From a virus, in IMG/VR virus record IMGVR_UViG_3300046170_000018, positions 1 through 54,118 of that record: DNA of 54,118 nt; one strand, written 5' to 3'. Shown piece after piece: positions 1-54,118 of this stretch. The translations under genes were made by a program, and so were the position numbers. The stretch's first letter is position 1. Every line of letters begins with the position of its first letter. Under the pieces are notes generated by a model. The model saw only the letters and a list, made by a program, of their open reading frames with translations, was not told the origin of the DNA and made no database searches.

Positions 1-73
1 AACTGACGATATAGAAGTTGAAGAAAATGAAGAGAAAGAAGAGCCAATAGGCTTAATGGCACGGAGAAAGTAA
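1..73 (+). CDS. 3' end of the ORF that begins at 53682 (wraps round the ends)
   Basis: The first base completes a Glu codon whose first two bases are the last two of the window. Reading on gives 23 acidic codons and a stop (TAA, 71-73), ending in Met-Ala-Arg-Arg-Lys. The next gene starts at 73 and overlaps this stop (TAATG), the coupling used throughout the late genes. No function is recognised. The in-frame continuation is my main reason to treat the window as a closed genome. Confidence 0.7.
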   Translation, partial: TDDIEVEENEEKEEPIGLMARRK

Positions 74-1686
74 TGAGTTTTTGGACAGGATTTTCAACAG
101 GATTAGCTAGTAGTATAGACAGAGGTTTGCAGTCTGCCATTGAAAGAAGGCAAGGTGAACTTAGCTCTGCTAAAAAGTTTTGGATGCAGAGAGAAGCTAC
201 TAAAAGAGAAAAGTACGAGGCCAAAAAAGAAAAGACAGACGAAGAAGCTCTTGCTGGATACCGGTCTTTATTAGATGCTTTTAAAGGAGATTCTACTAAA
301 GCTAAAGCTGCTTTTGATAGCTTGGCTGAATCAGGTGGTGGTGTTGCTGGCGTAACTTCTTACTTAACTAAAGCAAGAGAACGTGCAGATCAGTTAGGTA
401 GCTATGACATAAGCTTAGACTTTAAAGATTTCAAAGAAGGTGATACTGCTTACACAGGTGGAGAAGCTGGACTTCTTATGCCTGAGTATAAAGGAACACA
501 GTTTAAAGCTGCTACTTATGGTGTAGGTACATCTAAAATAGATGAGTTCTTCGGGCGTGATGGTGATGACACAGATACTGCACGTCTTGAGAAACAAATG
601 AATGTAGGCTTTGATGCAAAACCTGCTACTGCACCTGCCGCAAGTACAGGTTCGTTTGGTTCTGTGGATAGGTCAAGGCTTAGTGCTGCAGAAAAGTATG
701 AACAGGGTCAAGAAGAACGAGGCTTAAATATAGAAGCTAAAAAACTAGGCTTAGATAGAGTAAGGTTAGATATGGATGCTACTGAACTTGGAATGACAAG
801 AACAAGGCAAGCTATGAACCTAGACGCACAAGCTGCAGATTTAGCTAAAGACAAGTTTGCTTCCGCTGAAAAACAACAAGAAATAGATAATAAAAGAGCA
901 GAAGCAGAGGCACTACGTAGACAAACAGAATTAATTATGAGGGCAGAAAAACACGTAGTTGATATGGAAGCTGCTGGCTTATCCGTTGCAGAGCAGAAGC
1001 GTGAGGCAGCAAAAGCTAAACGACATCCTGAATTTGCTAGTTTTGAAAAAGCAATTATATATGCAGAAACTCAACTGGCTAGGTCTGATATTACTGATAT
1101 TGAACGTAAAGACTTTAAACAATTATCAACTGATATGACTGCTGCTGCAATAGCCTATAATAATGAAGTAGAGAATCAAGGCGGTACGGCTATTGAGTTT
1201 GCAAAACAAAGTCTTGATAGTATAGTAGAAAATGCTAGAAAATTTGAGTTAGAAAAAGTTCCGCAAAAAACTATTGGCGATAAAGTTGAGTATGCTATTG
1301 AGGGTAACGAAGCTGCTTACTATGGTGGAATGGATAGAGCATTAAACACTGCTGCAAAAAGACTTACACCTGAAGGTAAATCTATGCCAGCCGAAGCTAA
1401 ACGCTACATTGATTCCTTGCGTGCAGACAATATTCAAAAGGCATATGGCTTTGCTGTTGGTAAAGAGGCAGAATACAAGACAGCCGTTGCGGAAAGTAAA
1501 TCTACTGACAAAATAAACTACGTACCGTGGAACAAAGTTTCAGGATTACAGAATGCTCAACAGCTAACAAAGTATGCTAAAGAAAATATTAAGGCAGGTG
1601 CTGTTGTACCTTTAAAAGAGGATGGTTCGCTTTATGGAATTTGGACAGGTACTAGATTTGTAAAAGCAGAAGATATGGGTAGATAA
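73..1686 (+). CDS. putative internal virion protein, alpha-helical
   Basis: A 537-residue protein of unknown function. It is rich in Ala, Glu, Lys and Gln. A long stretch from about residue 205 to 325 looks like coiled coil, with runs of alternating charged residues and no membrane segment. The first 60 residues are basic and helical. It lies between the large virion proteins at the right end and the frame-broken large protein that starts 3 bases downstream. That position, after the tail genes and among large helical proteins, is typical of internal or ejected proteins of podoviruses. The role is inferred from position and composition only. The start ATG overlaps the previous stop codon. Confidence 0.55.
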   Translation: MSFWTGFSTGLASSIDRGLQSAIERRQGELSSAKKFWMQREATKREKYEAKKEKTDEEALAGYRSLLDAFKGDSTKAKAAFDSLAESGGGVAGVTSYLTKARERADQLGSYDISLDFKDFKEGDTAYTGGEAGLLMPEYKGTQFKAATYGVGTSKIDEFFGRDGDDTDTARLEKQMNVGFDAKPATAPAASTGSFGSVDRSRLSAAEKYEQGQEERGLNIEAKKLGLDRVRLDMDATELGMTRTRQAMNLDAQAADLAKDKFASAEKQQEIDNKRAEAEALRRQTELIMRAEKHVVDMEAAGLSVAEQKREAAKAKRHPEFASFEKAIIYAETQLARSDITDIERKDFKQLSTDMTAAAIAYNNEVENQGGTAIEFAKQSLDSIVENARKFELEKVPQKTIGDKVEYAIEGNEAAYYGGMDRALNTAAKRLTPEGKSMPAEAKRYIDSLRADNIQKAYGFAVGKEAEYKTAVAESKSTDKINYVPWNKVSGLQNAQQLTKYAKENIKAGAVVPLKEDGSLYGIWTGTRFVKAEDMGR

Positions 1687-1688
1687 AT

Positions 1689-3344
1689 ATGGCATCGTTA
1701 GATTTTAGTAGTGTCTTTGACGATGATGAAGATGAGGAGCAGAGACAGCAATCAACACCTGCGTCTGCTCCTTCTTCTGTTTCTAAGTTTGATGATGTGT
1801 TTAAAAATGATGAAGAAGAAGTACCTGTCGAGGTACTAGAAGAACCCGCAGAGCAAGATACAACCGCATCTAAGTTTGAGAGTGTATTTGATGATAGCGC
1901 AGACGTTTCTGTAGATGATCCTGTTGTAGAAACACCAGAAGAAACATTCGTGCGTACAGGTGAAGTACCTGAAAGGTACAGGTATGTACCTTCTGTGCCT
2001 ACAGGTGACGCAGAAGTTGATAGAGTAAAGCTAGAACCTATTGATGAGCCTACACCAACAGTGTCAGAACAAACTGACTCTGCGTTTAACTATGCCAGTA
2101 CTGCAAAAACAGCAGAAGAGTTGAGTAGTCTTGGCAGTGTAATACCAGAGGACTTTATAGATGAATCTATAGCAGAACCCTTCCAGCCTATTGTAGAATG
2201 GATTGGTAAAGCAGCGGGTAAAGACATTAGGAATCTTGCCGTAGCTATGGAATTTGTGTCTGATAGCACCGCCAATGTTGGAGTAGCCTTAACTAAAGGA
2301 TTAAAAGCTGTTGGAGTTCCTGTACCCTTTGAAGACAGAGTAGGCGGAGAGAAGTTTGCAGGTGATATGGGTATGATGTTGGAGATGATAGAGGCTGCAG
2401 TTCCGGGTGGTTCAGCGGCTATGCGTCCTGTAAGAAAACTATTTAGAGAAGCTAAACAAACAGCCAAGCTAAAAGCAAAGGGTGAGAAAGCCCGTGCTGA
2501 ACTACTTGACCGTAAGATGAATATTAATAAAGCCAAGGAAGCTACAGCAGAAGAGATAGCAGCTAAGACAACAAGGGCAGAACAGGTAGCTGCAGAAAAT
2601 GTAGACTTAAAAAATGAACTTATCTTAGGCTTTGAGGAACAGACAGGCAAGACTATCTCAACTGTAGTAGACGGTGTGCGTGTAGTTGATAATGAACTAG
2701 CACGTAAGGCAGGTAGAGAAACTGCTGAAGAGATAGATTTTAAAGATACTAGAAGTGAAACTGCTAAAGCATTAGGTATTAGTGATGTAGAGGCTGATGA
2801 TGCAGCTAAACTAGCTGGCGTTGGTGATACACTTACTGCACCTATACTCAAGCCAGAGAAGCTAGATGGTCTAGTTGCTGCAGCCGCCGACCTAAAGACT
2901 AAGTATCCTACAGCGTTTGATAATGATAAGACTGTAATTGATAACCTACTTGACCTGACCATCAATAAAGAATTAATAGCTGGTGATGAACTCATCGACA
3001 CACTGAACAAGTACAATGTATCCTTTGAGGATTACATCCTTACTGTTGTAGGCTCTGGCTCAGAGGCAGGTAAGGTACTCAACAAGCTGTCTCAGATTAA
3101 ACGTGCAAGGCCACTCAATGAGATGCAAGACTTGCAACGTGCAGCTACACAGGCACGTCAGGGTAACATACGTAATAACATCATGCGCTTAGAGGGTATA
3201 CGCCGTGGTGGTCTGGTGTCTCAGCTTGCTACTGCTGCACGTAACCTACAGTCTGCTGGCATTCGTTCACCTATGGATTCACTAGGTAACGTAATGGACA
3301 CTGCCTTGTACAAGCATGGGCGAAGCAAAGGGTGTAGGCGGTAA
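1689..3344 (+). CDS. large internal virion-type protein, N-terminal fragment
   Basis: This is the first 551 codons of what looks like one gene of about 1,190 codons ending at 5283. The first 130 residues are very acidic with repeats of the form SKF(D/E)xVF(D/K)(N/D)D (three copies near residues 8, 32 and 62), which may be short binding motifs. The rest is helical. The frame ends after a GGG run near 3318. Deleting one G lets the reading pass into the 3316-3600 frame without a break in sense. Start: ATG 3 bases after the upstream stop. An ejected or internal virion protein is the best guess from size and place. No catalytic motif was found. Confidence 0.55.
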   Translation: MASLDFSSVFDDDEDEEQRQQSTPASAPSSVSKFDDVFKNDEEEVPVEVLEEPAEQDTTASKFESVFDDSADVSVDDPVVETPEETFVRTGEVPERYRYVPSVPTGDAEVDRVKLEPIDEPTPTVSEQTDSAFNYASTAKTAEELSSLGSVIPEDFIDESIAEPFQPIVEWIGKAAGKDIRNLAVAMEFVSDSTANVGVALTKGLKAVGVPVPFEDRVGGEKFAGDMGMMLEMIEAAVPGGSAAMRPVRKLFREAKQTAKLKAKGEKARAELLDRKMNINKAKEATAEEIAAKTTRAEQVAAENVDLKNELILGFEEQTGKTISTVVDGVRVVDNELARKAGRETAEEIDFKDTRSETAKALGISDVEADDAAKLAGVGDTLTAPILKPEKLDGLVAAAADLKTKYPTAFDNDKTVIDNLLDLTINKELIAGDELIDTLNKYNVSFEDYILTVVGSGSEAGKVLNKLSQIKRARPLNEMQDLQRAATQARQGNIRNNIMRLEGIRRGGLVSQLATAARNLQSAGIRSPMDSLGNVMDTALYKHGRSKGCRR

Positions 3345-3600
3345 GGCTGCTGCTGGTGCTAAGTCTCTTATCAGTAAAGAAAACTGGAAAGATAGCTTTG
3401 CCAACATGAAGTATATGTTTGGCCCTGAAAGCAGACTAGATGCCAAAGATTATGTTGACTTTATCTTAGATAGACCTGAACTATCCAAGCAGTTTGACCT
3501 TATGTTCAATCAGCTTAATGAACTTCAGCAAGCAACAGGGCGTGGACAGGCAACTACTAAGCTAGGCAAGGGTGTAGACTACCGTGCTATCCGAACTTGA
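3316..3600 (+). pseudogene. middle fragment of the same large virion protein
   Basis: This 94-codon frame continues the 1689 gene after a +1 shift (it starts inside the end of that frame) and stops at 3598. After it, 3601-3786 holds clear protein-like sense only if several single bases are removed: the phrases ELEDGVSVLNSANRW, KREYKIDLID and DTLNEGKIKDLLND appear in successive frames. It is therefore a piece of a longer coding region, not a gene with its own start. The small insertions are more likely sequence errors than decay, because the reading sense is intact on both sides. Confidence 0.6.
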
Positions 3601-3786
3601 GGATGGTGTCAGTGTACTTAACAGTGCTAACCGCTGGCAAGAATACCTTGTAAGGCGAGGGTTCATTCCTTGGTGAATTGGAACGCCTTAGTTAAAGCGT
3701 GAGTATAAGATTGATCTTAATTGACACCCTTAATGAAGGCAAGATTAAAGACTTGCTGAACGACTCTACAACTGTTCGTCCTAAAG

Positions 3787-5283
3787 GTGCCTAGATCATT
3801 TAATGAGTTAGTAGCAGACGCAACTAATAAAGCACTAGATGTAACCTACGCAAAGCAGCCTGACATCGGTGTGTTCAGAGAAGCTACATCATTCATTACT
3901 CGTAATGGTTTGACTGTTGTAATGCCCTTCCCACGCTTTATGTTTAACTCAATGGAGTTGATGGGTAACTATGCGGGTGGAGTATCCATACCGTTATCAA
4001 AGAAAATTGCAAACATAGTAACTCGTGGTGAGGCATTCACAGAAATGGGTGGCCCTTTAAGTGCTAAAGACCGCCAGCGTATCTCACGTAACTTAGTGGG
4101 CATAGGTGCGGTTGGTGCAGCTTACATGGCTCGTACAAGTGACGATGCACCTGCAGATTATAAAGAAATTAGTGTAGGTGATGGTACAGTTATGGATACC
4201 ACACCACAGTTTCCTCTACGTCAGATGCTGTATTTAGGTGAGGCAACTAAGCGTATAAAGGATGGCACATTCGATGACTTCTTTAATGCAAGGGAGTTCT
4301 TTGAGACATTCTTAGGCACTAACATACGTACAGGTGTTGGTAACAGCATCGTAGATGAAGTTGTTCAACTAGCAGGTGATTCTGATTTGACTAGGGATGA
4401 AGCTGCAGCAAGGCGAGTAGGCCGTGCGCTAGGTAACTATCTATCTACGTGGGCTGTACCATTTGCACAAATAATTGATACTGAACGTGCGCTAGGTAGA
4501 CGTGGAGAAACATATAAGGACGTAGCGCAAGACCCTACACTAGCGTTTGGTTCTACGTTTGAGAAAGAAATTAAACGACCCTTTGAAGCTAGAGGACTGA
4601 TAGCAAGGGATGTGCGAATAAATAAAGATGGTACTGTAAATGAAAGAGATGCAGACCTAGACATAAATGAGGATGGTGTAATAACAGAAGATGAACAACC
4701 TAAACGTGAACGCTTATTCCAAGAGGAATCAAGTAGAGTAGGTTCAGCATTGAAGGTGGGGCTAGGTCTTACCCTGAGAACGCAGGATAGTGAAGAGGGT
4801 GAATATATTAAACGCCTTGGCTTAACTGAGTTTGAATTGGGTAGTACATCTAAAGTACCAAGTATACGTAGATTTGAGAATGCTCAATTGCGTGACATCA
4901 TACCCGGTATTGTGGCTGCAGCACAGGCGTATGAAGAAGAATCTCGTGAAGAGTATCGTGACAGTGAGGTGCTACAAGAACGTAACATGCTTGGTATAAA
5001 GAAAATGACGGAGCAAGAGTTTGTAAACAGTCGTATCAAACCTCTCATCACAACTCAGATTAAAGCCGCCAAAAGAAATCTGTCGGATGGTAAAAAAGTA
5101 AAAGCGGATGCACCTGTATACATAAAAGCAATGACAGCCTATCGTAGACTTCCATCTGATGTACGTGTAAATGCTGCATCGGAGTTCTTACTACGTGAAG
5201 GTAGGCCAGCAGACGGTGCTGACGTAGAAGATTTATCTAAATTAGTTGAGTATGGTAAGGCAGTAAGAGAAGCATACAAATAA
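3787..5283 (+). CDS. large internal virion-type protein, C-terminal fragment
   Basis: A 498-codon frame that opens at a GTG inside what should be continuous coding sequence, so that start is not real. The protein is helical with many Arg and Glu. It contains an EF-hand-like acidic stretch, DLDINEDGVITEDE (around residues 290-303), which resembles a Ca-binding loop of dockerin or EF-hand type. It probably forms the C-terminal 40 percent of the gene that begins at 1689. Transcription ends at the hairpin just downstream (5287-5306). Function is inferred from position: a late, probably ejected, virion protein. Confidence 0.55.
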   Translation: MPRSFNELVADATNKALDVTYAKQPDIGVFREATSFITRNGLTVVMPFPRFMFNSMELMGNYAGGVSIPLSKKIANIVTRGEAFTEMGGPLSAKDRQRISRNLVGIGAVGAAYMARTSDDAPADYKEISVGDGTVMDTTPQFPLRQMLYLGEATKRIKDGTFDDFFNAREFFETFLGTNIRTGVGNSIVDEVVQLAGDSDLTRDEAAARRVGRALGNYLSTWAVPFAQIIDTERALGRRGETYKDVAQDPTLAFGSTFEKEIKRPFEARGLIARDVRINKDGTVNERDADLDINEDGVITEDEQPKRERLFQEESSRVGSALKVGLGLTLRTQDSEEGEYIKRLGLTEFELGSTSKVPSIRRFENAQLRDIIPGIVAAAQAYEEESREEYRDSEVLQERNMLGIKKMTEQEFVNSRIKPLITTQIKAAKRNLSDGKKVKADAPVYIKAMTAYRRLPSDVRVNAASEFLLREGRPADGADVEDLSKLVEYGKAVREAYK

Positions 5284-5286
5284 AAA

Positions 5287-5313
5287 CAGGGGAACTAAAT
5301 CCCCTGCTCCTTT
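5287..5313. terminator. hairpin terminator between convergent genes
   Basis: CAGGGG (5287-5292) and CCCCTG (5301-5306) form a 6-bp GC stem with an 8-base loop, preceded by AAAAA and followed by a short T-rich tract. It begins 4 bases after the stop of the rightward late gene and lies before the end of the leftward MazG gene, so it could stop transcription from both sides. Confidence 0.65.
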
Positions 5314-5317
5314 ACTA

Positions 5318-5369
5318 GTATATGTAGCAAGTACATATACAACATAGCTATTATACCTAACAGTATAAT
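5318..5369. terminator. two further AT-rich hairpins in the convergent gap
   Basis: GTATATGTA (5318-5326) pairs perfectly with TACATATAC (5332-5340). ATTATAC (5350-5356) pairs with GTATAAT (5363-5369). Together with 5287-5306 they make three consecutive hairpins in an 85-base gap. The last one overlaps the stop codon of MazG. They probably add to bidirectional termination or protect 3' ends. Confidence 0.5.
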
Positions 5370-5695
5370 CAACGGTTATCCCCACTACCACCTAGCTTAC
5401 CTCTAGCCTGTCTATCTGCAAGCTTCTCTATATTATCTTCCATTACCTTACCTAGATTAACGCCTAGTTCTCGTGACAGTACAGCTATGTACCAGCATAC
5501 GTCACCTAGTTCCTTTGTAATCTCTGCACGTTTAGCTGGGTTATCGCCATCACGTATCAGCTTCTTAGCCTTGTTAGCAATCTCACCTGCCTCACCTGCC
5601 AGTCCTAACGTCAAGTACGCTAGGGCTGTTTCTTTTGGAAAGATGGCTGTGTTACAAGCTTTGTTTTGGTAGTCTGCTGCTGTAATGCTACTCAT
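5369..5695 (-). CDS. mazG: MazG-like nucleotide pyrophosphohydrolase
   Basis: A 108-residue all-helical protein with the MazG core: LGLAGEAGEIANKAKK (residues 30-45, metal-binding E35 and E38) and ELGDVCWY (62-69, E62 and D65). MazG proteins hydrolyse (d)NTPs to monophosphates. In marine phages they are thought to alter nucleotide or ppGpp pools during infection. I chose the ATG at 5695 because GGAG lies 6 bases upstream. The frame is open to an ATG at 5743, but that would overlap the upstream gene by 26 bases. It is the last gene of the leftward block. Confidence 0.85.
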   Translation of the reverse strand: MSSITAADYQNKACNTAIFPKETALAYLTLGLAGEAGEIANKAKKLIRDGDNPAKRAEITKELGDVCWYIAVLSRELGVNLGKVMEDNIEKLADRQARGKLGGSGDNR

Positions 5696-5717
5696 TTGTT
5701 TCTCCTTCATCCACTGT

Positions 5718-5924
5718 TTAACTTCCTGCTCTAGCTTTTTCATCCCGTTGCACCTTCTGTAGATTCACATGGTAGGCAGTGTTCCAGCCTCTATGCCACT
5801 CCCTTGCTTGCATCGTGTTTGGATCAATGGGGCAGGTTAACTTTCCCTTTTGAAATGCTTCCTGACCCCACTCGTATTGAATCCTAAGTGGAGCATCATA
5901 CTTTGTTAGTCCGTTACGCCGCAT
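5718..5924 (-). CDS. RMF/CrpP-like small protein
   Basis: A 68-residue protein whose middle matches the ribosome modulation factor pattern: a Gly/Ala helix, then CP (Cys31-Pro32), then REWHRGWNTAY with the typical R-x-W-x-x-GW spacing. RMF binds 30S ribosomes and causes 100S dimers. Phage relatives are common but mostly untested. The gene lies next to MazG among host-control genes, which fits a role in acting on host translation, but that is inference. Confidence 0.55.
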   Translation of the reverse strand: MRRNGLTKYDAPLRIQYEWGQEAFQKGKLTCPIDPNTMQAREWHRGWNTAYHVNLQKVQRDEKARAGS

Positions 5925-5956
5925 CTACATTCTCCTGTACCTGATAATTGAACAAC

Positions 5957-6451
5957 TTAATTGCTGTTAACCTTGTCAATCTTAAACCACTCTCCCTTAC
6001 GTTCTTCAGAAAAGTGTTCAAATATTTTGTGCATCTCACGTTCCTTAATGTGACGATTATCAGTAGCTAAAGTAGCTACTATTTCATAGTCCCTAAAGGG
6101 AGAAGACGTTTGATACCCGTTTAATCTGTCAGAAGATGACACAGCTTTGCCTACCTTTACCCAATCAGGCCAAGCAGTATTGATAATAATGTAGACTTCA
6201 CCTTGATCTATACTCTCAATTTTGTTGTGTGACCAAGCGTCATCTAGTGATTTGTACCTACCCGGTTTGTGCAATGGATGCGTTTTTGGAATATACTTTC
6301 CATTGACAAACATACGAGTTAAGTTTTTCTTTGCGTGGGATTTAATCCTTCGTCTATTACCGTCTCCGGGTTGTACATACCACCACTCACCATCTTCAAA
6401 GATGGCTTCTGACTTTACATAATTTTTATCTATTTTTATCATGTCCAGCAT
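5957..6451 (-). CDS. T5orf172/GIY-YIG-like nuclease domain protein
   Basis: A 164-residue protein. Its C-terminal half begins GEVYIIINTAWPDWVKVGKA, followed by a D-R-L-N-x-Y-Q-T-x-S-P pattern and a late E-x-x-x-H-x-x-F. This matches the T5orf172 (Mug113) branch of the GIY-YIG nuclease superfamily. The N-terminal half is basic with Trp-rich segments and may bind DNA. It may be a free-standing homing-type nuclease or a DNA-processing enzyme. AGGAG lies 6 bases before the ATG at 6451. It stands as a single gene between the RMF-like gene and the small acidic gene. Confidence 0.65.
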   Translation of the reverse strand: MLDMIKIDKNYVKSEAIFEDGEWWYVQPGDGNRRRIKSHAKKNLTRMFVNGKYIPKTHPLHKPGRYKSLDDAWSHNKIESIDQGEVYIIINTAWPDWVKVGKAVSSSDRLNGYQTSSPFRDYEIVATLATDNRHIKEREMHKIFEHFSEERKGEWFKIDKVNSN

Positions 6452-6486
6452 ACTACTCTCCTGAGTCAGTTTTTTCTGTTTCTACA

Positions 6487-6672
6487 CTAGCAATCAGCAT
6501 CTTGCTGAAGGCATCCTGCTGCTACATTAGTTGATCCATAGTCAAATCTAGCTTGGGCAATACTTGCTTTCAAGTTGAGTACCTGATTAACCATACTCTT
6601 CTGGTTATCCTCTAGCTCTTCGAAGTCATACTCTTTACCATCAATGGTAATCATTCGGTTCTCTTCATTCAT
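6487..6672 (-). CDS. small conserved phage protein of 61 residues
   Basis: The product begins MNEENRMITIDGKEYDFEEL and is predicted to be a short acidic N-terminal hairpin plus a helix (residues 20-45). Very similar small proteins with a GKEYDxEEL motif occur in many T4-like and marine phages, without known function. The ATG at 6672 overlaps the reconstructed end of the reductase gene (stop TGA 6665-6667) and has a purine-rich ribosome site. It ends Asp-Cys. Confidence 0.6.
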   Translation of the reverse strand: MNEENRMITIDGKEYDFEELEDNQKSMVNQVLNLKASIAQARFDYGSTNVAAGCLQQDADC

Positions 6673-6920
6673 TCTCTTTCTCCTTTTCTTTCTGTTTAAG
6701 TTTCTGCCACTCTTCATAACTAGGATGGCTACGTGGGGGTTGTACTGTACCCAACCATCCCCACGCTTCCACACTAACTTACCACTAGCTGCTGCGATGT
6801 CAACTATTTCACACACCCCTGCAGTACAGGCTAACTCACGCCCACCTGAAGTGGTGTCTTCCTTTTCAAAGTCACTGCAGCTTAGACCAGTCTACCTTCT
6901 TAGGCATCTTCTTCTTGAAC
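6665..6920 (-). CDS. C-terminal tail of the ribonucleotide reductase, in shifted frames
   Basis: The end of the reductase is here but spread over three frames. Frame shifts near 6922 and 6890 join the catalytic body to RELACTAGVCEI, the CxxxxC tail that re-reduces the active site in B12-dependent reductases. A third shift in a run of five G (about 6735; six would restore frame) leads to a basic end rich in Lys and Glu, with a stop at 6665-6667. The sense is continuous over all three, so I take the indels as sequence errors. Confidence 0.6.
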
Positions 6921-8717
6921 TCAGCTGTACTGTTCAGCATCAATGTCCTGATAAGGTGCTTGCTGATATGTATGCTCACTGAATGGCAGGAAGCTAATAC
7001 CTGACACCTCATCAAAATGTTCGTACACCCAAGCACCTACATCCATCCACTCATTCTCTTTGACTGAGATAGTGACTGAAGGCTTGTGTTCACACCAATG
7101 ACGCTGATAGGTGAGCCACAGTTCAAGCTGTTCAATGGCAGTCATACCAGTACGTGTTACCGCACCGTTGGGTGACTTCATCGGGAAGCTAAACACTGTA
7201 GTGCTATCAGGCTTCATTACGTCAGGCTCCGCTGGGATACCTTCAGCAACCAAGAACTGTGTCAGTGGGTCTTTGTTATCGCCACGTACTGTACGAATGT
7301 AGTACGGGTTGTGACGTGCATGAATACCACTGGCTGCATCAGTAAGCTGCGACACAGTACCACTAGGCTTGACACAAGTGACAGCCGTAGACTGCGGGAT
7401 TTTAAGCTGCTTAGACATAGCTTCGTTAACAATCACTGCCTCTGCACGTAAAATTTCAAGTGCAGTCTCTAGCTTACCACCAGAAGTAGCAGTCAAGGAA
7501 TTGTCCATGATGCCTGTCAGTGACACGCCAAGCAACCGTTCTTCTTCAGTATTCTTCTGCCAAATCTTACGCAGATACTTGAAGTTAGTTAGTGTCGCTT
7601 GGAATGTGCCAAGGATTGTAGCCAATCGTACCTTCTCTTTTAGTGTAGCAAGAGTATCTGACTCACGTACTACTACCTCAGACAAGTTACAGAACTGGTA
7701 TGGACGCAAGATAATTTCACTGCAAGGGTTGCAACCGAAATCATGTTCTGTCTCACGTCTACCATTCTTTTCTGCCTGCTTCTTAGCTGACTGACGATTG
7801 AAGATGCCACGCTCACCTGACTTACTGTCGTATAAAGACAACCACTCACGCATAAATGTACCCATCTCAGGTTTAGTCTTGTATGCAACAGAGTTATTAG
7901 CCAATGCACGTTGACCCTCATTCTCCCACCACTGACCCGACTTGGCATGCGCCATCTGATCATCGTTAAGATTAGACAATGAAATCAATGCACTACGGCG
8001 TACACCACCGACAACTACAACCTCACCAATCTTACACATGATGTCGTGACACTCAATTGGATACAGCCTACGTCCAGCAGCACCCTTGAACTTTTGAATA
8101 CAGAACTCAAACAATTCAATAAGGGGCTGTGGACCTGATGCACGACCACCAAATGTCTTTAGCCGTGCGCCAGCAGGACGTACTTCGCTGACATCGAACT
8201 TAGGTATTTGTCCACTGTACAGCATAGCAATTAATTCTTTCAGTGACTTAGACCAACCCGGACGTGAATCACCTACCTTAATTACTGTATCTGTATTATG
8301 GAACTCTTCGCTAACCATAGGTAGCTTCTCAATGCAATGACGCTCAACGCTGAAGCCAACGCCAGTGCCACACATCAAGATGTACATAGACTCGTCAAAG
8401 GCACGAGGGCTATCTACAGGTACGTATGAACAGTTATATCCACCTACGTGGCAACGATCTAGTGCTGGCCCAGCAGTCATCAATGCCCTCATGCTAGGCA
8501 TGATAGCTTGGTTGAGAACAGCTTCCTCTAACTCACCTCTTAGTGTATCTGGTAGCTTATAGCCATGCTTAGAGAGTAGATGACCAGCCATATAATCAAA
8601 GTATCTAGTGACAGTTTCACCCCATGTCTCCCTTCGTTGTTCGTCTTCTTTCCATCGTGCGTACCTAGATAGCGCAATGAAATTCTGGTAGTCTGTTGGT
8701 AATTGATTACTGATCAT
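6921..8717 (-). CDS. nrdJ: adenosylcobalamin-dependent (class II) ribonucleotide reductase
   Basis: This is the main part (598 codons) of a monomeric class II reductase of the Lactobacillus RTPR kind, which makes deoxyribonucleotides using vitamin B12. Visible are the first redox Cys in YNCSY (C96), the radical-site motif NPCSEI with C332 and E334, and C343 eleven residues on, the same spacing as in the family. The redox tail CxxxxC lies beyond the frame break at 6921. The gene supplies dNTPs for the replication block upstream in the same leftward operon. A B12-dependent enzyme suits an oxic marine alphaproteobacterial host. Confidence 0.9.
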   Translation of the reverse strand: MISNQLPTDYQNFIALSRYARWKEDEQRRETWGETVTRYFDYMAGHLLSKHGYKLPDTLRGELEEAVLNQAIMPSMRALMTAGPALDRCHVGGYNCSYVPVDSPRAFDESMYILMCGTGVGFSVERHCIEKLPMVSEEFHNTDTVIKVGDSRPGWSKSLKELIAMLYSGQIPKFDVSEVRPAGARLKTFGGRASGPQPLIELFEFCIQKFKGAAGRRLYPIECHDIMCKIGEVVVVGGVRRSALISLSNLNDDQMAHAKSGQWWENEGQRALANNSVAYKTKPEMGTFMREWLSLYDSKSGERGIFNRQSAKKQAEKNGRRETEHDFGCNPCSEIILRPYQFCNLSEVVVRESDTLATLKEKVRLATILGTFQATLTNFKYLRKIWQKNTEEERLLGVSLTGIMDNSLTATSGGKLETALEILRAEAVIVNEAMSKQLKIPQSTAVTCVKPSGTVSQLTDAASGIHARHNPYYIRTVRGDNKDPLTQFLVAEGIPAEPDVMKPDSTTVFSFPMKSPNGAVTRTGMTAIEQLELWLTYQRHWCEHKPSVTISVKENEWMDVGAWVYEHFDEVSGISFLPFSEHTYQQAPYQDIDAEQYS

Positions 8718-8722
8718 AGCTA

Positions 8723-8869
8723 TTACTCCGTTACAGTTCTTATATGTCTAATAGTGGCACCTTCAATATCATAGAAGTATTCTTGTATGCCATCCTGAAT
8801 CTCTTCTCCCACCCTGCCATCAGCAGGTATCGGGTAATCCTCTTCGTCTACATCTAAAGTAATAAACAT
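8723..8869 (-). CDS. 48-residue acidic protein of unknown function
   Basis: A short gene between the reductase and the DUF3310-like gene, whose stop codon begins 2 bases upstream of this ATG. The product starts MFITLDVDEEDYPIPADG, is strongly acidic in the first half and has a beta-strand-like end (ATIRHIRTV). Tight spacing on both sides and an intact frame support it as real. No function is recognised. Confidence 0.5.
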   Translation of the reverse strand: MFITLDVDEEDYPIPADGRVGEEIQDGIQEYFYDIEGATIRHIRTVTE

Positions 8870-8870
8870 C

Positions 8871-9167
8871 TTAACTCGCATCTGCCATTACCTCTTCGAT
8901 CAACTTGTCCAAGTACCACTTGGCCTTTTGCAAATCCTCAATGGGTTTGTCTTTATAATCAAACCGCCAGAGATATTTCATAATGTTACCTTGCAGGTAA
9001 TACTTAAACCCATCACTAGTGGCAGCAGAGATAGCATGAATACATTCGATGCCAGTCTGGTTGTAGTGTGGTGGGCTGTTGACCATATCAACATTACCCC
9101 AAGCTTTTTTACCTGCTTGTTCATTCTCTTCCATCATCTTAGCTTTCATAAATGCATCATGTCTCAT
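8871..9167 (-). CDS. DUF3310-like protein
   Basis: A 98-residue protein. From residue 30 it carries the DUF3310 pattern: VNSPPHYNQTGIECI, then a Tyr-Tyr-Leu-Gln-Gly-Asn-Ile segment, KYLWRF and DLQKAKWYLDKLIEE. This small helical family is common in phages, usually near nucleotide metabolism or replication genes, and has no proven reaction. AGGAGG lies 6 bases before the ATG. The ATG overlaps the stop of the upstream gene (ATGA type coupling). Confidence 0.8.
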   Translation of the reverse strand: MRHDAFMKAKMMEENEQAGKKAWGNVDMVNSPPHYNQTGIECIHAISAATSDGFKYYLQGNIMKYLWRFDYKDKPIEDLQKAKWYLDKLIEEVMADAS

Positions 9168-9541
9168 GCTGAACCTCCTGTCTTTGTATTAAAGGATAGG
9201 TGTACTACATTACCATCGTAACTTTTTTCTACACCTGCTTCTTCCTCATCCTCTAGTTGTACATCAATATCCATCTCTTTGTCAATAACATTGATAACAT
9301 ATTCGTGTACAACATCTCGCATCTCTTGTACTTCTTCCATAATAGGAACAGATGCACACATCATTTTACAGAAGTGCATTACATGATAATAGTCGTCATC
9401 ATCCATAGGATTATCTGGCATAGCAATAACAGATATATCAATCTCACCATTCCACGCACCCTCGTCATTAGCAAAGGGACGGATTCGTATAAGGAAATCT
9501 TCTTCGTTAACCTCAGTCATTAGTTTCTTTAGCATGTCCAT
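9164..9541 (-). CDS. acidic protein of unknown function
   Basis: A 125-residue, very acidic protein (many Asp and Glu, several Met), predicted mixed alpha/beta. Its end overlaps the DUF3310-like gene by 4 bases and it begins 4 bases after the endonuclease I gene, so it is part of the replication operon. No domain is recognised. The acidity could suit a DNA mimic, but nothing else in the sequence argues for that. Confidence 0.55.
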   Translation of the reverse strand: MDMLKKLMTEVNEEDFLIRIRPFANDEGAWNGEIDISVIAMPDNPMDDDDYYHVMHFCKMMCASVPIMEEVQEMRDVVHEYVINVIDKEMDIDVQLEDEEEAGVEKSYDGNVVHLSFNTKTGGSA

Positions 9542-9544
9542 ATG

Positions 9545-10003
9545 TTATCTCCTTTTTACTTTAGTTCCATTGTATTTGATGAAAGCACTGTGCTTGTTTT
9601 TACCCTTCTCTTTTAACCAGTCTTCAGGAATGATGCGGTCATAATACCTGAAACCCTTTTTAATACACCATTCAGCGTATGTACTTTTAGCACCCTTACG
9701 TAGCTTGCTATTACTATTGGTGAATACGAAACGAATGTCAAGCTTAGGATGCTGTTTCTTAATAGCAACGTGTTTACGTCTATCTGCTGCTGTAAACAAT
9801 CCTTTCGTCTCAATTATAATTCCGTTATCCAGCACAAAGTCTGGGGTGTAGGTGCGGTAGGCTAGGTCTTCCCATTCAATCTTAATGCATTCGTAACCGT
9901 AGTTGATGTTACGTTCTTTAAGATACTCTGAGACTTTAAGCTCTAGCCCACTGCGATACCCGTACTTTTTAGCTGCAGCAAATCGCTTTGCGTTATGGAG
10001 CAA
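9545..10003 (-). CDS. T7 endonuclease I-like Holliday junction resolvase
   Basis: A 152-residue protein with the catalytic pattern of phage T7 endonuclease I (gp3). SGLE (Glu21), PDF (Asp55) and ETKG (Glu65, Lys67) sit almost exactly at the T7 positions (20, 55, 65, 67). The enzyme cuts branched DNA during replication and packaging and helps break down host DNA. The only fitting start is a TTG at 10003, with GGAG 6 bases upstream. The start overlaps the end of the exonuclease gene by 11 bases, so the two are probably co-translated. Confidence 0.88.
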   Translation of the reverse strand: MLHNAKRFAAAKKYGYRSGLELKVSEYLKERNINYGYECIKIEWEDLAYRTYTPDFVLDNGIIIETKGLFTAADRRKHVAIKKQHPKLDIRFVFTNSNSKLRKGAKSTYAEWCIKKGFRYYDRIIPEDWLKEKGKNKHSAFIKYNGTKVKRR

Positions 10004-10523
10004 CTACATCTCCGATATAGCTAACCGTTGGCGGGTTCTTTGCCTGCGACATTACAGCAGGACGCTCAGTAAGATTAGACCAACAGTCAAAACGATAGCT
10101 ACAAAATTTACATCCGTTATTGAGGACTTTATTACCTGTGGGCTTACCACGAAAAGTCTCAGGCACTGGTTCAAAACATCTCTCAAATTTATTCTCCTTC
10201 ACTGTTGCTACCGTATTCTTAATCTTAGCGATTTCCTCGTCTAAGTTAAGTTCACTAGCTGGTACATATTTAAAGGCACCATTGGCTTTGTTTACAACCC
10301 ACCAGCCTCCGACTTTTTTTCCAGACGCTTTGGCATAACCAGCAAGCTGGGATACATAACCGAATCCATCTCCACTAGCAAGGGCGTTGTAGGATTCAAA
10401 TTTATTTCTGTATGACCAGTCTGAAGCCGATTTAATATCATCAACTGCACCGTTAATGACAATATCATATGACCCACGAATAGTGTCATCGCCAAGGGTT
10501 AAGAGTGACTTTTTCAGAATCAT
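9993..10523 (-). CDS. PD-(D/E)XK exonuclease of RecB/Cas4 type, C-terminal part
   Basis: The 176 codons visible hold GSYDIVINGAVDDIKSAS (the Asp and D-x-K of the PD-(D/E)XK core) and later a Cys set: Cys in CFEP, then NNGCKFCSYRFDC. This is the pattern of RecB-like exonucleases that carry an iron-sulphur cluster, as in Cas4 and AddB. In this phage type it probably resects DNA ends for recombination and degrades host DNA. The N-terminal part is upstream in other frames (10524-10853). Confidence 0.75.
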   Translation of the reverse strand: MILKKSLLTLGDDTIRGSYDIVINGAVDDIKSASDWSYRNKFESYNALASGDGFGYVSQLAGYAKASGKKVGGWWVVNKANGAFKYVPASELNLDEEIAKIKNTVATVKENKFERCFEPVPETFRGKPTGNKVLNNGCKFCSYRFDCWSNLTERPAVMSQAKNPPTVSYIGDVVAP

Positions 10524-10853
10524 TGTATTTTACTCCCGCTTCTTTTAAAAGACCTTTGAACACTGCTTCTACAATGTCTCCGATCATCAGTGTTCATCAT
10601 AAAATTAGTCGGCATAGGTAACGCTACCTCTGGCTTATTCTTTTCATACCAGAGTTGGGCAAGTGGGGCGACCCACATTAGACATTCGTATTCTGAAATC
10701 GCCCCTACTCTTACCACTGCCAAACTGCCTACGCAACGCATCGGCTACATCTGTGGATACCTGTTGAATGGGTTTCCTCAGTCATAGCACTATCGCCACG
10801 AACCGCATCAGTCATGTACTGATGCAGCGTGTAGTTCAGGCGGGATGGTTCAT
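10524..10853 (-). CDS. N-terminal part of the PD-(D/E)XK exonuclease, in shifted frames
   Basis: Reading leftward from the ATG at 10853 gives NYTLHQYMTDAVRGDSAM, then in other frames VSTDVADALRRQFG, RMSNVGRPTC, LWYEKNKPEVALPMPTNFMM and GDIVEAVFKGLLKEAGVKYN, which leads into the 9993-10523 frame. GRPxC followed by an E-x-x-x-x-x-L-x-x-AG helix is usual before the nuclease core of Cas4/RecB-like enzymes. At least four single-base shifts are needed. The whole gene would be about 285 residues. Confidence 0.6.
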
Positions 10854-10918
10854 TATGCAGCATCCTCTTCATCAATCTCAATGTCAACGATACCATCTAC
10901 CACATCTACATTCGTCAT
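10853..10918 (-). CDS. possible 21-residue acidic peptide
   Basis: A short frame from ATG 10918 to TAA 10853 encodes 21 residues, ten of them Asp or Glu plus many Val and Ile. It fills the gap between the upstream gene (stop at 10922) and the exonuclease start, which overlaps its stop (TAATG). Coupling is the only support. It may simply be leader sequence or the end of another frame-broken gene. Confidence 0.3.
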   Translation of the reverse strand: MTNVDVVDGIVDIEIDEEDAA

Positions 10919-10921
10919 CAC

Positions 10922-11548
10922 TCATGCGTTCAGTCGCTTTTCCGACCAAGAGTTAAGAATGTAACTGTTGTAGTTATCTACCCAAGAAACGAAGTCAGCA
11001 AACAAAGTATTCTCTTCTTTGCCTAACTCTAACTTATTAGTGATGTCCAAATCTGCCAAAGGAACGTAGTATGACGCACCAGTTGGAATCTTGCGTTCAT
11101 CACACTTCAGACTAATTATGTGGTGTATTGGAAGCAATGACATTTTTGCTAGTGTTGCAAAACTGTTACCCAACTCTTTAAATGCATCACGGTTATCAAT
11201 CTCCCAGACAAAAGGTGTATCCTGAATGTCAACAGAGTTTCCCTTGTCGTCCATAGGATTAATCATCTCCACTGTACCAAGAATAACACGTACCCGCTTA
11301 ATTGCTTTTAGCAGGTCCTGCATTTTCTCTGGCAATGCCTTAAAGTCTTTGATGTATCCAGCAGTTTTACCACAGTTAAAACCACCATCATTATCCTTTA
11401 GGTCTGACTCCATCTTAGCATCAGTTGTCATAAGGCTTTTAATGTAGCGATTAGGGGATTTTCCAGTAGCCTGTACAAAACGCTTGTACATAAACCGCTG
11501 TAGGAACGGACGCAGCTTAATCTCTGAAGCGTAGTAAGTTCGGGCCAT
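10922..11548 (-). CDS. putative single-stranded DNA-binding protein, main part
   Basis: A 208-codon frame rich in aromatic and basic residues, with KLRPFLQRFMYKRFVQATGK near the start and an acidic end. It lies just after DNA polymerase in the leftward replication operon, where podoviruses usually keep a gp2.5-like ssDNA-binding protein. I infer that role from position, size (about 280 residues when the shifted N-terminus is added) and overall character. No OB-fold motif can be proven by eye. It could equally be another DNA-metabolism protein. Confidence 0.45.
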   Translation of the reverse strand: MARTYYASEIKLRPFLQRFMYKRFVQATGKSPNRYIKSLMTTDAKMESDLKDNDGGFNCGKTAGYIKDFKALPEKMQDLLKAIKRVRVILGTVEMINPMDDKGNSVDIQDTPFVWEIDNRDAFKELGNSFATLAKMSLLPIHHIISLKCDERKIPTGASYYVPLADLDITNKLELGKEENTLFADFVSWVDNYNSYILNSWSEKRLNA

Positions 11549-11762
11549 CTGGAATCTCCAGCTTGTATGTGCCTGCCTTCTACAACCTCAACATTAACTT
11601 TCTTACCGTTGACGTCGGCTGGCCCCATAATTGGGGAAGTGATGTAATGCGTAGACGTGCTAAAGAACGACTGAAGAGACCTGTTTGTTTCTCATTAGCA
11701 ATGCCCATAGCCTCAGCCATAGCCGCATAGTTGTTTGTATCAATAGTCGTAAGTTGTGACAT
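11549..11762 (-). CDS. N-terminal part of the putative ssDNA-binding protein
   Basis: From ATG 11762 (GGAG 8 bases upstream) the reading gives SQLTTIDTNNYAAMAEAMG and a basic stretch, then a shift near a CCCC run (about 11632) to GPADVNGKKVNVEVVEG, then a shift near 11575 to TYKLEIPDGP and into the 10922-11548 frame. Protein sense is continuous over the shifts, so this belongs to the same gene. Confidence 0.5.
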
Positions 11763-11820
11763 ATATTTCTCCTTTCATAAAAACAATGAGACATAGTTAT
11801 ATCATGCTACGTCTTTAACG

Positions 11821-13143
11821 TCAAGCCAATTCGGACCTATTTTTGCCTCTAATAATAGAGGAACATTGAACTCCACACCCCATCTTAGGGTTGATAAGTT
11901 CAAGGTAGTTATTATTAGTATCTTCTATGACACTGATAACCTGATCTTCTTCATCAGGATGTACATCAATAACTATACTGTCGTGAACAGAATTTACTAT
12001 ACATGATTTCATACCCTGTAGCAAGGCATCAATATGCAATAATGCAATCGGAACAATATCTGCTGTAGCAAATGACTGCACCGGGTAATTCTTAATCTGT
12101 GTAAAGTGTGACACACGCCCACTAGCTTTACGTACCACATCGGGGAACGCAAACTCACGACCACTGGGCGTGGTTATTTTTTGTGTTTCTACAGCCTCTT
12201 TAGCCAGTCGGGAATGCCAAGCTGCGACCCCCTTGTACTTGTCTGTGAAGTGTTCGTAGTACGCTGCTTCTGCTTTGCTCCTACCGTATCCTGTTGCGCC
12301 GTAGAGTGGAGCAAACGTGTGCGCTTTCGCATCCTGTCTACTCGTAGGCTGACCAGCATCGGTAATAACTTTAGCGGTGTATGCATGTACATCAAACCCA
12401 GTAGATACTTCTTCAATTGCAACCTCATCTTGAGATAAATAAGCAGCAGCCCGAAACTCTAGCTGTGCAAAGTCAGCTTCAAGAATCTTGCCACCATCAA
12501 ATCGTGACACAAATACTTTCTTTACAGGAAACGTGCCGCCACGTGGCATGTTCTGCATGTTAGGATTAGCCCCACTAAAGCGACCAGTTGATGTGCGATG
12601 CTGCAATAGACTAACGTGTAACTTACCATCCTGCTTAGTGTAGTTACGTATGCCCTCAACAAAAGAAGATAGATATGTATCCACTGCACTAAGTCGTCTA
12701 ACTTTGTACAAGAAGTCAACTGCATCACTCATACCCTTTGATTTAGCACCAGCCTCTAGTAACTCTAAGTTTTGTTTAGATGTACTGAAACCGTTAGCAC
12801 TTAACCATTTAGCTGAAGGTGGCTTGAATTTAAAACCAGCAAGTGTCTCTGATGGTATAAATAAAAACCCTTCAGTATTACACTGAACACAGCGACTAGG
12901 CTTAGAAAAAGGTTCGCCGTTCTTTTTAGTCTTACGGACATAACCGGAACCGCTGCATGTGCTACACTGCTTGGCAACAGTTTTGTATAGCCTTTCAGTA
13001 CCACCAGTAATCAGGCTACGGAAGTCTGCAGTCTGCCATGTATGGGTCAATAGCATTACCCCAGTATGGTTTGTCCAATACCTTGCGGCTGTAGATAACC
13101 CAAGACAATTGCTCTGGGCTGTTAAGATTGATAGGTGTATCAC
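11821..13143 (-). CDS. polA: DNA polymerase I family (A), zinc insertion and polymerase domain
   Basis: The palm and fingers are complete: TSTGRFSG (184-191), motif A DFAQLEFR (Asp224), motif B RQDAKAHTFAPLYG (Arg269, Lys273, Tyr281), NYPVQSFATAD (351-361) and motif C HDS (His386-Asp387). Between the exonuclease and polymerase parts is an insertion with CSTCSGSG (C60, C63) and CVQC (C85, C88), like half of a DnaJ zinc-binding domain. A polymerase with a partial DnaJ central domain is the hallmark of phage HMO-2011 and its relatives. The first 36 codons are out of frame. The true N-terminus lies at 13846. Confidence 0.93.
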   Translation of the reverse strand: MIHLSILTAQSNCLGLSTAARYWTNHTGVMLLTHTWQTADFRSLITGGTERLYKTVAKQCSTCSGSGYVRKTKKNGEPFSKPSRCVQCNTEGFLFIPSETLAGFKFKPPSAKWLSANGFSTSKQNLELLEAGAKSKGMSDAVDFLYKVRRLSAVDTYLSSFVEGIRNYTKQDGKLHVSLLQHRTSTGRFSGANPNMQNMPRGGTFPVKKVFVSRFDGGKILEADFAQLEFRAAAYLSQDEVAIEEVSTGFDVHAYTAKVITDAGQPTSRQDAKAHTFAPLYGATGYGRSKAEAAYYEHFTDKYKGVAAWHSRLAKEAVETQKITTPSGREFAFPDVVRKASGRVSHFTQIKNYPVQSFATADIVPIALLHIDALLQGMKSCIVNSVHDSIVIDVHPDEEDQVISVIEDTNNNYLELINPKMGCGVQCSSIIRGKNRSELA

Positions 13144-13146
13144 CCA

Positions 13147-13401
13147 TCAGCTACGTACATGAGCCTGTAAGTCAGTAGTAAGTTGCTGCTTCTCTTGCTC
13201 AAACTCACTGCGTACCTCTTCTAGCTTAGTCAGGTCAACCGCAAAGCCTGTCTGATATATCTTAGTCAGACACTTAGCTACACGATTAGTCAGACGTGTG
13301 GTAGACAAGTAACCTGCATCAGCAGTAGTGTTTAGCCTACGCCATAGCTTTTCAGCAAGCTGCTGTGTAGCGTGAAGGTCAGCCGATAGATACTCAGACA
13401 A
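13147..13401 (-). CDS. polA: DNA polymerase A, middle fragment
   Basis: This frame links the exonuclease and polymerase parts: SEYLSADLHATQQLAEKLW and then KCLTKIYQTGFAVDLTKLEEV, the usual helical thumb-side region of family A polymerases. Its end (near 13147) shifts into a frame reading GDTPINLNSPEQLSWVIYS, also a standard family A segment, before the zinc insertion. Its start joins the exonuclease fragment through a GGGG run that would need one G fewer. It is not an independent gene. Confidence 0.75.
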   Translation of the reverse strand: MSEYLSADLHATQQLAEKLWRRLNTTADAGYLSTTRLTNRVAKCLTKIYQTGFAVDLTKLEEVRSEFEQEKQQLTTDLQAHVRS

Positions 13402-13426
13402 CTCAGAGTGAGGAATGTCTCGTGTA

Positions 13427-13846
13427 CTATATCCCCTTCTTGAAGTACTCCTTGAGTGTGTCCTGCTTCTTCGTATCTAACTCATAGCGTTCCGCACATG
13501 CTTCAAGTGACAACGGCTCTTTGATGCCACGCTGTAGTACATACTCGACAAGCATAGTGTCAAACACTGCGCCATCATACTTGAACCCTGACTCCCATAG
13601 CCATAGCAAATCATGTGCCACGTTGTGACATATGAGTACAGTAGTCTCATCAAGCCACTGTTGTACAGTAGCATGACCGTCAGGTGTAGCTACCACCTCA
13701 CTGTGGTCAAAGGTAATAATAACTTCTTCACCCCTGTCATTAAGCATACCCACCATAGTCAATGAGTTGTCTGGCTCAAATGGATCAAGGTGTAGCTTGC
13801 CATCACGCTTAGTCGTTGTATTCTCTACATCAAGTGTTAGTTTCAT
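13427..13846 (-). CDS. polA: DNA polymerase A, 3'-5' exonuclease domain fragment
   Basis: The first 139 codons of the polymerase gene. TLDVENT (metal-binding Asp6 and Glu8), CHNVAHDLLWL (second exonuclease motif with Asp) and FDTMLVEYVL (third region with Asp) match the proofreading 3'-5' exonuclease of family A polymerases. The ATG at 13846 overlaps the end of the nuclease-like gene upstream. The complete polymerase, 13846 down to 11821, would be about 670 residues once at least three single-base shifts are corrected. Confidence 0.85.
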   Translation of the reverse strand: MKLTLDVENTTTKRDGKLHLDPFEPDNSLTMVGMLNDRGEEVIITFDHSEVVATPDGHATVQQWLDETTVLICHNVAHDLLWLWESGFKYDGAVFDTMLVEYVLQRGIKEPLSLEACAERYELDTKKQDTLKEYFKKGI

Positions 13847-14267
13847 ATCTGCCCATCCTTACTATTCCTGTCTTGTCCAGTGGTATCTGATAGAATAACT
13901 CACCAGACGCTATATATTTATTAGATACCTCAACTGGTGTCAAGTCCTTAATGTCTTCGGACTTAAATAGTATAGCTGAGGTTAGTGGTTTATTCCATAT
14001 GAAGAACAAGGTAGGTGAAGCAAAGAACTTACGCTTGCGTTCTGGTAGCTGCACTGTATCGAATGGGAACTTGTCTGTATCCCACACGGTCTTGACCTCA
14101 CACTCGACATAGAACTTACCCTTGCTGCCTTCAGCAATTAAGTCTTGCCCATAGGTGTTAGGGTTCTCCCATATCTCATAGCCTTTGATCTGCATGTATT
14201 CCATAGTACGGGTACGTGCAGGCTTGTCATGCTTACCATGTAGTGCTTCACTGAATTGTTTCCTCAT
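13830..14267 (-). CDS. putative PD-(D/E)XK-type nuclease or DNA-binding protein
   Basis: A 145-residue basic protein. Residues 38-58 read NTYGQDLIAEG, a short gap, then YVECEVK. An Asp followed about 10 residues later by E-x-E-x-K fits the core of restriction-endonuclease-like folds, but the motif is weak evidence by itself. It sits between helicase and polymerase with 4- to 17-base overlaps on both sides, so it very probably works in replication or recombination. Confidence 0.45.
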   Translation of the reverse strand: MRKQFSEALHGKHDKPARTRTMEYMQIKGYEIWENPNTYGQDLIAEGSKGKFYVECEVKTVWDTDKFPFDTVQLPERKRKFFASPTLFFIWNKPLTSAILFKSEDIKDLTPVEVSNKYIASGELFYQIPLDKTGIVRMGRYETNT

Positions 14268-15487
14268 CCCTCATACCTCGCTGTCTGATAGTTAAGTTCA
14301 CAGTTCACCATGCCATGCCAGCCATTCAGCTTGTTCTTAACAATGTTGATATGACGTAGTGGGCTTTCTTCTTCCTGTCCTTCTACCGTAGGTGACTTGC
14401 CAATCAGTATCATAAGGTCAGCTTCAGCAGCCTTACCTGTACGAGAGCCTTCCATCATAGACTGATTAAGTTGCGCACGACCTTCGGCTTCTGCAGATAA
14501 CTGTGACATATAGAATACAGCGCAGTCATATGTCTTAGCAATCTGCCTAGCATATATAGCGCAAGCCTTGAGTGCCTCGTCAGGTCTTGAGTATGACCCC
14601 GGAACAAGGAACTTGTCACCCATGTCTAGCACAAGTATGTCAGGCTTGTGTGACTTACACACAGACTCAACCCATGCCATGTCACGACCACCAGCATCTT
14701 TGATCTTGATGTTGTTCATCACTGGCTCATACCTAGCCTTGGCTGCACCTAGATTGTCACGCACCTCACGTGCTGTCATACCTGCAGCAGCAGTCAAGTA
14801 CCTAGCACCAACACGATGGGTAGGCTCTTCGTTACATAAGATGATACACTTAGCACCCTGATGAGCAAAGCCATTAGGTGCAGCGATCAAGCTGGCATGG
14901 AAGGATGTCTTACCAGTGTTAGGTCTAGCACCCACCTCAATAAGCTGACCGCCTGACACACCCTCTACCTTGCGGGTCATGGATGGTATGTTGAATGCCC
15001 ACTTAGCTTCTAGCTCTGCCTTAGCCATAAGCGTTTCGATACTGATATCATCCCACTCAATGTTTAGGTTAGGGATGAAGTCATCACCATAACGCTCAAG
15101 TACATTGCGTAGCTTCTCAAGTGTAGATGCGTCACCATTGACCATATCAAAGCCAATGTTAGCAACGTCCTCTCCAACTACCTGTTGGAATAGCTTAGAC
15201 AATACTTCTTGCGCTACGTCACTACCCATAGGCTGTTCACGTTTGATCTGTGAGAACAGATTTGAGTAGGCTTGCTTCTGCGCTGTAGTGAGGGTAGGGT
15301 TGTTCGCCATGAACAATGCCTCAATCTCATCGGGTGTCACAGTACGCTCGTACCTATCCATAGCAGTGTCGATAGCTTCTTTAATCTTACGAGCATCCTT
15401 ACTAAACAAACGCTGCGGACATTTCGATCCACGGTGATCGTCATAGAAGGACTTATCCATAAGGCTTCTAATGATTGATAATTCCAT
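14264..15487 (-). CDS. DnaB-like replicative helicase
   Basis: A 407-residue protein with an N-terminal helical part (1-170) and a RecA-like ATPase. The Walker A is GARPNTGKTS (186-195), and the Walker B is PDILVLDMGD. An arginine-finger region near ARQIAKTYDCAVFYMSQLSAEA and a late KNKLNGWHG match the DnaB/T7 gp4 helicase class. It opens the fork and would partner the separate TOPRIM primase just upstream, with which it overlaps by 20 bases. GGAG lies 7 bases before the ATG. Confidence 0.9.
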   Translation of the reverse strand: MELSIIRSLMDKSFYDDHRGSKCPQRLFSKDARKIKEAIDTAMDRYERTVTPDEIEALFMANNPTLTTAQKQAYSNLFSQIKREQPMGSDVAQEVLSKLFQQVVGEDVANIGFDMVNGDASTLEKLRNVLERYGDDFIPNLNIEWDDISIETLMAKAELEAKWAFNIPSMTRKVEGVSGGQLIEVGARPNTGKTSFHASLIAAPNGFAHQGAKCIILCNEEPTHRVGARYLTAAAGMTAREVRDNLGAAKARYEPVMNNIKIKDAGGRDMAWVESVCKSHKPDILVLDMGDKFLVPGSYSRPDEALKACAIYARQIAKTYDCAVFYMSQLSAEAEGRAQLNQSMMEGSRTGKAAEADLMILIGKSPTVEGQEEESPLRHINIVKNKLNGWHGMVNCELNYQTARYEG

Positions 15488-16235
15488 TTAAATTCTCCAT
15501 ATCTGTCGGGTTACGATATTTCAAGTCATCCTTCAAACGTAGTACACGAACATCGTTTACGTGTCCTCGTAATTCCTTTGCCATCTGTAACGTCTTAGGT
15601 AGCGCATCGGGGTCTAACGCTATAACTGCTGTCGAGAACTGTGAGAGATACCCTTTATGCGACTCTTGCAATGATGTTCCAAGAAGCGCAACCCCGACAA
15701 AGGAACCGTAACCAACAACGGCTGCACTCACACAGTCCTCAACAACTACTGCGACTTTACCACACCCAGAGGTATAAGGCAAGCCACTTTTTCCATATCG
15801 TTTCCATTTAGGTAGACGAGTACCAAGCGCACGGCCTGTTGCATCTACAATAACTCCATCATGTATGACAGGGAATACAACACGGCTTTCCTTCACATCA
15901 TACATCAAACCTAACTCATCTATGTCCAAGCCCCATGTATCACACCACCTGTTCATGTACAGGTTGTCACGGTTAGGCACGATGTACTGAGGCATCTCGA
16001 ATGTGTCGGTGGCAAACTCCTCTGCACCCTTGAAGCCAGACCGAATGTCATCGACTGTCAGATGCACACGATTGCCACCCTTGATACCACATGATACCTT
16101 GTAACAGTTCCAGACAAGGGAACCCATGTTGTTTGTGATAGTGAATGTCTTGAGGCCACCACATATAGGACAATTCATACGCTTCGTATGTCCGTTAGGT
16201 ACATCTAGATCACTTATAATGTTATATATATTCAT
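15468..16235 (-). CDS. DNA primase with zinc finger and TOPRIM domain
   Basis: A 255-residue protein starting with a zinc-binding site: CPIC (C22, C25), then C44 and C49. Residues about 160-245 form a TOPRIM domain: VAVVVEDCVSAA with the catalytic Glu, and ALDPDA with the metal-binding D-x-D. It synthesises RNA primers. Primase and helicase are fused in T7 gp4; here they are adjacent overlapping genes. The ribosome site is weak (GAGTATTACAT before ATG). Confidence 0.88.
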   Translation of the reverse strand: MNIYNIISDLDVPNGHTKRMNCPICGGLKTFTITNNMGSLVWNCYKVSCGIKGGNRVHLTVDDIRSGFKGAEEFATDTFEMPQYIVPNRDNLYMNRWCDTWGLDIDELGLMYDVKESRVVFPVIHDGVIVDATGRALGTRLPKWKRYGKSGLPYTSGCGKVAVVVEDCVSAAVVGYGSFVGVALLGTSLQESHKGYLSQFSTAVIALDPDALPKTLQMAKELRGHVNDVRVLRLKDDLKYRNPTDMENLNGIINH

Positions 16236-16263
16236 ATGTAATACTCACTTTCGTTGTCGGCAG

Positions 16264-17142
16264 TTAAGTGCTTTTACCATGAGACTTTCTCATTGTCAAT
16301 GCAGAATTTGCAGATGAGTAAGTATTTTTCATGTATGGTTTAACAGACTGTGGATTACTATGTCCTGTAACCGACATGATTTGTCCCATAGGAACACCAG
16401 CTTCAACCATCTGTGTCGTACCAGTCCTACGCAAGTCCATTAGACGTAGCTCCTCAGACAGCCCAGCTTGCCGCATGACAGCCCTGCCAGCTTTGGATAG
16501 CCTCTGCATACTATACGGCTGGTACTGCCCCTGTACAGGCATTGTACGAGGAACAACGTACTGTTGAAACCCAAAGTCCTGCTCTTGATGTACCAGCATA
16601 TCATATAGGTCATCTTCAATAGGCAATGTTACGTCTGCCCTACGCTTTGATTGCTCAAGAAATAGTTTTCTATTGGCAAAGTCAAAGTTATCCCACGTCA
16701 ACAGGCGCATGTCACCTAGTCTCTGGCACCAGTCATATGCCATATGCACTATCAAGCCAAGGCTACGCCACTCAAACTGACTGTATGCAGTGTCAAGAAA
16801 TTGACGCACATCACCATCAGTCCATACAACCTTGCGTTGTGGTGGTGTCTTACGCCTGACACTGGCGAAGGGGTTGATATCTGTGTACTCCATGTCAATC
16901 GCATAACGATACACGATAGATGACACAGTGCAGATGTGGTTGGCGAAGCTGATGCCCCGCACAACCCACTCTTCATAGGCATGTTTTGCTTGCTTGCTAG
17001 TCAGCTTGTCAAAGTTCACATCACCAAAACTGTCACACATTACAGCAAGAAAGTATTGATAGTCTTTCTTAGACTTGTCTCGTAACATGTTGTAATCATT
17101 GGAAGTGTAGTACTTGTCAACTAGTTGCTGTACTGTGTTCAT
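16264..17142 (-). CDS. int: tyrosine recombinase / integrase
   Basis: A 292-residue protein with an N-terminal SAM-like arm (1-100) and a catalytic domain. Visible are Arg141 (CQRLGDMR), Lys166, Arg238 (LMDLRRTG), His261 (GHSN) and the nucleophile Tyr270 (KPYMKNT). The usual His three residues before Arg238 is Met235 here, a tolerated change in some members. It could integrate the phage genome or resolve multimers. No attachment site or repressor is recognised nearby. It overlaps the next gene upstream by 4 bases, so it is expressed with the replication block. Confidence 0.88.
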   Translation of the reverse strand: MNTVQQLVDKYYTSNDYNMLRDKSKKDYQYFLAVMCDSFGDVNFDKLTSKQAKHAYEEWVVRGISFANHICTVSSIVYRYAIDMEYTDINPFASVRRKTPPQRKVVWTDGDVRQFLDTAYSQFEWRSLGLIVHMAYDWCQRLGDMRLLTWDNFDFANRKLFLEQSKRRADVTLPIEDDLYDMLVHQEQDFGFQQYVVPRTMPVQGQYQPYSMQRLSKAGRAVMRQAGLSEELRLMDLRRTGTTQMVEAGVPMGQIMSVTGHSNPQSVKPYMKNTYSSANSALTMRKSHGKST

Positions 17143-17501
17143 ATACTTAGCCTTTCCGCATCCAACTCATTATATTCCTTTTCACTTTCTATAAAGCGAT
17201 AGTTACATAGCTTATAATATTGACTAGTTCTGTCGTGTACATACACACCATCTCCCAAGTCTATGTTTGATTTATTGAAGCAACAATGCACATAGTCTTC
17301 TGGATTTTCGCCTCGCTCATAAGCAAACTTATATGTCTTGTAATGCTTCCATTGTTTACCTTTAGTTTTATCTGACCAGTCGGGAACAAAACACTCTACC
17401 CGCCAGTAGTTGAAGCGTGGCAAAAACCACGCCCCATTTAATGTGAGAGGTTTTTCGTCCTCGTGCAGACGTTTTGTATAAGGCCAGCCTGCATCACTCA
17501 T
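17139..17501 (-). CDS. unknown protein rich in aromatic residues
   Basis: A 120-residue protein with many Tyr and Trp and several Cys-Cys or single Cys. The middle reads YKTYKFAYERGENPEDYVHCCF. It is coupled on both sides by ATGA overlaps (with the DUF932-like gene upstream and integrase downstream). The composition recalls HNH or AP2-like DNA-binding proteins, but I cannot see a complete motif, so no function is given. Confidence 0.55.
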   Translation of the reverse strand: MSDAGWPYTKRLHEDEKPLTLNGAWFLPRFNYWRVECFVPDWSDKTKGKQWKHYKTYKFAYERGENPEDYVHCCFNKSNIDLGDGVYVHDRTSQYYKLCNYRFIESEKEYNELDAERLSI

Positions 17502-18328
17502 GCCGCTGCCATCTCCTTAAACTGTGCGCTTTCAATCCAACCAGCCACATCAATCTCACGCTTGAACATTGAGATAGCTCGTGTGTCCTTGCCTGTATTA
17601 CGTAAGGCAAAGCCATTACGCTCATCAGCATAGGATGCATAGTTGGTGAAGGCTGAGTACAATGCCCACAGATTACGTCCACGTACACCAGCTTCCTGAC
17701 TGTACAAACTATACATCTTCTCTGACTTACTGTCAGACTTTAATATACCTTCAAGCATAGCCTTAACATCCACATGGGCAAGGCTAGTGTTAGCCCAGCG
17801 TTGCATCTGTTCTGCCTGTGCAGTGAAGTCCTGTTGTGACTTGTGCAGTTCAGTGATGAACCTGTCGAGGCTGAAGTTGGATGTGTTCTTACGCATCACC
17901 TTACTGTGATCGCCTGTGATCTGCCCATTGAGACAGAAGAAGTCGATAGCACCAAAGATGGTGGTGTTGGAACACGTACCGTTGACACCATGCAAAGCAA
18001 TGATCCGCTTCATCAGGGTAGTCTCGTGCTTGTCGGTGGTGATCTTAGCCTGTACATTAGGCAGGGTCACATCCATCATAGCCCAGCCAGACTTGTGTGC
18101 GCTACGCCAGTACACATGTGCATCTTTCATGTCATGCTCAGACAGGGTTTCTGTCGTAGTCTGCATGACGTTAGTAAAAAAGTCAGTGTGTGATGCACAT
18201 GTGAAGCCATTGCCTACGATGCCAATGTAGTCACCTGTAGTGCCATTGATGACATACTTCTTGTCGTCAACTTTAGTTGGCTCAAACTCAACATTAAAGT
18301 CGAGGTGGTCTGGAATATATTCTAGCAT
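17498..18328 (-). CDS. DUF932-like protein
   Basis: A 276-residue protein with features of the DUF932 family found in phages and plasmids: GIVGNGFTCASHTDFF near residue 35, a central SNTTIFGAIDFFCLNGQ segment, and a C-terminal LWALYSAFTNYASYADERNG with RNTGKDTRA. The family often lies beside anti-restriction or single-strand-binding genes in mobile DNA. Its action is not known. GGAG stands 7 bases before the ATG. The last codons overlap the downstream gene by 4 bases. Confidence 0.8.
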   Translation of the reverse strand: MLEYIPDHLDFNVEFEPTKVDDKKYVINGTTGDYIGIVGNGFTCASHTDFFTNVMQTTTETLSEHDMKDAHVYWRSAHKSGWAMMDVTLPNVQAKITTDKHETTLMKRIIALHGVNGTCSNTTIFGAIDFFCLNGQITGDHSKVMRKNTSNFSLDRFITELHKSQQDFTAQAEQMQRWANTSLAHVDVKAMLEGILKSDSKSEKMYSLYSQEAGVRGRNLWALYSAFTNYASYADERNGFALRNTGKDTRAISMFKREIDVAGWIESAQFKEMAAA

Positions 18329-18340
18329 GTTAGTTCTCCT

Positions 18341-18394
18341 TTATAGTATCAATAGTATTAGTGGTAGGAAAGTAATCCATAATAGTAAGTCCAT
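18341..18394 (-). CDS. 17-residue hydrophobic micropeptide
   Basis: ATG at 18394 opens a frame for MDLLLWITFLPLILLIL and stops at 18341. AAGGAG lies 7 bases before the ATG, a near-ideal ribosome site, and another (AAAGGAG) follows for the DUF932-like gene. The peptide is almost wholly Leu, Ile and aromatic and could span a membrane. It is far too short for gene callers. It could also be a leader peptide controlling the next gene. Confidence 0.45.
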   Translation of the reverse strand: MDLLLWITFLPLILLIL

Positions 18395-18420
18395 AGTTAT
18401 ACTCCTTATTGTATAAGATG

Positions 18421-18591
18421 TCAACAGTCTTCCAACTCCTTCTGGAACTCAGTCCATGCGGCTTGGAATACCTCGTTAAAACTGTGGTAGTTGGCATCCT
18501 CAAAGGCAGCAGACGCTACCTCAAATATATCCTGCCCACTCCACTTGACTGCTTGTGATAACTGTATCCCTTTGATTTCATTATCAGTCAT
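18421..18591 (-). CDS. 56-residue acidic protein of unknown function
   Basis: The frame from ATG 18591 to TGA 18421 encodes a helical, acidic protein beginning MTDNEIKGIQLSQAVKW, with an Ala/Phe-rich middle. The start context is GGAGAATAGACAATG, a variant of the leader used by the neighbouring small genes. The ATG overlaps the stop of the upstream gene. It lies in the cluster of small early-type genes. Confidence 0.55.
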   Translation of the reverse strand: MTDNEIKGIQLSQAVKWSGQDIFEVASAAFEDANYHSFNEVFQAAWTEFQKELEDC

Positions 18592-19121
18592 TGTCTATTC
18601 TCCTTCATCCAATCGGGCATATCTCTGCCCTTGTTGTATCTAGCGAAACTCATCTTGTCTACTTTGTAGAACGCACGATAGGCTACGATAGGCCAATCCT
18701 CATCTGTCTTGCAGTCATCGTGTCCACTAAAGCATTGTGGGTGTGGTGTCATAAAGTTAGATACGTCAGGTATATATTGTTCTGCTTCAACTAGCGCATC
18801 AAAGTGACGCATAGACTTGTGACCTGTATTCACTGTGCGGTCATTGCGTATTGGGTAACGCCACATATACTCATCATTCATAGCCTTCATAAGACGTACA
18901 GCAAACCTATAGTTGATGCGTGTCTCTCTAGCCCATATAGTACATGGGTGGTTGGTGTAGGCTATCTTGTATAAGCCAGCTTCCTCTGCAAACTCAGGTG
19001 CATGGATACGCACGGCAGTGTTTAGCATCTGCGCTTCTTCCAATACCATCTTGCATATGTGCTGGTCACATAGCTGCTGGGCAATAGCCTCTGGCGTATT
19101 GTCAATGATAAACCTATTCAT
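18588..19121 (-). CDS. conserved phage protein with NHPC and WARET motifs
   Basis: A 177-residue protein. It begins MNRFIIDNTPEAIAQQLCDQ and continues with HICKMVLEEAQMLNTA, a Tyr-x(5)-NHPCTIWARET block and, at the C-terminus, AYRAFY and RDMPDWM. This arrangement recurs in many marine and T4-like phages, usually as a protein of unknown function. The Cys/His placement suggests metal or DNA chemistry but proves nothing. I chose the ATG at 19121, right after the upstream stop, over an upstream in-frame ATG at 19178. Confidence 0.65.
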   Translation of the reverse strand: MNRFIIDNTPEAIAQQLCDQHICKMVLEEAQMLNTAVRIHAPEFAEEAGLYKIAYTNHPCTIWARETRINYRFAVRLMKAMNDEYMWRYPIRNDRTVNTGHKSMRHFDALVEAEQYIPDVSNFMTPHPQCFSGHDDCKTDEDWPIVAYRAFYKVDKMSFARYNKGRDMPDWMKENRQ

Positions 19122-19122
19122 A

Positions 19123-19338
19123 TCAAAAATCCTCGACTTTTGTTTCAAACGCATCTTCGGCATATTTGGCCTCTTCAAACTTGGAACGTGTCGTGTAGTA
19201 TGCCATCATCGTAGCAGCCATCTCTGGATAATATTCCCAATCAGGTTTACCACCAGATTCAAATGAATATCCTATCTCTCTGTCAAGTGCTTCCAGTATG
19301 GCGTTGACTTGTTTCTTTGGTAGGTTAAGCGTCATCAT
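19123..19338 (-). CDS. 71-residue unknown protein
   Basis: It starts at ATG 19338 in the leader GGAGATTGACAATG. The frame extends to a TTG inside that leader, but the spacing favours the ATG. The product starts MMTLNLPKKQVNAILEAL and is helical and acidic. The TGA of the upstream gene lies inside the leader, so translation is probably coupled. No family is recognised. Confidence 0.55.
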   Translation of the reverse strand: MMTLNLPKKQVNAILEALDREIGYSFESGGKPDWEYYPEMAATMMAYYTTRSKFEEAKYAEDAFETKVEDF

Positions 19339-19340
19339 TG

Positions 19341-19574
19341 TCAATCTCCTTCATTCTCATAACACATATTGTCTATCAGATCAATGCGATCCTGATGTTG
19401 AGCCATCTTGTCTAGCTCAGACTGTACCGCTTCCATGATATCCGAATGCTCACCAATGCCAGCCGGATTGTTTAAGTATACAGCTATGTTGGTCTTGTGT
19501 AAGTTTACATTTCCAACAGCGTGTAGTCTCAGTGATGCTAGTAATTTACTAGGCTTTATTAATCTATCAAACAT
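19341..19574 (-). CDS. 77-residue unknown protein
   Basis: Starts at ATG 19574 in the leader GGAGATTGACGATG, a one-base variant of the repeated start context. The product begins MFDRLIKPSKLLASLRL, is basic at the N-terminus, then acidic. Its last codons (GAA GGA GAT TGA) form the ribosome site of the next gene. No family is recognised. Confidence 0.55.
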   Translation of the reverse strand: MFDRLIKPSKLLASLRLHAVGNVNLHKTNIAVYLNNPAGIGEHSDIMEAVQSELDKMAQHQDRIDLIDNMCYENEGD

Positions 19575-19758
19575 CGTCAATCTCCCATAGTTCGTCTACT
19601 TCTATGCCATCACAGACATATGAGTAGTCATAGTTAGGTATCTCAAACAGTTTTACACTGCCATCCTCATTGCGAATGTAATCATCCGCATCGTCATCCC
19701 ATACAGCTACAGGCATATCCCATACCAATACGCTATATGATTTATCTGGGTCAAACAT
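19567..19758 (-). CDS. 63-residue acidic unknown protein
   Basis: Starts at ATG 19758 in the leader GGAGATTGACAATG. The product begins MFDPDKSYSVLVWDMPVAVW and is strongly acidic (runs of Asp), with beta-strand-like alternation. Its end overlaps the next gene by 8 bases. Acidic beta proteins of this size among early genes can be DNA mimics, but there is no direct evidence. Confidence 0.55.
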   Translation of the reverse strand: MFDPDKSYSVLVWDMPVAVWDDDADDYIRNEDGSVKLFEIPNYDYSYVCDGIEVDELWEIDDV

Positions 19759-19770
19759 TGTCAATCTCCA

Positions 19771-19929
19771 TTACCGTTCCACAGGGTAGAATACTTCTAC
19801 CATGCTATCACACTTAGGGCAAGTCAGTATCGTGACCATACTAAACTCATCACCACGATGTTCATCAGGGTTGATGTCATAGTCTACGTTCCAGATTAGT
19901 TCTGTATCTTTACAGTGCCAACAGTTCAT
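19771..19929 (-). CDS. 52-residue zinc-ribbon protein
   Basis: A short frame from ATG 19929 to TAA 19771. The product has CWHC at residues 3-6 and CPKC near residue 38, the two knuckles of a zinc ribbon separated by an acidic beta-rich stretch. It may bind nucleic acid or a protein such as host RNA polymerase, by analogy with other phage zinc ribbons. That is inference. It overlaps the downstream leader region closely. Confidence 0.6.
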   Translation of the reverse strand: MNCWHCKDTELIWNVDYDINPDEHRGDEFSMVTILTCPKCDSMVEVFYPVER

Positions 19930-19930
19930 G

Positions 19931-20071
19931 TCATTTCTCCTTCAATGCATCTATTACTAGATAGATAAGTATAGCTGTACCAATAGCCAGATACCCAATG
20001 ATGAACAAATCATCTATGCCCACATCAGGCATCTGGTTTTGTAGGCACAGGATTGTGTTACAGTCAAGCAA
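19931..20071 (-). CDS. 46-residue single-span membrane protein, TTG start
   Basis: The only fitting start is a TTG at 20071 in GGAGAATTGACATTG, the same leader as the neighbouring genes with TTG in the place of ATG. The product has a short polar N-terminus with two Cys, then one hydrophobic span (LFIIGYLAIGTAILIYLVI) and a KEK tail, so it is probably an inner membrane peptide with its tail in the cytoplasm. Its stop lies 2 bases before the zinc-ribbon ATG. Confidence 0.5.
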   Translation of the reverse strand: MLDCNTILCLQNQMPDVGIDDLFIIGYLAIGTAILIYLVIDALKEK

Positions 20072-20077
20072 TGTCAA

Positions 20078-20341
20078 TTCTCCACTGCATAAATTAATAG
20101 GGTAGGCAGTTTAACCACTTGCCTAGGTGTCTTCACACCAAAAGGTGAGGGGGTTGCACACTGACCATTTACACGAATTATTCTTCCACCCCTAAGTCAC
20201 GAGACCCTGTATTTATACTGTTAGGCCTTCAGTTCGCATGTCTAGGCAGTTTTCTATTGGCCTTTATCGCCGTGAAACTTCACCTAGTCACGCTTCCCTA
20301 GCTAGTCCTTCTTATTCAGACTGTCACTATGCTAGAGCATA
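20078..20341. other. non-coding gap with alternative hairpins and a repeated 10-mer
   Basis: No gene is visible. Plus strand 20128-20150 contains GGTGT-CTTC-ACACC and then CACC-AAAA-GGTG, which share the ACACC arm and cannot form together. TAGGCAGTTT occurs at about 20103 and 20263. GGCA-N11-TGCC flanks the first copy. The gap separates two groups of leftward small genes and could hold a promoter, an RNA switch or a small RNA. I could not fold it into a tRNA. Confidence 0.4.
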
Positions 20342-20521
20342 TTACGCAGTTTCAAACTCTTTGACAAACTCAAGTTCAATATGCTTGTCAGGATACAATG
20401 CTTGTGCCATGTCGAGTGCATGTTCTACCGCATGGTTCCAGATAGGTTGCTCCAAGGGCTGTGGGTGTACATTGTACACACCACTAACGCCATCCATTTT
20501 AATGCCAACTTCCCAATACAT
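20342..20521 (-). CDS. 59-residue unknown protein
   Basis: The frame from ATG 20521 to TAA 20342 starts 2 bases after the stop of the upstream gene. The product begins MYWEVGIKMDGVSGVYNV and ends with an acidic helix. Tight spacing supports it. No family is recognised. Confidence 0.5.
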   Translation of the reverse strand: MYWEVGIKMDGVSGVYNVHPQPLEQPIWNHAVEHALDMAQALYPDKHIELEFVKEFETA

Positions 20522-20522
20522 A

Positions 20523-20912
20523 TTATGCTACCTTCCTAATTGCTTTGCGGCCTTGCTTATTACGAGCAAGTTCACGCAGATTACTTACAGTAAACCCACC
20601 AATCTTGATGGAGACTACCTCATCACGGCTCTTACGCCGCACTGCTGCACCTAGTTCCTTGTGCATGCGGTCAAGAAAGATGCCAGCAATTGCCTCTGTC
20701 GTGTACTGTAAGTACCCGCCGCAGTCTTCCTTTGCATGCCGTGCAGCTTGCAGTGCAAGGTCATAGAACTTGTAACGACCAAGCTTCACGCCATGATACT
20801 CAGCATACAAGGCTTCTACTTTAGCAAGCTTTGCTTCTACTTGTGGTGATGCAAGCACTTGTCCTGTCTTGCCTGTTGAACGCTGGTGAAATGTTACAGT
20901 CTTTATAGCCAT
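20523..20912 (-). CDS. 129-residue basic unknown protein
   Basis: Begins MAIKTVTFHQRSTGKTGQVL and is basic, with long helices and a C-terminus like a nucleic-acid-binding tail (ELARNKQGRKAIRKVA). AAAGGAG lies 8 bases before the ATG. The palindrome at 20957-20972 lies about 45 bases upstream of the start, inside the end of the preceding gene. No domain is recognised. DNA or RNA binding is only a guess from charge. Confidence 0.55.
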   Translation of the reverse strand: MAIKTVTFHQRSTGKTGQVLASPQVEAKLAKVEALYAEYHGVKLGRYKFYDLALQAARHAKEDCGGYLQYTTEAIAGIFLDRMHKELGAAVRRKSRDEVVSIKIGGFTVSNLRELARNKQGRKAIRKVA

Positions 20913-20925
20913 GATATAATCTCCT

Positions 20926-21177
20926 TTAGTTGGTTAGTGTGTTAGTAGTTGAGGTTAGTCCAACATTGGACTTGATATGTCTTATGACATACTTGGCACG
21001 ATTGATAAACCACCGTGCTTGTTTTTGGTCATATGACATAACATGTTGTGCATCAGATAGGATAGACATAGCCAACATGCAAGGCATATCTTCGTGCAGC
21101 ATATCTTCCATGTCTAGTGGTGTGCAACCATACAAGTCTAAATACCTGCCATAAATTTCAGCATCATCATTACCCAT
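20926..21177 (-). CDS. 83-residue unknown protein ending in the palindrome
   Basis: Begins MGNDDAEIYGRYLDLYG, is acidic with several Met, then basic. The C-terminal Lys-Ser-Asn-Val-Gly-Leu is encoded by the repeated 16-bp palindrome (20957-20972). The same six residues occur where the palindrome falls inside another gene at 23285, so the element appears to have been inserted in frame. No family is recognised. Confidence 0.55.
   Translation of the reverse strand: MGNDDAEIYGRYLDLYGCTPLDMEDMLHEDMPCMLAMSILSDAQHVMSYDQKQARWFINRAKYVIRHIKSNVGLTSTTNTLTN
20957..20972. repeat. 16-bp inverted repeat AGTCCAACATTGGACT, copy 1
   Basis: Seven-base arms around a central CA, within the 3' end of the 83-residue gene and 45 bases before the next leftward start. 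Identical to four other copies and in the same orientation. Confidence 0.85.
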
Positions 21178-21301
21178 AGATTTTCTCCTGAATCATGTGT
21201 TTAGTGCGAACCTGTGCTTTACGGGTACGCTTCCAGTCATCACGCTTTGCTTTGCGGGGTTTCACTTTCAGTGACTTCATTTTCTCTACTTTGATTTGCA
21301 T
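21170..21301 (-). CDS. 43-residue very basic protein
   Basis: The frame from ATG 21301 to TAA 21170 encodes MQIKVEKMKSLKVKPRKAKR followed by a further Lys/Arg-rich helix. About 40 percent of residues are Lys or Arg, as in small nucleic-acid-binding phage proteins. It overlaps the gene upstream by about 60 bases and the one downstream by 8. Expression is plausible but not certain. Confidence 0.45.
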   Translation of the reverse strand: MQIKVEKMKSLKVKPRKAKRDDWKRTRKAQVRTKHMIQEKIYG

Positions 21302-21410
21302 TGTGTTTATCTTTCTTTCTGTTGTATTTGGTTTTGTCTGGCACTGCTTGTGTCCTGCGGCGTGACTGTGCCACTGCCTTCGCTACAGGGTTGATAGGTT
21401 TGATACGCAT
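21240..21410 (-). CDS. 56-residue basic protein
   Basis: Starts at ATG 21410 in GGAGCATTGACAATG, another copy of the repeated leader. The first 36 residues (MRIKPINPVAKAVAQSRRRT, then a Lys-rich stretch) resemble a short basic protein seen in other marine phages that ends soon after NRKKD. Here the frame runs about 20 codons further into the next gene, so the end may be shifted by an indel. Confidence 0.45.
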   Translation of the reverse strand: MRIKPINPVAKAVAQSRRRTQAVPDKTKYNRKKDKHNANQSRENEVTESETPQSKA

Positions 21411-21421
21411 TGTCAATGCTC

Positions 21422-21511
21422 CTATGAAAGTGCGTACTGAATAATGTCTACAACTTGTGTGATAGCTAACACAAGAATAATGATATGACCTAAGTGAATT
21501 TTCTCATACAT
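21422..21511 (-). CDS. 29-residue membrane micropeptide
   Basis: The frame from ATG 21511 to TAG 21422 encodes a peptide whose middle, HIIILVLAITQVVDII, is hydrophobic enough for a membrane span. CGGAGATTT precedes the ATG by 4 bases, and the 16-bp palindrome lies just upstream of that ribosome site (21526-21541). Its control by the palindrome seems likely. Confidence 0.45.
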   Translation of the reverse strand: MYEKIHLGHIIILVLAITQVVDIIQYALS

Positions 21512-21525
21512 ATTAAATCTCCGTT

Positions 21526-21541
21526 AGTCCAACATTGGACT
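21526..21541. repeat. AGTCCAACATTGGACT, copy 2, operator-like position
   Basis: Intergenic. On the minus strand it follows a TATACT box by 6 bases and precedes the ribosome site of the 29-residue peptide by about 3 bases, where bound protein or an mRNA hairpin would block expression. An AT-rich hairpin, AAGTAA-N5-TTACTT, lies upstream at 21556-21572. Confidence 0.8.
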
Positions 21542-21618
21542 TGTCTAGTATATCTAAGTAAATATATTACTTTCACTAAAGTATCAAGTAATATTTTACA
21601 TAAGATATACATAAGAGG

Positions 21619-22254
21619 TTAAGCGATACCATGCAGCTTTCGCCATGTAACCCATGTAATCGCCTGCAATTCATATGCTTTCAGCTTACGACCATTGACA
21701 CGGCAACGACTAGCAGCTTGGCGATAGGCATCTTGCAGATTGCGATACTCGACAATGCCAATATTGGTTTTGTTATCGGTCAGATTGACACGCTCATTGT
21801 ATGCAATGTTTCGGGCATGTCCATCTACGGTACAGGTATCATCACCCATGATGTTCTCATAGAAACAGACAATCTTCTTGCCATTAAGAATAGTCTTAAT
21901 GCTGTCATGGCTTGGTCTAATCTGCCCTAGTATCTGCCATGCCTTGTCTCGCATAGCATTGTAGGTGCAGACAGATACACTATCTACGCTACGACCATTG
22001 ACAAACGCATCAATCAAATCACGGGCATTTGTCACATTGGTAGACCAACGATTGTTAGGTGACAATGCCGCCACAACGCCAGCGGCAACATGAATAGAGA
22101 TGCCATAGGATTTGTATTGCTCCGCAAGTTGGCGGCACTCCTCGTATGCTTCGGCATACCATGCAATGCCATGTGCCACATCTTCAGGCTTTGCCTTGCG
22201 GCGCATAGCGATAATGTTTTTGATAGCGATTTGCATATTAAATTCGGTTTTCAT
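21619..22254 (-). CDS. conserved phage protein, possibly HhH glycosylase-like
   Basis: A 211-residue basic protein. Conserved-looking blocks are AAGVVAALSPNNRW, VSVCTYNAMRDKAWQIL, ICFYENIMG-like text, CTVDGHARNIAYN and YELQAITWVTWRKLHG. This pattern is frequent in marine phages. The helical layout with VDGHA followed by a late ITW helix recalls HhH-GPD base-excision glycosylases, but I cannot confirm a helix-hairpin-helix. GGAGTAACACT precedes the ATG at 22254. Confidence 0.55.
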   Translation of the reverse strand: MKTEFNMQIAIKNIIAMRRKAKPEDVAHGIAWYAEAYEECRQLAEQYKSYGISIHVAAGVVAALSPNNRWSTNVTNARDLIDAFVNGRSVDSVSVCTYNAMRDKAWQILGQIRPSHDSIKTILNGKKIVCFYENIMGDDTCTVDGHARNIAYNERVNLTDNKTNIGIVEYRNLQDAYRQAASRCRVNGRKLKAYELQAITWVTWRKLHGIA

Positions 22255-22258
22255 AGTG

Positions 22259-22486
22259 TTACTCCGTAAAAGGTGGTTCCATAGGGAACGTGGTTACAAT
22301 TTCAAAGTCATCAGTCATCCAGCGTATATCACTAGTCTGGACGGATTGCAAGCGCATTGAGCCACTAGGCCATGCTGGTGTCCTGTCAGGCAAAGGTATC
22401 ACCTGCCACAACTCACCATGCTCATTGACACGATTCTTGCCATGGCGGGTCTTACCCTGCAAGATAACGATTTTTCCTGTTTGCAT
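22259..22486 (-). CDS. 75-residue unknown protein
   Basis: Starts at ATG 22486 with GGAG 6 bases upstream. The product begins MQTGKIVILQGKTRHGKNRV, with beta-strand-like segments and a Trp-rich middle, and ends FPMEPPFTE. It overlaps the upstream Cys-rich gene by 35 bases. It may be a small beta-barrel protein; no family is recognised. Confidence 0.55.
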   Translation of the reverse strand: MQTGKIVILQGKTRHGKNRVNEHGELWQVIPLPDRTPAWPSGSMRLQSVQTSDIRWMTDDFEIVTTFPMEPPFTE

Positions 22487-22757
22487 TTTGTTTCTCCACT
22501 TCGTGAATACAAGCCTGCAAATACCCCCAATGCCTTGGGCAATCAGGTGGATCACCCTCAAATGACATGACAGATGCTTCAGCATCATAGATGTTATAGT
22601 CAATGTCAAGCCTTGCTTGCTGATAGCCTTCATCATATTCAGCATAGTAAAAGGTTTCAGCATGACAAAAACCACAATAGTAATCATCCGAACTGTTCAC
22701 ATAGAACAGGTCAATATGAGTGTACGGTGTGTCACAACAAGCACATTTTCTAGCCAT
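22452..22757 (-). CDS. Cys-rich zinc-finger-like protein
   Basis: A 101-residue protein starting MARKCACCDTPY. CACC near the start and CGFC near residue 29 make a likely zinc knuckle pair. The rest is acidic with many Tyr and Asp (YAEYDEGYQQARLDIDYNIY) and another Cys-Pro. The start is ATG 22757 with GGAG 8 bases upstream, and palindrome copy 3 lies just before that ribosome site. A regulator or adaptor is possible. Confidence 0.55.
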   Translation of the reverse strand: MARKCACCDTPYTHIDLFYVNSSDDYYCGFCHAETFYYAEYDEGYQQARLDIDYNIYDAEASVMSFEGDPPDCPRHWGYLQACIHEVEKQNANRKNRYLAG

Positions 22758-22778
22758 ATTCAAATCTCCGATTTGTTA

Positions 22779-22794
22779 AGTCCAACATTGGACT
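22779..22794. repeat. AGTCCAACATTGGACT, copy 3, operator-like position
   Basis: Intergenic, before the Cys-rich gene. On the minus strand it begins 10 bases after a TATACA box and ends 9 bases before GGAG. The arrangement (AT-rich hairpin, TATAC box, palindrome, CGGAGATTT, start) is the same as at copy 2, which suggests a duplicated control unit. Confidence 0.8.
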
Positions 22795-22813
22795 AGGTTA
22801 GTAGTGTATATAA

Positions 22814-22849
22814 GTAATAACACTATCACTAATGTTCTAGTGTTATTAC
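22814..22849. promoter_or_regulatory. 12-bp perfect hairpin upstream of the copy 3 control unit
   Basis: GTAATAACACTA (22814-22825) and TAGTGTTATTAC (22838-22849) are perfect complements with a 12-base loop. It starts 10 bases after the stop of the upstream leftward gene (22860). It could terminate that transcript or bind a dimeric regulator. A related shorter hairpin stands at the same place near copy 2. Confidence 0.6.
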
Positions 22850-22859
22850 GTTATTCACA

Positions 22860-23078
22860 CTAAAGCAAGCTGTCAAGTATTGCCAAGGCATCAGCCTTGT
22901 CTTTTTCCTTGCGATAGGTATCCAGCATAGCATCCGCTTGACCTGTCACATAAACCCGAAACTCAGGCCGTGTCTCAGGCTCATAGCTACGGCTGAAAGC
23001 CAGTGTATCCATAGCTTTCCAACTAGAGCCTACGGCTTTGTGCCGACCCATGTCAATGATTGCACCACGTTTAGCCAT
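22860..23078 (-). CDS. 72-residue unknown protein
   Basis: Starts at ATG 23078 with GGAGTAAATAAC upstream (an in-frame ATG at 23105 has no ribosome site). The product begins MAKRGAIIDMGRHKAVGSSW and ends with a charged helix. CAAGGC-ATCA-GCCTTG near its end is one of many short hairpins in this stretch. No family is recognised. Confidence 0.5.
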   Translation of the reverse strand: MAKRGAIIDMGRHKAVGSSWKAMDTLAFSRSYEPETRPEFRVYVTGQADAMLDTYRKEKDKADALAILDSLL

Positions 23079-23118
23079 GTTATTTACTCCGTAAATTGAG
23101 GGCATCTAGACTGCAGCA

Positions 23119-23721
23119 TTAAGCTGCAGCCTTTGTGTTAGCGGCATCAAGCATCTCAAGTTGCTCTTTCAGAGCCGCAAGGAATGATGCTTTTGAGATG
23201 CCATTCATCTCACAATCAAGCAAAGCTTGCATTGCAATGTCTGAAGCAGACTTTGGATCATTAGCCTTATCAGCTTCGCTGTCTAGTCCAACATTGGACT
23301 TGTCATCAGCCTTCGGCTCTACAGGTGTCTCTGTATCAGCCTTCGGCTTTGGATCAGCCTTTGGCTTCATGGCAGCTTGTAAAGCTGTAAGACTGGTAAA
23401 GCCCTTTTTGCTTTTAGCAATGAAGTCACGACAAGCTGTCTCATTCGCAGCAAACCACATGGCTTCGCTTCTACGGCGTTTGTCGATACCGGCAATGCCA
23501 CAATCTTTCAGCCTTGCTGAAGCGATACGATCACCGCCTTCAGCCTTCAGCTTTAGCATCAGCTTTCCAAGCCGTGTATCAAAGCCATCAGCCTTCGTTG
23601 ACTTGGTGAAACGAGCCTTATCACCTTTGGTGATTTGCTTCCATTCTTTAGCCAAGGCAAAGCCTTCAGCTTCCAGAGTGTTGTTTACAACAGGGACGAT
23701 TTGAGTTGATGAATTTTCCAT
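23119..23721 (-). CDS. Lys/Ala/Asp-rich protein with palindrome-coded linker
   Basis: A 200-residue protein. The N-terminal 110 residues form a basic helical domain (FALAKEWKQITKGDKARFTK, RLGKLMLKLKAEGGDRIASA). Residues about 118-150 are a low-complexity linker of KAD and PK repeats, coded by several short hairpins and by palindrome copy 4 (KSNVGL). A small helical domain follows. First gene of the leftward block after the control region, with AAGGAAG before the ATG, so it may be the earliest expressed and regulatory. No known domain was found. Confidence 0.55.
   Translation of the reverse strand: MENSSTQIVPVVNNTLEAEGFALAKEWKQITKGDKARFTKSTKADGFDTRLGKLMLKLKAEGGDRIASARLKDCGIAGIDKRRRSEAMWFAANETACRDFIAKSKKGFTSLTALQAAMKPKADPKPKADTETPVEPKADDKSNVGLDSEADKANDPKSASDIAMQALLDCEMNGISKASFLAALKEQLEMLDAANTKAAA
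23285..23300. repeat. AGTCCAACATTGGACT, copy 4, inside a coding region
   Basis: Lies in the linker of the 200-residue protein and is read as Lys-Ser-Asn-Val-Gly-Leu, the same frame as copy 1. It is surrounded by AGCC-TTC-GGCT and AGCC-TTT-GGCT hairpins at 23308, 23338 and 23356. Confidence 0.85.
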
Positions 23722-23880
23722 TTCGGCTTCCTTTATACTATCTTTAGGTTTTATAGGGAGATATCCCCTTTCACTACGTTCAAGGGGTATATCCCGTAAA
23801 ACCGTAAGAAGATAGATATAAGTTTGAGGTTGAAGCCTCGCCTGCGATCCTCTGCGCCTGCCGTTTCGCCTGCGGTTGCA

Positions 23881-24158
23881 GCTATCTTCGATAGCGAAAC
23901 TCGTGCGCTAAACTCGTGACACATAGCGAGGCTTGGCAGATTGTGGTGGCTGGTATGACTATCACCTTCAGTGATAGGGGGTGTAGTCCAACATTGGACT
24001 TATGGTTCACCTTTGGTGAAAGGATTAGATGCATCAACCTTACAACTTGTTGTAAATCTGTAGGTCTGGCCTTCACAAATCATCTTTCAGATGGCAACTG
24101 ATACCATAACAGTTGTTCCAACTGGGTTTGGTTGGTCAACTACTGCATATTCTATGCA
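23881..24158. repeat. array of short hairpins with TTC (minus strand GAA) loops
   Basis: GCTATC-TTC-GATAGC (23881-23895), CTATCAC-N5-GTGATAG (23959-23977), TTCACC-TTT-GGTGAA (24006-24020), GATGCATC (24028-24035), TTACAAC-TT-GTTGTAA (24040-24055), CATCT-TTC-AGATG (24081-24093), CAGTTG-TTC-CAACTG (24110-24124) and TGCATA-TTC-TATGCA (24144-24158). The stems differ but the loops recur. On the minus strand the loop is GAA; DNA hairpins with a GNA triloop are unusually stable. Confidence 0.8.
23985..24000. repeat. AGTCCAACATTGGACT, copy 5, in the control region
   Basis: Non-coding copy between two other hairpins (23959-23977 and 24006-24020), 264 bases upstream of the first leftward gene. Confidence 0.85.
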
Positions 24159-24344
24159 ATATCAAGGGCTTGCTTGGCTATCTGCCTCTAATCCTGCGCT
24201 TGGTTGCGCATAATGCTGGCGCACACACGCCTTAGAGAGGGGGCAGGCAGGAGCCAGCCGGGGGTGGGGGCGTTATATGTATGTAGAAATACACAGATCA
24301 GGTAAATTCACTGTTAACCACACTAACAACTGACACTATGTACA

Positions 24345-24380
24345 TGCACAAGCATTGTGCAACTGCCTAAAAAATAGGCA
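24345..24380. other. two strong hairpins upstream of the rightward promoter
   Basis: TGCACAA-GCA-TTGTGCA (24345-24361) and TGCCTA-A5-TAGGCA (24364-24380) are perfect and adjacent. They lie about 50 bases before the -35 box of the rightward promoter, and might be a regulator site or the last elements of the palindrome region. Confidence 0.55.
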
Positions 24381-24427
24381 ACTGTAGATACCCCTATGGA
24401 CCATTTCGCCTATTCATAATAAATGAC

Positions 24428-24456
24428 TTGACAAGCTATGAAAAATCTGCTATAAT
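24428..24456 (+). promoter_or_regulatory. consensus sigma-70 promoter for the rightward block
   Basis: TTGACA (24428-24433), 17 bases, TATAAT (24451-24456): a perfect match in both boxes and spacing. It faces the late genes that start at 24626. Such a promoter needs only the host housekeeping sigma factor, in line with the absence of a phage RNA polymerase. Confidence 0.85.
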
Positions 24457-24619
24457 TATATATAACTTAAACACACTTAAAGTGTTTCACTTAACTACTA
24501 TATAGTTAAATTATAAATACACTTAAATGTATTATATATTTTCTTTGTTAACTCACTTAACTATAACACTTTAAATGTACCCTCTATAAATTAATATTTG
24601 TGCTTATTAAAGAAAGTTC
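24457..24619 (+). promoter_or_regulatory. AT-rich 5' leader with inverted repeats
   Basis: The expected transcript leader is about 160 bases. It holds ACACT-TAA-AGTGT (24473-24485), TTAACTA-N5-TAGTTAA (24491-24509) and AATACA-N6-TGTATT (24516-24533), plus repeats of CACTTAA near 24474, 24488, 24520 and 24554. These may control the first rightward genes; no known riboswitch is recognised. Confidence 0.5.
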
Positions 24620-24625
24620 TTGACA

Positions 24626-24841
24626 ATGGCGAAGAAATCTGTAAAACTATATACAGATAACGTACTTGATGCATTCTATGATGCTATCCGTACTAACTCA
24701 TTAGACCGTCTTCACATACCACACAGTGATGTGTTTTATGTGCGTAATGCATTGGATACTAAATTCTTTCCACGTACCTTTACACTTAAACAAACAGAAG
24801 ATTACATGCGTATGGAAGGATGGACTGAAAGAAATGAGTGA
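24626..24841 (+). CDS. 71-residue unknown protein, first rightward gene
   Basis: The ATG at 24626 follows TTGACA directly, echoing the leader of the small leftward genes, though the ribosome site (AAAGAAAG) is weak. The product begins MAKKSVKLYTDNVLDAFYDA and ends with an acidic segment; mixed alpha/beta. It is the first gene behind the consensus promoter. Its stop overlaps the next start (TGATG). No family is recognised. Confidence 0.6.
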   Translation: MAKKSVKLYTDNVLDAFYDAIRTNSLDRLHIPHSDVFYVRNALDTKFFPRTFTLKQTEDYMRMEGWTERNE

Positions 24842-25056
24842 TGGAACTCTATACCTTTTTTGTATTCTTCTCCGTGATCGTAATGCCAGACGGAGAAATT
24901 AAATCATTCTCTAAGCATGTGATAGAGTGTCCTGCTATGGAGACTGTATTGGAAATGCATGAGCCTAAGATGGATAGCGGTGAGATTGTAGACTGGTCAG
25001 CTACGTGCCTGACAACTCAGCTACCATTAAAAATACCACAAGGACTGAAGACGTAA
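24841..25056 (+). CDS. 71-residue protein with hydrophobic N-terminus
   Basis: Begins MELYTFFVFFSVIVMPDG. The first 15 residues are hydrophobic, so it could be a short beta strand or a weak membrane anchor. The rest is mixed with a Cys near residues 30 and 55. I use the ATG at 24841, which overlaps the upstream stop, over a GTG at 24838. Function unknown. Confidence 0.5.
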   Translation: MELYTFFVFFSVIVMPDGEIKSFSKHVIECPAMETVLEMHEPKMDSGEIVDWSATCLTTQLPLKIPQGLKT

Positions 25057-25057
25057 C

Positions 25058-25351
25058 ATGGCTATACCTGAAAGAGTTAAAACCAAGATGAAGGAAGAAG
25101 GCTTGACTGGCGTTAATAAGCCAAAGCGTACTCCTAGTCACAAAACCAAGTCACACTGCGTAATGGCTAAAGAAGGTGACACATATAAATTTATTCGCTT
25201 TGGACAGCAAGGCGTTTCCGGTGCTGGTAAGTCTCCTAAGACTGCTAAAGATAAAGCACGTAAGAAATCATACTACGCACGTCACGATGCGCAGGGTAAG
25301 CCGACCAGCAAGCTGTCAGCGAAGTATTGGTCACATAAAGTTAAATGGTAG
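25058..25351 (+). CDS. conserved basic marine-phage protein
   Basis: A 97-residue basic protein with KRTPSHKTKSH, IRFGQQGVSGAGKSPKT, KARKKSYYARH and a final KLSAKYWSHKVKW. This arrangement is familiar from many cyanophages and pelagiphages as a conserved protein without known function. The ending in particular is nearly invariant in my memory of the family. It lies in a row of small Lys-rich proteins. DNA binding or head packing is possible. Confidence 0.7.
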   Translation: MAIPERVKTKMKEEGLTGVNKPKRTPSHKTKSHCVMAKEGDTYKFIRFGQQGVSGAGKSPKTAKDKARKKSYYARHDAQGKPTSKLSAKYWSHKVKW

Positions 25352-25367
25352 TATAGGAGATATACCG

Positions 25368-25796
25368 ATGGCAAGTAAGCTATTAAAGGCAGCAGCAAAG
25401 AAAGCTAAAGATGCAGCTATCGCAGCAGCTAAAGCTAAGAAGGCTAAAGAGCTAAAGGCTAATCAAAAGAAGCCTATCAATGAGTTGATGAGTAAAGCAC
25501 CTGCAGCACAGGCTGAGTCTGGTATGGGTACAGCAAGTAAGACACGTATTACTTCTGGAGAACGTGGTAAGGCAATGGCTGGCGCAAAGCGTGAATACAA
25601 GGCTACCTTGAATAAACTAGACAAAGACCCTAATCTATCAGATGAGCAAATGGAAATTATGCTTGGCAAACTAAAAGATTTGGAAAAGCGGTACGGTGCT
25701 GGTGTTAAACCTACCGCCGATATGAATCGTGGTGGCATGGCTACCAAAAACTATGTGAACCCAGTTAAGATTGTAGACAATAGAAAGAAACGATAA
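25368..25796 (+). CDS. Lys/Ala-rich protein with KNYVNPVKIVDN tail
   Basis: A 142-residue protein beginning MASKLLKAAAKKAKDAAIAA, so an alanine/lysine helix, then a coiled coil (about 75-110). It ends RGGMATKNYVNPVKIVDN plus a basic tail. The same RGGM and NYVNPVxIVDN words end the 68-residue protein at 38656. The ATG at 25368 has GGAGA upstream; the open frame extends further but reads through another gene. Function unknown. It may be virion-associated through the shared tail. Confidence 0.6.
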   Translation: MASKLLKAAAKKAKDAAIAAAKAKKAKELKANQKKPINELMSKAPAAQAESGMGTASKTRITSGERGKAMAGAKREYKATLNKLDKDPNLSDEQMEIMLGKLKDLEKRYGAGVKPTADMNRGGMATKNYVNPVKIVDNRKKR

Positions 25797-26194
25797 TGGC
25801 TAAACCAACCTCAAAGAAAGCAGCAATGGATGATGCAGTTAAGGGCATGAACATGAAACAGCTAACCGAAAAGATGGCTGACCCTAAAACGCCAGCACCT
25901 ATCAAAGCTGCAGCTAAACGCAGACTAGACCGTATCTCTGGTGCCGATAAGACTGCCCCTCTATCACAAATGGCTAAAGGCGGCAAGGCTACTAAGAAAG
26001 TACCTGTAATCTCTATTGGTGTAGGCATGGCTGAAATGCCTAAAGGTAAAGACAAAGCTAAGATGATGCGTGGTGGTATGTCAGGTGGTAAGGAACATAT
26101 GTATGCAGCAGGTGGTATGGTTAAAGACAACCCCGGCCTAAAGGCACTAAAAGCTGCAAGCCCAGAAGCTTACAATAAAATCACTAAGTCATAA
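25796..26194 (+). CDS. 132-residue basic protein with MRGGM motif
   Basis: Begins MAKPTSKKAAMDDAVKGMNM. It has a KGGKATKK patch, an MMRGGMSGGK word at about residue 90 and AAGGMV at about 105, short Gly-Gly motifs that recur in several proteins of this phage. The start overlaps the previous stop (TAATG). Unknown role, probably with the other Lys-rich proteins of this cluster. Confidence 0.55.
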   Translation: MAKPTSKKAAMDDAVKGMNMKQLTEKMADPKTPAPIKAAAKRRLDRISGADKTAPLSQMAKGGKATKKVPVISIGVGMAEMPKGKDKAKMMRGGMSGGKEHMYAAGGMVKDNPGLKALKAASPEAYNKITKS

Positions 26195-26733
26195 TGCATC
26201 CCATCGAAGCTGACATACGTAAGTGGTCACACGAGTTCCTAGAAGTCCCCAACAAAAAACTAAATGGCCTACCACCCTGCCCATACGCTAAACAAGCATG
26301 GCTGGATGATAAGGTTATGTTTAGTGTAAACACAGGGGTGGATGGACTAGCAAAAGAAGTGGTAGACTTTGAGTCCCACGATTATGATATAGTTGTGTGG
26401 GCTAGTGAAATGCTACCAGAGATACATTACCTAGATGGGTGGTGTGACGGCGTAAATGAAGCCATGTCAATTGCAGGTAAAGATATGCACTTGATGGTGT
26501 TTCACCCAGACTATGACGCAGAAGAGGCTGGTCTGGATTTTTTAGTTGAAGAAGATAATGCAATAGAAGAAAGCCTAGTCTACTGCATGGTATTTGTACA
26601 AAGGCTATCTACCCTAGACGAGGCAGCATTAAGTCTGGAAAAATCGGGGTATTACGAACACTTCCCACAGGATGTGTATCAATCATTAGTTATAGACAGA
26701 CGGAGATTAAGAAATGGCATCGACTACAGATAA
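26194..26733 (+). CDS. conserved phage protein with NGLPPCPYAKQAW motif
   Basis: A 179-residue acidic protein. The N-terminal PNKKLNGLPPCPYAKQAW is a recognisable motif of a protein conserved in marine myo- and podoviruses, followed by acidic alpha/beta sequence. Cys at CPY may be functional. I know of no proven activity. It overlaps the next gene by 20 bases. Confidence 0.6.
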   Translation: MHPIEADIRKWSHEFLEVPNKKLNGLPPCPYAKQAWLDDKVMFSVNTGVDGLAKEVVDFESHDYDIVVWASEMLPEIHYLDGWCDGVNEAMSIAGKDMHLMVFHPDYDAEEAGLDFLVEEDNAIEESLVYCMVFVQRLSTLDEAALSLEKSGYYEHFPQDVYQSLVIDRRRLRNGIDYR

Positions 26734-27007
26734 AGAAATTCAACGTGAATTAAATGCAATGAAAGCACGGGCTAAAGATAAGGGTGCTACACCTGCTGAA
26801 ATTAAACAACTTGAAAGAGACTTCTTTGTGAAAAGAAAAACTAAAAAGAAAACAATGACTGCTGCTAAAGGTGGTATGGCTAAAAAGAAGATGATGCGAG
26901 GCGGCATGGCAGCTAAGACAGCACCAAAGCGTATGCGTGGCGGTGGTATGGCTAAAATGGCATCTAAGAAAAAAATGATGCGTGGTGGAATGGCGAAAAA
27001 GAAATGA
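26714..27007 (+). CDS. 97-residue protein with four MRGGMA-type repeats
   Basis: The first 45 residues are a helix (MASTTDKEIQRELNAMKARA). From residue 50 on it is a repeat of Lys-rich linkers with GGMAKKK, MMRGGMA, RMRGGGMA and MMRGGMAKK. Net charge is very positive. The repeats resemble single Gly-Gly-Met words in neighbouring proteins. Binding to DNA or to the capsid interior is a reasonable guess. Confidence 0.6.
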   Translation: MASTTDKEIQRELNAMKARAKDKGATPAEIKQLERDFFVKRKTKKKTMTAAKGGMAKKKMMRGGMAAKTAPKRMRGGGMAKMASKKKMMRGGMAKKK

Positions 27008-27123
27008 GGAAGAAACTCGTTTATTATGTTGCAATAGCATTGCTTAATATTGGTAAACCTTTTACCTGTGTAGGTAATTGGTTTTGGAAGTTACATCGTA
27101 AACTATTAGACTGGATTAAGTAG
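27004..27123 (+). CDS. 39-residue membrane-associated peptide
   Basis: The frame from ATG 27004 (overlapping the upstream stop as ATGA) to TAG 27121 encodes MRKKLVYYVAIALLNIGKPF, then a Trp-rich, basic end. It has a short hydrophobic segment with flanking Lys and Trp, like membrane-active phage peptides. It could assist lysis, but no test is possible from sequence. Confidence 0.5.
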   Translation: MRKKLVYYVAIALLNIGKPFTCVGNWFWKLHRKLLDWIK

Positions 27124-27134
27124 GAGTTAAGGAG

Positions 27135-27413
27135 ATGGTACGTGTCCCTAAAAAACCCCCGGCTAAAAAGAAAACCCCACAAACTAGAGCGAAAGCGAAA
27201 CCGTCTGGAAAGGTTAGCCTTTCGCAAGGGGGTGCGCCAAAGAGCAAGTCGAGAGTTAATGAAGCTGGCAACTATACTAAGCCCACAATGAGGAAGCAAC
27301 AGTTCAATCGTATCAAGGCAGGTGGCAAGGGTGGTAATCCGGGTCAGTGGTCTGCTCGTAAGGCACAGATGCTGGCTAAAGCATATAAGTCTGCGGGTGG
27401 TGGATATAAGTGA
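27135..27413 (+). CDS. conserved basic marine-phage protein
   Basis: A 92-residue Lys/Pro-rich protein. The second half reads SRVNEAGNYTKPTMRK, then RIKAGGKGGNPGQWSARKAQ and KAYKSAGGGYK, a set of words I recognise as strongly conserved among cyanophages and pelagiphages without a known function. AAGGAG lies 5 bases before the ATG. The last codon overlaps the GTG start of the next gene. Confidence 0.7.
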   Translation: MVRVPKKPPAKKKTPQTRAKAKPSGKVSLSQGGAPKSKSRVNEAGNYTKPTMRKQQFNRIKAGGKGGNPGQWSARKAQMLAKAYKSAGGGYK

Positions 27414-27589
27414 TTGTTTTTGTGCTATATGTATACTTTGGCGCAAACATAATAGATAAAACACAGAAGTTTGAAGACTTAGACAAATGCCTTTACTTTG
27501 CTGAGAGATTGTCCCGACAACAATCTGTTCCAGTAGGAGATGGCAAAAGACTGACTATAACAGCAGTATGTAGACCAGAACCTAAATAG
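27410..27589 (+). CDS. 59-residue protein with GTG start
   Basis: The frame from GTG 27410 (overlapping the upstream TGA) to TAG 27587 encodes a product beginning with hydrophobic IVFVLYVYFGANII and continuing with a Cys-containing alpha/beta region that ends in VCRPEPK. Two Cys near residues 33 and 54 could pair. Coupled translation supports the start. Unknown function. Confidence 0.45.
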   Translation: MIVFVLYVYFGANIIDKTQKFEDLDKCLYFAERLSRQQSVPVGDGKRLTITAVCRPEPK

Positions 27590-27602
27590 GAACCAACAAA
27601 CC

Positions 27603-28082
27603 ATGATAGCTGAGACTTTAGCAGGCATTGCACTCGTGAAGAGTGCCGTAGACGGTATCAAGGGTGCTATAGGTACAGCCAAAGATATCAGTGAAATTGC
27701 TGGGCATATAGATAATCTCTTTGAGGGCGAGAAACAAGTACAACAAAAACGTGCTAAGAAATCTGGTACTGGCTTAACAGATCAGTTCGGTATTCAGAGT
27801 GTAGCACAGGAAATGATTGACGCTAAAGTAGCACAAGAGAAAATGCAAGAAATTGCTATGATGGTGAATTTACGTTTCGGTCCTGATACATGGAAGAGTA
27901 TCGTAGATGAAAGAGCTAGGAGAATACAAGAAGCCAAAGAAAGGGCAGCAAAAGCTAGAAGAGAAGCCCAGCTTGCACATGAAGAAATGATAGACAATAT
28001 AAAGATGACAGGGCTAGTTAGTGCAGTAATTGCCGTAGCATTAGGTTTAGTATTCTTAGCCTTTGTATTTTTACCTAAATAA
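27603..28082 (+). CDS. membrane-anchored coiled-coil protein
   Basis: A 159-residue protein. The N-terminal 30 residues are amphipathic (LAGIALVKSAVDGIKGAIG), the middle is a charged coiled coil rich in Glu, Lys and Ala, and the C-terminus is a clear membrane span (LVSAVIAVALGLVFLAFVF). Proteins of this layout occur just before lysis genes in marine podoviruses. A spanin-like or holin-associated role is possible but unproven. Confidence 0.55.
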   Translation: MIAETLAGIALVKSAVDGIKGAIGTAKDISEIAGHIDNLFEGEKQVQQKRAKKSGTGLTDQFGIQSVAQEMIDAKVAQEKMQEIAMMVNLRFGPDTWKSIVDERARRIQEAKERAAKARREAQLAHEEMIDNIKMTGLVSAVIAVALGLVFLAFVFLPK

Positions 28083-28085
28083 TAC

Positions 28086-28114
28086 TTGACAAAGCAAAAT
28101 AGAAGTGGTATAAC
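28086..28114 (+). promoter_or_regulatory. sigma-70 promoter TTGACA-N17-TATAAC
   Basis: The -35 box is exact (28086-28091), the spacing is 17, and the -10 is TATAAC (28109-28114). The next ATG is at 28121, so a normal start point would make an almost leaderless mRNA. It would add transcripts for the lysis and terminase genes. Confidence 0.75.
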
Positions 28115-28120
28115 TTATCT

Positions 28121-28372
28121 ATGTCTACACGCAAACCTTCACAACAAAGTTTATCTAACTGGACTAGGCAGGACTGGAGAACTAAGAGTGGCAAACCCTC
28201 CAAACAAACAGGAGAGCGTTATCTTCCGGCATCAGCGATTAAAGCCTTATCGCCTTCGGAATACGCCGCTACCACCGCCGCTAAAAGAAAAGGAACTGCT
28301 GCTGGTAAGCAGTTCGTCAAGCAACCTAAAAGTATACAAAAGAAAACTGCCAAGTTCAGACGAGGAGCCTAA
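28121..28372 (+). CDS. conserved basic protein, DUF5872-like
   Basis: An 83-residue protein with LSNWTRQDWRTKSGKPS, GERYLPASAIKAL, SEYAATTAAKRKGT and GKQFVKQP. I recall this set as the family DUF5872, which also occurs in large DNA viruses, without known function. There is no ribosome site before the ATG, which is only 7 bases after the -10 box. The stop overlaps the next start. Confidence 0.6.
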   Translation: MSTRKPSQQSLSNWTRQDWRTKSGKPSKQTGERYLPASAIKALSPSEYAATTAAKRKGTAAGKQFVKQPKSIQKKTAKFRRGA

Positions 28373-28755
28373 TGCTTAACTTACTCATAGGACCAATTGC
28401 AGAAATTGCTGGCACATGGATGTCAGGTAAGGTTGAGCAGACCAAAGCCAAAGCACAAACTAAAGTAGCAATGGCTCAAGCTGAAGCTGTAGTAATGCAG
28501 AAGAAAGCTACTGGTGAAATTGACTGGGACTTAGAAATGGCTAAAGGATCAGCTAACTCGTGGAAAGATGAGTGGCTGACTATTTTATTTAGTATACCGC
28601 TTATTTTAGCATTTGTGCCGGGTATGGAAGATGTGGTAGCAAATGGGTTTGCAAGACTTAACGAAATGCCTGAGTGGTATCAGTACAGTCTTGGTGTTAT
28701 TGTAGCAGCGAGTTTTGGTGTACGTAGTGCTACTAAATTTTTCGGTAAAAGATAA
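28372..28755 (+). CDS. holin of the GTA/3TM type
   Basis: A 127-residue protein. The N-terminus is hydrophobic (LLIGPIAEIAGTWM), then a charged segment, then SANSWKDEWLTILFSIPLIL (span), ending PEWYQYSLGVIVAASFGVR (span). This matches the three-span holin family seen in gene transfer agents and marine phages. Holins make the membrane hole that lets endolysin out. It stands two genes before the lysozyme, the usual order. Confidence 0.75.
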   Translation: MLNLLIGPIAEIAGTWMSGKVEQTKAKAQTKVAMAQAEAVVMQKKATGEIDWDLEMAKGSANSWKDEWLTILFSIPLILAFVPGMEDVVANGFARLNEMPEWYQYSLGVIVAASFGVRSATKFFGKR

Positions 28756-28994
28756 TGGCAGCAGAAAAGATACTTGAATGGAAACTACTACCCAGATTTA
28801 TGATGCTCGTAATGACGCTAATGAGTTGGCGTGTAGTCGAATGGTTCATGTCCTTACCCGATCCCAGTGCAGCACAGGCTGGTTTAGTATCTGTGGTAAC
28901 TGGCGCAATGACAGGAGCGTTTGCCGTGTGGATGAACCACGAAGGTAAACATCCGGGTCAGTCTAATCACAAAATTTCTGAGTCACGAAAGTGA
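28755..28994 (+). CDS. second small holin-like membrane protein
   Basis: A 79-residue protein with two membrane spans: LLPRFMMLVMTLMSWRVVEW and LVSVVTGAMTGAFAVW, joined by SLPDPSAAQ. The pattern is familiar from marine phages next to the GTA-type holin. It may be a second holin, an antiholin or a pinholin. Position between holin and lysozyme supports a lysis role. The end overlaps the GTG start of the lysozyme gene. Confidence 0.6.
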   Translation: MAAEKILEWKLLPRFMMLVMTLMSWRVVEWFMSLPDPSAAQAGLVSVVTGAMTGAFAVWMNHEGKHPGQSNHKISESRK

Positions 28995-29581
28995 AAAGCC
29001 CCTGTAAGGGAATATGCGTACTAGATAATGAACGTATTAGATGTATTGGTTGTGGTAGAACCATAGAACAAATTACTAACTGGGGCAAAAATAAAATGAA
29101 GTATCGCAGAGAAAACTTTATTGAAAAACTCATTGCGCATGAGGGTTTAGTACTTAATGTATATAAAGATACGCTAGGCATTGATACCATTGGTATCGGA
29201 CGTAATCTAGAAGACCGTGGCATTAGCCAACAGGAATTAGACGATTTAGACATTCCTACTATTGACCATGTATATGAATATGGTATCACAGAAGCTGATG
29301 CAGTCTATCTAGCAACAAATGACGTACAAATTGTCGAGGATGAACTGGTTCGTGCGCACCCTTGCGTAGACAGATTAGACAGTGTACGTCAGCTTATACT
29401 TATGGATATGGCTTTCAACATGGGTGTACCTCGTCTGTGCAAGTTCGTTAAGATGTGGAACGCTATTCATGAAGAAGATTTCGCTACTGCAGCAAAAGAA
29501 ATGCTTGACAGCAGGTGGGCAAATCAGGTAAAATCAAGAAGTACAAAATTAGCAAACGCTATGCATAACGGTGAATTTTAA
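28991..29581 (+). CDS. T4-type lysozyme with N-terminal DUF1289 domain
   Basis: A 196-residue protein from a GTG start. Residues 1-35 are a DUF1289 motif: SPCKGICVL and RCIGCGRTIEQITNW (Cys 5, 9, 18 and 21), a likely metal-binding module. From residue 36 it is a GH24 lysozyme: Glu51 in AHEG, Asp60 in YKDTLG and Thr66 match the T4 lysozyme triad. It cleaves peptidoglycan at the end of infection. An internal ATG at 29096 could make lysozyme without the Cys domain. Confidence 0.82.
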   Translation: MKSPCKGICVLDNERIRCIGCGRTIEQITNWGKNKMKYRRENFIEKLIAHEGLVLNVYKDTLGIDTIGIGRNLEDRGISQQELDDLDIPTIDHVYEYGITEADAVYLATNDVQIVEDELVRAHPCVDRLDSVRQLILMDMAFNMGVPRLCKFVKMWNAIHEEDFATAAKEMLDSRWANQVKSRSTKLANAMHNGEF

Positions 29582-29582
29582 T

Positions 29583-29957
29583 ATGACACGACAACTTACA
29601 GACAAACAACAGACACTACTCAACGTCCTCTTTGAACAAGCTGGCGGTGATTTGGTGCAAGCAAAGAAACTGGCAGGATATGCTGACACTTCTAGTACTT
29701 CAGAAATTGTTAAAGGTCTTAAAGAAGAGATACTTGAGGCTACTCAAATGTACATGGCACGTAATGCGCCGAAAGCTGCGATGGCTATGGTAGGTGGATT
29801 GCATGATCCAACTGAACTAGGTATACGTGATAAGATGGCTGCAGCAAAAGAACTACTTGATCGTACAGGTTTAGTTAAGACTGAGAAAATGCAGGTAGAA
29901 GCATCAGGGGGTGTCATGCTTATGCCACCTAAAGCTGTTGTGGAAGACGATGACTAG
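29583..29957 (+). CDS. terS: small terminase subunit
   Basis: A 124-residue helical protein. The first 50 residues look like a helix-turn-helix (LTDKQQTLLNVLFEQAGGDL, then AKKLAGYADTSSTSEIV), the middle is a coiled coil, and the tail is acidic. Size, layout and position just before terL fit a TerS that recognises packaging DNA. GGTGA lies 7 bases before ATG 29583; an in-frame ATG at 29571 would overlap the lysozyme. Confidence 0.7.
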   Translation: MTRQLTDKQQTLLNVLFEQAGGDLVQAKKLAGYADTSSTSEIVKGLKEEILEATQMYMARNAPKAAMAMVGGLHDPTELGIRDKMAAAKELLDRTGLVKTEKMQVEASGGVMLMPPKAVVEDDD

Positions 29958-30351
29958 AAGCATAGGCAAGTGGAAACTACCGCAGCCAACAGACATTAAA
30001 GAAGAAAACGAATGGGTAGCTATCCCACGTATTGCACGTACAGTACCCTTCGGATACGAACAGGATGATGAAGACCCTGACATTCTTCAACCTATCCAAA
30101 TTGAATTGGACTTGTTAGAGAAGGCTAGATCACACGTAAATCAGTACAGCTATCGTGAGGTAGCCAACTGGTTGAGTACACAGACTGGCAGATACATCTC
30201 GCACGTAGGTTTAAGGAAACGGTTAGCAAATGAGCGAAGACGTAAGAATCAAGCTACAAGCATCCGCAAGTGGGCAGAATATGCGGAAAAGGCAATCGCC
30301 AAAGCGAAAGCCCTTGAAGAAGAAAGAACAGGCTCCAGAGCCAACAGTTGA
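29950..30351 (+). CDS. terminase-adjacent helix-turn-helix-like protein
   Basis: A 133-residue basic protein. Residues about 60-85 (YSYREVANWLSTQTGRYISH) read like a helix-turn-helix and the C-terminus is a long basic helix. It sits between terS and terL, overlapping terL by over 100 bases in another frame. A packaging accessory or DNA-binding protein is plausible. I chose ATG 29950, which overlaps the terS end, not the longer frame. Confidence 0.55.
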   Translation: MTRSIGKWKLPQPTDIKEENEWVAIPRIARTVPFGYEQDDEDPDILQPIQIELDLLEKARSHVNQYSYREVANWLSTQTGRYISHVGLRKRLANERRRKNQATSIRKWAEYAEKAIAKAKALEEERTGSRANS

Positions 30352-31789
30352 AATAAAACCTGTAGAGTATGAAACACAGGCTATTGAAGAAACACAGAAC
30401 GTACTCTTTAAACCTAATCCCGGCCCACAGACAGATTTCTTGGCAGCGGCAGAACGAGAGGTGTTGTATGGTGGAAGTGCTGGCGGTGGTAAATCCTATG
30501 CTATGCTCTCTGATCCATTACGTTACATGGGGCATCCCGCATTTAGTGGGTTGCTTTTACGACACACGACAGAAGAGTTAAGAGAGCTTGTATTCAAGTC
30601 GCAGGAGTTGTATCCAAAAATCTGGCCCGGTATTAAATGGTCAGAAAGAAAAATGCAGTGGACTGCACCATCTGGCGCAAGGTTGTGGATGTCTTATCTT
30701 GACAGAGATGATGATGTCTTGCGTTATCAGGGTCTAGCGTTTAGCTGGATAGGTTTTGACGAACTTACACAATGGGCCACACCATACGCATGGAACTACA
30801 TGCGAAGTCGTCTTAGGTCCACTGCACCTGACTTGCCAATTTATATGAGGGCTACGACCAACCCCGGCGGTAGAGGTCATCATTGGGTTAAGAAAATGTT
30901 TATTGACCCTGCGCCTTATAACAGAGCCTACGATGCAACCGATATTGAAACAGGAGAAGTTCTTAAATACCCAGCAGGACACGCAAAGGCTGGAAGACCT
31001 TTATACAAAAGAAGATTTATACCCGCAAGACTTTCTGATAATCCATACCTTGCGGAGTCAGGTGACTACGAAGCAATGCTACTCTCCATGCCAGAGCAGC
31101 AAAGAAGACAACTCCTTGACGGAGACTGGGATATTAAAGAAGGTGCGGCTTTTACAGAGTTTGATCGTAACCTTCATGTTATTGAGCCTTTCGATATTCC
31201 TAGTAACTGGGTTAAGTTTAGGGCTTGTGATTATGGTTACGGCAGTAAGTCTGGTGTTGTCTGGTTTGCTGTTGCACCTGATGAACAGCTTATTGTATAT
31301 AGAGAACTCTACGTATCTAAAGTCCTTGCCACAGATTTGGCAGATATGATCCTTGACTTAGAAGCTGGTGACGGGACTATTAAGTATGGTGTTTTAGATA
31401 GCTCTCTGTGGCATAAGCGTGGTGATACTGGCCCTTCTCTTGCGGAGCAAATGATAAGTAAAGGATGTCGCTGGAGACCATCGGATAGAAGCAGAGGTAG
31501 TCGTGTAGCGGGTAAAAACGAAATACACAGACGTTTACAGATAGACGAATTTACGGAGGAACCTAGACTTGTTTTCTTTAATAACTGCACAAACATCGTT
31601 GCCCAGCTACCGTCCATTCCTATTGACAAGAAAAATCCAGAAGATATTGATACAAATTCGGAAGATCACTTGTACGATGCGTTAAGGTATGGTATAATGT
31701 CTAGACCAAAGTTTAGTGTGTTTGACTATGACCCTATGGGTAGACCCGGCGGCGGCATGAGAGTAGCAGACGCAACCTTTGGATACTAA
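30230..31789 (+). CDS. terL: large terminase subunit (TerL)
   Basis: A 519-residue motor-nuclease. The ATPase has Walker A GGSAGGGKSY (81-90) and Walker B WIGFDE (Asp178, Glu179), followed by TTNPGG. The nuclease has Asp in CDYGYG, DSSLWHKRGD and a late DHLYDALRYG, as in phage packaging terminases. It translocates and cuts DNA into proheads. The ATG at 30230 lies within the previous gene; another ATG at 30281 would also give a full product. Confidence 0.92.
   Translation: MSEDVRIKLQASASGQNMRKRQSPKRKPLKKKEQAPEPTVEIKPVEYETQAIEETQNVLFKPNPGPQTDFLAAAEREVLYGGSAGGGKSYAMLSDPLRYMGHPAFSGLLLRHTTEELRELVFKSQELYPKIWPGIKWSERKMQWTAPSGARLWMSYLDRDDDVLRYQGLAFSWIGFDELTQWATPYAWNYMRSRLRSTAPDLPIYMRATTNPGGRGHHWVKKMFIDPAPYNRAYDATDIETGEVLKYPAGHAKAGRPLYKRRFIPARLSDNPYLAESGDYEAMLLSMPEQQRRQLLDGDWDIKEGAAFTEFDRNLHVIEPFDIPSNWVKFRACDYGYGSKSGVVWFAVAPDEQLIVYRELYVSKVLATDLADMILDLEAGDGTIKYGVLDSSLWHKRGDTGPSLAEQMISKGCRWRPSDRSRGSRVAGKNEIHRRLQIDEFTEEPRLVFFNNCTNIVAQLPSIPIDKKNPEDIDTNSEDHLYDALRYGIMSRPKFSVFDYDPMGRPGGGMRVADATFGY
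31670..31698 (+). promoter_or_regulatory. possible extended -10 promoter before the portal gene
   Basis: TTGTAC (31670-31675), 17 bases, then TATAAT (31693-31698) with TG two bases ahead (TGGTATAAT), inside the end of terL and about 100 bases before the portal start. The -10 is strong and the -35 weak. Confidence 0.45.
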
Positions 31790-31800
31790 GGAAAAGCAAT

Positions 31801-33951
31801 ATGAATGAAGATGAAATTATGATTGAAGATGATGCTATCGCACTAGAAGACAGTGACGATACATCTGTTTCTGATGTAGACATAAGCAAGATTATACCAT
31901 TTATTATGGGACGCTATAAGCGATCCGAAGATTATAGGTATCAGGACGAAGATCGTTGGCTAAAAGCCTACCGCAATTACCGTGGTTTGTACGGACCTGA
32001 TGTTCAATTTACAGAATCAGAAAAGTCCCGTGTCTTTATTAAAGTCACAAAAACTAAAACGCTGGCAGCATATGGGCAGATTGTAGATGTTCTGTTTGCT
32101 AACCAGCGTTTTCCTTTATCTGTTGAGCCTACTGAATTACCAGAAGGTGTAGTAGAAGATGTACACTTTGATCCTAATGAGCCAGATCAGTTACGTAAAA
32201 ATGCTAGCGAACTAAGCCCTTATGGGTTTGCTGGGGATGGCAATGACCTACCAGCAGGTGCTACAGCAACAAGCCTACAAGATAAGCTTGGTGTTATGGA
32301 AAACAAACTAGACCCTATTAATGACAAAGTAAAAGAGGGTCCGGGTAAAACACCTACAGCAATCACTTTTAGCCCCGCTATGATTGCAGCTAAAAAGATG
32401 CAGAAAAAAATACATGACCAATTAGAAGAGTCAGGCGCATCTAAACATTTACGCAATGCTGCATTTGAGATGTCACTATTTGGTACGGGCGTAATGAAAG
32501 GCCCATTCGCTATTGATAAAGAGTATCCTAGCTGGAATGATGAGGGTGAATACGATCCAGCCTTTAAAACCGTACCACAAGTAAACCATGTATCTGTTTG
32601 GAACTTTTACCCAGACCCAGATGCAAACAACATGGATGAGGCGCAGTTTGTAATTGAACGACATAAGATGTCACGTACCCAATTACGCAATTTAAAGAAA
32701 CGTCCATACTTCCGTGGTGAAGTTATCAATGAAGTTATTTCAATGGGCGAAAACTATACTAAAAAATACTGGGAAGATGATCTAACTGACTATGCACCAG
32801 AGCATGGCATTGATCGTTTTGAAGTACTTGAGTATTGGGGCATGGTAGATGTTGAGTTGCTAGAAGAGCAAGGCGTAGACATTCCAAAAGAACTGAATGA
32901 CTTTGATGAACTGCAAGCTAACGTGTGGGTCTGCAATAACCGTCTGCTTCGCATGGTTCTTAACCCATTTAAGCCTGCTAAAATTCCATACCATGCTGCG
33001 CCATATGAGCTAAACCCATACTCATTCTTTGGTGTAGGTATTGCTGAGAACATGGATGATACACAGACATTGATGAATGGCTTTATGCGTATGGCTGTAG
33101 ACAATGCTGTACTGTCAGGTAACTTGATTGTAGAAGTAGATGAAACAAACTTAGTACCCGGTCAAGACTTGTCACTATATCCGGGCAAGGTATTCCGTAG
33201 GCAGGGTGGCGCACCGGGTCAGGCAATCTTCGGTACAAAGTTTCCTAACGTATCCAGCGAGAACATGATGCTGTTTGATAAGGCACGTGTACTAGCAGAT
33301 GAAAGTACAGGCTTTCCATCATTTGCTCATGGGCAGACAGGTGTGTCTGGTGTAGGTCGCACTGCATCTGGTATCTCAATGCTTATGGGTGCTGCACAGG
33401 GAAGCACTAAAACAATCATTAAAAACGTAGACGACTATCTGCTGCGTCCTCTTGGTGAGGGCTTCTTCCGTTTTAACATGCAGTTTGATTTTGATAAAGA
33501 AATCAAAGGAGACCTAGAAGTTAAGGCACGTGGTACTGAAAGCCTCATGGCTAATGAAGTACGCAGTCAGCGTTTGATGCAGTTCTTGCAGATTGCAAGC
33601 AGCCCAGCATTAGCACCCTTTGCTAAGTTCCAATATGTAATCCGTGAGATTGCAAAGTCAATGGACTTAGACCCCGATAAAGTTACCAACAATATGGATG
33701 AAGCCGCTTTACAGGCAGAGATTATGAAAGGGTTTCAGCAAGAAGCTCCGCAAGGGGGCATAGGAGCCTCACCAGCGGGTGCTGATGCAATGGACCCTAC
33801 AGGTGCTGGCGGCGGCTCAATAGGCGTAGGACAGGCTCCTGTGCCGGGTGAACAAGGATTTAGTGCAAATGGACAAGGACAACAGCCGGGAACTCCTCAG
33901 CAAGCTCAAGCCGCTGGTGGGCAACAACCGCCAATGGGACCACTTCAGTAA
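31801..33951 (+). CDS. portal protein (head-tail connector)
   Basis: A 716-residue protein directly after terL, the usual place of the portal. It has an acidic N-terminus, a long alpha/beta core with many aromatic residues, MDDTQTLMNGFMRMAVDNAV (a helical portal-stem-like region near residue 417) and a Gly/Gln/Pro-rich tail of about 70 residues. As in podovirus portals, it would form the ring through which DNA is packaged and ejected. Family sequence motifs are weak, so the call relies on size, order and character. Confidence 0.8.
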   Translation: MNEDEIMIEDDAIALEDSDDTSVSDVDISKIIPFIMGRYKRSEDYRYQDEDRWLKAYRNYRGLYGPDVQFTESEKSRVFIKVTKTKTLAAYGQIVDVLFANQRFPLSVEPTELPEGVVEDVHFDPNEPDQLRKNASELSPYGFAGDGNDLPAGATATSLQDKLGVMENKLDPINDKVKEGPGKTPTAITFSPAMIAAKKMQKKIHDQLEESGASKHLRNAAFEMSLFGTGVMKGPFAIDKEYPSWNDEGEYDPAFKTVPQVNHVSVWNFYPDPDANNMDEAQFVIERHKMSRTQLRNLKKRPYFRGEVINEVISMGENYTKKYWEDDLTDYAPEHGIDRFEVLEYWGMVDVELLEEQGVDIPKELNDFDELQANVWVCNNRLLRMVLNPFKPAKIPYHAAPYELNPYSFFGVGIAENMDDTQTLMNGFMRMAVDNAVLSGNLIVEVDETNLVPGQDLSLYPGKVFRRQGGAPGQAIFGTKFPNVSSENMMLFDKARVLADESTGFPSFAHGQTGVSGVGRTASGISMLMGAAQGSTKTIIKNVDDYLLRPLGEGFFRFNMQFDFDKEIKGDLEVKARGTESLMANEVRSQRLMQFLQIASSPALAPFAKFQYVIREIAKSMDLDPDKVTNNMDEAALQAEIMKGFQQEAPQGGIGASPAGADAMDPTGAGGGSIGVGQAPVPGEQGFSANGQGQQPGTPQQAQAAGGQQPPMGPLQ

Positions 33952-34096
33952 GTATTTGGATAACATGGTAGACCAGCATCATAAGGTGCTAGAACAATCA
34001 GAGAATATGGTAACAGTACACAAAGCACAGGGTGCTATAGACGTGCTACGTAAAATTAAACGGTTACGTGAGGACGTAGCTAACGCTGAGGGATAA
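33848..34096 (+). CDS. 82-residue helical protein overlapping the portal tail
   Basis: A frame with GTG start at 33848 (or ATG 33869). The product contains LLSKLKPLV and then HFSKYLDNMVDQHHKVLEQ and VLRKIKRLRED, a compact helical protein. Over 104 bases it is read in a different frame from the Gln/Gly-rich portal tail. Comparable small helical genes follow the portal in T7-like marine phages. Function unknown, possibly virion assembly. Confidence 0.55.
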   Translation: MNKDLVQMDKDNSRELLSKLKPLVGNNRQWDHFSKYLDNMVDQHHKVLEQSENMVTVHKAQGAIDVLRKIKRLREDVANAEG

Positions 34097-34100
34097 CACT

Positions 34101-35840
34101 ATGAAAAGCATGGCTAAACAAATGGATATGTTTGAAGAAGGCGGTCTTATGGATGAGGGTGGCACTGTTGACCCTGTATCTGGTAATGACGTACCGCCGG
34201 GTTCTACTAAAAAAGAAGTTCGTGATGACATTCCTGCCCAACTAAGTGAGGGTGAATTTGTTTTTCCTGCAGACGTAGTGCGTTATTTTGGATTAGAAAA
34301 ACTTATGGAAATGCGCCAAGAAGCCAAGATGGGCTTGAAGCGTATGGAAGATATGGGTCAAATGGGTAATAGTGAAGAGGCTACTCTTCCTGATGATATA
34401 CCTTTTTCTGTAGAAGACCTTGACATAGAAGATGAAGACGAGTATAATACTCCTCAAGAGTTTAATGTTGGTGGTATAGTTCAAATGCCGGGTACTAACT
34501 ACACAACAACACCTAACCCCGGACCAACTACAGGATTTAGACCCTATGTAGCACCACCAGTGCCGGGTTATACACCGCCGCCAATTCAAGCTGGACCACA
34601 GTATCGAGAGGTACAACTTCCGGGTACTCGATTTATAGGGGCAACAGAAAGAACTAATATACCTACATTTACAGAGACTGTAGGAGTTAATCCCGGTCAG
34701 TATGATGAGTTTAGAACTTATGTAAATAGTTCAGGGCAAACTTTACGAATACCTTTTAAGAATGGTCAACCTCTTTATCCTATTCCTGAAGGATATAGGT
34801 TAAAAAGAGAAGATGACGTAACAACAGAATCTACCATTCCTACAACTACTGTAGGAAAAGATGAAGATGACACAAGTGGTGATGGTGATAGCGGTGGACT
34901 TTCTAGTACAGTAGAAACAACAACATCATTAGGAACGCAAACAGCGACAGACAAAGAACACGAAGAAGCGTTTGGTGGAAATGTTAATGCTATAAGTCAT
35001 GCTGGATATAGTGCGGCGGCTAGAGAATTAGGTTTAAGTCAATTAGGTTCGACAGGTATAGGTTCTATAGGTAATCCAATGCAAGGAATGATGCAACAAA
35101 TGGCTGGTGCTTTTGCTAATACAGATATAGGCAAGTCTTTAGGTGTCCCAGACATAGGACTTGGTGCTTTAAATGATAAGGCAACAGCAATGAACCAAGC
35201 TCGTAATAGTGCATTGAATTCTTTAGGGTTGGCTAATATGTCACAAGTAAAAACAACTGCTCAGTATGATACTATAGCAGCAGCTATGAATGCAGCCAGT
35301 AAAGGTACGTCTGTATCACAAGCGATTGCAGGGCATCCAGAAGCAATTAAAGCTGGACAAGTTGCAGCAATGACAGATATAGGATATGCTGCTATTGACA
35401 TTGATAATCCTGCGGCAGTAACTACTGCTATGGATTACTATGATAAGGCAATAGAAATGACACAATCAGAAATTAATGATATAGAAAAAGATTACGGCAG
35501 AGTAACAAGCACTGAAATAGATAAAGACACGGGTAAACTAAAAGACATAAGTACAGATAAAGGGAAGGTTAAAACCGATGCCGCTTTGCAAAGGGAAAAA
35601 GAATTAGAAAAACAATTAGAAAGAGAAAAGGCTAAAAGAAGTACTTTAGCGGCTAAAGCAGTAAAAGATGAAACTAATAGGGCAAAAGAAGACGTGGCTA
35701 AAACTGCAGTAGAGCAAGCAATAGCCATGGACCGTGGTTATTCTGGTCCCGGTGGGTACGGTCCTTCTGGCGGCGGTGCAAGTGAAGATGCTGGCGGTGT
35801 AGAGGGTTCTGTAGGCGATGGCTACGGCGGTGGCGATTAA
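34101..35840 (+). CDS. conserved virion-associated protein with DEGGTVDP motif
   Basis: A 579-residue protein. The first 70 residues hold EEGGLMDEGGTVDPVSGNDV and then IPAQLSEGEFVFPADVVRY, well conserved in marine phages. A Pro/Gly/Thr-rich middle (130-270) is followed by an Ala-rich helical part and a Gly-rich end. Position between portal and scaffold suggests a head or neck component. Whether it is structural or an assembly protein is not known. Confidence 0.65.
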   Translation: MKSMAKQMDMFEEGGLMDEGGTVDPVSGNDVPPGSTKKEVRDDIPAQLSEGEFVFPADVVRYFGLEKLMEMRQEAKMGLKRMEDMGQMGNSEEATLPDDIPFSVEDLDIEDEDEYNTPQEFNVGGIVQMPGTNYTTTPNPGPTTGFRPYVAPPVPGYTPPPIQAGPQYREVQLPGTRFIGATERTNIPTFTETVGVNPGQYDEFRTYVNSSGQTLRIPFKNGQPLYPIPEGYRLKREDDVTTESTIPTTTVGKDEDDTSGDGDSGGLSSTVETTTSLGTQTATDKEHEEAFGGNVNAISHAGYSAAARELGLSQLGSTGIGSIGNPMQGMMQQMAGAFANTDIGKSLGVPDIGLGALNDKATAMNQARNSALNSLGLANMSQVKTTAQYDTIAAAMNAASKGTSVSQAIAGHPEAIKAGQVAAMTDIGYAAIDIDNPAAVTTAMDYYDKAIEMTQSEINDIEKDYGRVTSTEIDKDTGKLKDISTDKGKVKTDAALQREKELEKQLEREKAKRSTLAAKAVKDETNRAKEDVAKTAVEQAIAMDRGYSGPGGYGPSGGGASEDAGGVEGSVGDGYGGGD

Positions 35841-35940
35841 AAAGCTGCGTAAGAGGCTTAATTAAATCTTACAATTAGTTGGCTACTCACTCCCCACGCC
35901 CGACAGTGTGGCTACAGTGGCCCCAACAAAAGGAAATATA

Positions 35941-36807
35941 ATGAACGATACAATTATGGCAGAAGAAATGCAAGCACCAAAGAAAGTTGCATTTGCTAAT
36001 CGTAAATACACTAACGAAGAAAAACGCAAGATTGAAGAAGAAGAACTAGAACAACTAATAAAAGAACAAAAGAGTGAGGCAGAAACTGCTGCGCCTGAAG
36101 AAGCAGAGCCTACATCCGCTGAAGAGAAGACATTTAAGAAGCGTTACTCTGATCTGCGCCGACACCAGCAAAAGCAAGCTGAAGAGTTTAAGACTGAACT
36201 AGATGCAATGAAAAAGCAGCTAGAGCAGGCCACTAAGAAAGAAATGAAACTGCCTAAGTCTGATGAAGACATTGAGCAGTGGGCAGCAGACTACCCAGAT
36301 GTAGCAGCTATCGTTGAAACAATCGCAATGAAGAAGGCACGTGAACAGTCCAGTGCTTTAGAAGAGCGTGTAAAATTCATTGATGAGATGCAGCTTAATG
36401 CTACTAAAGAAAAAGCTGAAGCAGCATTGATGCAGATACATCCTGACTTTGATGAGATTAGAGACAGTGATGATTTCCACAACTGGGCAGAAGAACAGCC
36501 TAAGTGGGTACAGGACGCATTGTATGATAATGACAATGATGCACGTTCTGCAGCACGAGCAATTGATTTGTATAAAGCTGACATGGGTATTTCTAATAAG
36601 AAACCTAAGTCAGATAAAGATGCAGCTAAGTCTGTGTCTACAAAGAACTCACGCAGTAAGCCACAGAATAATGAGGCTTCTGGGTATCTAAAAGAGTCCG
36701 AAGTACAGAAGATGTCACCTCAACAGTATGAGAAGATGTCTGATGAGATTATGGATGCTATCCGTAGTGGTAAGTTTATCTATGATGTTTCTGGTTCTGC
36801 TAGATAA
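35941..36807 (+). CDS. capsid scaffolding protein
   Basis: A 288-residue, charged, largely helical protein just before the major capsid gene. It is rich in Glu and Lys, with long coiled coils (about 35-120 and 140-185) and a basic C-terminal end (KFIYDVSGSAR). Scaffold proteins have this composition and a C-terminal basic helix that binds coat subunits. I use ATG 35941, with AAAGGAA upstream; a GTG at 35908 also lies in frame. Confidence 0.72.
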   Translation: MNDTIMAEEMQAPKKVAFANRKYTNEEKRKIEEEELEQLIKEQKSEAETAAPEEAEPTSAEEKTFKKRYSDLRRHQQKQAEEFKTELDAMKKQLEQATKKEMKLPKSDEDIEQWAADYPDVAAIVETIAMKKAREQSSALEERVKFIDEMQLNATKEKAEAALMQIHPDFDEIRDSDDFHNWAEEQPKWVQDALYDNDNDARSAARAIDLYKADMGISNKKPKSDKDAAKSVSTKNSRSKPQNNEASGYLKESEVQKMSPQQYEKMSDEIMDAIRSGKFIYDVSGSAR

Positions 36808-36814
36808 AAAAGAG

Positions 36815-36842
36815 TTGACAAGTAGTTATTTTTAAGTATAAC
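36815..36842 (+). promoter_or_regulatory. sigma-70 promoter for the major capsid gene
   Basis: TTGACA (36815-36820), 16 bases, TATAAC (36837-36842), seven bases after the scaffold stop. The leader to the capsid ATG is about 200 bases and contains GGT-N5-ACC and repeated GGCC words near 36932 and 36953. A dedicated promoter fits the need for many capsid copies. Confidence 0.72.
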
Positions 36843-37045
36843 TATAGTCATATAAGTGTATGTCGGTTCGCTACCAACGTACAATTATAATCAGCAAACA
36901 ACAATACACCTTTCGGATTACCTGAATAACATGGCCTACTAAGTACATTGGCGGCCACCTTTGTATGCAGTACACCCTACGTTAGACAGCCTCTGTTAAA
37001 GCATTGTCTAGTTTGCATCTGTAAAGCTAATAACAGGAGATGGAA

Positions 37046-38101
37046 ATGGCTTTTACTTCCGCTGCTGGATATGGTAACCTACCTAATGGTAACTTTAGTC
37101 CAGTCATTTACTCCAAACAGGTGCAACTTGCTTTCCGCAAGGCCGCTGTTTGTGAGGCAATCACGAACTCTGACTATTTCGGTGAAATCGCCGCAATGGG
37201 TGATTCAGTTAAAATCATCAAAGAGCCAGAGATCACAGTCAAGGCATACGCACGTGGTACAACAATCACACCGCAAGACCTTGATGACGAAGACTTCAGC
37301 CTGACAATTGACAAAGCTAACTACTTTGCATTTAAGGTTGATGACATTGAAGAGGCACATTCACACGTAAACTTCCAGTCTTTGGCAAGTGACCGTGCGG
37401 CTTACCGCCTCGCTGACCAGTTTGACCAAGACGTTCTTGGCTACTTGTCAGGTTACAAGCAGTCAGCCATTCATGGTGCAGCCGATACAGTCAATGATGT
37501 AGTCAACGGTACTAATGCTGTTGGTTCTACAACTGACGAATTGCTTGCAAGCATGAAGCTTGACGCATCAGACTTTAACAGTGGTTCGGCTGGCGATGCA
37601 ATCGCAATCCTTCCACGTACTGGTTCAGGTGCTGCACCAACAGATGCTGGTGACGCAAACCCACTACAGGTTATCGCCCGTATGTCTCGTCTGCTAGACC
37701 AGCAGAATGTTGACACACAAGGTCGTTGGCTTGTTCTTGACCCAGTGTTCATTGAAGTACTGAAAGACGAAGATTCTCGTCTGTTCAATGCTGACTTTGG
37801 CGGTTCTGGCCTAAACAATGGTGTTATTTCTAATAACATTCATGGCTTTACCGTGTACACTTCAAACAACCTACCACAAGTTGGTACTGGTTCATCTTTC
37901 ACAGGTGCAAACAGTTCTACTAACTTTGGTGTGATTGTTGCTGGTCATTCATCTGCTGTTGCAACTGCAGAGCAGATTAACAAGACCGAAACATACCGTG
38001 ACCCTGACAGCTTCGCTGACATTGTTCGTGGTATGCATTTGTATGGCCGCAAGATTCTTCGTCCTGAAGCACTTGTTAACGCCGCTTACCATTTAGCATA
38101 A
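37046..38101 (+). CDS. major capsid protein
   Basis: A 351-residue protein after the scaffold. It begins MAFTSAAGYGNLPNGNFSPV. The composition (few Cys, many Ala/Gly/Asp), the stretch YLSGYKQSAIHGAADTVNDV and the C-terminal ILRPEALVNAAYHLA agree with coat proteins of marine podoviruses. The start is ATG 37046, 7 bases after AGGAG. It has its own promoter upstream. It builds the icosahedral shell, probably an HK97-like fold, which I cannot prove by eye. Confidence 0.85.
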   Translation: MAFTSAAGYGNLPNGNFSPVIYSKQVQLAFRKAAVCEAITNSDYFGEIAAMGDSVKIIKEPEITVKAYARGTTITPQDLDDEDFSLTIDKANYFAFKVDDIEEAHSHVNFQSLASDRAAYRLADQFDQDVLGYLSGYKQSAIHGAADTVNDVVNGTNAVGSTTDELLASMKLDASDFNSGSAGDAIAILPRTGSGAAPTDAGDANPLQVIARMSRLLDQQNVDTQGRWLVLDPVFIEVLKDEDSRLFNADFGGSGLNNGVISNNIHGFTVYTSNNLPQVGTGSSFTGANSSTNFGVIVAGHSSAVATAEQINKTETYRDPDSFADIVRGMHLYGRKILRPEALVNAAYHLA

Positions 38102-38115
38102 GGGAGATTTGAAAA

Positions 38116-38595
38116 ATGGCTAACATTACTGCACTTCTCAAGGCTGCTTCTGGTAATTCACAGCGTGGTCGTAATCCATACTACGTAGATGTTACAATTG
38201 ATCTGACAACAAATAGCATTGCTCCCGGCGATACTATTCAGGCAATCACAGTGCCTGCTAACACCCTAATCATGGGTGCTGGTTTTCAGGTTGTATCATC
38301 TGCAACCATGAACACAGGTACAGATGCTACCGCTGCTCTTGGCTTCACTGGTGGTGATGTCGATGAGTTTGCTGCGGCTCTGGACATTGATGGCGCATCT
38401 GATGGAGATTACGCTCCACAAGTTGCAATTGATGGACTTGCACCATCTACAACTGCTGACACAATTGACATTTTGTTGGCTGGTAGTGGCGCATCATTCT
38501 CAGCAGGTAAACTTCGTGTTTACGCTGTAATGATGGACATCAGCGATCTAGGTGACATGGCTGCTGACGAAGTAGACCGTGACGCACTTGCGTAA
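38116..38595 (+). CDS. head-associated or decoration-like structural protein
   Basis: A 159-residue protein rich in Ala, Thr, Asp and Gly with alternating beta-like pattern: YYVDVTIDLTTNSIAPGDTI, then APSTTADTIDILLAGS. It follows the coat gene by 15 bases and precedes a hairpin, so it is probably made at high level with the coat. Similar proteins in marine phages are found in virions. Decoration or a beta-rich head fibre is an inference. Confidence 0.65.
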   Translation: MANITALLKAASGNSQRGRNPYYVDVTIDLTTNSIAPGDTIQAITVPANTLIMGAGFQVVSSATMNTGTDATAALGFTGGDVDEFAAALDIDGASDGDYAPQVAIDGLAPSTTADTIDILLAGSGASFSAGKLRVYAVMMDISDLGDMAADEVDRDALA

Positions 38596-38606
38596 ATAAA
38601 ACACTA

Positions 38607-38632
38607 GAGGGCTGCTTTCGGGTGGCCCTTTA
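38607..38632 (+). terminator. hairpin terminator after the capsid genes
   Basis: AGGGC (38608-38612) and GCCCT (38625-38629) pair around a 12-base region that adds inner pairs, followed by TTTAG. The U tract is short, so it may only lower read-through into the tail genes. Confidence 0.55.
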
Positions 38633-38655
38633 GTTACATATTAAAGGATTTATAA

Positions 38656-38862
38656 ATGCGCAAAATTAAAAAATATGCTTTAGGTGGTATGGGAACTCCT
38701 GAACAAGAAGACAGTAAGTATCGTCCTTCTGCTGCTCGTGCGCCACAGGGCATGATGTCTTCTAGAGGCACACCCGCAGCTATGGGTTTATCTAAAGGTG
38801 GACTAATAAAAAAGAATTATGTTAATCCTGTAACAATTGTAGATAATTTAAAGACTAAGTAA
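38656..38862 (+). CDS. 68-residue protein with KNYVNPVTIVDN tail
   Basis: A small basic protein between the capsid hairpin and the tail genes. Its last 25 residues, SKGGLIKKNYVNPVTIVDN plus LKTK, match the tail of the 142-residue protein at 25368 (NYVNPVKIVDN). The N-terminus is YALGGMGTPEQEDSKYRPS. Translation starts at ATG 38656 with AAAGGA upstream. A shared tail in two unlinked genes suggests a binding or targeting peptide. Confidence 0.6.
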   Translation: MRKIKKYALGGMGTPEQEDSKYRPSAARAPQGMMSSRGTPAAMGLSKGGLIKKNYVNPVTIVDNLKTK

Positions 38863-39249
38863 ATGGCAGGCATTAACTTTAGAACAGATAGCAGCTTTGC
38901 TGAAGTTACAGGTAACTCAGCTAGTACAACTAGCAACCCTAATAATGCTACACTATTGTTTACTTGCCCAGCAAGCCACGAAGCTGAAATTGTTTTTCTT
39001 ATGATTGCTAATGAAGATAGCTCTACTTCTAATATAGGCATTCAAGTATACCACGCCGATAACAATACTTATCATTTTCTTGTAGCCGAAGAAGCTATAG
39101 CCGGTAATAGCCACAGACAGTTTATTGGCGGTGGTCCTTTGTTTTTACACGCAGGAGATAAAGTACTAGTGTTTAGGCATACATCTGGTCATAATTTTGA
39201 CGCTACACTTTCTGCTAGACTATATTTTACACCTGCTAAAAGGCTATAA
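38863..39249 (+). CDS. beta-rich structural protein
   Basis: A 128-residue protein with an even spread of beta-type sequence: ATLLFTCPASHEAEIVFLMI, then IGIQVYHADNNTYHFL and FDATLSARLYFTPAKRL. It starts 1 base after the upstream stop and 3 bases before tail tube A. It may be a neck, tail or fibre-base subunit. No family is recognised. Confidence 0.6.
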   Translation: MAGINFRTDSSFAEVTGNSASTTSNPNNATLLFTCPASHEAEIVFLMIANEDSSTSNIGIQVYHADNNTYHFLVAEEAIAGNSHRQFIGGGPLFLHAGDKVLVFRHTSGHNFDATLSARLYFTPAKRL

Positions 39250-39251
39250 CA

Positions 39252-39968
39252 ATGACGACTTTTATTAATCTGACTAATGAACTATTGCGTAGATTGAACG
39301 AAGTTCAAACAGATGAGTCTAGTTTTGCTAGTGCTAAAAATGTACAAGCACTAGCTAAAGATGCAATTAATTCTGCCGTCAGGCAAATGCTTCAAGACGC
39401 ACAAGAGTGGCCTTTTACTTTAGTAACTTACGAGCAAACACTAGTTGCTGGCACTGGCACGTATTCCTTTCCTGCAGATTATTCAAAAGCAGACTGGGAT
39501 ACTTTTTATATTAAACAACTTTCGTCAAAAAATAACACACCTAAAAAATTAAAATTAATTACCTACGATCAGTATTTATCTAAATATAGAAGCACTGAAG
39601 AGTTAGCAGGAGAAAACGGAAGAACTGACCCTGACTACGTTTATATGACGCAAGATACAAAGTTCGGTATTACTCCTGTTCCTGACGCAGCGTATGTAAT
39701 CGAGTACAGGTATTGGAAATATCCTGCTGATCTTGTATTATATGATGATACCGTAATCATACCCGACAGATTTAAGCATGTAATTATTGATGGTGCTATG
39801 ATGTATATGATGCTATTTAGGTCAAATGAACAAAGCGCAAATATGCACAGTACAAAGTTTGAAGATGGTATAAAAATGATGCGTAGATTAATTATAGATC
39901 AACATACTAATGTTATTTCTACAGTAATACAAAGGTCTAGCAACAGCGTAAGTGTTGATAGAATTTAA
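39252..39968 (+). CDS. tail tubular protein A-like
   Basis: A 238-residue protein. It starts MTTFINLTNELLRRLNEVQT, then NSAVRQMLQDAQEWPFT, a GTGTYSFPADYSKAD beta turn, a YRYWKYPADL segment and a C-terminal helical MMYMMLFRSNEQS. This order is typical of podovirus tubular protein A (T7 gp11-like), which makes the ring between portal and nozzle. Position directly before tube B supports it. Confidence 0.85.
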   Translation: MTTFINLTNELLRRLNEVQTDESSFASAKNVQALAKDAINSAVRQMLQDAQEWPFTLVTYEQTLVAGTGTYSFPADYSKADWDTFYIKQLSSKNNTPKKLKLITYDQYLSKYRSTEELAGENGRTDPDYVYMTQDTKFGITPVPDAAYVIEYRYWKYPADLVLYDDTVIIPDRFKHVIIDGAMMYMMLFRSNEQSANMHSTKFEDGIKMMRRLIIDQHTNVISTVIQRSSNSVSVDRI

Positions 39969-39970
39969 GT

Positions 39971-41755
39971 ATGGCAGACAATCTACAAACCTTTGTCTCT
40001 GTTTGTTCAGGGGGGCTTGTCACTAATGTTGACCCGCTTACTCAAAGTAATGCTTTATCTGGTAGTGCAATCCGTCTAATTAATATGGAGCCTTCTCTTG
40101 AGGGTGGATATAGACGAATAAGCGGTTATGCAAACTCTTATGATACATTACCCGGTACAGGTAAAGTTTTAGGTTTAGCGGTAAATGGTGAGATAAATCA
40201 AGGCATACTTGGTTGTAGGACACCTTCTTCTGGAAACAATTACCTGCATTGGTATAATCACTACTACGATGTAGCGTTAGGATCAGGTCAAGGGTCTGGT
40301 TTCACTGTAGGCGAAACACTTACAGGTGTAGTTAGTTCAGGTGATAGCACGACTGTAGCAGCAACAGGTACAGTAATATCAAAAACATCGGATGCTATTG
40401 TAGTAGATTTTGGTAAACTGCCTGACAATATTTTTGCTACGGGTAACGTAATTACAGGTGGTACATCCAGTGCAACAGGTACAGTAGCAAGCACCCCTAC
40501 TGTTAAAGGTTGGCAGGCTGTAACTACTTCAGGTAGCCCCACCATGACAGGGGTTGACATTGTACGATTTGAAAGGTATAATTGGTCTGAAGAAATATTG
40601 CTGCTAACAGATGGTGTTAACCCAGCAGCTAAATACAATGGAAGTACATACACACAGATTACGCATACTAATGCACCTAACAATCCTAAGTTTTCTAGTG
40701 CATTTGCAAATCACCTTTGGTTAGCTGGAGACCCTGACGAACCTTTTAATATTTATTTTTCTTCTCCTAATGCAGACACGGACTTCGACCCTGCAAATGG
40801 AGCAGGAGTTATTAATATAGGCTTTACGATAACACAGTTAAAGTCTTTTCGTAATCAACTATATGTATTTGGTCAAAATCAAATTAAACGTATTGTTGGT
40901 GATAACTACTCTAACTTTAGTGTAGAAAATGTTACTAATGACTTGGGTTGTGTTGCACCCGACACTGTAGTCGAATTTGGTGGTGACATTATCTTTCTTG
41001 GGCCAGACGGTGTTAGACCAATTTCAGGAACATCTAGGATTGGTGACGTTGAGCTTGAAACAGTATCTCGTGAAATACAAAAAACATTTGAAAGCTATAC
41101 AGCAAACGAAGATGTAACTAAACTAAAAGCTTTAATACTCCGTAGAAAATCACAGTTTAGATTATTCTTTGAAGCTAATACTTCTTTATCTTTGTTAGCA
41201 GCTATACGTAAAAGTTCTTCAGCGCAGTCTACATTTGAATTTAGTCAGCTTGTAGGTATTGAAGCAACAGCAGTAGCTAGTGGATACATAGGACAGTTTG
41301 AGTTTGTTCTTCATGGAGATACTACAGGTAAAGTATTCAAACAAGAAGAAGGTAACTCGTTTGATGGGAGTGATATATTAAGCGTTTACCAAACTCCTTT
41401 TTATTTTATGCAAGACCCTGAGTTACGCAAAGTATTTTATAGGGTTAAAACTTTTCTTAAATCAGAAGGTGAGTCAACAATATCAGTCGGCATAGAATAC
41501 AATTTTGGTGATGCAGAAATTGCTACACCTTTAAACTTTGAATTAACTACAGCAGGTGCTGCTTCTTTCTTTGATGCAACTTCAACTATCTATGATGACA
41601 CAGACATCTATGACGGAAACCCTACACCAATTCGTAGTACTAACATAAGCGGCTCAGGTGATTCTATTTCCGTATCTTATGTTACCAACAGTACAAACCC
41701 CAGCCATACCATACAGGCTGTATCAATATTGTATGGAACAGGGGATAGGAGATAA
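39971..41755 (+). CDS. tail tubular protein B-like (nozzle)
   Basis: A 594-residue protein beginning with MADNLQTFVSVCSGGLVTNV and rich in beta structure. It has FRNQLYVFGQNQIKRIVG, VEFGGDIIFLGPDGVRPI and LSVYQTPFYFMQDPELRKVF, repeated in podovirus nozzle proteins (T7 gp12-like). With tube A it forms the short tail. The next gene starts 3 bases after the stop. Confidence 0.82.
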   Translation: MADNLQTFVSVCSGGLVTNVDPLTQSNALSGSAIRLINMEPSLEGGYRRISGYANSYDTLPGTGKVLGLAVNGEINQGILGCRTPSSGNNYLHWYNHYYDVALGSGQGSGFTVGETLTGVVSSGDSTTVAATGTVISKTSDAIVVDFGKLPDNIFATGNVITGGTSSATGTVASTPTVKGWQAVTTSGSPTMTGVDIVRFERYNWSEEILLLTDGVNPAAKYNGSTYTQITHTNAPNNPKFSSAFANHLWLAGDPDEPFNIYFSSPNADTDFDPANGAGVINIGFTITQLKSFRNQLYVFGQNQIKRIVGDNYSNFSVENVTNDLGCVAPDTVVEFGGDIIFLGPDGVRPISGTSRIGDVELETVSREIQKTFESYTANEDVTKLKALILRRKSQFRLFFEANTSLSLLAAIRKSSSAQSTFEFSQLVGIEATAVASGYIGQFEFVLHGDTTGKVFKQEEGNSFDGSDILSVYQTPFYFMQDPELRKVFYRVKTFLKSEGESTISVGIEYNFGDAEIATPLNFELTTAGAASFFDATSTIYDDTDIYDGNPTPIRSTNISGSGDSISVSYVTNSTNPSHTIQAVSILYGTGDRR

Positions 41756-41758
41756 CAA

Positions 41759-44700
41759 GTGGCAGGATATACAAGACAATCTTCAGCAGATATTATTGCA
41801 ACGGCTGTTGTACGTGCTAATCCGCTTAACGTAGAATATAATGCTATTCGGGATGCTTTTAACGCAAGTACTGGACATAAGCATGACGGTACTACGGCAG
41901 AGGGTGCATACGTACCTTTAATTGCTGACTCAGACGCACTAAACAAAGTAGCTATTGATACATCAAACAATCGTGTTGGTGTATTTGTAGAGGTGTCTAG
42001 TGCTGCTGTAGAACAAATACGTATTCAAGACGGTGCAATTGTCCCTGTTACCACTAATGATATTGATTTAGGCACACCCAGTTTAAAATTTAAAAACTTG
42101 TATCTTGAGGGTACATCCACACTAGAAATATTAGAAGTCGCTAATAATACTACCCTTACAGGTAATCTTACTGTAAACGGAAATACTACTCTTGGCAATG
42201 CTGCAAGTGATACTGTAACAATTACTGCAGATGTCGCTTCCCCATTAATTCCTTCTGCTGATGATACCCATGACTTAGGTGCTGTAGGTTCTGAATGGCG
42301 TAATTTGTACATTGATGGTACTGCTAACATTGATGCTCTTGTAGCGGATACTGCAGATATTGACGGTGGTTCTATTGATGGTGTAACTATTGGCGGCAAC
42401 TCTGCTGGTGCGGGTACATTTACTACATTAACTGCTACAGGTACATCTACACTAACTACAGTGGACATTAATGGTGGTGCTATTGATGGTGCTATTATTG
42501 GTGCTAATTCTGCAGCCGCTATTACAGGCACAACAATTACTGGTACGTCTCTTGTTGGTGCAGTTACGGGTGATGTAACAGGTAACGCAGATACTGCAAC
42601 AGCATTAGAAACAGCACGTACTATAGGTGGTGTATCATTTGATGGCACTGCTAATATTAATCTTCCCGGCGTAAATACTGCAGGCACTCAAGACACTTCA
42701 GGTAATGCTGCCACAGCTACAGCATTAGAGACTGCTCGTACTATTGGTGGTGTTAGCTTTGATGGTACGGCTAATATAAGTCTTCCGGGCGTTAACGCTG
42801 CGGGCAATCAAGATACATCTGGCAATGCGGCTAGTGCAACTGTATTAGAAACAGCTAGGTCAATCGCTGGTCAATCTTTTGACGGTAGTGCAAGTATTAC
42901 CATTGCTGCTACAGATTTGTCTGACACTGACCAAAGTTTAGCTACCAGTGATAACGTACAGTTTGCCCAAGTAACCACCACTGGTAATGCTATTATTGGT
43001 GGTAACTTAACAGTAAATGGTACTACAACTACAGTCAACTCCAGTAATATGACTGTAGATGACCAACTTATTGAATTAGGCAATGGACGTTCAGGTTCAG
43101 CTTCTGGTGATGCAGGTATTGTTATTGAACGTGGTAGCGATGCTAATGCGTTTATTGGTTTTGATGAGAGTGCAGATAAATTTACTGTAGGTACTGGCAC
43201 TTTTACTGGTGCATCTACAGGCGACCTTATTATTACTACAGGTACACTTGTAGCCAACATTGAAGGTAATGTTACTGGTGCAGTTACAGGCAACGCCGAT
43301 ACAGCCACTGCTTTAGCTACTGCACGTACTATTGCTGGTCAGTCTTTTGATGGTACAGCTAATATTAGTATTGCACCTACTGACCTTACAGGTGTAAGTG
43401 CTACCGCTACTGAACTTAACATTATGGATGGCGATACGTCAGCTACATCTACCACTCTTGCAGATGCAGACAGAGTTGTAGTCAACGATGCTGGCACTAT
43501 GAAGCAGGTAGCACTGACTGACTTTGAAACATATTTTGAGACATCCCTAGATACACTGAGTAATGTAACAACTGTAGGTGCCTTAAATAGTGGTAGCATT
43601 ACAAGTGGTTTTGGTGCTATTGATAATGGCTCCAGTGCTATTACCACTACAGGTACAGTAACATTTGGCACATTGTCAGATGGTACTGACAATATAACAG
43701 ATATTGTAACAAGTGTAAGCGGTAGTTCAACTAATGCACAACTACCTTCAGCAGCGGCTGTAGAGTCACGTATTCAAGCTGTAAATGGTACAGCTAATAA
43801 TGTAACAGGTCTTACTGCTACAGGTGCAGAATTAAACACTGTAGCTGACTTTTCTGCTGTAAGTGTGGACACAAGTACTGCAATAGCTAGTAATGATGCT
43901 CTATTAGTATTTGACAATGGTAACGAAATAGGTTATCGTGATGTAGACTTACTAGACACATACTTCTCAGGTACAACTAAAACACTTACTAACAAGACAC
44001 TAACAAGTCCTATTGTAACAGGAATGCATCTTAATGATTCAGGATTTAGTGTTGAAGGTTCTAGTGCTGATGGTAATGAAACTACAGTATCCTTTACTAA
44101 CCCAACAACAGACCGCACAATTACATTCCCTGATGCTACGGGTAATGTAGCTGTATTTACTACGGCTCCTGCTGCAGCTATTGCTGATGGTACTAGTGGA
44201 CAAGTCTTAACTACAAATGGTTCCGGTGTATTATCTTTTGCTACTGCAGCTAGTGGTGGTGCTGACTTGTATGCTGCTAATGAAAGCAGCCCAAATGCAC
44301 AACCTTCGGCTTTAGGTAATAACTCTATTGCGATTGGAAATACGACTAAAGCTGGCACACAAGCTTCACACCAAAATTCAATAGCAATCGGCGGTTCTAA
44401 TAATACTAGTCAACCAATACAGGCAACAAATTTATTTGCCGTAGCAATTGGTACTGCTTATTATGGGGGAGTAACAGCTTCATCAGATGGAAGCATGGCT
44501 ATAGGTACGGGAGCAACAGTCGCTAGTGCTAGTGGTGCGTTAGCTTTAGGTAAAAGTTCAACGGCGAATGGCAATGCTGCAGTGTCTTTGCCAGTATCAC
44601 ATGCTTCTGGCGCAAACAGCTTTGCCGCAGCAATTGGTACCAATATATCGAGCTATGGTGCAACTGGTGCTAATAGCGTTGCGCTTGGCAAATCTGCAAA

Positions 44701-45451
44701 AGCTAGTGGTATTGAGGCTTTCGCTGTTGGAGAAAATGCAATAGCTTCAGGTGGAGATTCAGTTGCAATAGGTCGTTTAAATACCGCATCTGACTCATAT
44801 TCTGTAGCTATAGGATATGATAATGATGCTACAGGTCAATATTCTATTGCAATGGGCTACAGAGCAACTGCAGGTGCAAACTACGCAGTTGCTATTGGGC
44901 AAGCTTCTAACCTTACAAGGTCAAACGCATTCGGCAGTGGTTCAATGGCTTTGGCCGGAGGGCGTACTGATGGTGCAGATTCTATAGCTATTGGTAGAGA
45001 AGGCAGGTCAAACCAAATTGGAAAATTTGTTTTTTCAAATGGTATGTTTGCTTTGGCTGGTGATGCACAAGGTGGTCAGTTTATTTTAAAAGCAGATACT
45101 ACAGACGCAACAGCCACTGTACTTACAACAAACAACAGTACAGCAGCATCAACTAACCAAATTGTAGCTTCAACAGATACTTGCATTATGTTTAGTGGAA
45201 CACTTGTAGCTATGCAAAACGGCGCACAAGATCAAGGCGGTTGGGAAATTAAAGGTCTGCTCAAGAACGATGGCGGCACAACTACATTAGTAAACAGTAA
45301 CATACAAACATTTGATGATGGCAACGGCTGGGTTGTAGCTTTGACTGCTGATAATACGAACAATGCTTTAGCAATCACCTGTACAGGCGAAGCTTCTCAC
45401 AATATCCGCTGGGTTGCTAATATTTCAACTAGTGAGGTGACGTATGCTTAG
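41759..45451 (+). CDS. large tail fibre with repeated NADTATALETARTI blocks and YadA-like tip
   Basis: A 1,230-residue fibre starting with GTG 41759. The N-terminal 120 residues are a tail-binding part (TRQSSADIIATAVVRANPLN). Four repeats of about 45 residues containing GNADTATALETARTIGGVSF lie near residues 270-545. A TLTNKTLTSPI block and TITFPDATGNVAVF follow. From about residue 835, repeated AIG-x(n)-ASG-x-x-SVAIG words form a YadA-like beta-roll head, and the end WEIKGLLKNDGGTTTLVNS is a conserved tip. It should bind host surface receptors. Confidence 0.85.
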   Translation: MAGYTRQSSADIIATAVVRANPLNVEYNAIRDAFNASTGHKHDGTTAEGAYVPLIADSDALNKVAIDTSNNRVGVFVEVSSAAVEQIRIQDGAIVPVTTNDIDLGTPSLKFKNLYLEGTSTLEILEVANNTTLTGNLTVNGNTTLGNAASDTVTITADVASPLIPSADDTHDLGAVGSEWRNLYIDGTANIDALVADTADIDGGSIDGVTIGGNSAGAGTFTTLTATGTSTLTTVDINGGAIDGAIIGANSAAAITGTTITGTSLVGAVTGDVTGNADTATALETARTIGGVSFDGTANINLPGVNTAGTQDTSGNAATATALETARTIGGVSFDGTANISLPGVNAAGNQDTSGNAASATVLETARSIAGQSFDGSASITIAATDLSDTDQSLATSDNVQFAQVTTTGNAIIGGNLTVNGTTTTVNSSNMTVDDQLIELGNGRSGSASGDAGIVIERGSDANAFIGFDESADKFTVGTGTFTGASTGDLIITTGTLVANIEGNVTGAVTGNADTATALATARTIAGQSFDGTANISIAPTDLTGVSATATELNIMDGDTSATSTTLADADRVVVNDAGTMKQVALTDFETYFETSLDTLSNVTTVGALNSGSITSGFGAIDNGSSAITTTGTVTFGTLSDGTDNITDIVTSVSGSSTNAQLPSAAAVESRIQAVNGTANNVTGLTATGAELNTVADFSAVSVDTSTAIASNDALLVFDNGNEIGYRDVDLLDTYFSGTTKTLTNKTLTSPIVTGMHLNDSGFSVEGSSADGNETTVSFTNPTTDRTITFPDATGNVAVFTTAPAAAIADGTSGQVLTTNGSGVLSFATAASGGADLYAANESSPNAQPSALGNNSIAIGNTTKAGTQASHQNSIAIGGSNNTSQPIQATNLFAVAIGTAYYGGVTASSDGSMAIGTGATVASASGALALGKSSTANGNAAVSLPVSHASGANSFAAAIGTNISSYGATGANSVALGKSAKASGIEAFAVGENAIASGGDSVAIGRLNTASDSYSVAIGYDNDATGQYSIAMGYRATAGANYAVAIGQASNLTRSNAFGSGSMALAGGRTDGADSIAIGREGRSNQIGKFVFSNGMFALAGDAQGGQFILKADTTDATATVLTTNNSTAASTNQIVASTDTCIMFSGTLVAMQNGAQDQGGWEIKGLLKNDGGTTTLVNSNIQTFDDGNGWVVALTADNTNNALAITCTGEASHNIRWVANISTSEVTYA

Positions 45452-45463
45452 GAGTAATAAATA

Positions 45464-46621
45464 ATGGGTGCAATTAATTTAGATAATACCGGCTCCGGTG
45501 GAGCTATTACACTAAGCTCTGATGGTACTAGCTTACTACTAGGGGGTAGTGCTGTTGGTGGTGGCGGCGGTGCAGATTTATATGCGGCTAATGAAAGCAG
45601 CCCAACTGCACAACCAAGTGCAACTGGTGCTAATGCAATTGCTATTGGCGATAGTTCGGTTGCTAGTGGGCAAAGAGGTACTGCTATTGGTTTTAGTGCT
45701 TTAGCAAGCGGTTTTAATTCCGTATCAATAGGAAATGGGGAAGCTAATAATTCAAACTCAATTGCAATTGGGCTTTTGAGTCTTTCAACTGCTGGTCAGT
45801 CAATTGCTGTTGGTTACAATGCAGTGTCAGTGGGTTCTTCTTCACATGCTTCTACAGATTCATATGCTTCAGGGTCACAATCATTTGCAGCAGCAATTGG
45901 TAACAACACCAGCACTTATGGCGCAAAAAATACTAATAGCGTTGCACTAGGTAGATTAGCAAAAGCGACAGGTGCTTATTCTATTGCTATTTCTTCAAAT
46001 ACTTATAGTGGTAGCGCAACTGCATCGGGTTCAGGAGCCGTAGCAATTGGAGATGGGCCAACAGCGTCTGGGATTGGCTCAACTTCAATCGGTCGTGGTT
46101 GTACTGCGTCAGGTACAAATTCAATTGCAATGGGTCGTGACGCACAAGCTACTCAAGAAACTTCTGTAGCTATTGGATACAGAGCTTATTCAGATGTTAT
46201 AGGCGGTATTGCCTTTGCTGGGTCTGGTTGGTTTGGGGCAGCAAATGGCGATGCACAAGGCAGGATGTACATTCTACGCAGAGCAACAACTGATGCAACT
46301 CCAGCAGAACTTGGTGCTACCGCAGAGCAAGTTAAAGTTCCTACCAACGGTGCTGTCGTTTTTGATGGTCTTATTACTGGATTAGAGTCTGGTGTTAATT
46401 CTTATGCTGGTTGGAAAATTGAAGGAATGATTGTTAATGATGGTGGCACGACAACTCTTGTTAACAGCGCAATAACTACAATTCATAACACACCAAGCTG
46501 GGGTCTTTCGTTAGCTGCTGATGACACAAACGACCGATTAGCAATTGAAGTAACTGGTGAAGCATCACACAATATTCGCTGGGTAGGTAATATTCGCACA
46601 GTAGAAACTATTTACGCTTAA
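45464..46621 (+). CDS. second YadA-like tail fibre tip protein
   Basis: A 385-residue protein that looks like a free copy of the end of the previous fibre. It shares DLYAANESSP near residue 38, the AIG/ASG/SVAIG repeats and the C-terminal WKIEGMIVNDGGTTTLVNS and GEASHNIRWV. It has a short N-terminus and a good ribosome site (AGGAG), so it is made separately. It may trimerise on its own, form an extra fibre or replace the tip for a different host receptor. Confidence 0.75.
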   Translation: MGAINLDNTGSGGAITLSSDGTSLLLGGSAVGGGGGADLYAANESSPTAQPSATGANAIAIGDSSVASGQRGTAIGFSALASGFNSVSIGNGEANNSNSIAIGLLSLSTAGQSIAVGYNAVSVGSSSHASTDSYASGSQSFAAAIGNNTSTYGAKNTNSVALGRLAKATGAYSIAISSNTYSGSATASGSGAVAIGDGPTASGIGSTSIGRGCTASGTNSIAMGRDAQATQETSVAIGYRAYSDVIGGIAFAGSGWFGAANGDAQGRMYILRRATTDATPAELGATAEQVKVPTNGAVVFDGLITGLESGVNSYAGWKIEGMIVNDGGTTTLVNSAITTIHNTPSWGLSLAADDTNDRLAIEVTGEASHNIRWVGNIRTVETIYA

Positions 46622-46638
46622 TAAAGGAGCAAACTAAA

Positions 46639-46944
46639 ATGGCAATTCAAAACAATATCGCAGAAGGCAACAGCCAATATGGTATCGCTTTCAACAACGC
46701 ATACTACCGTATCGTAACGGCAGCAATCTCTCGTCAACGTGGGTCAGACCCAAAGTTCCAAGTGATGATTGACCTGTCAGCTTATGCTACGGCATCACCA
46801 ACCGATGACACTCGTGAGGTAGACTTTAAACGCTATCACGCAAATCTAGACGACATCAACGCATCAAGCGGCGATGCTTTTCTAGACAAGTGTTACACTT
46901 GGGTGATGGCACAAGATGATATGACAGGCTCTACAGCCGTATAG
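46639..46944 (+). CDS. 101-residue conserved structural-type protein
   Basis: The product starts MAIQNNIAEGNSQYGIAFNN with YYRIVTAAISRQRG and ends MAQDDMTGSTAV. It is a compact beta-type protein between fibre genes. The AYYRIVTAAI and FQVMIDLSAYA pattern is known to me from tail regions of marine phages, without function. Likely a small tail or fibre accessory protein. Confidence 0.55.
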   Translation: MAIQNNIAEGNSQYGIAFNNAYYRIVTAAISRQRGSDPKFQVMIDLSAYATASPTDDTREVDFKRYHANLDDINASSGDAFLDKCYTWVMAQDDMTGSTAV

Positions 46945-46953
46945 GAGTAAACA

Positions 46954-47313
46954 GTGGGAATTGTAATAGATTATTCCAGTGGTTTTTTTGAGGCAACGCC
47001 TTCTGGTGAAACAGTTGGGTCAATATCTGGTAGCACGTTAGATTTAAGCAGTGGAAACGTATTTTCTCATGCGCCATCAGGCAATGTTACTTATGTTTTT
47101 TCCAATCCACCCGCTTCTGGCACTGCATATAGCTTTACATTTAAAGTAACGCCGTCAGCCACGGTAACTGTTACTTGGCCTTCTTCAGTAGAATTTGCTG
47201 GCGGTACAGCCCCTGATGCACCTGCTAATGGCGAAACAGACATATTATCTTTTTACACTACAGACGGTGGAACAACCTACTATGGCTTTAAAGCTGGAGA
47301 TGCAATGTCATGA
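46954..47313 (+). CDS. compact tail protein, base form of the propeller-carrying protein
   Basis: A 119-residue beta-rich protein starting with GTG 46954. Its words IDYSSGFFEA, LDLSSGNVFSHAPSG, FSNPPASG and PSSVEFAGGTAPD-PANGETDI recur in order in the next, 655-residue gene, but there they are separated by two large beta-propeller insertions. It ends GFKAGDAMS and overlaps the next ATG (ATGTCATGAGTG). It probably forms the same tail attachment domain without propellers. Confidence 0.65.
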   Translation: MGIVIDYSSGFFEATPSGETVGSISGSTLDLSSGNVFSHAPSGNVTYVFSNPPASGTAYSFTFKVTPSATVTVTWPSSVEFAGGTAPDAPANGETDILSFYTTDGGTTYYGFKAGDAMS

Positions 47314-49277
47314 GTGTGGCTATTGATTATAGCTCTGGTGCGTTTGAGGCTAATATGGCTCAGGGAGTTGGTACAGTTACGGCTGCTACTGGCGGCGCAT
47401 ATAGTCTTGCTAACTTTAGTTATGACAGTGTGAGCTTTAGTGTAGCAACGCAAGAGCCGGGACCATCAGGTTTATTTTTTAAACCTGACGGATATAAAAT
47501 GTATATTTGTGGTGTCACTGGGGTTGTGGCTTTAGGATTTAAAGAAATACATGAATATGATTTAAGTACTGCTTGGGATTTTTCAACTGCTTCATATAGT
47601 CAAAGTTTAAGTGTTTCATCAGCAGAAACAACACCTCAAGGTATTTTCTTTAAAGACGATGGAACTAAAATGTTCATCATTGGAAATACAGGTGATGCTG
47701 TTCACGAATATACTTTAAGCACTGCTTGGGATATTTCTACTGCCTCATTTGTTGATTCAACTTCAATCAGTAGCCAATCAACTAATCCACAAGATTTATT
47801 TTTTAAATCTGATGGAACTAAATTGTACGTTCTTGCCGGATTTGGTAGTGCTATACATCAGTATACTTTAAGTACGGCTTGGGATGCCTCATCTTTATCA
47901 TATGACAGTGTGAGTTTTGATTTAGATAATACTATAAATGCATCATCTGCTAAAGGTATATTTTTTAAGCCTGATGGAACAGAACTATGGGCAGTTTTTG
48001 ATGGGGGAAATAGACTTGCTCAATTTAATTTAAGTACAGCTTGGGATGTTTCTACTGCCTCATATGATTCTGTTATTGGTTTAGTTAATTTTAGTGAAGA
48101 AGGTACTCCACAAGCTTTATTTTTTAAGTCTGATGGAAGCAAATTGTACATAGTTGGTCAGACAAATGACACAGTTTATCAATACTCAACTTTACCTGAC
48201 ACAACTATAGATATTTCTAGTGGTACATACTTTAATTATACTCCGTCTAGTACTACTAAGTTTGCTTTTTCTAATCCACCTGCATCAGGTGCGGCAGCGG
48301 GTTTTGCTTTGGCATTAACTGGTGCAAATGTGGCTGAAGGGTACGACATAGCTAATGCTAGTTATGATGGTGTGAGTCTTAGTTTATCACCTTACACTTC
48401 TATTAGAGGTCTTTTTTTTAAAGACGATGGGACTAAGCTTTACGTTGTTTCTGCTGGTGCTACTGCTGTTTACGAATATAATTTAAGCACCGCTTGGGAT
48501 GTATCCAGTGGAACCTATAGTCAGGCTTTTGATGTTGGTAATCAAGAAGGAAATCCCAACACTATTTTTTTCAAAGATGATGGCACTAAAATGTATATTT
48601 TAGGCAGAAATGGCGATGATGTAAATGAGTATAATTTAAGTACTGCTTGGGATATATCAACTGCATCTTATAGTCAAGTTTTTAGCGTTGCTTCACAAGA
48701 AACCAATCCTTTCGGTATGTTTTTTAAACCTGATGGTTTGAAACTGTACATTATTGGATTAATAAATAACACAGTCTATGAGTATACCTTAACTACCGCT
48801 TGGGATGTATCCAGTGCTAGTTATAGTTCAAATTCTTTTAGTGTAAACAGTCAAGATACTAACCCAAGAGAAATTAATTTTAATGATAACGGAACAAAGA
48901 TGTATATGATTGGAATAGCAAATGACAATGTTTACGAATATGATTTAAGCACCGCTTGGGATGTAAGTACCGCCTCATATAATTCAGTTTCATTTTCTAT
49001 TGGCAGTCAAGAACTCAACGCAACCGCATTTCGTTTTAAATCTGGCGGTTTTAAAATGTATGTTGTTGGGGCTTTAAACACAGTTTACCAATACAGCACG
49101 AGCGGTGCAGGAAGTGCTGCTACCTTTACTTACCCATCCTCAGTAGAATTTGCTGGCGGTACAGCCCCGGATGGCCCAGCTATTGGTGAAACAGATGTGT
49201 TGGTCTTTTATACAAACGATGGTGGTACAACTTATCAAGGCTTCAAGCCGGGGATGCAATGTCGTGAGTGTAGCTAG
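47310..49277 (+). CDS. tail protein with two inserted five-repeat beta-propellers
   Basis: A 655-residue protein. Ten repeats of about 48 residues, FFKPDGxKMYIxG, then YEYxLSTAWDISTASY, are in two sets of five. The first is between the N-terminal IDYSSGAFEA and TIDISSGTYFNYTPS. The second lies between FSNPPASG and TYPSSVEFAGGTAPD. These are the three parts of the compact 119-residue protein upstream. The repeats resemble bladed propellers used in sugar or receptor binding. The end GFKPG should read on to DAMS; one missing G near 49250 shifts it. Confidence 0.78.
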   Translation: MSVAIDYSSGAFEANMAQGVGTVTAATGGAYSLANFSYDSVSFSVATQEPGPSGLFFKPDGYKMYICGVTGVVALGFKEIHEYDLSTAWDFSTASYSQSLSVSSAETTPQGIFFKDDGTKMFIIGNTGDAVHEYTLSTAWDISTASFVDSTSISSQSTNPQDLFFKSDGTKLYVLAGFGSAIHQYTLSTAWDASSLSYDSVSFDLDNTINASSAKGIFFKPDGTELWAVFDGGNRLAQFNLSTAWDVSTASYDSVIGLVNFSEEGTPQALFFKSDGSKLYIVGQTNDTVYQYSTLPDTTIDISSGTYFNYTPSSTTKFAFSNPPASGAAAGFALALTGANVAEGYDIANASYDGVSLSLSPYTSIRGLFFKDDGTKLYVVSAGATAVYEYNLSTAWDVSSGTYSQAFDVGNQEGNPNTIFFKDDGTKMYILGRNGDDVNEYNLSTAWDISTASYSQVFSVASQETNPFGMFFKPDGLKLYIIGLINNTVYEYTLTTAWDVSSASYSSNSFSVNSQDTNPREINFNDNGTKMYMIGIANDNVYEYDLSTAWDVSTASYNSVSFSIGSQELNATAFRFKSGGFKMYVVGALNTVYQYSTSGAGSAATFTYPSSVEFAGGTAPDGPAIGETDVLVFYTNDGGTTYQGFKPGMQCRECS

Positions 49278-49623
49278 GTTAATGCAAATGGGTGCGGCTG
49301 GTGTGCCTGTTGGTTGGACTGACCCTGACCTTGCCAATGCAAGTTATGATAGTGTGTCTTTAGATGTTAGCGCACAAGAACCTCAACCTAATAACGTATT
49401 TTTTAAGCCTGATGGCACTAAAATGTATGTTCTTGGTCAGACTGATGATGAGGTAAACGAGTACGATTTAAGTACGGCTTGGGATATTAGCAGTGCATCA
49501 CACAATCAAAACTTTAGTGTTGCAAGTCAAGAAATAGTTCCAACAGGAATTAGTTTTAAGCCTGATGGCAGCAAAATGATTATTGTTGGTTATACGATGT
49601 TGAAGTTCTTGAGTACAATTTAA
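49264..49623 (+). CDS. free-standing five-repeat propeller protein, N-terminal part
   Basis: GTG 49264 follows the same overlap pattern as the previous gene start. The product begins VSVARLMQMGAAGVPVGW and has the first two propeller repeats (FFKPDGTKMYVLG, SFKPDGSKMIIVG). After GYT the frame shifts and continues at 49596 with DVEVLEYNLSTNWDIS. The complete protein (49264-50090) would be about 275 residues with five repeats. Confidence 0.6.
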   Translation: MSVARLMQMGAAGVPVGWTDPDLANASYDSVSLDVSAQEPQPNNVFFKPDGTKMYVLGQTDDEVNEYDLSTAWDISSASHNQNFSVASQEIVPTGISFKPDGSKMIIVGYTMLKFLSTI

Positions 49624-50090
49624 GTACAAACTGGGATATTAGTACCGCATCCTATTCACAGGCTTTCAGTGTATCTTCACAAGACGCAACACCAATGAAT
49701 TTAAACTTTAACACTGCTGGCACTAAGATGTATATTCTTGGATGGGCTAACGACACAGTTTTTGAATATAATTTGTCTACTGCTTTTGATATTAGCACTG
49801 CATCGTATAGCAATAATTCTTTTTCAGTATCATCACAAGACGTTTCGCCTAGAAGTATTTTCTTTAACCCCGATGGCGATAAAATGTTTATGGCTGGGCA
49901 ATCAAGTGACACTGTTTATCAATACAGTTTATCAACTAATGACGATGTTTCTAGCGCATCCTATGACAACGTAAGTTTTGATATGTCGTCCCAAATCGTA
50001 GTTCCAAATGGTTTATTTTTTAAAAATGATGGCTCAAAAATGTATGTAGTAGATTTATCGGCAGACACTATTTACCAATATTCAACATAG
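49596..50090 (+). CDS. free-standing propeller protein, C-terminal part
   Basis: This frame carries the last three repeats (NFNTAGTKMYILG, FFNPDGDKMFMAG, FFKNDGSKMYVVD) and ends DTIYQYST. It needs the shift near 49596 to join its N-terminus. The first ATG in frame is at 49695, but a start there would break a repeat, so it is not a separate gene. It probably acts with the larger propeller protein at the tail tip. Confidence 0.65.
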   Translation, partial: DVEVLEYNLSTNWDISTASYSQAFSVSSQDATPMNLNFNTAGTKMYILGWANDTVFEYNLSTAFDISTASYSNNSFSVSSQDVSPRSIFFNPDGDKMFMAGQSSDTVYQYSLSTNDDVSSASYDNVSFDMSSQIVVPNGLFFKNDGSKMYVVDLSADTIYQYST

Positions 50091-50101
50091 AAGGAGCAAT
50101 T

Positions 50102-50620
50102 ATGTTTTTAGTAAAACTTACAAACGGTCAGCCCGACCAATTTCCATACAGCGTTGGGCAATTTCGCCGTGATAATCCGCAGACTAGCTTTCCTAAGCAG
50201 ATACCTAACACTATTCTGCGAAGGTATGCAGTCTATGAAGTAACTGAATTAGACAAACCAACCTATGACCCATTGGTGCAAACCCTAGTGCGTGGCACAC
50301 CTACACGGGAAGTTATACGGTTAAAGACAGAAGCTGACTGTACTGACCCTGAAACAAATGAAGTGGACACAGACCAAATAGGTCAGCCACTGTACGGGAA
50401 CGAATGGGAAGTAGCTTATACTGCTACTAACAAACCACAAGCTGATGCTGAGGCAGCGGTGCGTAACCAGCGTGACAGGTTACTTGCTGAGACAGACTGG
50501 ATGGCTTTGTCAGATATCACAATGTCGTCTGAAATGACAACATACCGCCAAGCACTGCGTGATGTACCAGCACAAGCTGGGTTTCCTTTCAGTGTAACTT
50601 GGCCTACAAAGCCGGAGTAG
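50102..50620 (+). CDS. tail fibre assembly chaperone-like protein
   Basis: A 172-residue protein. The N-terminus reads MFLVKLTNGQPDQFPYSVGQ and the C-terminal 55 residues, RNQRDRLLAETDWMALSD followed by YRQALRDVP and FPFSVTWP, match the phage tail-assembly-chaperone family (APC). Such proteins help fibres fold and attach and often end fibre gene clusters, as here. AAGGAG lies 5 bases before the ATG. Confidence 0.78.
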   Translation: MFLVKLTNGQPDQFPYSVGQFRRDNPQTSFPKQIPNTILRRYAVYEVTELDKPTYDPLVQTLVRGTPTREVIRLKTEADCTDPETNEVDTDQIGQPLYGNEWEVAYTATNKPQADAEAAVRNQRDRLLAETDWMALSDITMSSEMTTYRQALRDVPAQAGFPFSVTWPTKPE

Positions 50621-50624
50621 ATAA

Positions 50625-50831
50625 ATGAAACTAGAGCAGTCTGTAACCCCTGAACTTCGTGTGGCACTAGAACTAGAAGCGCATGAAAAAGAATGTGCAG
50701 TGCGTTACGCTGCTGTAGGTGAAAAACTAGAAGCACTAGACAAACGAATGTGGCGTATGGAAGCAATGATAATGGGTAGCACGATAATGGTAGTAGCTAT
50801 GGTGGTTACAGTATTTATGGGAATTAATTAA
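50625..50831 (+). CDS. small coiled-coil membrane protein
   Basis: A 68-residue protein. Residues 5-45 form an acidic/basic coiled coil (LRVALELEAHEKECAVRYAA) and residues 47-65 a membrane span (AMIMGSTIMVVAMVVTVFM). This layout is common in phages beside tail or lysis genes. A role in membrane binding during ejection or lysis is inferred. It lies tightly between the chaperone-like and internal virion genes. Confidence 0.55.
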   Translation: MKLEQSVTPELRVALELEAHEKECAVRYAAVGEKLEALDKRMWRMEAMIMGSTIMVVAMVVTVFMGIN

Positions 50832-50832
50832 T

Positions 50833-53481
50833 ATGGCAATGTTCAAAGGATTTAAACCTCAAGCAATGAATAAGATTGCAGGGGCTATGGGCTATCAAGG
50901 TGATATGAACCAGTTTCAGCAGTACGTTGACCAAGACCCTGCACGGCAACAGCAGATGAATATGTATACGAATGCTGCACGTATGATGGCAGCAGGTGGA
51001 TACGTACCGCAGTTTGAAGATGGTGGTTATGTTAATCCAGCAACTAGGTATACACTGCCCACGGCAGGTGATAGTGTAAGGACTATTCAAATAGGTTCTC
51101 CTCAAGATACAGCAGCAAATAGAAAGCGTTCTGCATATACAGACGAATTAAGATTAGCATTTAGAAATACCCCTGCTTATCAAGCACCTGCTCCTGTACA
51201 GCCACCTGCGCAACCACCTGCACAGCCTCCTGCACAGCCACCTGCTCAATCACCTGTACAGCCACCTGCTCCTGTACAACCACCTGTACAACCACCTGCG
51301 CAACCACCTGCACAGATTCCTTTTGATTTCGGACAAGGTCCTATACCTTTTGAAGGTGGACCAGCGATTGGACCAGAGGAAAGTGGACTGCCAACGCAGC
51401 CTAGACCAGAGCCGCAGCCTCAACCCCCTTCAAACAGAGGCGTTGTAACTAATCCAGACGGAACACAAGCTGGTACACCTACGGTAACAGGTGCTAGTCC
51501 TGCACAATATAATGTAACTCCCGCTACATATTATCAAGAAGGAGATGAGTTACCTGAAGGTGTAAATGTAGGCGATGAGAAAACAGCAGAAATCAAAAAC
51601 CAAGTTCCCGGTGTAGCACAGTTTAGTGTAGAACAAATGTATCAACCCGGTCTGCCTATTGGTGGTACAACAATTGCTACAGGCATTCAGCAAGACCCAA
51701 ATCAAATGGTCGCTCCGGGTACAGGTTCACTGACAGGTTCTGTACAAGTACCAACCGCTACTGCTGATACGTATCAGGCTGAACAGATTACACCATCACA
51801 AGCAAATCTTATGGATGCAGTACAGGCAGCACCTGAAGTAGATTCAGCTATGCAGGCTGTACAGGCAGCACAAACAAATCCGGATGACCCACGTTCTAAA
51901 ATTACTGCTGCGCAACAAACTACTTCATCAGTAGGTGATCTTACTGCTGCACAGGGTAATGCGCATTTAATTGATAATCCTGTACAACGTAACATTCAAA
52001 ACGGTGAGCTAATTAGTGGGGTTGCAGATGCAGCTACCGCCGCACAGTTTACAGAACAAATCCAAGCAGCTACTGCTACACCTTCACAAAAGGCTACTGT
52101 AGCAGGTCAGCTTGATGGATTAATGCAGCAGTTTGAGGGTGGTGCTACACCTGCTTGGGCTGCTGGTGCTATGCGTAAGGCTACAGCAACAATGGCTGCT
52201 CGTGGCTTAGGTGCATCCTCTCTTGCTGGTCAGGCTATCGTGCAAGCGGCTATGGAGTCTGCGTTACCTATTGCACAGGCTGACGCTGCCGTACAAGCGC
52301 AGTTTGAGGGGCAGAACCTATCTAACCGCCAACAACGTGCAATGCTTGCTGCGCAGCAACGTGCCACGTTTATGGGCATGGAGTTTGATCAAGCATTCCA
52401 GTCACGTGTACAGAACTCTGCACGTATTGGTGATATAGCTAACATGAACTTTACTGCAGAACAGCAGGTACAGCTTGAGAACTCTCGTGCTACTAACACG
52501 ATGAACTTAAACAACCTGTCTAACTCACAGGCAATGGTCATGGCTGAAGCCTCTGCACTAGCACAGTTGGACACACAGAACTTAAATAATAGGCAACAGT
52601 CAGCAGTACAGAATGCACAGAACTTCTTGCAGATGGATATGGCTAACTTGTCTAATCTACAACAGACAGAATTATTTAAAGCACAACAACGTGTTCAGTC
52701 TTTGTTTACGGATCAAGCCGCAACCAATGCTGCTGCACAGTTTAATGCATCCAGTGAAAATCAAGTTGATCAGTTCTTTCAAAACCTTGGCGCACAAGTG
52801 TCTCAATTTAATGCGACACAAGCTAATGCACAATCACAATACAATGCTGGTCAGGCTAATACAGTAAATCGTTTTAACGCAGAACTAAACAATCAACGTG
52901 ATCAGTTTAACGCACAGAACCAGCTTGTGATTGCACAAAGTAATGCACAGTGGCGTAGGCAGATAGCTACAGCAGATACGGCTGCAGTTAATCGTGCTAA
53001 TGAGTTAAATGCTAATGCTATTTTGGATATTAGTAAACGAGCTTATGATAATCTGTGGAATTTTTATGGTGACACGATGGAATGGGCGTGGACATCTGCT
53101 GAAAGTGAATTAGACAGATACAGTGCTATGGCTATTGCTGAATTAGATGCTGCAACATCTTCAGCAGCGGCTTCTGCTGCAGGTAGGTCTGCCGCTGGAA
53201 ATGCAATAGGTAGTTTAATTGGTACATTAGGCAGTGCATATTTATTTGGTCCTTGCTGGGTAGCACGTGAAGTATACGGCAAACAAAATGCTGAATGGTT
53301 TGTGTTCCGTACTTGGCTACAATATGATGCTCCTAGTTGGTTTAAAAAATTATACATGACACATGGTGAAAAGTATGCTAAACTAATTGCTAAAGTACCA
53401 CCATTAAAATGGGCCACAAAACAATTTATGGATATAGTAGTAAACAAGAAACGGAGAAAGCATAATGTCCAGACAATTTAA
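50833..53481 (+). CDS. large Gln/Ala-rich internal virion protein with PPAQ repeats
   Basis: An 882-residue protein. The N-terminus has AAGGYVPQFEDGGYVNPATRY, words related to the Gly-Gly motifs in the small late proteins. Residues about 117-158 are PPAQ/PPVQ repeats. From about residue 400 it is a very long Gln/Asn/Ala-rich helical region with repeats such as NLNNRQQ, QFNAxxxNQ. The end holds CWVAREVYGKQNAEWFVFR and a basic tail. It may be an ejected protein that forms a channel or tail extension. Confidence 0.65.
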   Translation: MAMFKGFKPQAMNKIAGAMGYQGDMNQFQQYVDQDPARQQQMNMYTNAARMMAAGGYVPQFEDGGYVNPATRYTLPTAGDSVRTIQIGSPQDTAANRKRSAYTDELRLAFRNTPAYQAPAPVQPPAQPPAQPPAQPPAQSPVQPPAPVQPPVQPPAQPPAQIPFDFGQGPIPFEGGPAIGPEESGLPTQPRPEPQPQPPSNRGVVTNPDGTQAGTPTVTGASPAQYNVTPATYYQEGDELPEGVNVGDEKTAEIKNQVPGVAQFSVEQMYQPGLPIGGTTIATGIQQDPNQMVAPGTGSLTGSVQVPTATADTYQAEQITPSQANLMDAVQAAPEVDSAMQAVQAAQTNPDDPRSKITAAQQTTSSVGDLTAAQGNAHLIDNPVQRNIQNGELISGVADAATAAQFTEQIQAATATPSQKATVAGQLDGLMQQFEGGATPAWAAGAMRKATATMAARGLGASSLAGQAIVQAAMESALPIAQADAAVQAQFEGQNLSNRQQRAMLAAQQRATFMGMEFDQAFQSRVQNSARIGDIANMNFTAEQQVQLENSRATNTMNLNNLSNSQAMVMAEASALAQLDTQNLNNRQQSAVQNAQNFLQMDMANLSNLQQTELFKAQQRVQSLFTDQAATNAAAQFNASSENQVDQFFQNLGAQVSQFNATQANAQSQYNAGQANTVNRFNAELNNQRDQFNAQNQLVIAQSNAQWRRQIATADTAAVNRANELNANAILDISKRAYDNLWNFYGDTMEWAWTSAESELDRYSAMAIAELDAATSSAAASAAGRSAAGNAIGSLIGTLGSAYLFGPCWVAREVYGKQNAEWFVFRTWLQYDAPSWFKKLYMTHGEKYAKLIAKVPPLKWATKQFMDIVVNKKRRKHNVQTI

Positions 53482-53704
53482 TGCTGCTAGAGAAGCCTAC
53501 AAACGTATGGATATTGAAGGATTTGAAAACTTAAAGACTATAAAAAAACCAGAAAAGACAGGTGGCCTATTAACTAGGTCTAATAATATGTCTAAAAAAA
53601 CAGATGGTCTTGACTACAATAATCCTGCTGTTCGTGTAGCTAAACAAATGCAAGTCATAAGAAAATACAGGGATGAAATAAATGGCGATAACGAATCAAC
53701 CTAG
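53465..53704 (+). CDS. 79-residue basic protein
   Basis: Begins MSRQFNAAREAYKRMDIEGF, with KKPEKTGGLLTRSNNMSKK and a helical end. It overlaps the preceding large gene by 17 bases and the next by 23. The high Lys/Asn content and position suggest a small virion or assembly protein. No family is recognised. Confidence 0.55.
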   Translation: MSRQFNAAREAYKRMDIEGFENLKTIKKPEKTGGLLTRSNNMSKKTDGLDYNNPAVRVAKQMQVIRKYRDEINGDNEST

Positions 53705-54118
53705 CTTTGATGCACCTATTCCGGGGCAGTCTTTAACTGCTGAGTTAGGTGCTAGACCATGGCAAACTCCTTCTAGATTTAGTACAGTAGATGATACCAT
53801 TGACTACTACATGGAACGTATGAGTAGTGAAGATTTCATGGTTCAACTAGCTGAAGTGCTAGAGTCTGGTGTGCCTGTTACATCTATTGCTAACTCTATT
53901 CAATTGTCTAGTGTTATGGAAAGTATACACACAGTAGATATTGGTATGCTTGTACTGCCTATGATTATGGAAATGATTATGATGATAGGTGACAGTGCAG
54001 GTGTTAAGTATGATACAGGTTTAGAAAACCCTAATAAGCCTATACTACGAGATTCGGCAATGGCTAAAGCTATTGCAGAGTATGAAGCAAACTTAAAAAA
54101 TAAAGATGAAGTAACCGA
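53682..54118 (+). CDS. unknown protein that runs off the right end (continues at 1)
   Basis: The ATG at 53682 opens 145 codons and two bases. The frame continues at base 1 for 24 more codons to a stop at 73, giving about 169 residues. The middle has a hydrophobic Met-rich span (IGMLVLPMIMEMIMMIG) and the end is acidic then basic. It overlaps the upstream gene by 23 bases. A membrane or virion role is possible but unknown. Confidence 0.65.
   Translation, partial: MAITNQPSFDAPIPGQSLTAELGARPWQTPSRFSTVDDTIDYYMERMSSEDFMVQLAEVLESGVPVTSIANSIQLSSVMESIHTVDIGMLVLPMIMEMIMMIGDSAGVKYDTGLENPNKPILRDSAMAKAIAEYEANLKNKDEVT

Follow-up and report, generated by a model that had tools for sequence, protein, structure and literature searches.

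Five identical 16-bp palindromes in the early region of a marine phage genome are probably the operator set of a regulator encoded by the first early gene (23119-23721, minus strand), which would act as an autoregulated, stoperator-like repressor. The sites are confined to the early operon, are biased in orientation relative to transcription, and co-vary at one base with two residues of that gene's product. The window, i.e. the whole 54,118-base stretch analysed, contains exactly five copies of AGTCCAACATTGGACT (starts 20957, 21526, 22779, 23285 and 23985), all in one orientation and with the centre CA on the plus strand. The exact scan agrees with the earlier note that there are no others, as nowhere else in the 54,118-base window is the full 16-mer matched with 3 or fewer mismatches, and the runner-up in a free-centre scan carries 3 arm mismatches. 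The comparison with shuffled sequence confirms the enrichment: dinucleotide-shuffled sequences averaged 0.7 matches at 3 or fewer mismatches and never reached 10, and in 20 Markov simulations of the same dinucleotide make-up a perfect palindrome with 7-nt arms never occurred twice, as against the five observed. No other exact 16-mer is as common in the window as AGTCCAACATTGGACT, which is itself the repeat unit, since flank similarity extends at most a base or two beyond it.

Comparison of its helicase places the window among the HMO-2011-type marine phages (88% identity to Puniceispirillum phage HMO-2011, 76% to Roseobacter phage CRP-1 and 72% to CRP-345). The early genes, starting at about 24.4 kb, point leftward and the late genes rightward, and the sites are found in the early leader (23985), within the first gene's linker (23285), and further on at places ahead of ribosome sites or at a gene end (22779, 21526 and 20957):

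23985..24000, minus strand: site 1, within the long early leader; the first early gene follows after about 265 nt
23285..23300, minus strand: site 2, in the linker-coding part of 23119-23721, the first early gene, translated (K)SNVG(L)
22805..22860, minus strand: possible internal promoter, an AT-rich inverted repeat and TATACA directly upstream of site 3, with presumed activity
22779..22794, minus strand: site 3, between the TATACA box (22805-22810, 10 nt upstream) and the CGGAG-ATG of ORF 22452-22763, whose start is taken as the ATG at 22757
21547..21606, minus strand: possible internal promoter, an AT-rich inverted repeat and TATACT directly upstream of site 4, kept at the like-placed site of relatives, with presumed activity
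21526..21541, minus strand: site 4, with a TATACT box 5 nt upstream, followed by a GGAG ribosome site that serves a small leftward ORF with its ATG about 14 nt downstream
20957..20972, minus strand: site 5, reading AGTCCAATGTTGGACT on the gene strand, at the 3' end of ORF 20926-21177; the ATG of ORF 20523-20912 follows about 45 nt downstream

Two placements described in the earlier note are thus borne out, namely that two copies (21526 with TATACT, 22779 with TATACA) stand between a TATAC box and the ribosome site of a leftward gene, and that two others encode KSNVGL within genes (23285 in ORF 23119-23721, 20957 in ORF 20926-21177). The copy at 23985 could also be read as KSNVGL, in a doubtful leader ORF (23882-24076). 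Rfam families were not detected in positions 19000-26000 of the window, and no promoter was confidently identified in the early leader.

In related phages, sites of the form GTCC(A/G)NNNN(T/C)GGAC occur in 2-8 copies per locus (700 sites in about 150 loci). The GTCC/GGAC core is present in 277 of 277 sites from 55 distinct loci; the scan pattern itself required this core, and copies with one core mismatch are also almost absent. The word is specific to each genome, and its two arms change together while the place stays conserved. HMO-2011 contains four copies of AGTCCGACAGCGGACT and one of its inverse, i.e. AGTCCG....CGGACT five times, and in CRP-1 and CRP-345 variants of (T/C)GTCCAANNTTGGAC(A/G), i.e. 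(C/T)GTCCAA..TTGGAC(A/G), occur five times; as these lie in the same region, the place is conserved and the word varies by genome. Conserved positions include the leader, the linker of the first gene and places ahead of certain ribosome sites, and a position like that of site 5 is also occupied in L217, L230, L222, L239 and others. Leader sites number 59 in 61 deduplicated loci.

The distribution of the sites is strongly restricted. In 71 loci fetched by means of the first early protein, 366 sites were found. They start in the leader and thin out after 3-4 kb of the early operon, and more than 1 kb away on the late side there is a single site in 282 kb. By gene calls from a simple script of our own, 52% of the sites are intergenic (17% expected) and in 38% a start codon follows within the next 10-30 nt (6% for random positions), while 146 of 307 lie inside ORFs, many of them in coding regions far from starts. 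On the gene strand the centre TG prevails in 97 loci and CA in 28, with 25 ties; a simple dyad operator would have no need of a preferred strand, and the observed bias counts against the operator reading. Of the copies inside the first early gene of distinct relatives, 48 of 48 keep one reading frame, and they translate as SNVG (A words) or SDVG (G words) within an otherwise variable linker. Coding tolerance in linkers best accounts for the shared KSNVGL frame.

The protein indicated as binder is the product of the first early gene, here called f4, rather than one of the small basic or zinc-containing early proteins that had been suggested:

23119..23721, minus strand: f4, candidate site-binding protein of 200 aa, HMO-2011 gp74 family (CRP-1 gp01)
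parts of f4: alpha-helical N-terminal domain (14-121), low-complexity linker containing site 2, and small helical C-terminal part
23368..23391, minus strand: predicted recognition helix, codons 111-118, with T112 at 23386-23388 and residue 116 at 23374-23376, both co-varying with site base 6

When the early proteins of 17 genomes were clustered, f4 turned up in all 11 genomes that have GTCC-type sites and in none of the other 6. Four of these 6 have a different first gene of about 200 aa and a different palindrome in a like layout (TGTCACTNAGTGACA, TGTCACNNNGTGACA, GTGGTANNTACCAC and TTTTACC/GGTAAAA), and no repeated word was found in the other 2; TGTCACTCAGTGACA is a further way in which the unrelated palindromes of relatives that lack f4 are written. 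By the same method, dispersed palindromes were not found in the early regions of CRP-2, CRP-603, CRP-207, CRP-235, CRP-3 and HTVC033P. Among 50,697 phage records f4 is encoded only by HMO-2011, CRP-1 and CRP-345, all three of which have sites, and nearly every IMG/VR locus encoding f4 has 2-8 sites. Conversely, when IMG/VR was scanned for AGTCCAANNTTGGACT, single matches attributable to chance were numerous, and the stretches with at least two copies were nearly all HMO-2011-like: 13 of the 19 contig stretches encode an f4-type protein and 4 more are HMO-like fragments.

No match of f4 to known DNA-binding families was obtained (Pfam, PHROGs, NCBIfam, and PDB by sequence and fold). Its sole significant search match, S4S2E1, resembles HMO-2011's own protein by length and identity, and weak DUF3102 matches (E>3) are not relied on. 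The AlphaFold model of full-length f4 is poor (pLDDT 68), while that of the N-terminal domain, built with 99 sequences, reaches pLDDT 84, has no matching solved structure, and ends in a helix (94-103), a turn and a helix (111-118), with residues 112 and 116 one turn apart on the last helix. On the basis of this helix layout and the co-variation with the site, these elements may form a helix-turn-helix in which 111-118 is the recognition helix.

The word changes along with this helix. In a set of 57 proteins, T112 goes with A at base 6 of the site and S112 together with K116 goes with G; K116 is found in all 13 G-word proteins, and in close pairs with an A-to-G switch at base 6, T112S occurs in all ten compared. 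The rule was then applied to a hold-out of 79 N-terminal domains of newly fetched relatives, none in the first set, which are distinct in sequence and not fully independent in ancestry. S112+K116 goes with G in 13 of the 14 cases with sites (the remaining one has a G.T word), K112, as in HMO-like proteins, with G in 8 of 8, and T112 with A in 45 of 47, the exceptions being one G in an HMO-like protein and one undecided case. S112+R116 has mixed G.T words in 2 of 3 and A in one.

A tree of 128 proteins from both sets, for which residues 105-121 were left out, has at least 16 changes of base 6. Across 8 supported independent pairs, residue 112 agrees 7.7 and opposes 0 (p=0.008) and K116 agrees 6.8 and opposes 0; columns 112 and 116 rank above all others, the next best reaching 4.2. 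For the outer base (position 1/16) there is one clade-specific class (C/T..A) without independent contrasts, so that no recognition code is readable at this position. Nearly all copies in one genome switch word together with f4, and the word tracks f4 rather than phylogeny, the two moving as one: relative to the window, HMO-2011 is 78% identical in a marker gene (277 aa) yet only 40% in f4 and has a different word, and L106 is 63% identical in the marker and 72% in f4 and has the same word. A control late gene tree required slightly more word changes than the f4 tree (5 vs 4, 6 vs 5; 23 usable loci), a difference too small for use.

Together, the GTCC/GGAC dyad core, the confinement to the early operon and the co-variation of the word with the predicted recognition helix support the earlier proposal of an operator for a dimeric regulator. 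The target would be DNA rather than RNA, with the N-terminal alpha-helical domain of each f4 subunit reading one half-site via residues 111-118 and a dimer covering the 16-bp dyad. The leader site and the site within its own gene could provide autoregulation, and f4 bound at intervals across the operon's initial 3-4 kb would lower early transcription. Because TATACA or TATACT stands 10-11 or 5 nt upstream of the copies at 22779 and 21526 and their counterparts, bound f4 would cover the likely transcription start, and a site directly downstream of an internal promoter could allow f4 to block initiation. The other sites lack a promoter, and action there would be on elongation or RNA; in stoperator fashion, f4 would obstruct elongation. 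Such boxes precede 27 of 127 sites located ahead of ribosome sites, compared with 26 of 585 control ribosome sites; that they occur at only this share of the sites counts against the operator reading.

The strongest alternative is that f4 binds the word as an RNA hairpin in early mRNA (6-bp stem, ANGU-type loop) and controls translation or elongation in the manner of a coat protein or an antiterminator hairpin. The word folds at about -6.5 kcal/mol (z -3.4), many sites lie 10-30 nt ahead of a start codon, often with the ribosome site that comes next enclosed in a second small hairpin, and mismatched pairs at base pair 6-11 are G.T in 27 cases and A.C in 2. However, the outermost pair on the gene strand is mostly A.C or C.A (168+218) and rarely the RNA-tolerable G.T or T.G (23+28), many sites sit in coding regions far from starts, and both orientations can occur in sister clades that have other palindromes (3 and 3 in L175). 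Moreover, the strand bias relative to transcription, which fits a transcript-borne element, is also a property of Cluster A stoperators, which are DNA sites (PMC6550527). The strand bias, and G.T mismatches being so much commoner than A.C, leave the hairpin about a fifth of the probability, which makes it the less likely reading.

Centromere sites of the ParB/parS type or origin-binding sites, serving plasmid-like maintenance or replication, are improbable. A multi-copy 16-bp palindrome that is tolerated inside genes and close to one protein gene would suit them, but a parS-like word is absent, the early proteins scanned include no ParA or ParB family match (KorB reached E=0.06 in 1 of 99 members), and neither the strand bias nor the association with start codons is in keeping with such sites. 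Host regulators are borrowed by phages, which lends a host-encoded binder some plausibility; even so, this is very improbable, as the word changes between close phages along with one phage gene, where a fixed host factor would keep one word, and f4 was not found in one genome each of 84,980 prokaryote species. Mobile palindromes spreading within the early region, which the earlier note had considered in view of the shared frame within genes and which the identical copies and single orientation would also suit, are rejected as the least credible reading, because positions are conserved across relatives, the repeat unit stops at the 16-mer, the core is invariant, and the copies switch word jointly with f4 and its residues 112 and 116.

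If f4 is the regulator of these sites, a candidate is named and an orphan protein family gains a function, its base-recognition code could be tested by two point changes, and regulator specificity groups would become predictable from sequence. HMO-2011-type phages count as one of the dominant marine viral groups. In their subgroups I and III most members carry an integrase; for CRP-3, experimental integration is cited in the 2022 survey of these genomes, the text of which contains neither 'promoter' nor 'repress' (PMC9038755). In the accessible part of the open-access literature, no paper was found on these repeats or on a repressor in HMO-2011-type phages. A search for prophages in one genome per species for 84,980 prokaryote species found no relative, so integration into a sequenced genome was not seen. 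If f4 is a repressor, lysogeny and superinfection immunity would be directly testable, given that most subgroup I phages carry integrase (PMC9038755). More tentatively, an undescribed regulator family with a readable code (T112 to A, S112+K116 to G, S112+R116 to mixed) and dispersed operators might constitute the immunity and early shut-off switch of this dominant group, with an integrase in its subgroup I.

Among known systems, ParB-parS shares multi-copy 16-bp palindromes, but the present sites are strand-biased and operon-restricted, and neither the parS consensus nor a ParB/ParA pair was found, ParA having been sought among the scanned early proteins. The SAS/ESAS elements of Cluster K phages are one-orientation repeats just ahead of start codons, some of them with inverted repeats whose consensus varies by subcluster (PMC3203893, PMC12699233). 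The sites described here resemble them in orientation and, for the 38% with a start 10-30 nt further on, in proximity to starts, but nearly half lie inside ORFs and one protein co-varies with the word, whereas the accessible ESAS text names no binder; the SAS word GGGATAGGAGCCC gave one 2-mismatch match, as chance predicts.

The closest parallel is offered by Cluster A mycobacteriophages (L5, Bxb1) with their Rep repressors and stoperators. There, too, a genome-specific word is repeated at many scattered places, predominantly in one orientation (here 97 loci vs 28), with motif divergence tracking the cognate repressor (PMC6550527). The presence of a site ahead of the candidate repressor gene likewise fits autoregulation. 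L5-type stoperators, however, are 13-bp, asymmetric and bound by a two-domain monomer (PMC9283540), and occur genome-wide, whereas the present sites are 16-bp dyads of GTCC/GGAC half-sites within 3-4 kb of the early operon, and f4, unlike Rep with its N-terminal HTH, has no significant Pfam, PHROG, NCBIfam or PDB match.

A conserved AT-rich inverted repeat lies directly upstream of two of the palindromic sites in the early operon (window 21547-21606 and 22805-22860, both minus), and its loop resembles GAWACWTTAGTGA. It is also found at the corresponding places in the related phage loci L217, L222, L229 and L279, among others, and may act as a promoter, a terminator or the target of a second regulator. 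In L217-L296, many of the palindromes that precede a ribosome site are followed on their 3' side by a second short hairpin, which holds the ribosome site in its loop (for example, CAAAC-GGAG-TTTG and TTAAC-GGAG-TTAA). In the sister-clade loci L175 and L178, which carry other palindromes, one site (at 4521 and 3934, respectively) is located directly 3' of the stop of the first early gene, ahead of a hairpin that has a T run and resembles a strong terminator.

Elsewhere in the window, positions 24428-24456 (plus), upstream of the rightward genes, carry a putative rightward promoter with perfect TTGACA-17-TATAAT elements and a TG preceding the -10 element. The ORF at 18588-19178 (minus) matches pyrimidine dimer DNA glycosylase (PF03013) weakly, though above the cut-off. 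Approximately 12 degenerate repeats of ~153 nt each occupy 47459-50059 in the late region, which is presumably tail-related there.

The family A DNA polymerase appears to be split over separate ORFs (11821-13846, minus):

11821-13143, minus, polymerase part
13147-13401, minus, 84-aa ORF between the exonuclease and polymerase parts
13427-13846, minus, exonuclease part

This apparent break-up may reflect either assembly frameshifts or a split gene; the counterpart in the isolated relative HMO-2011, a Puniceispirillum phage, is a single 2043-nt gene.
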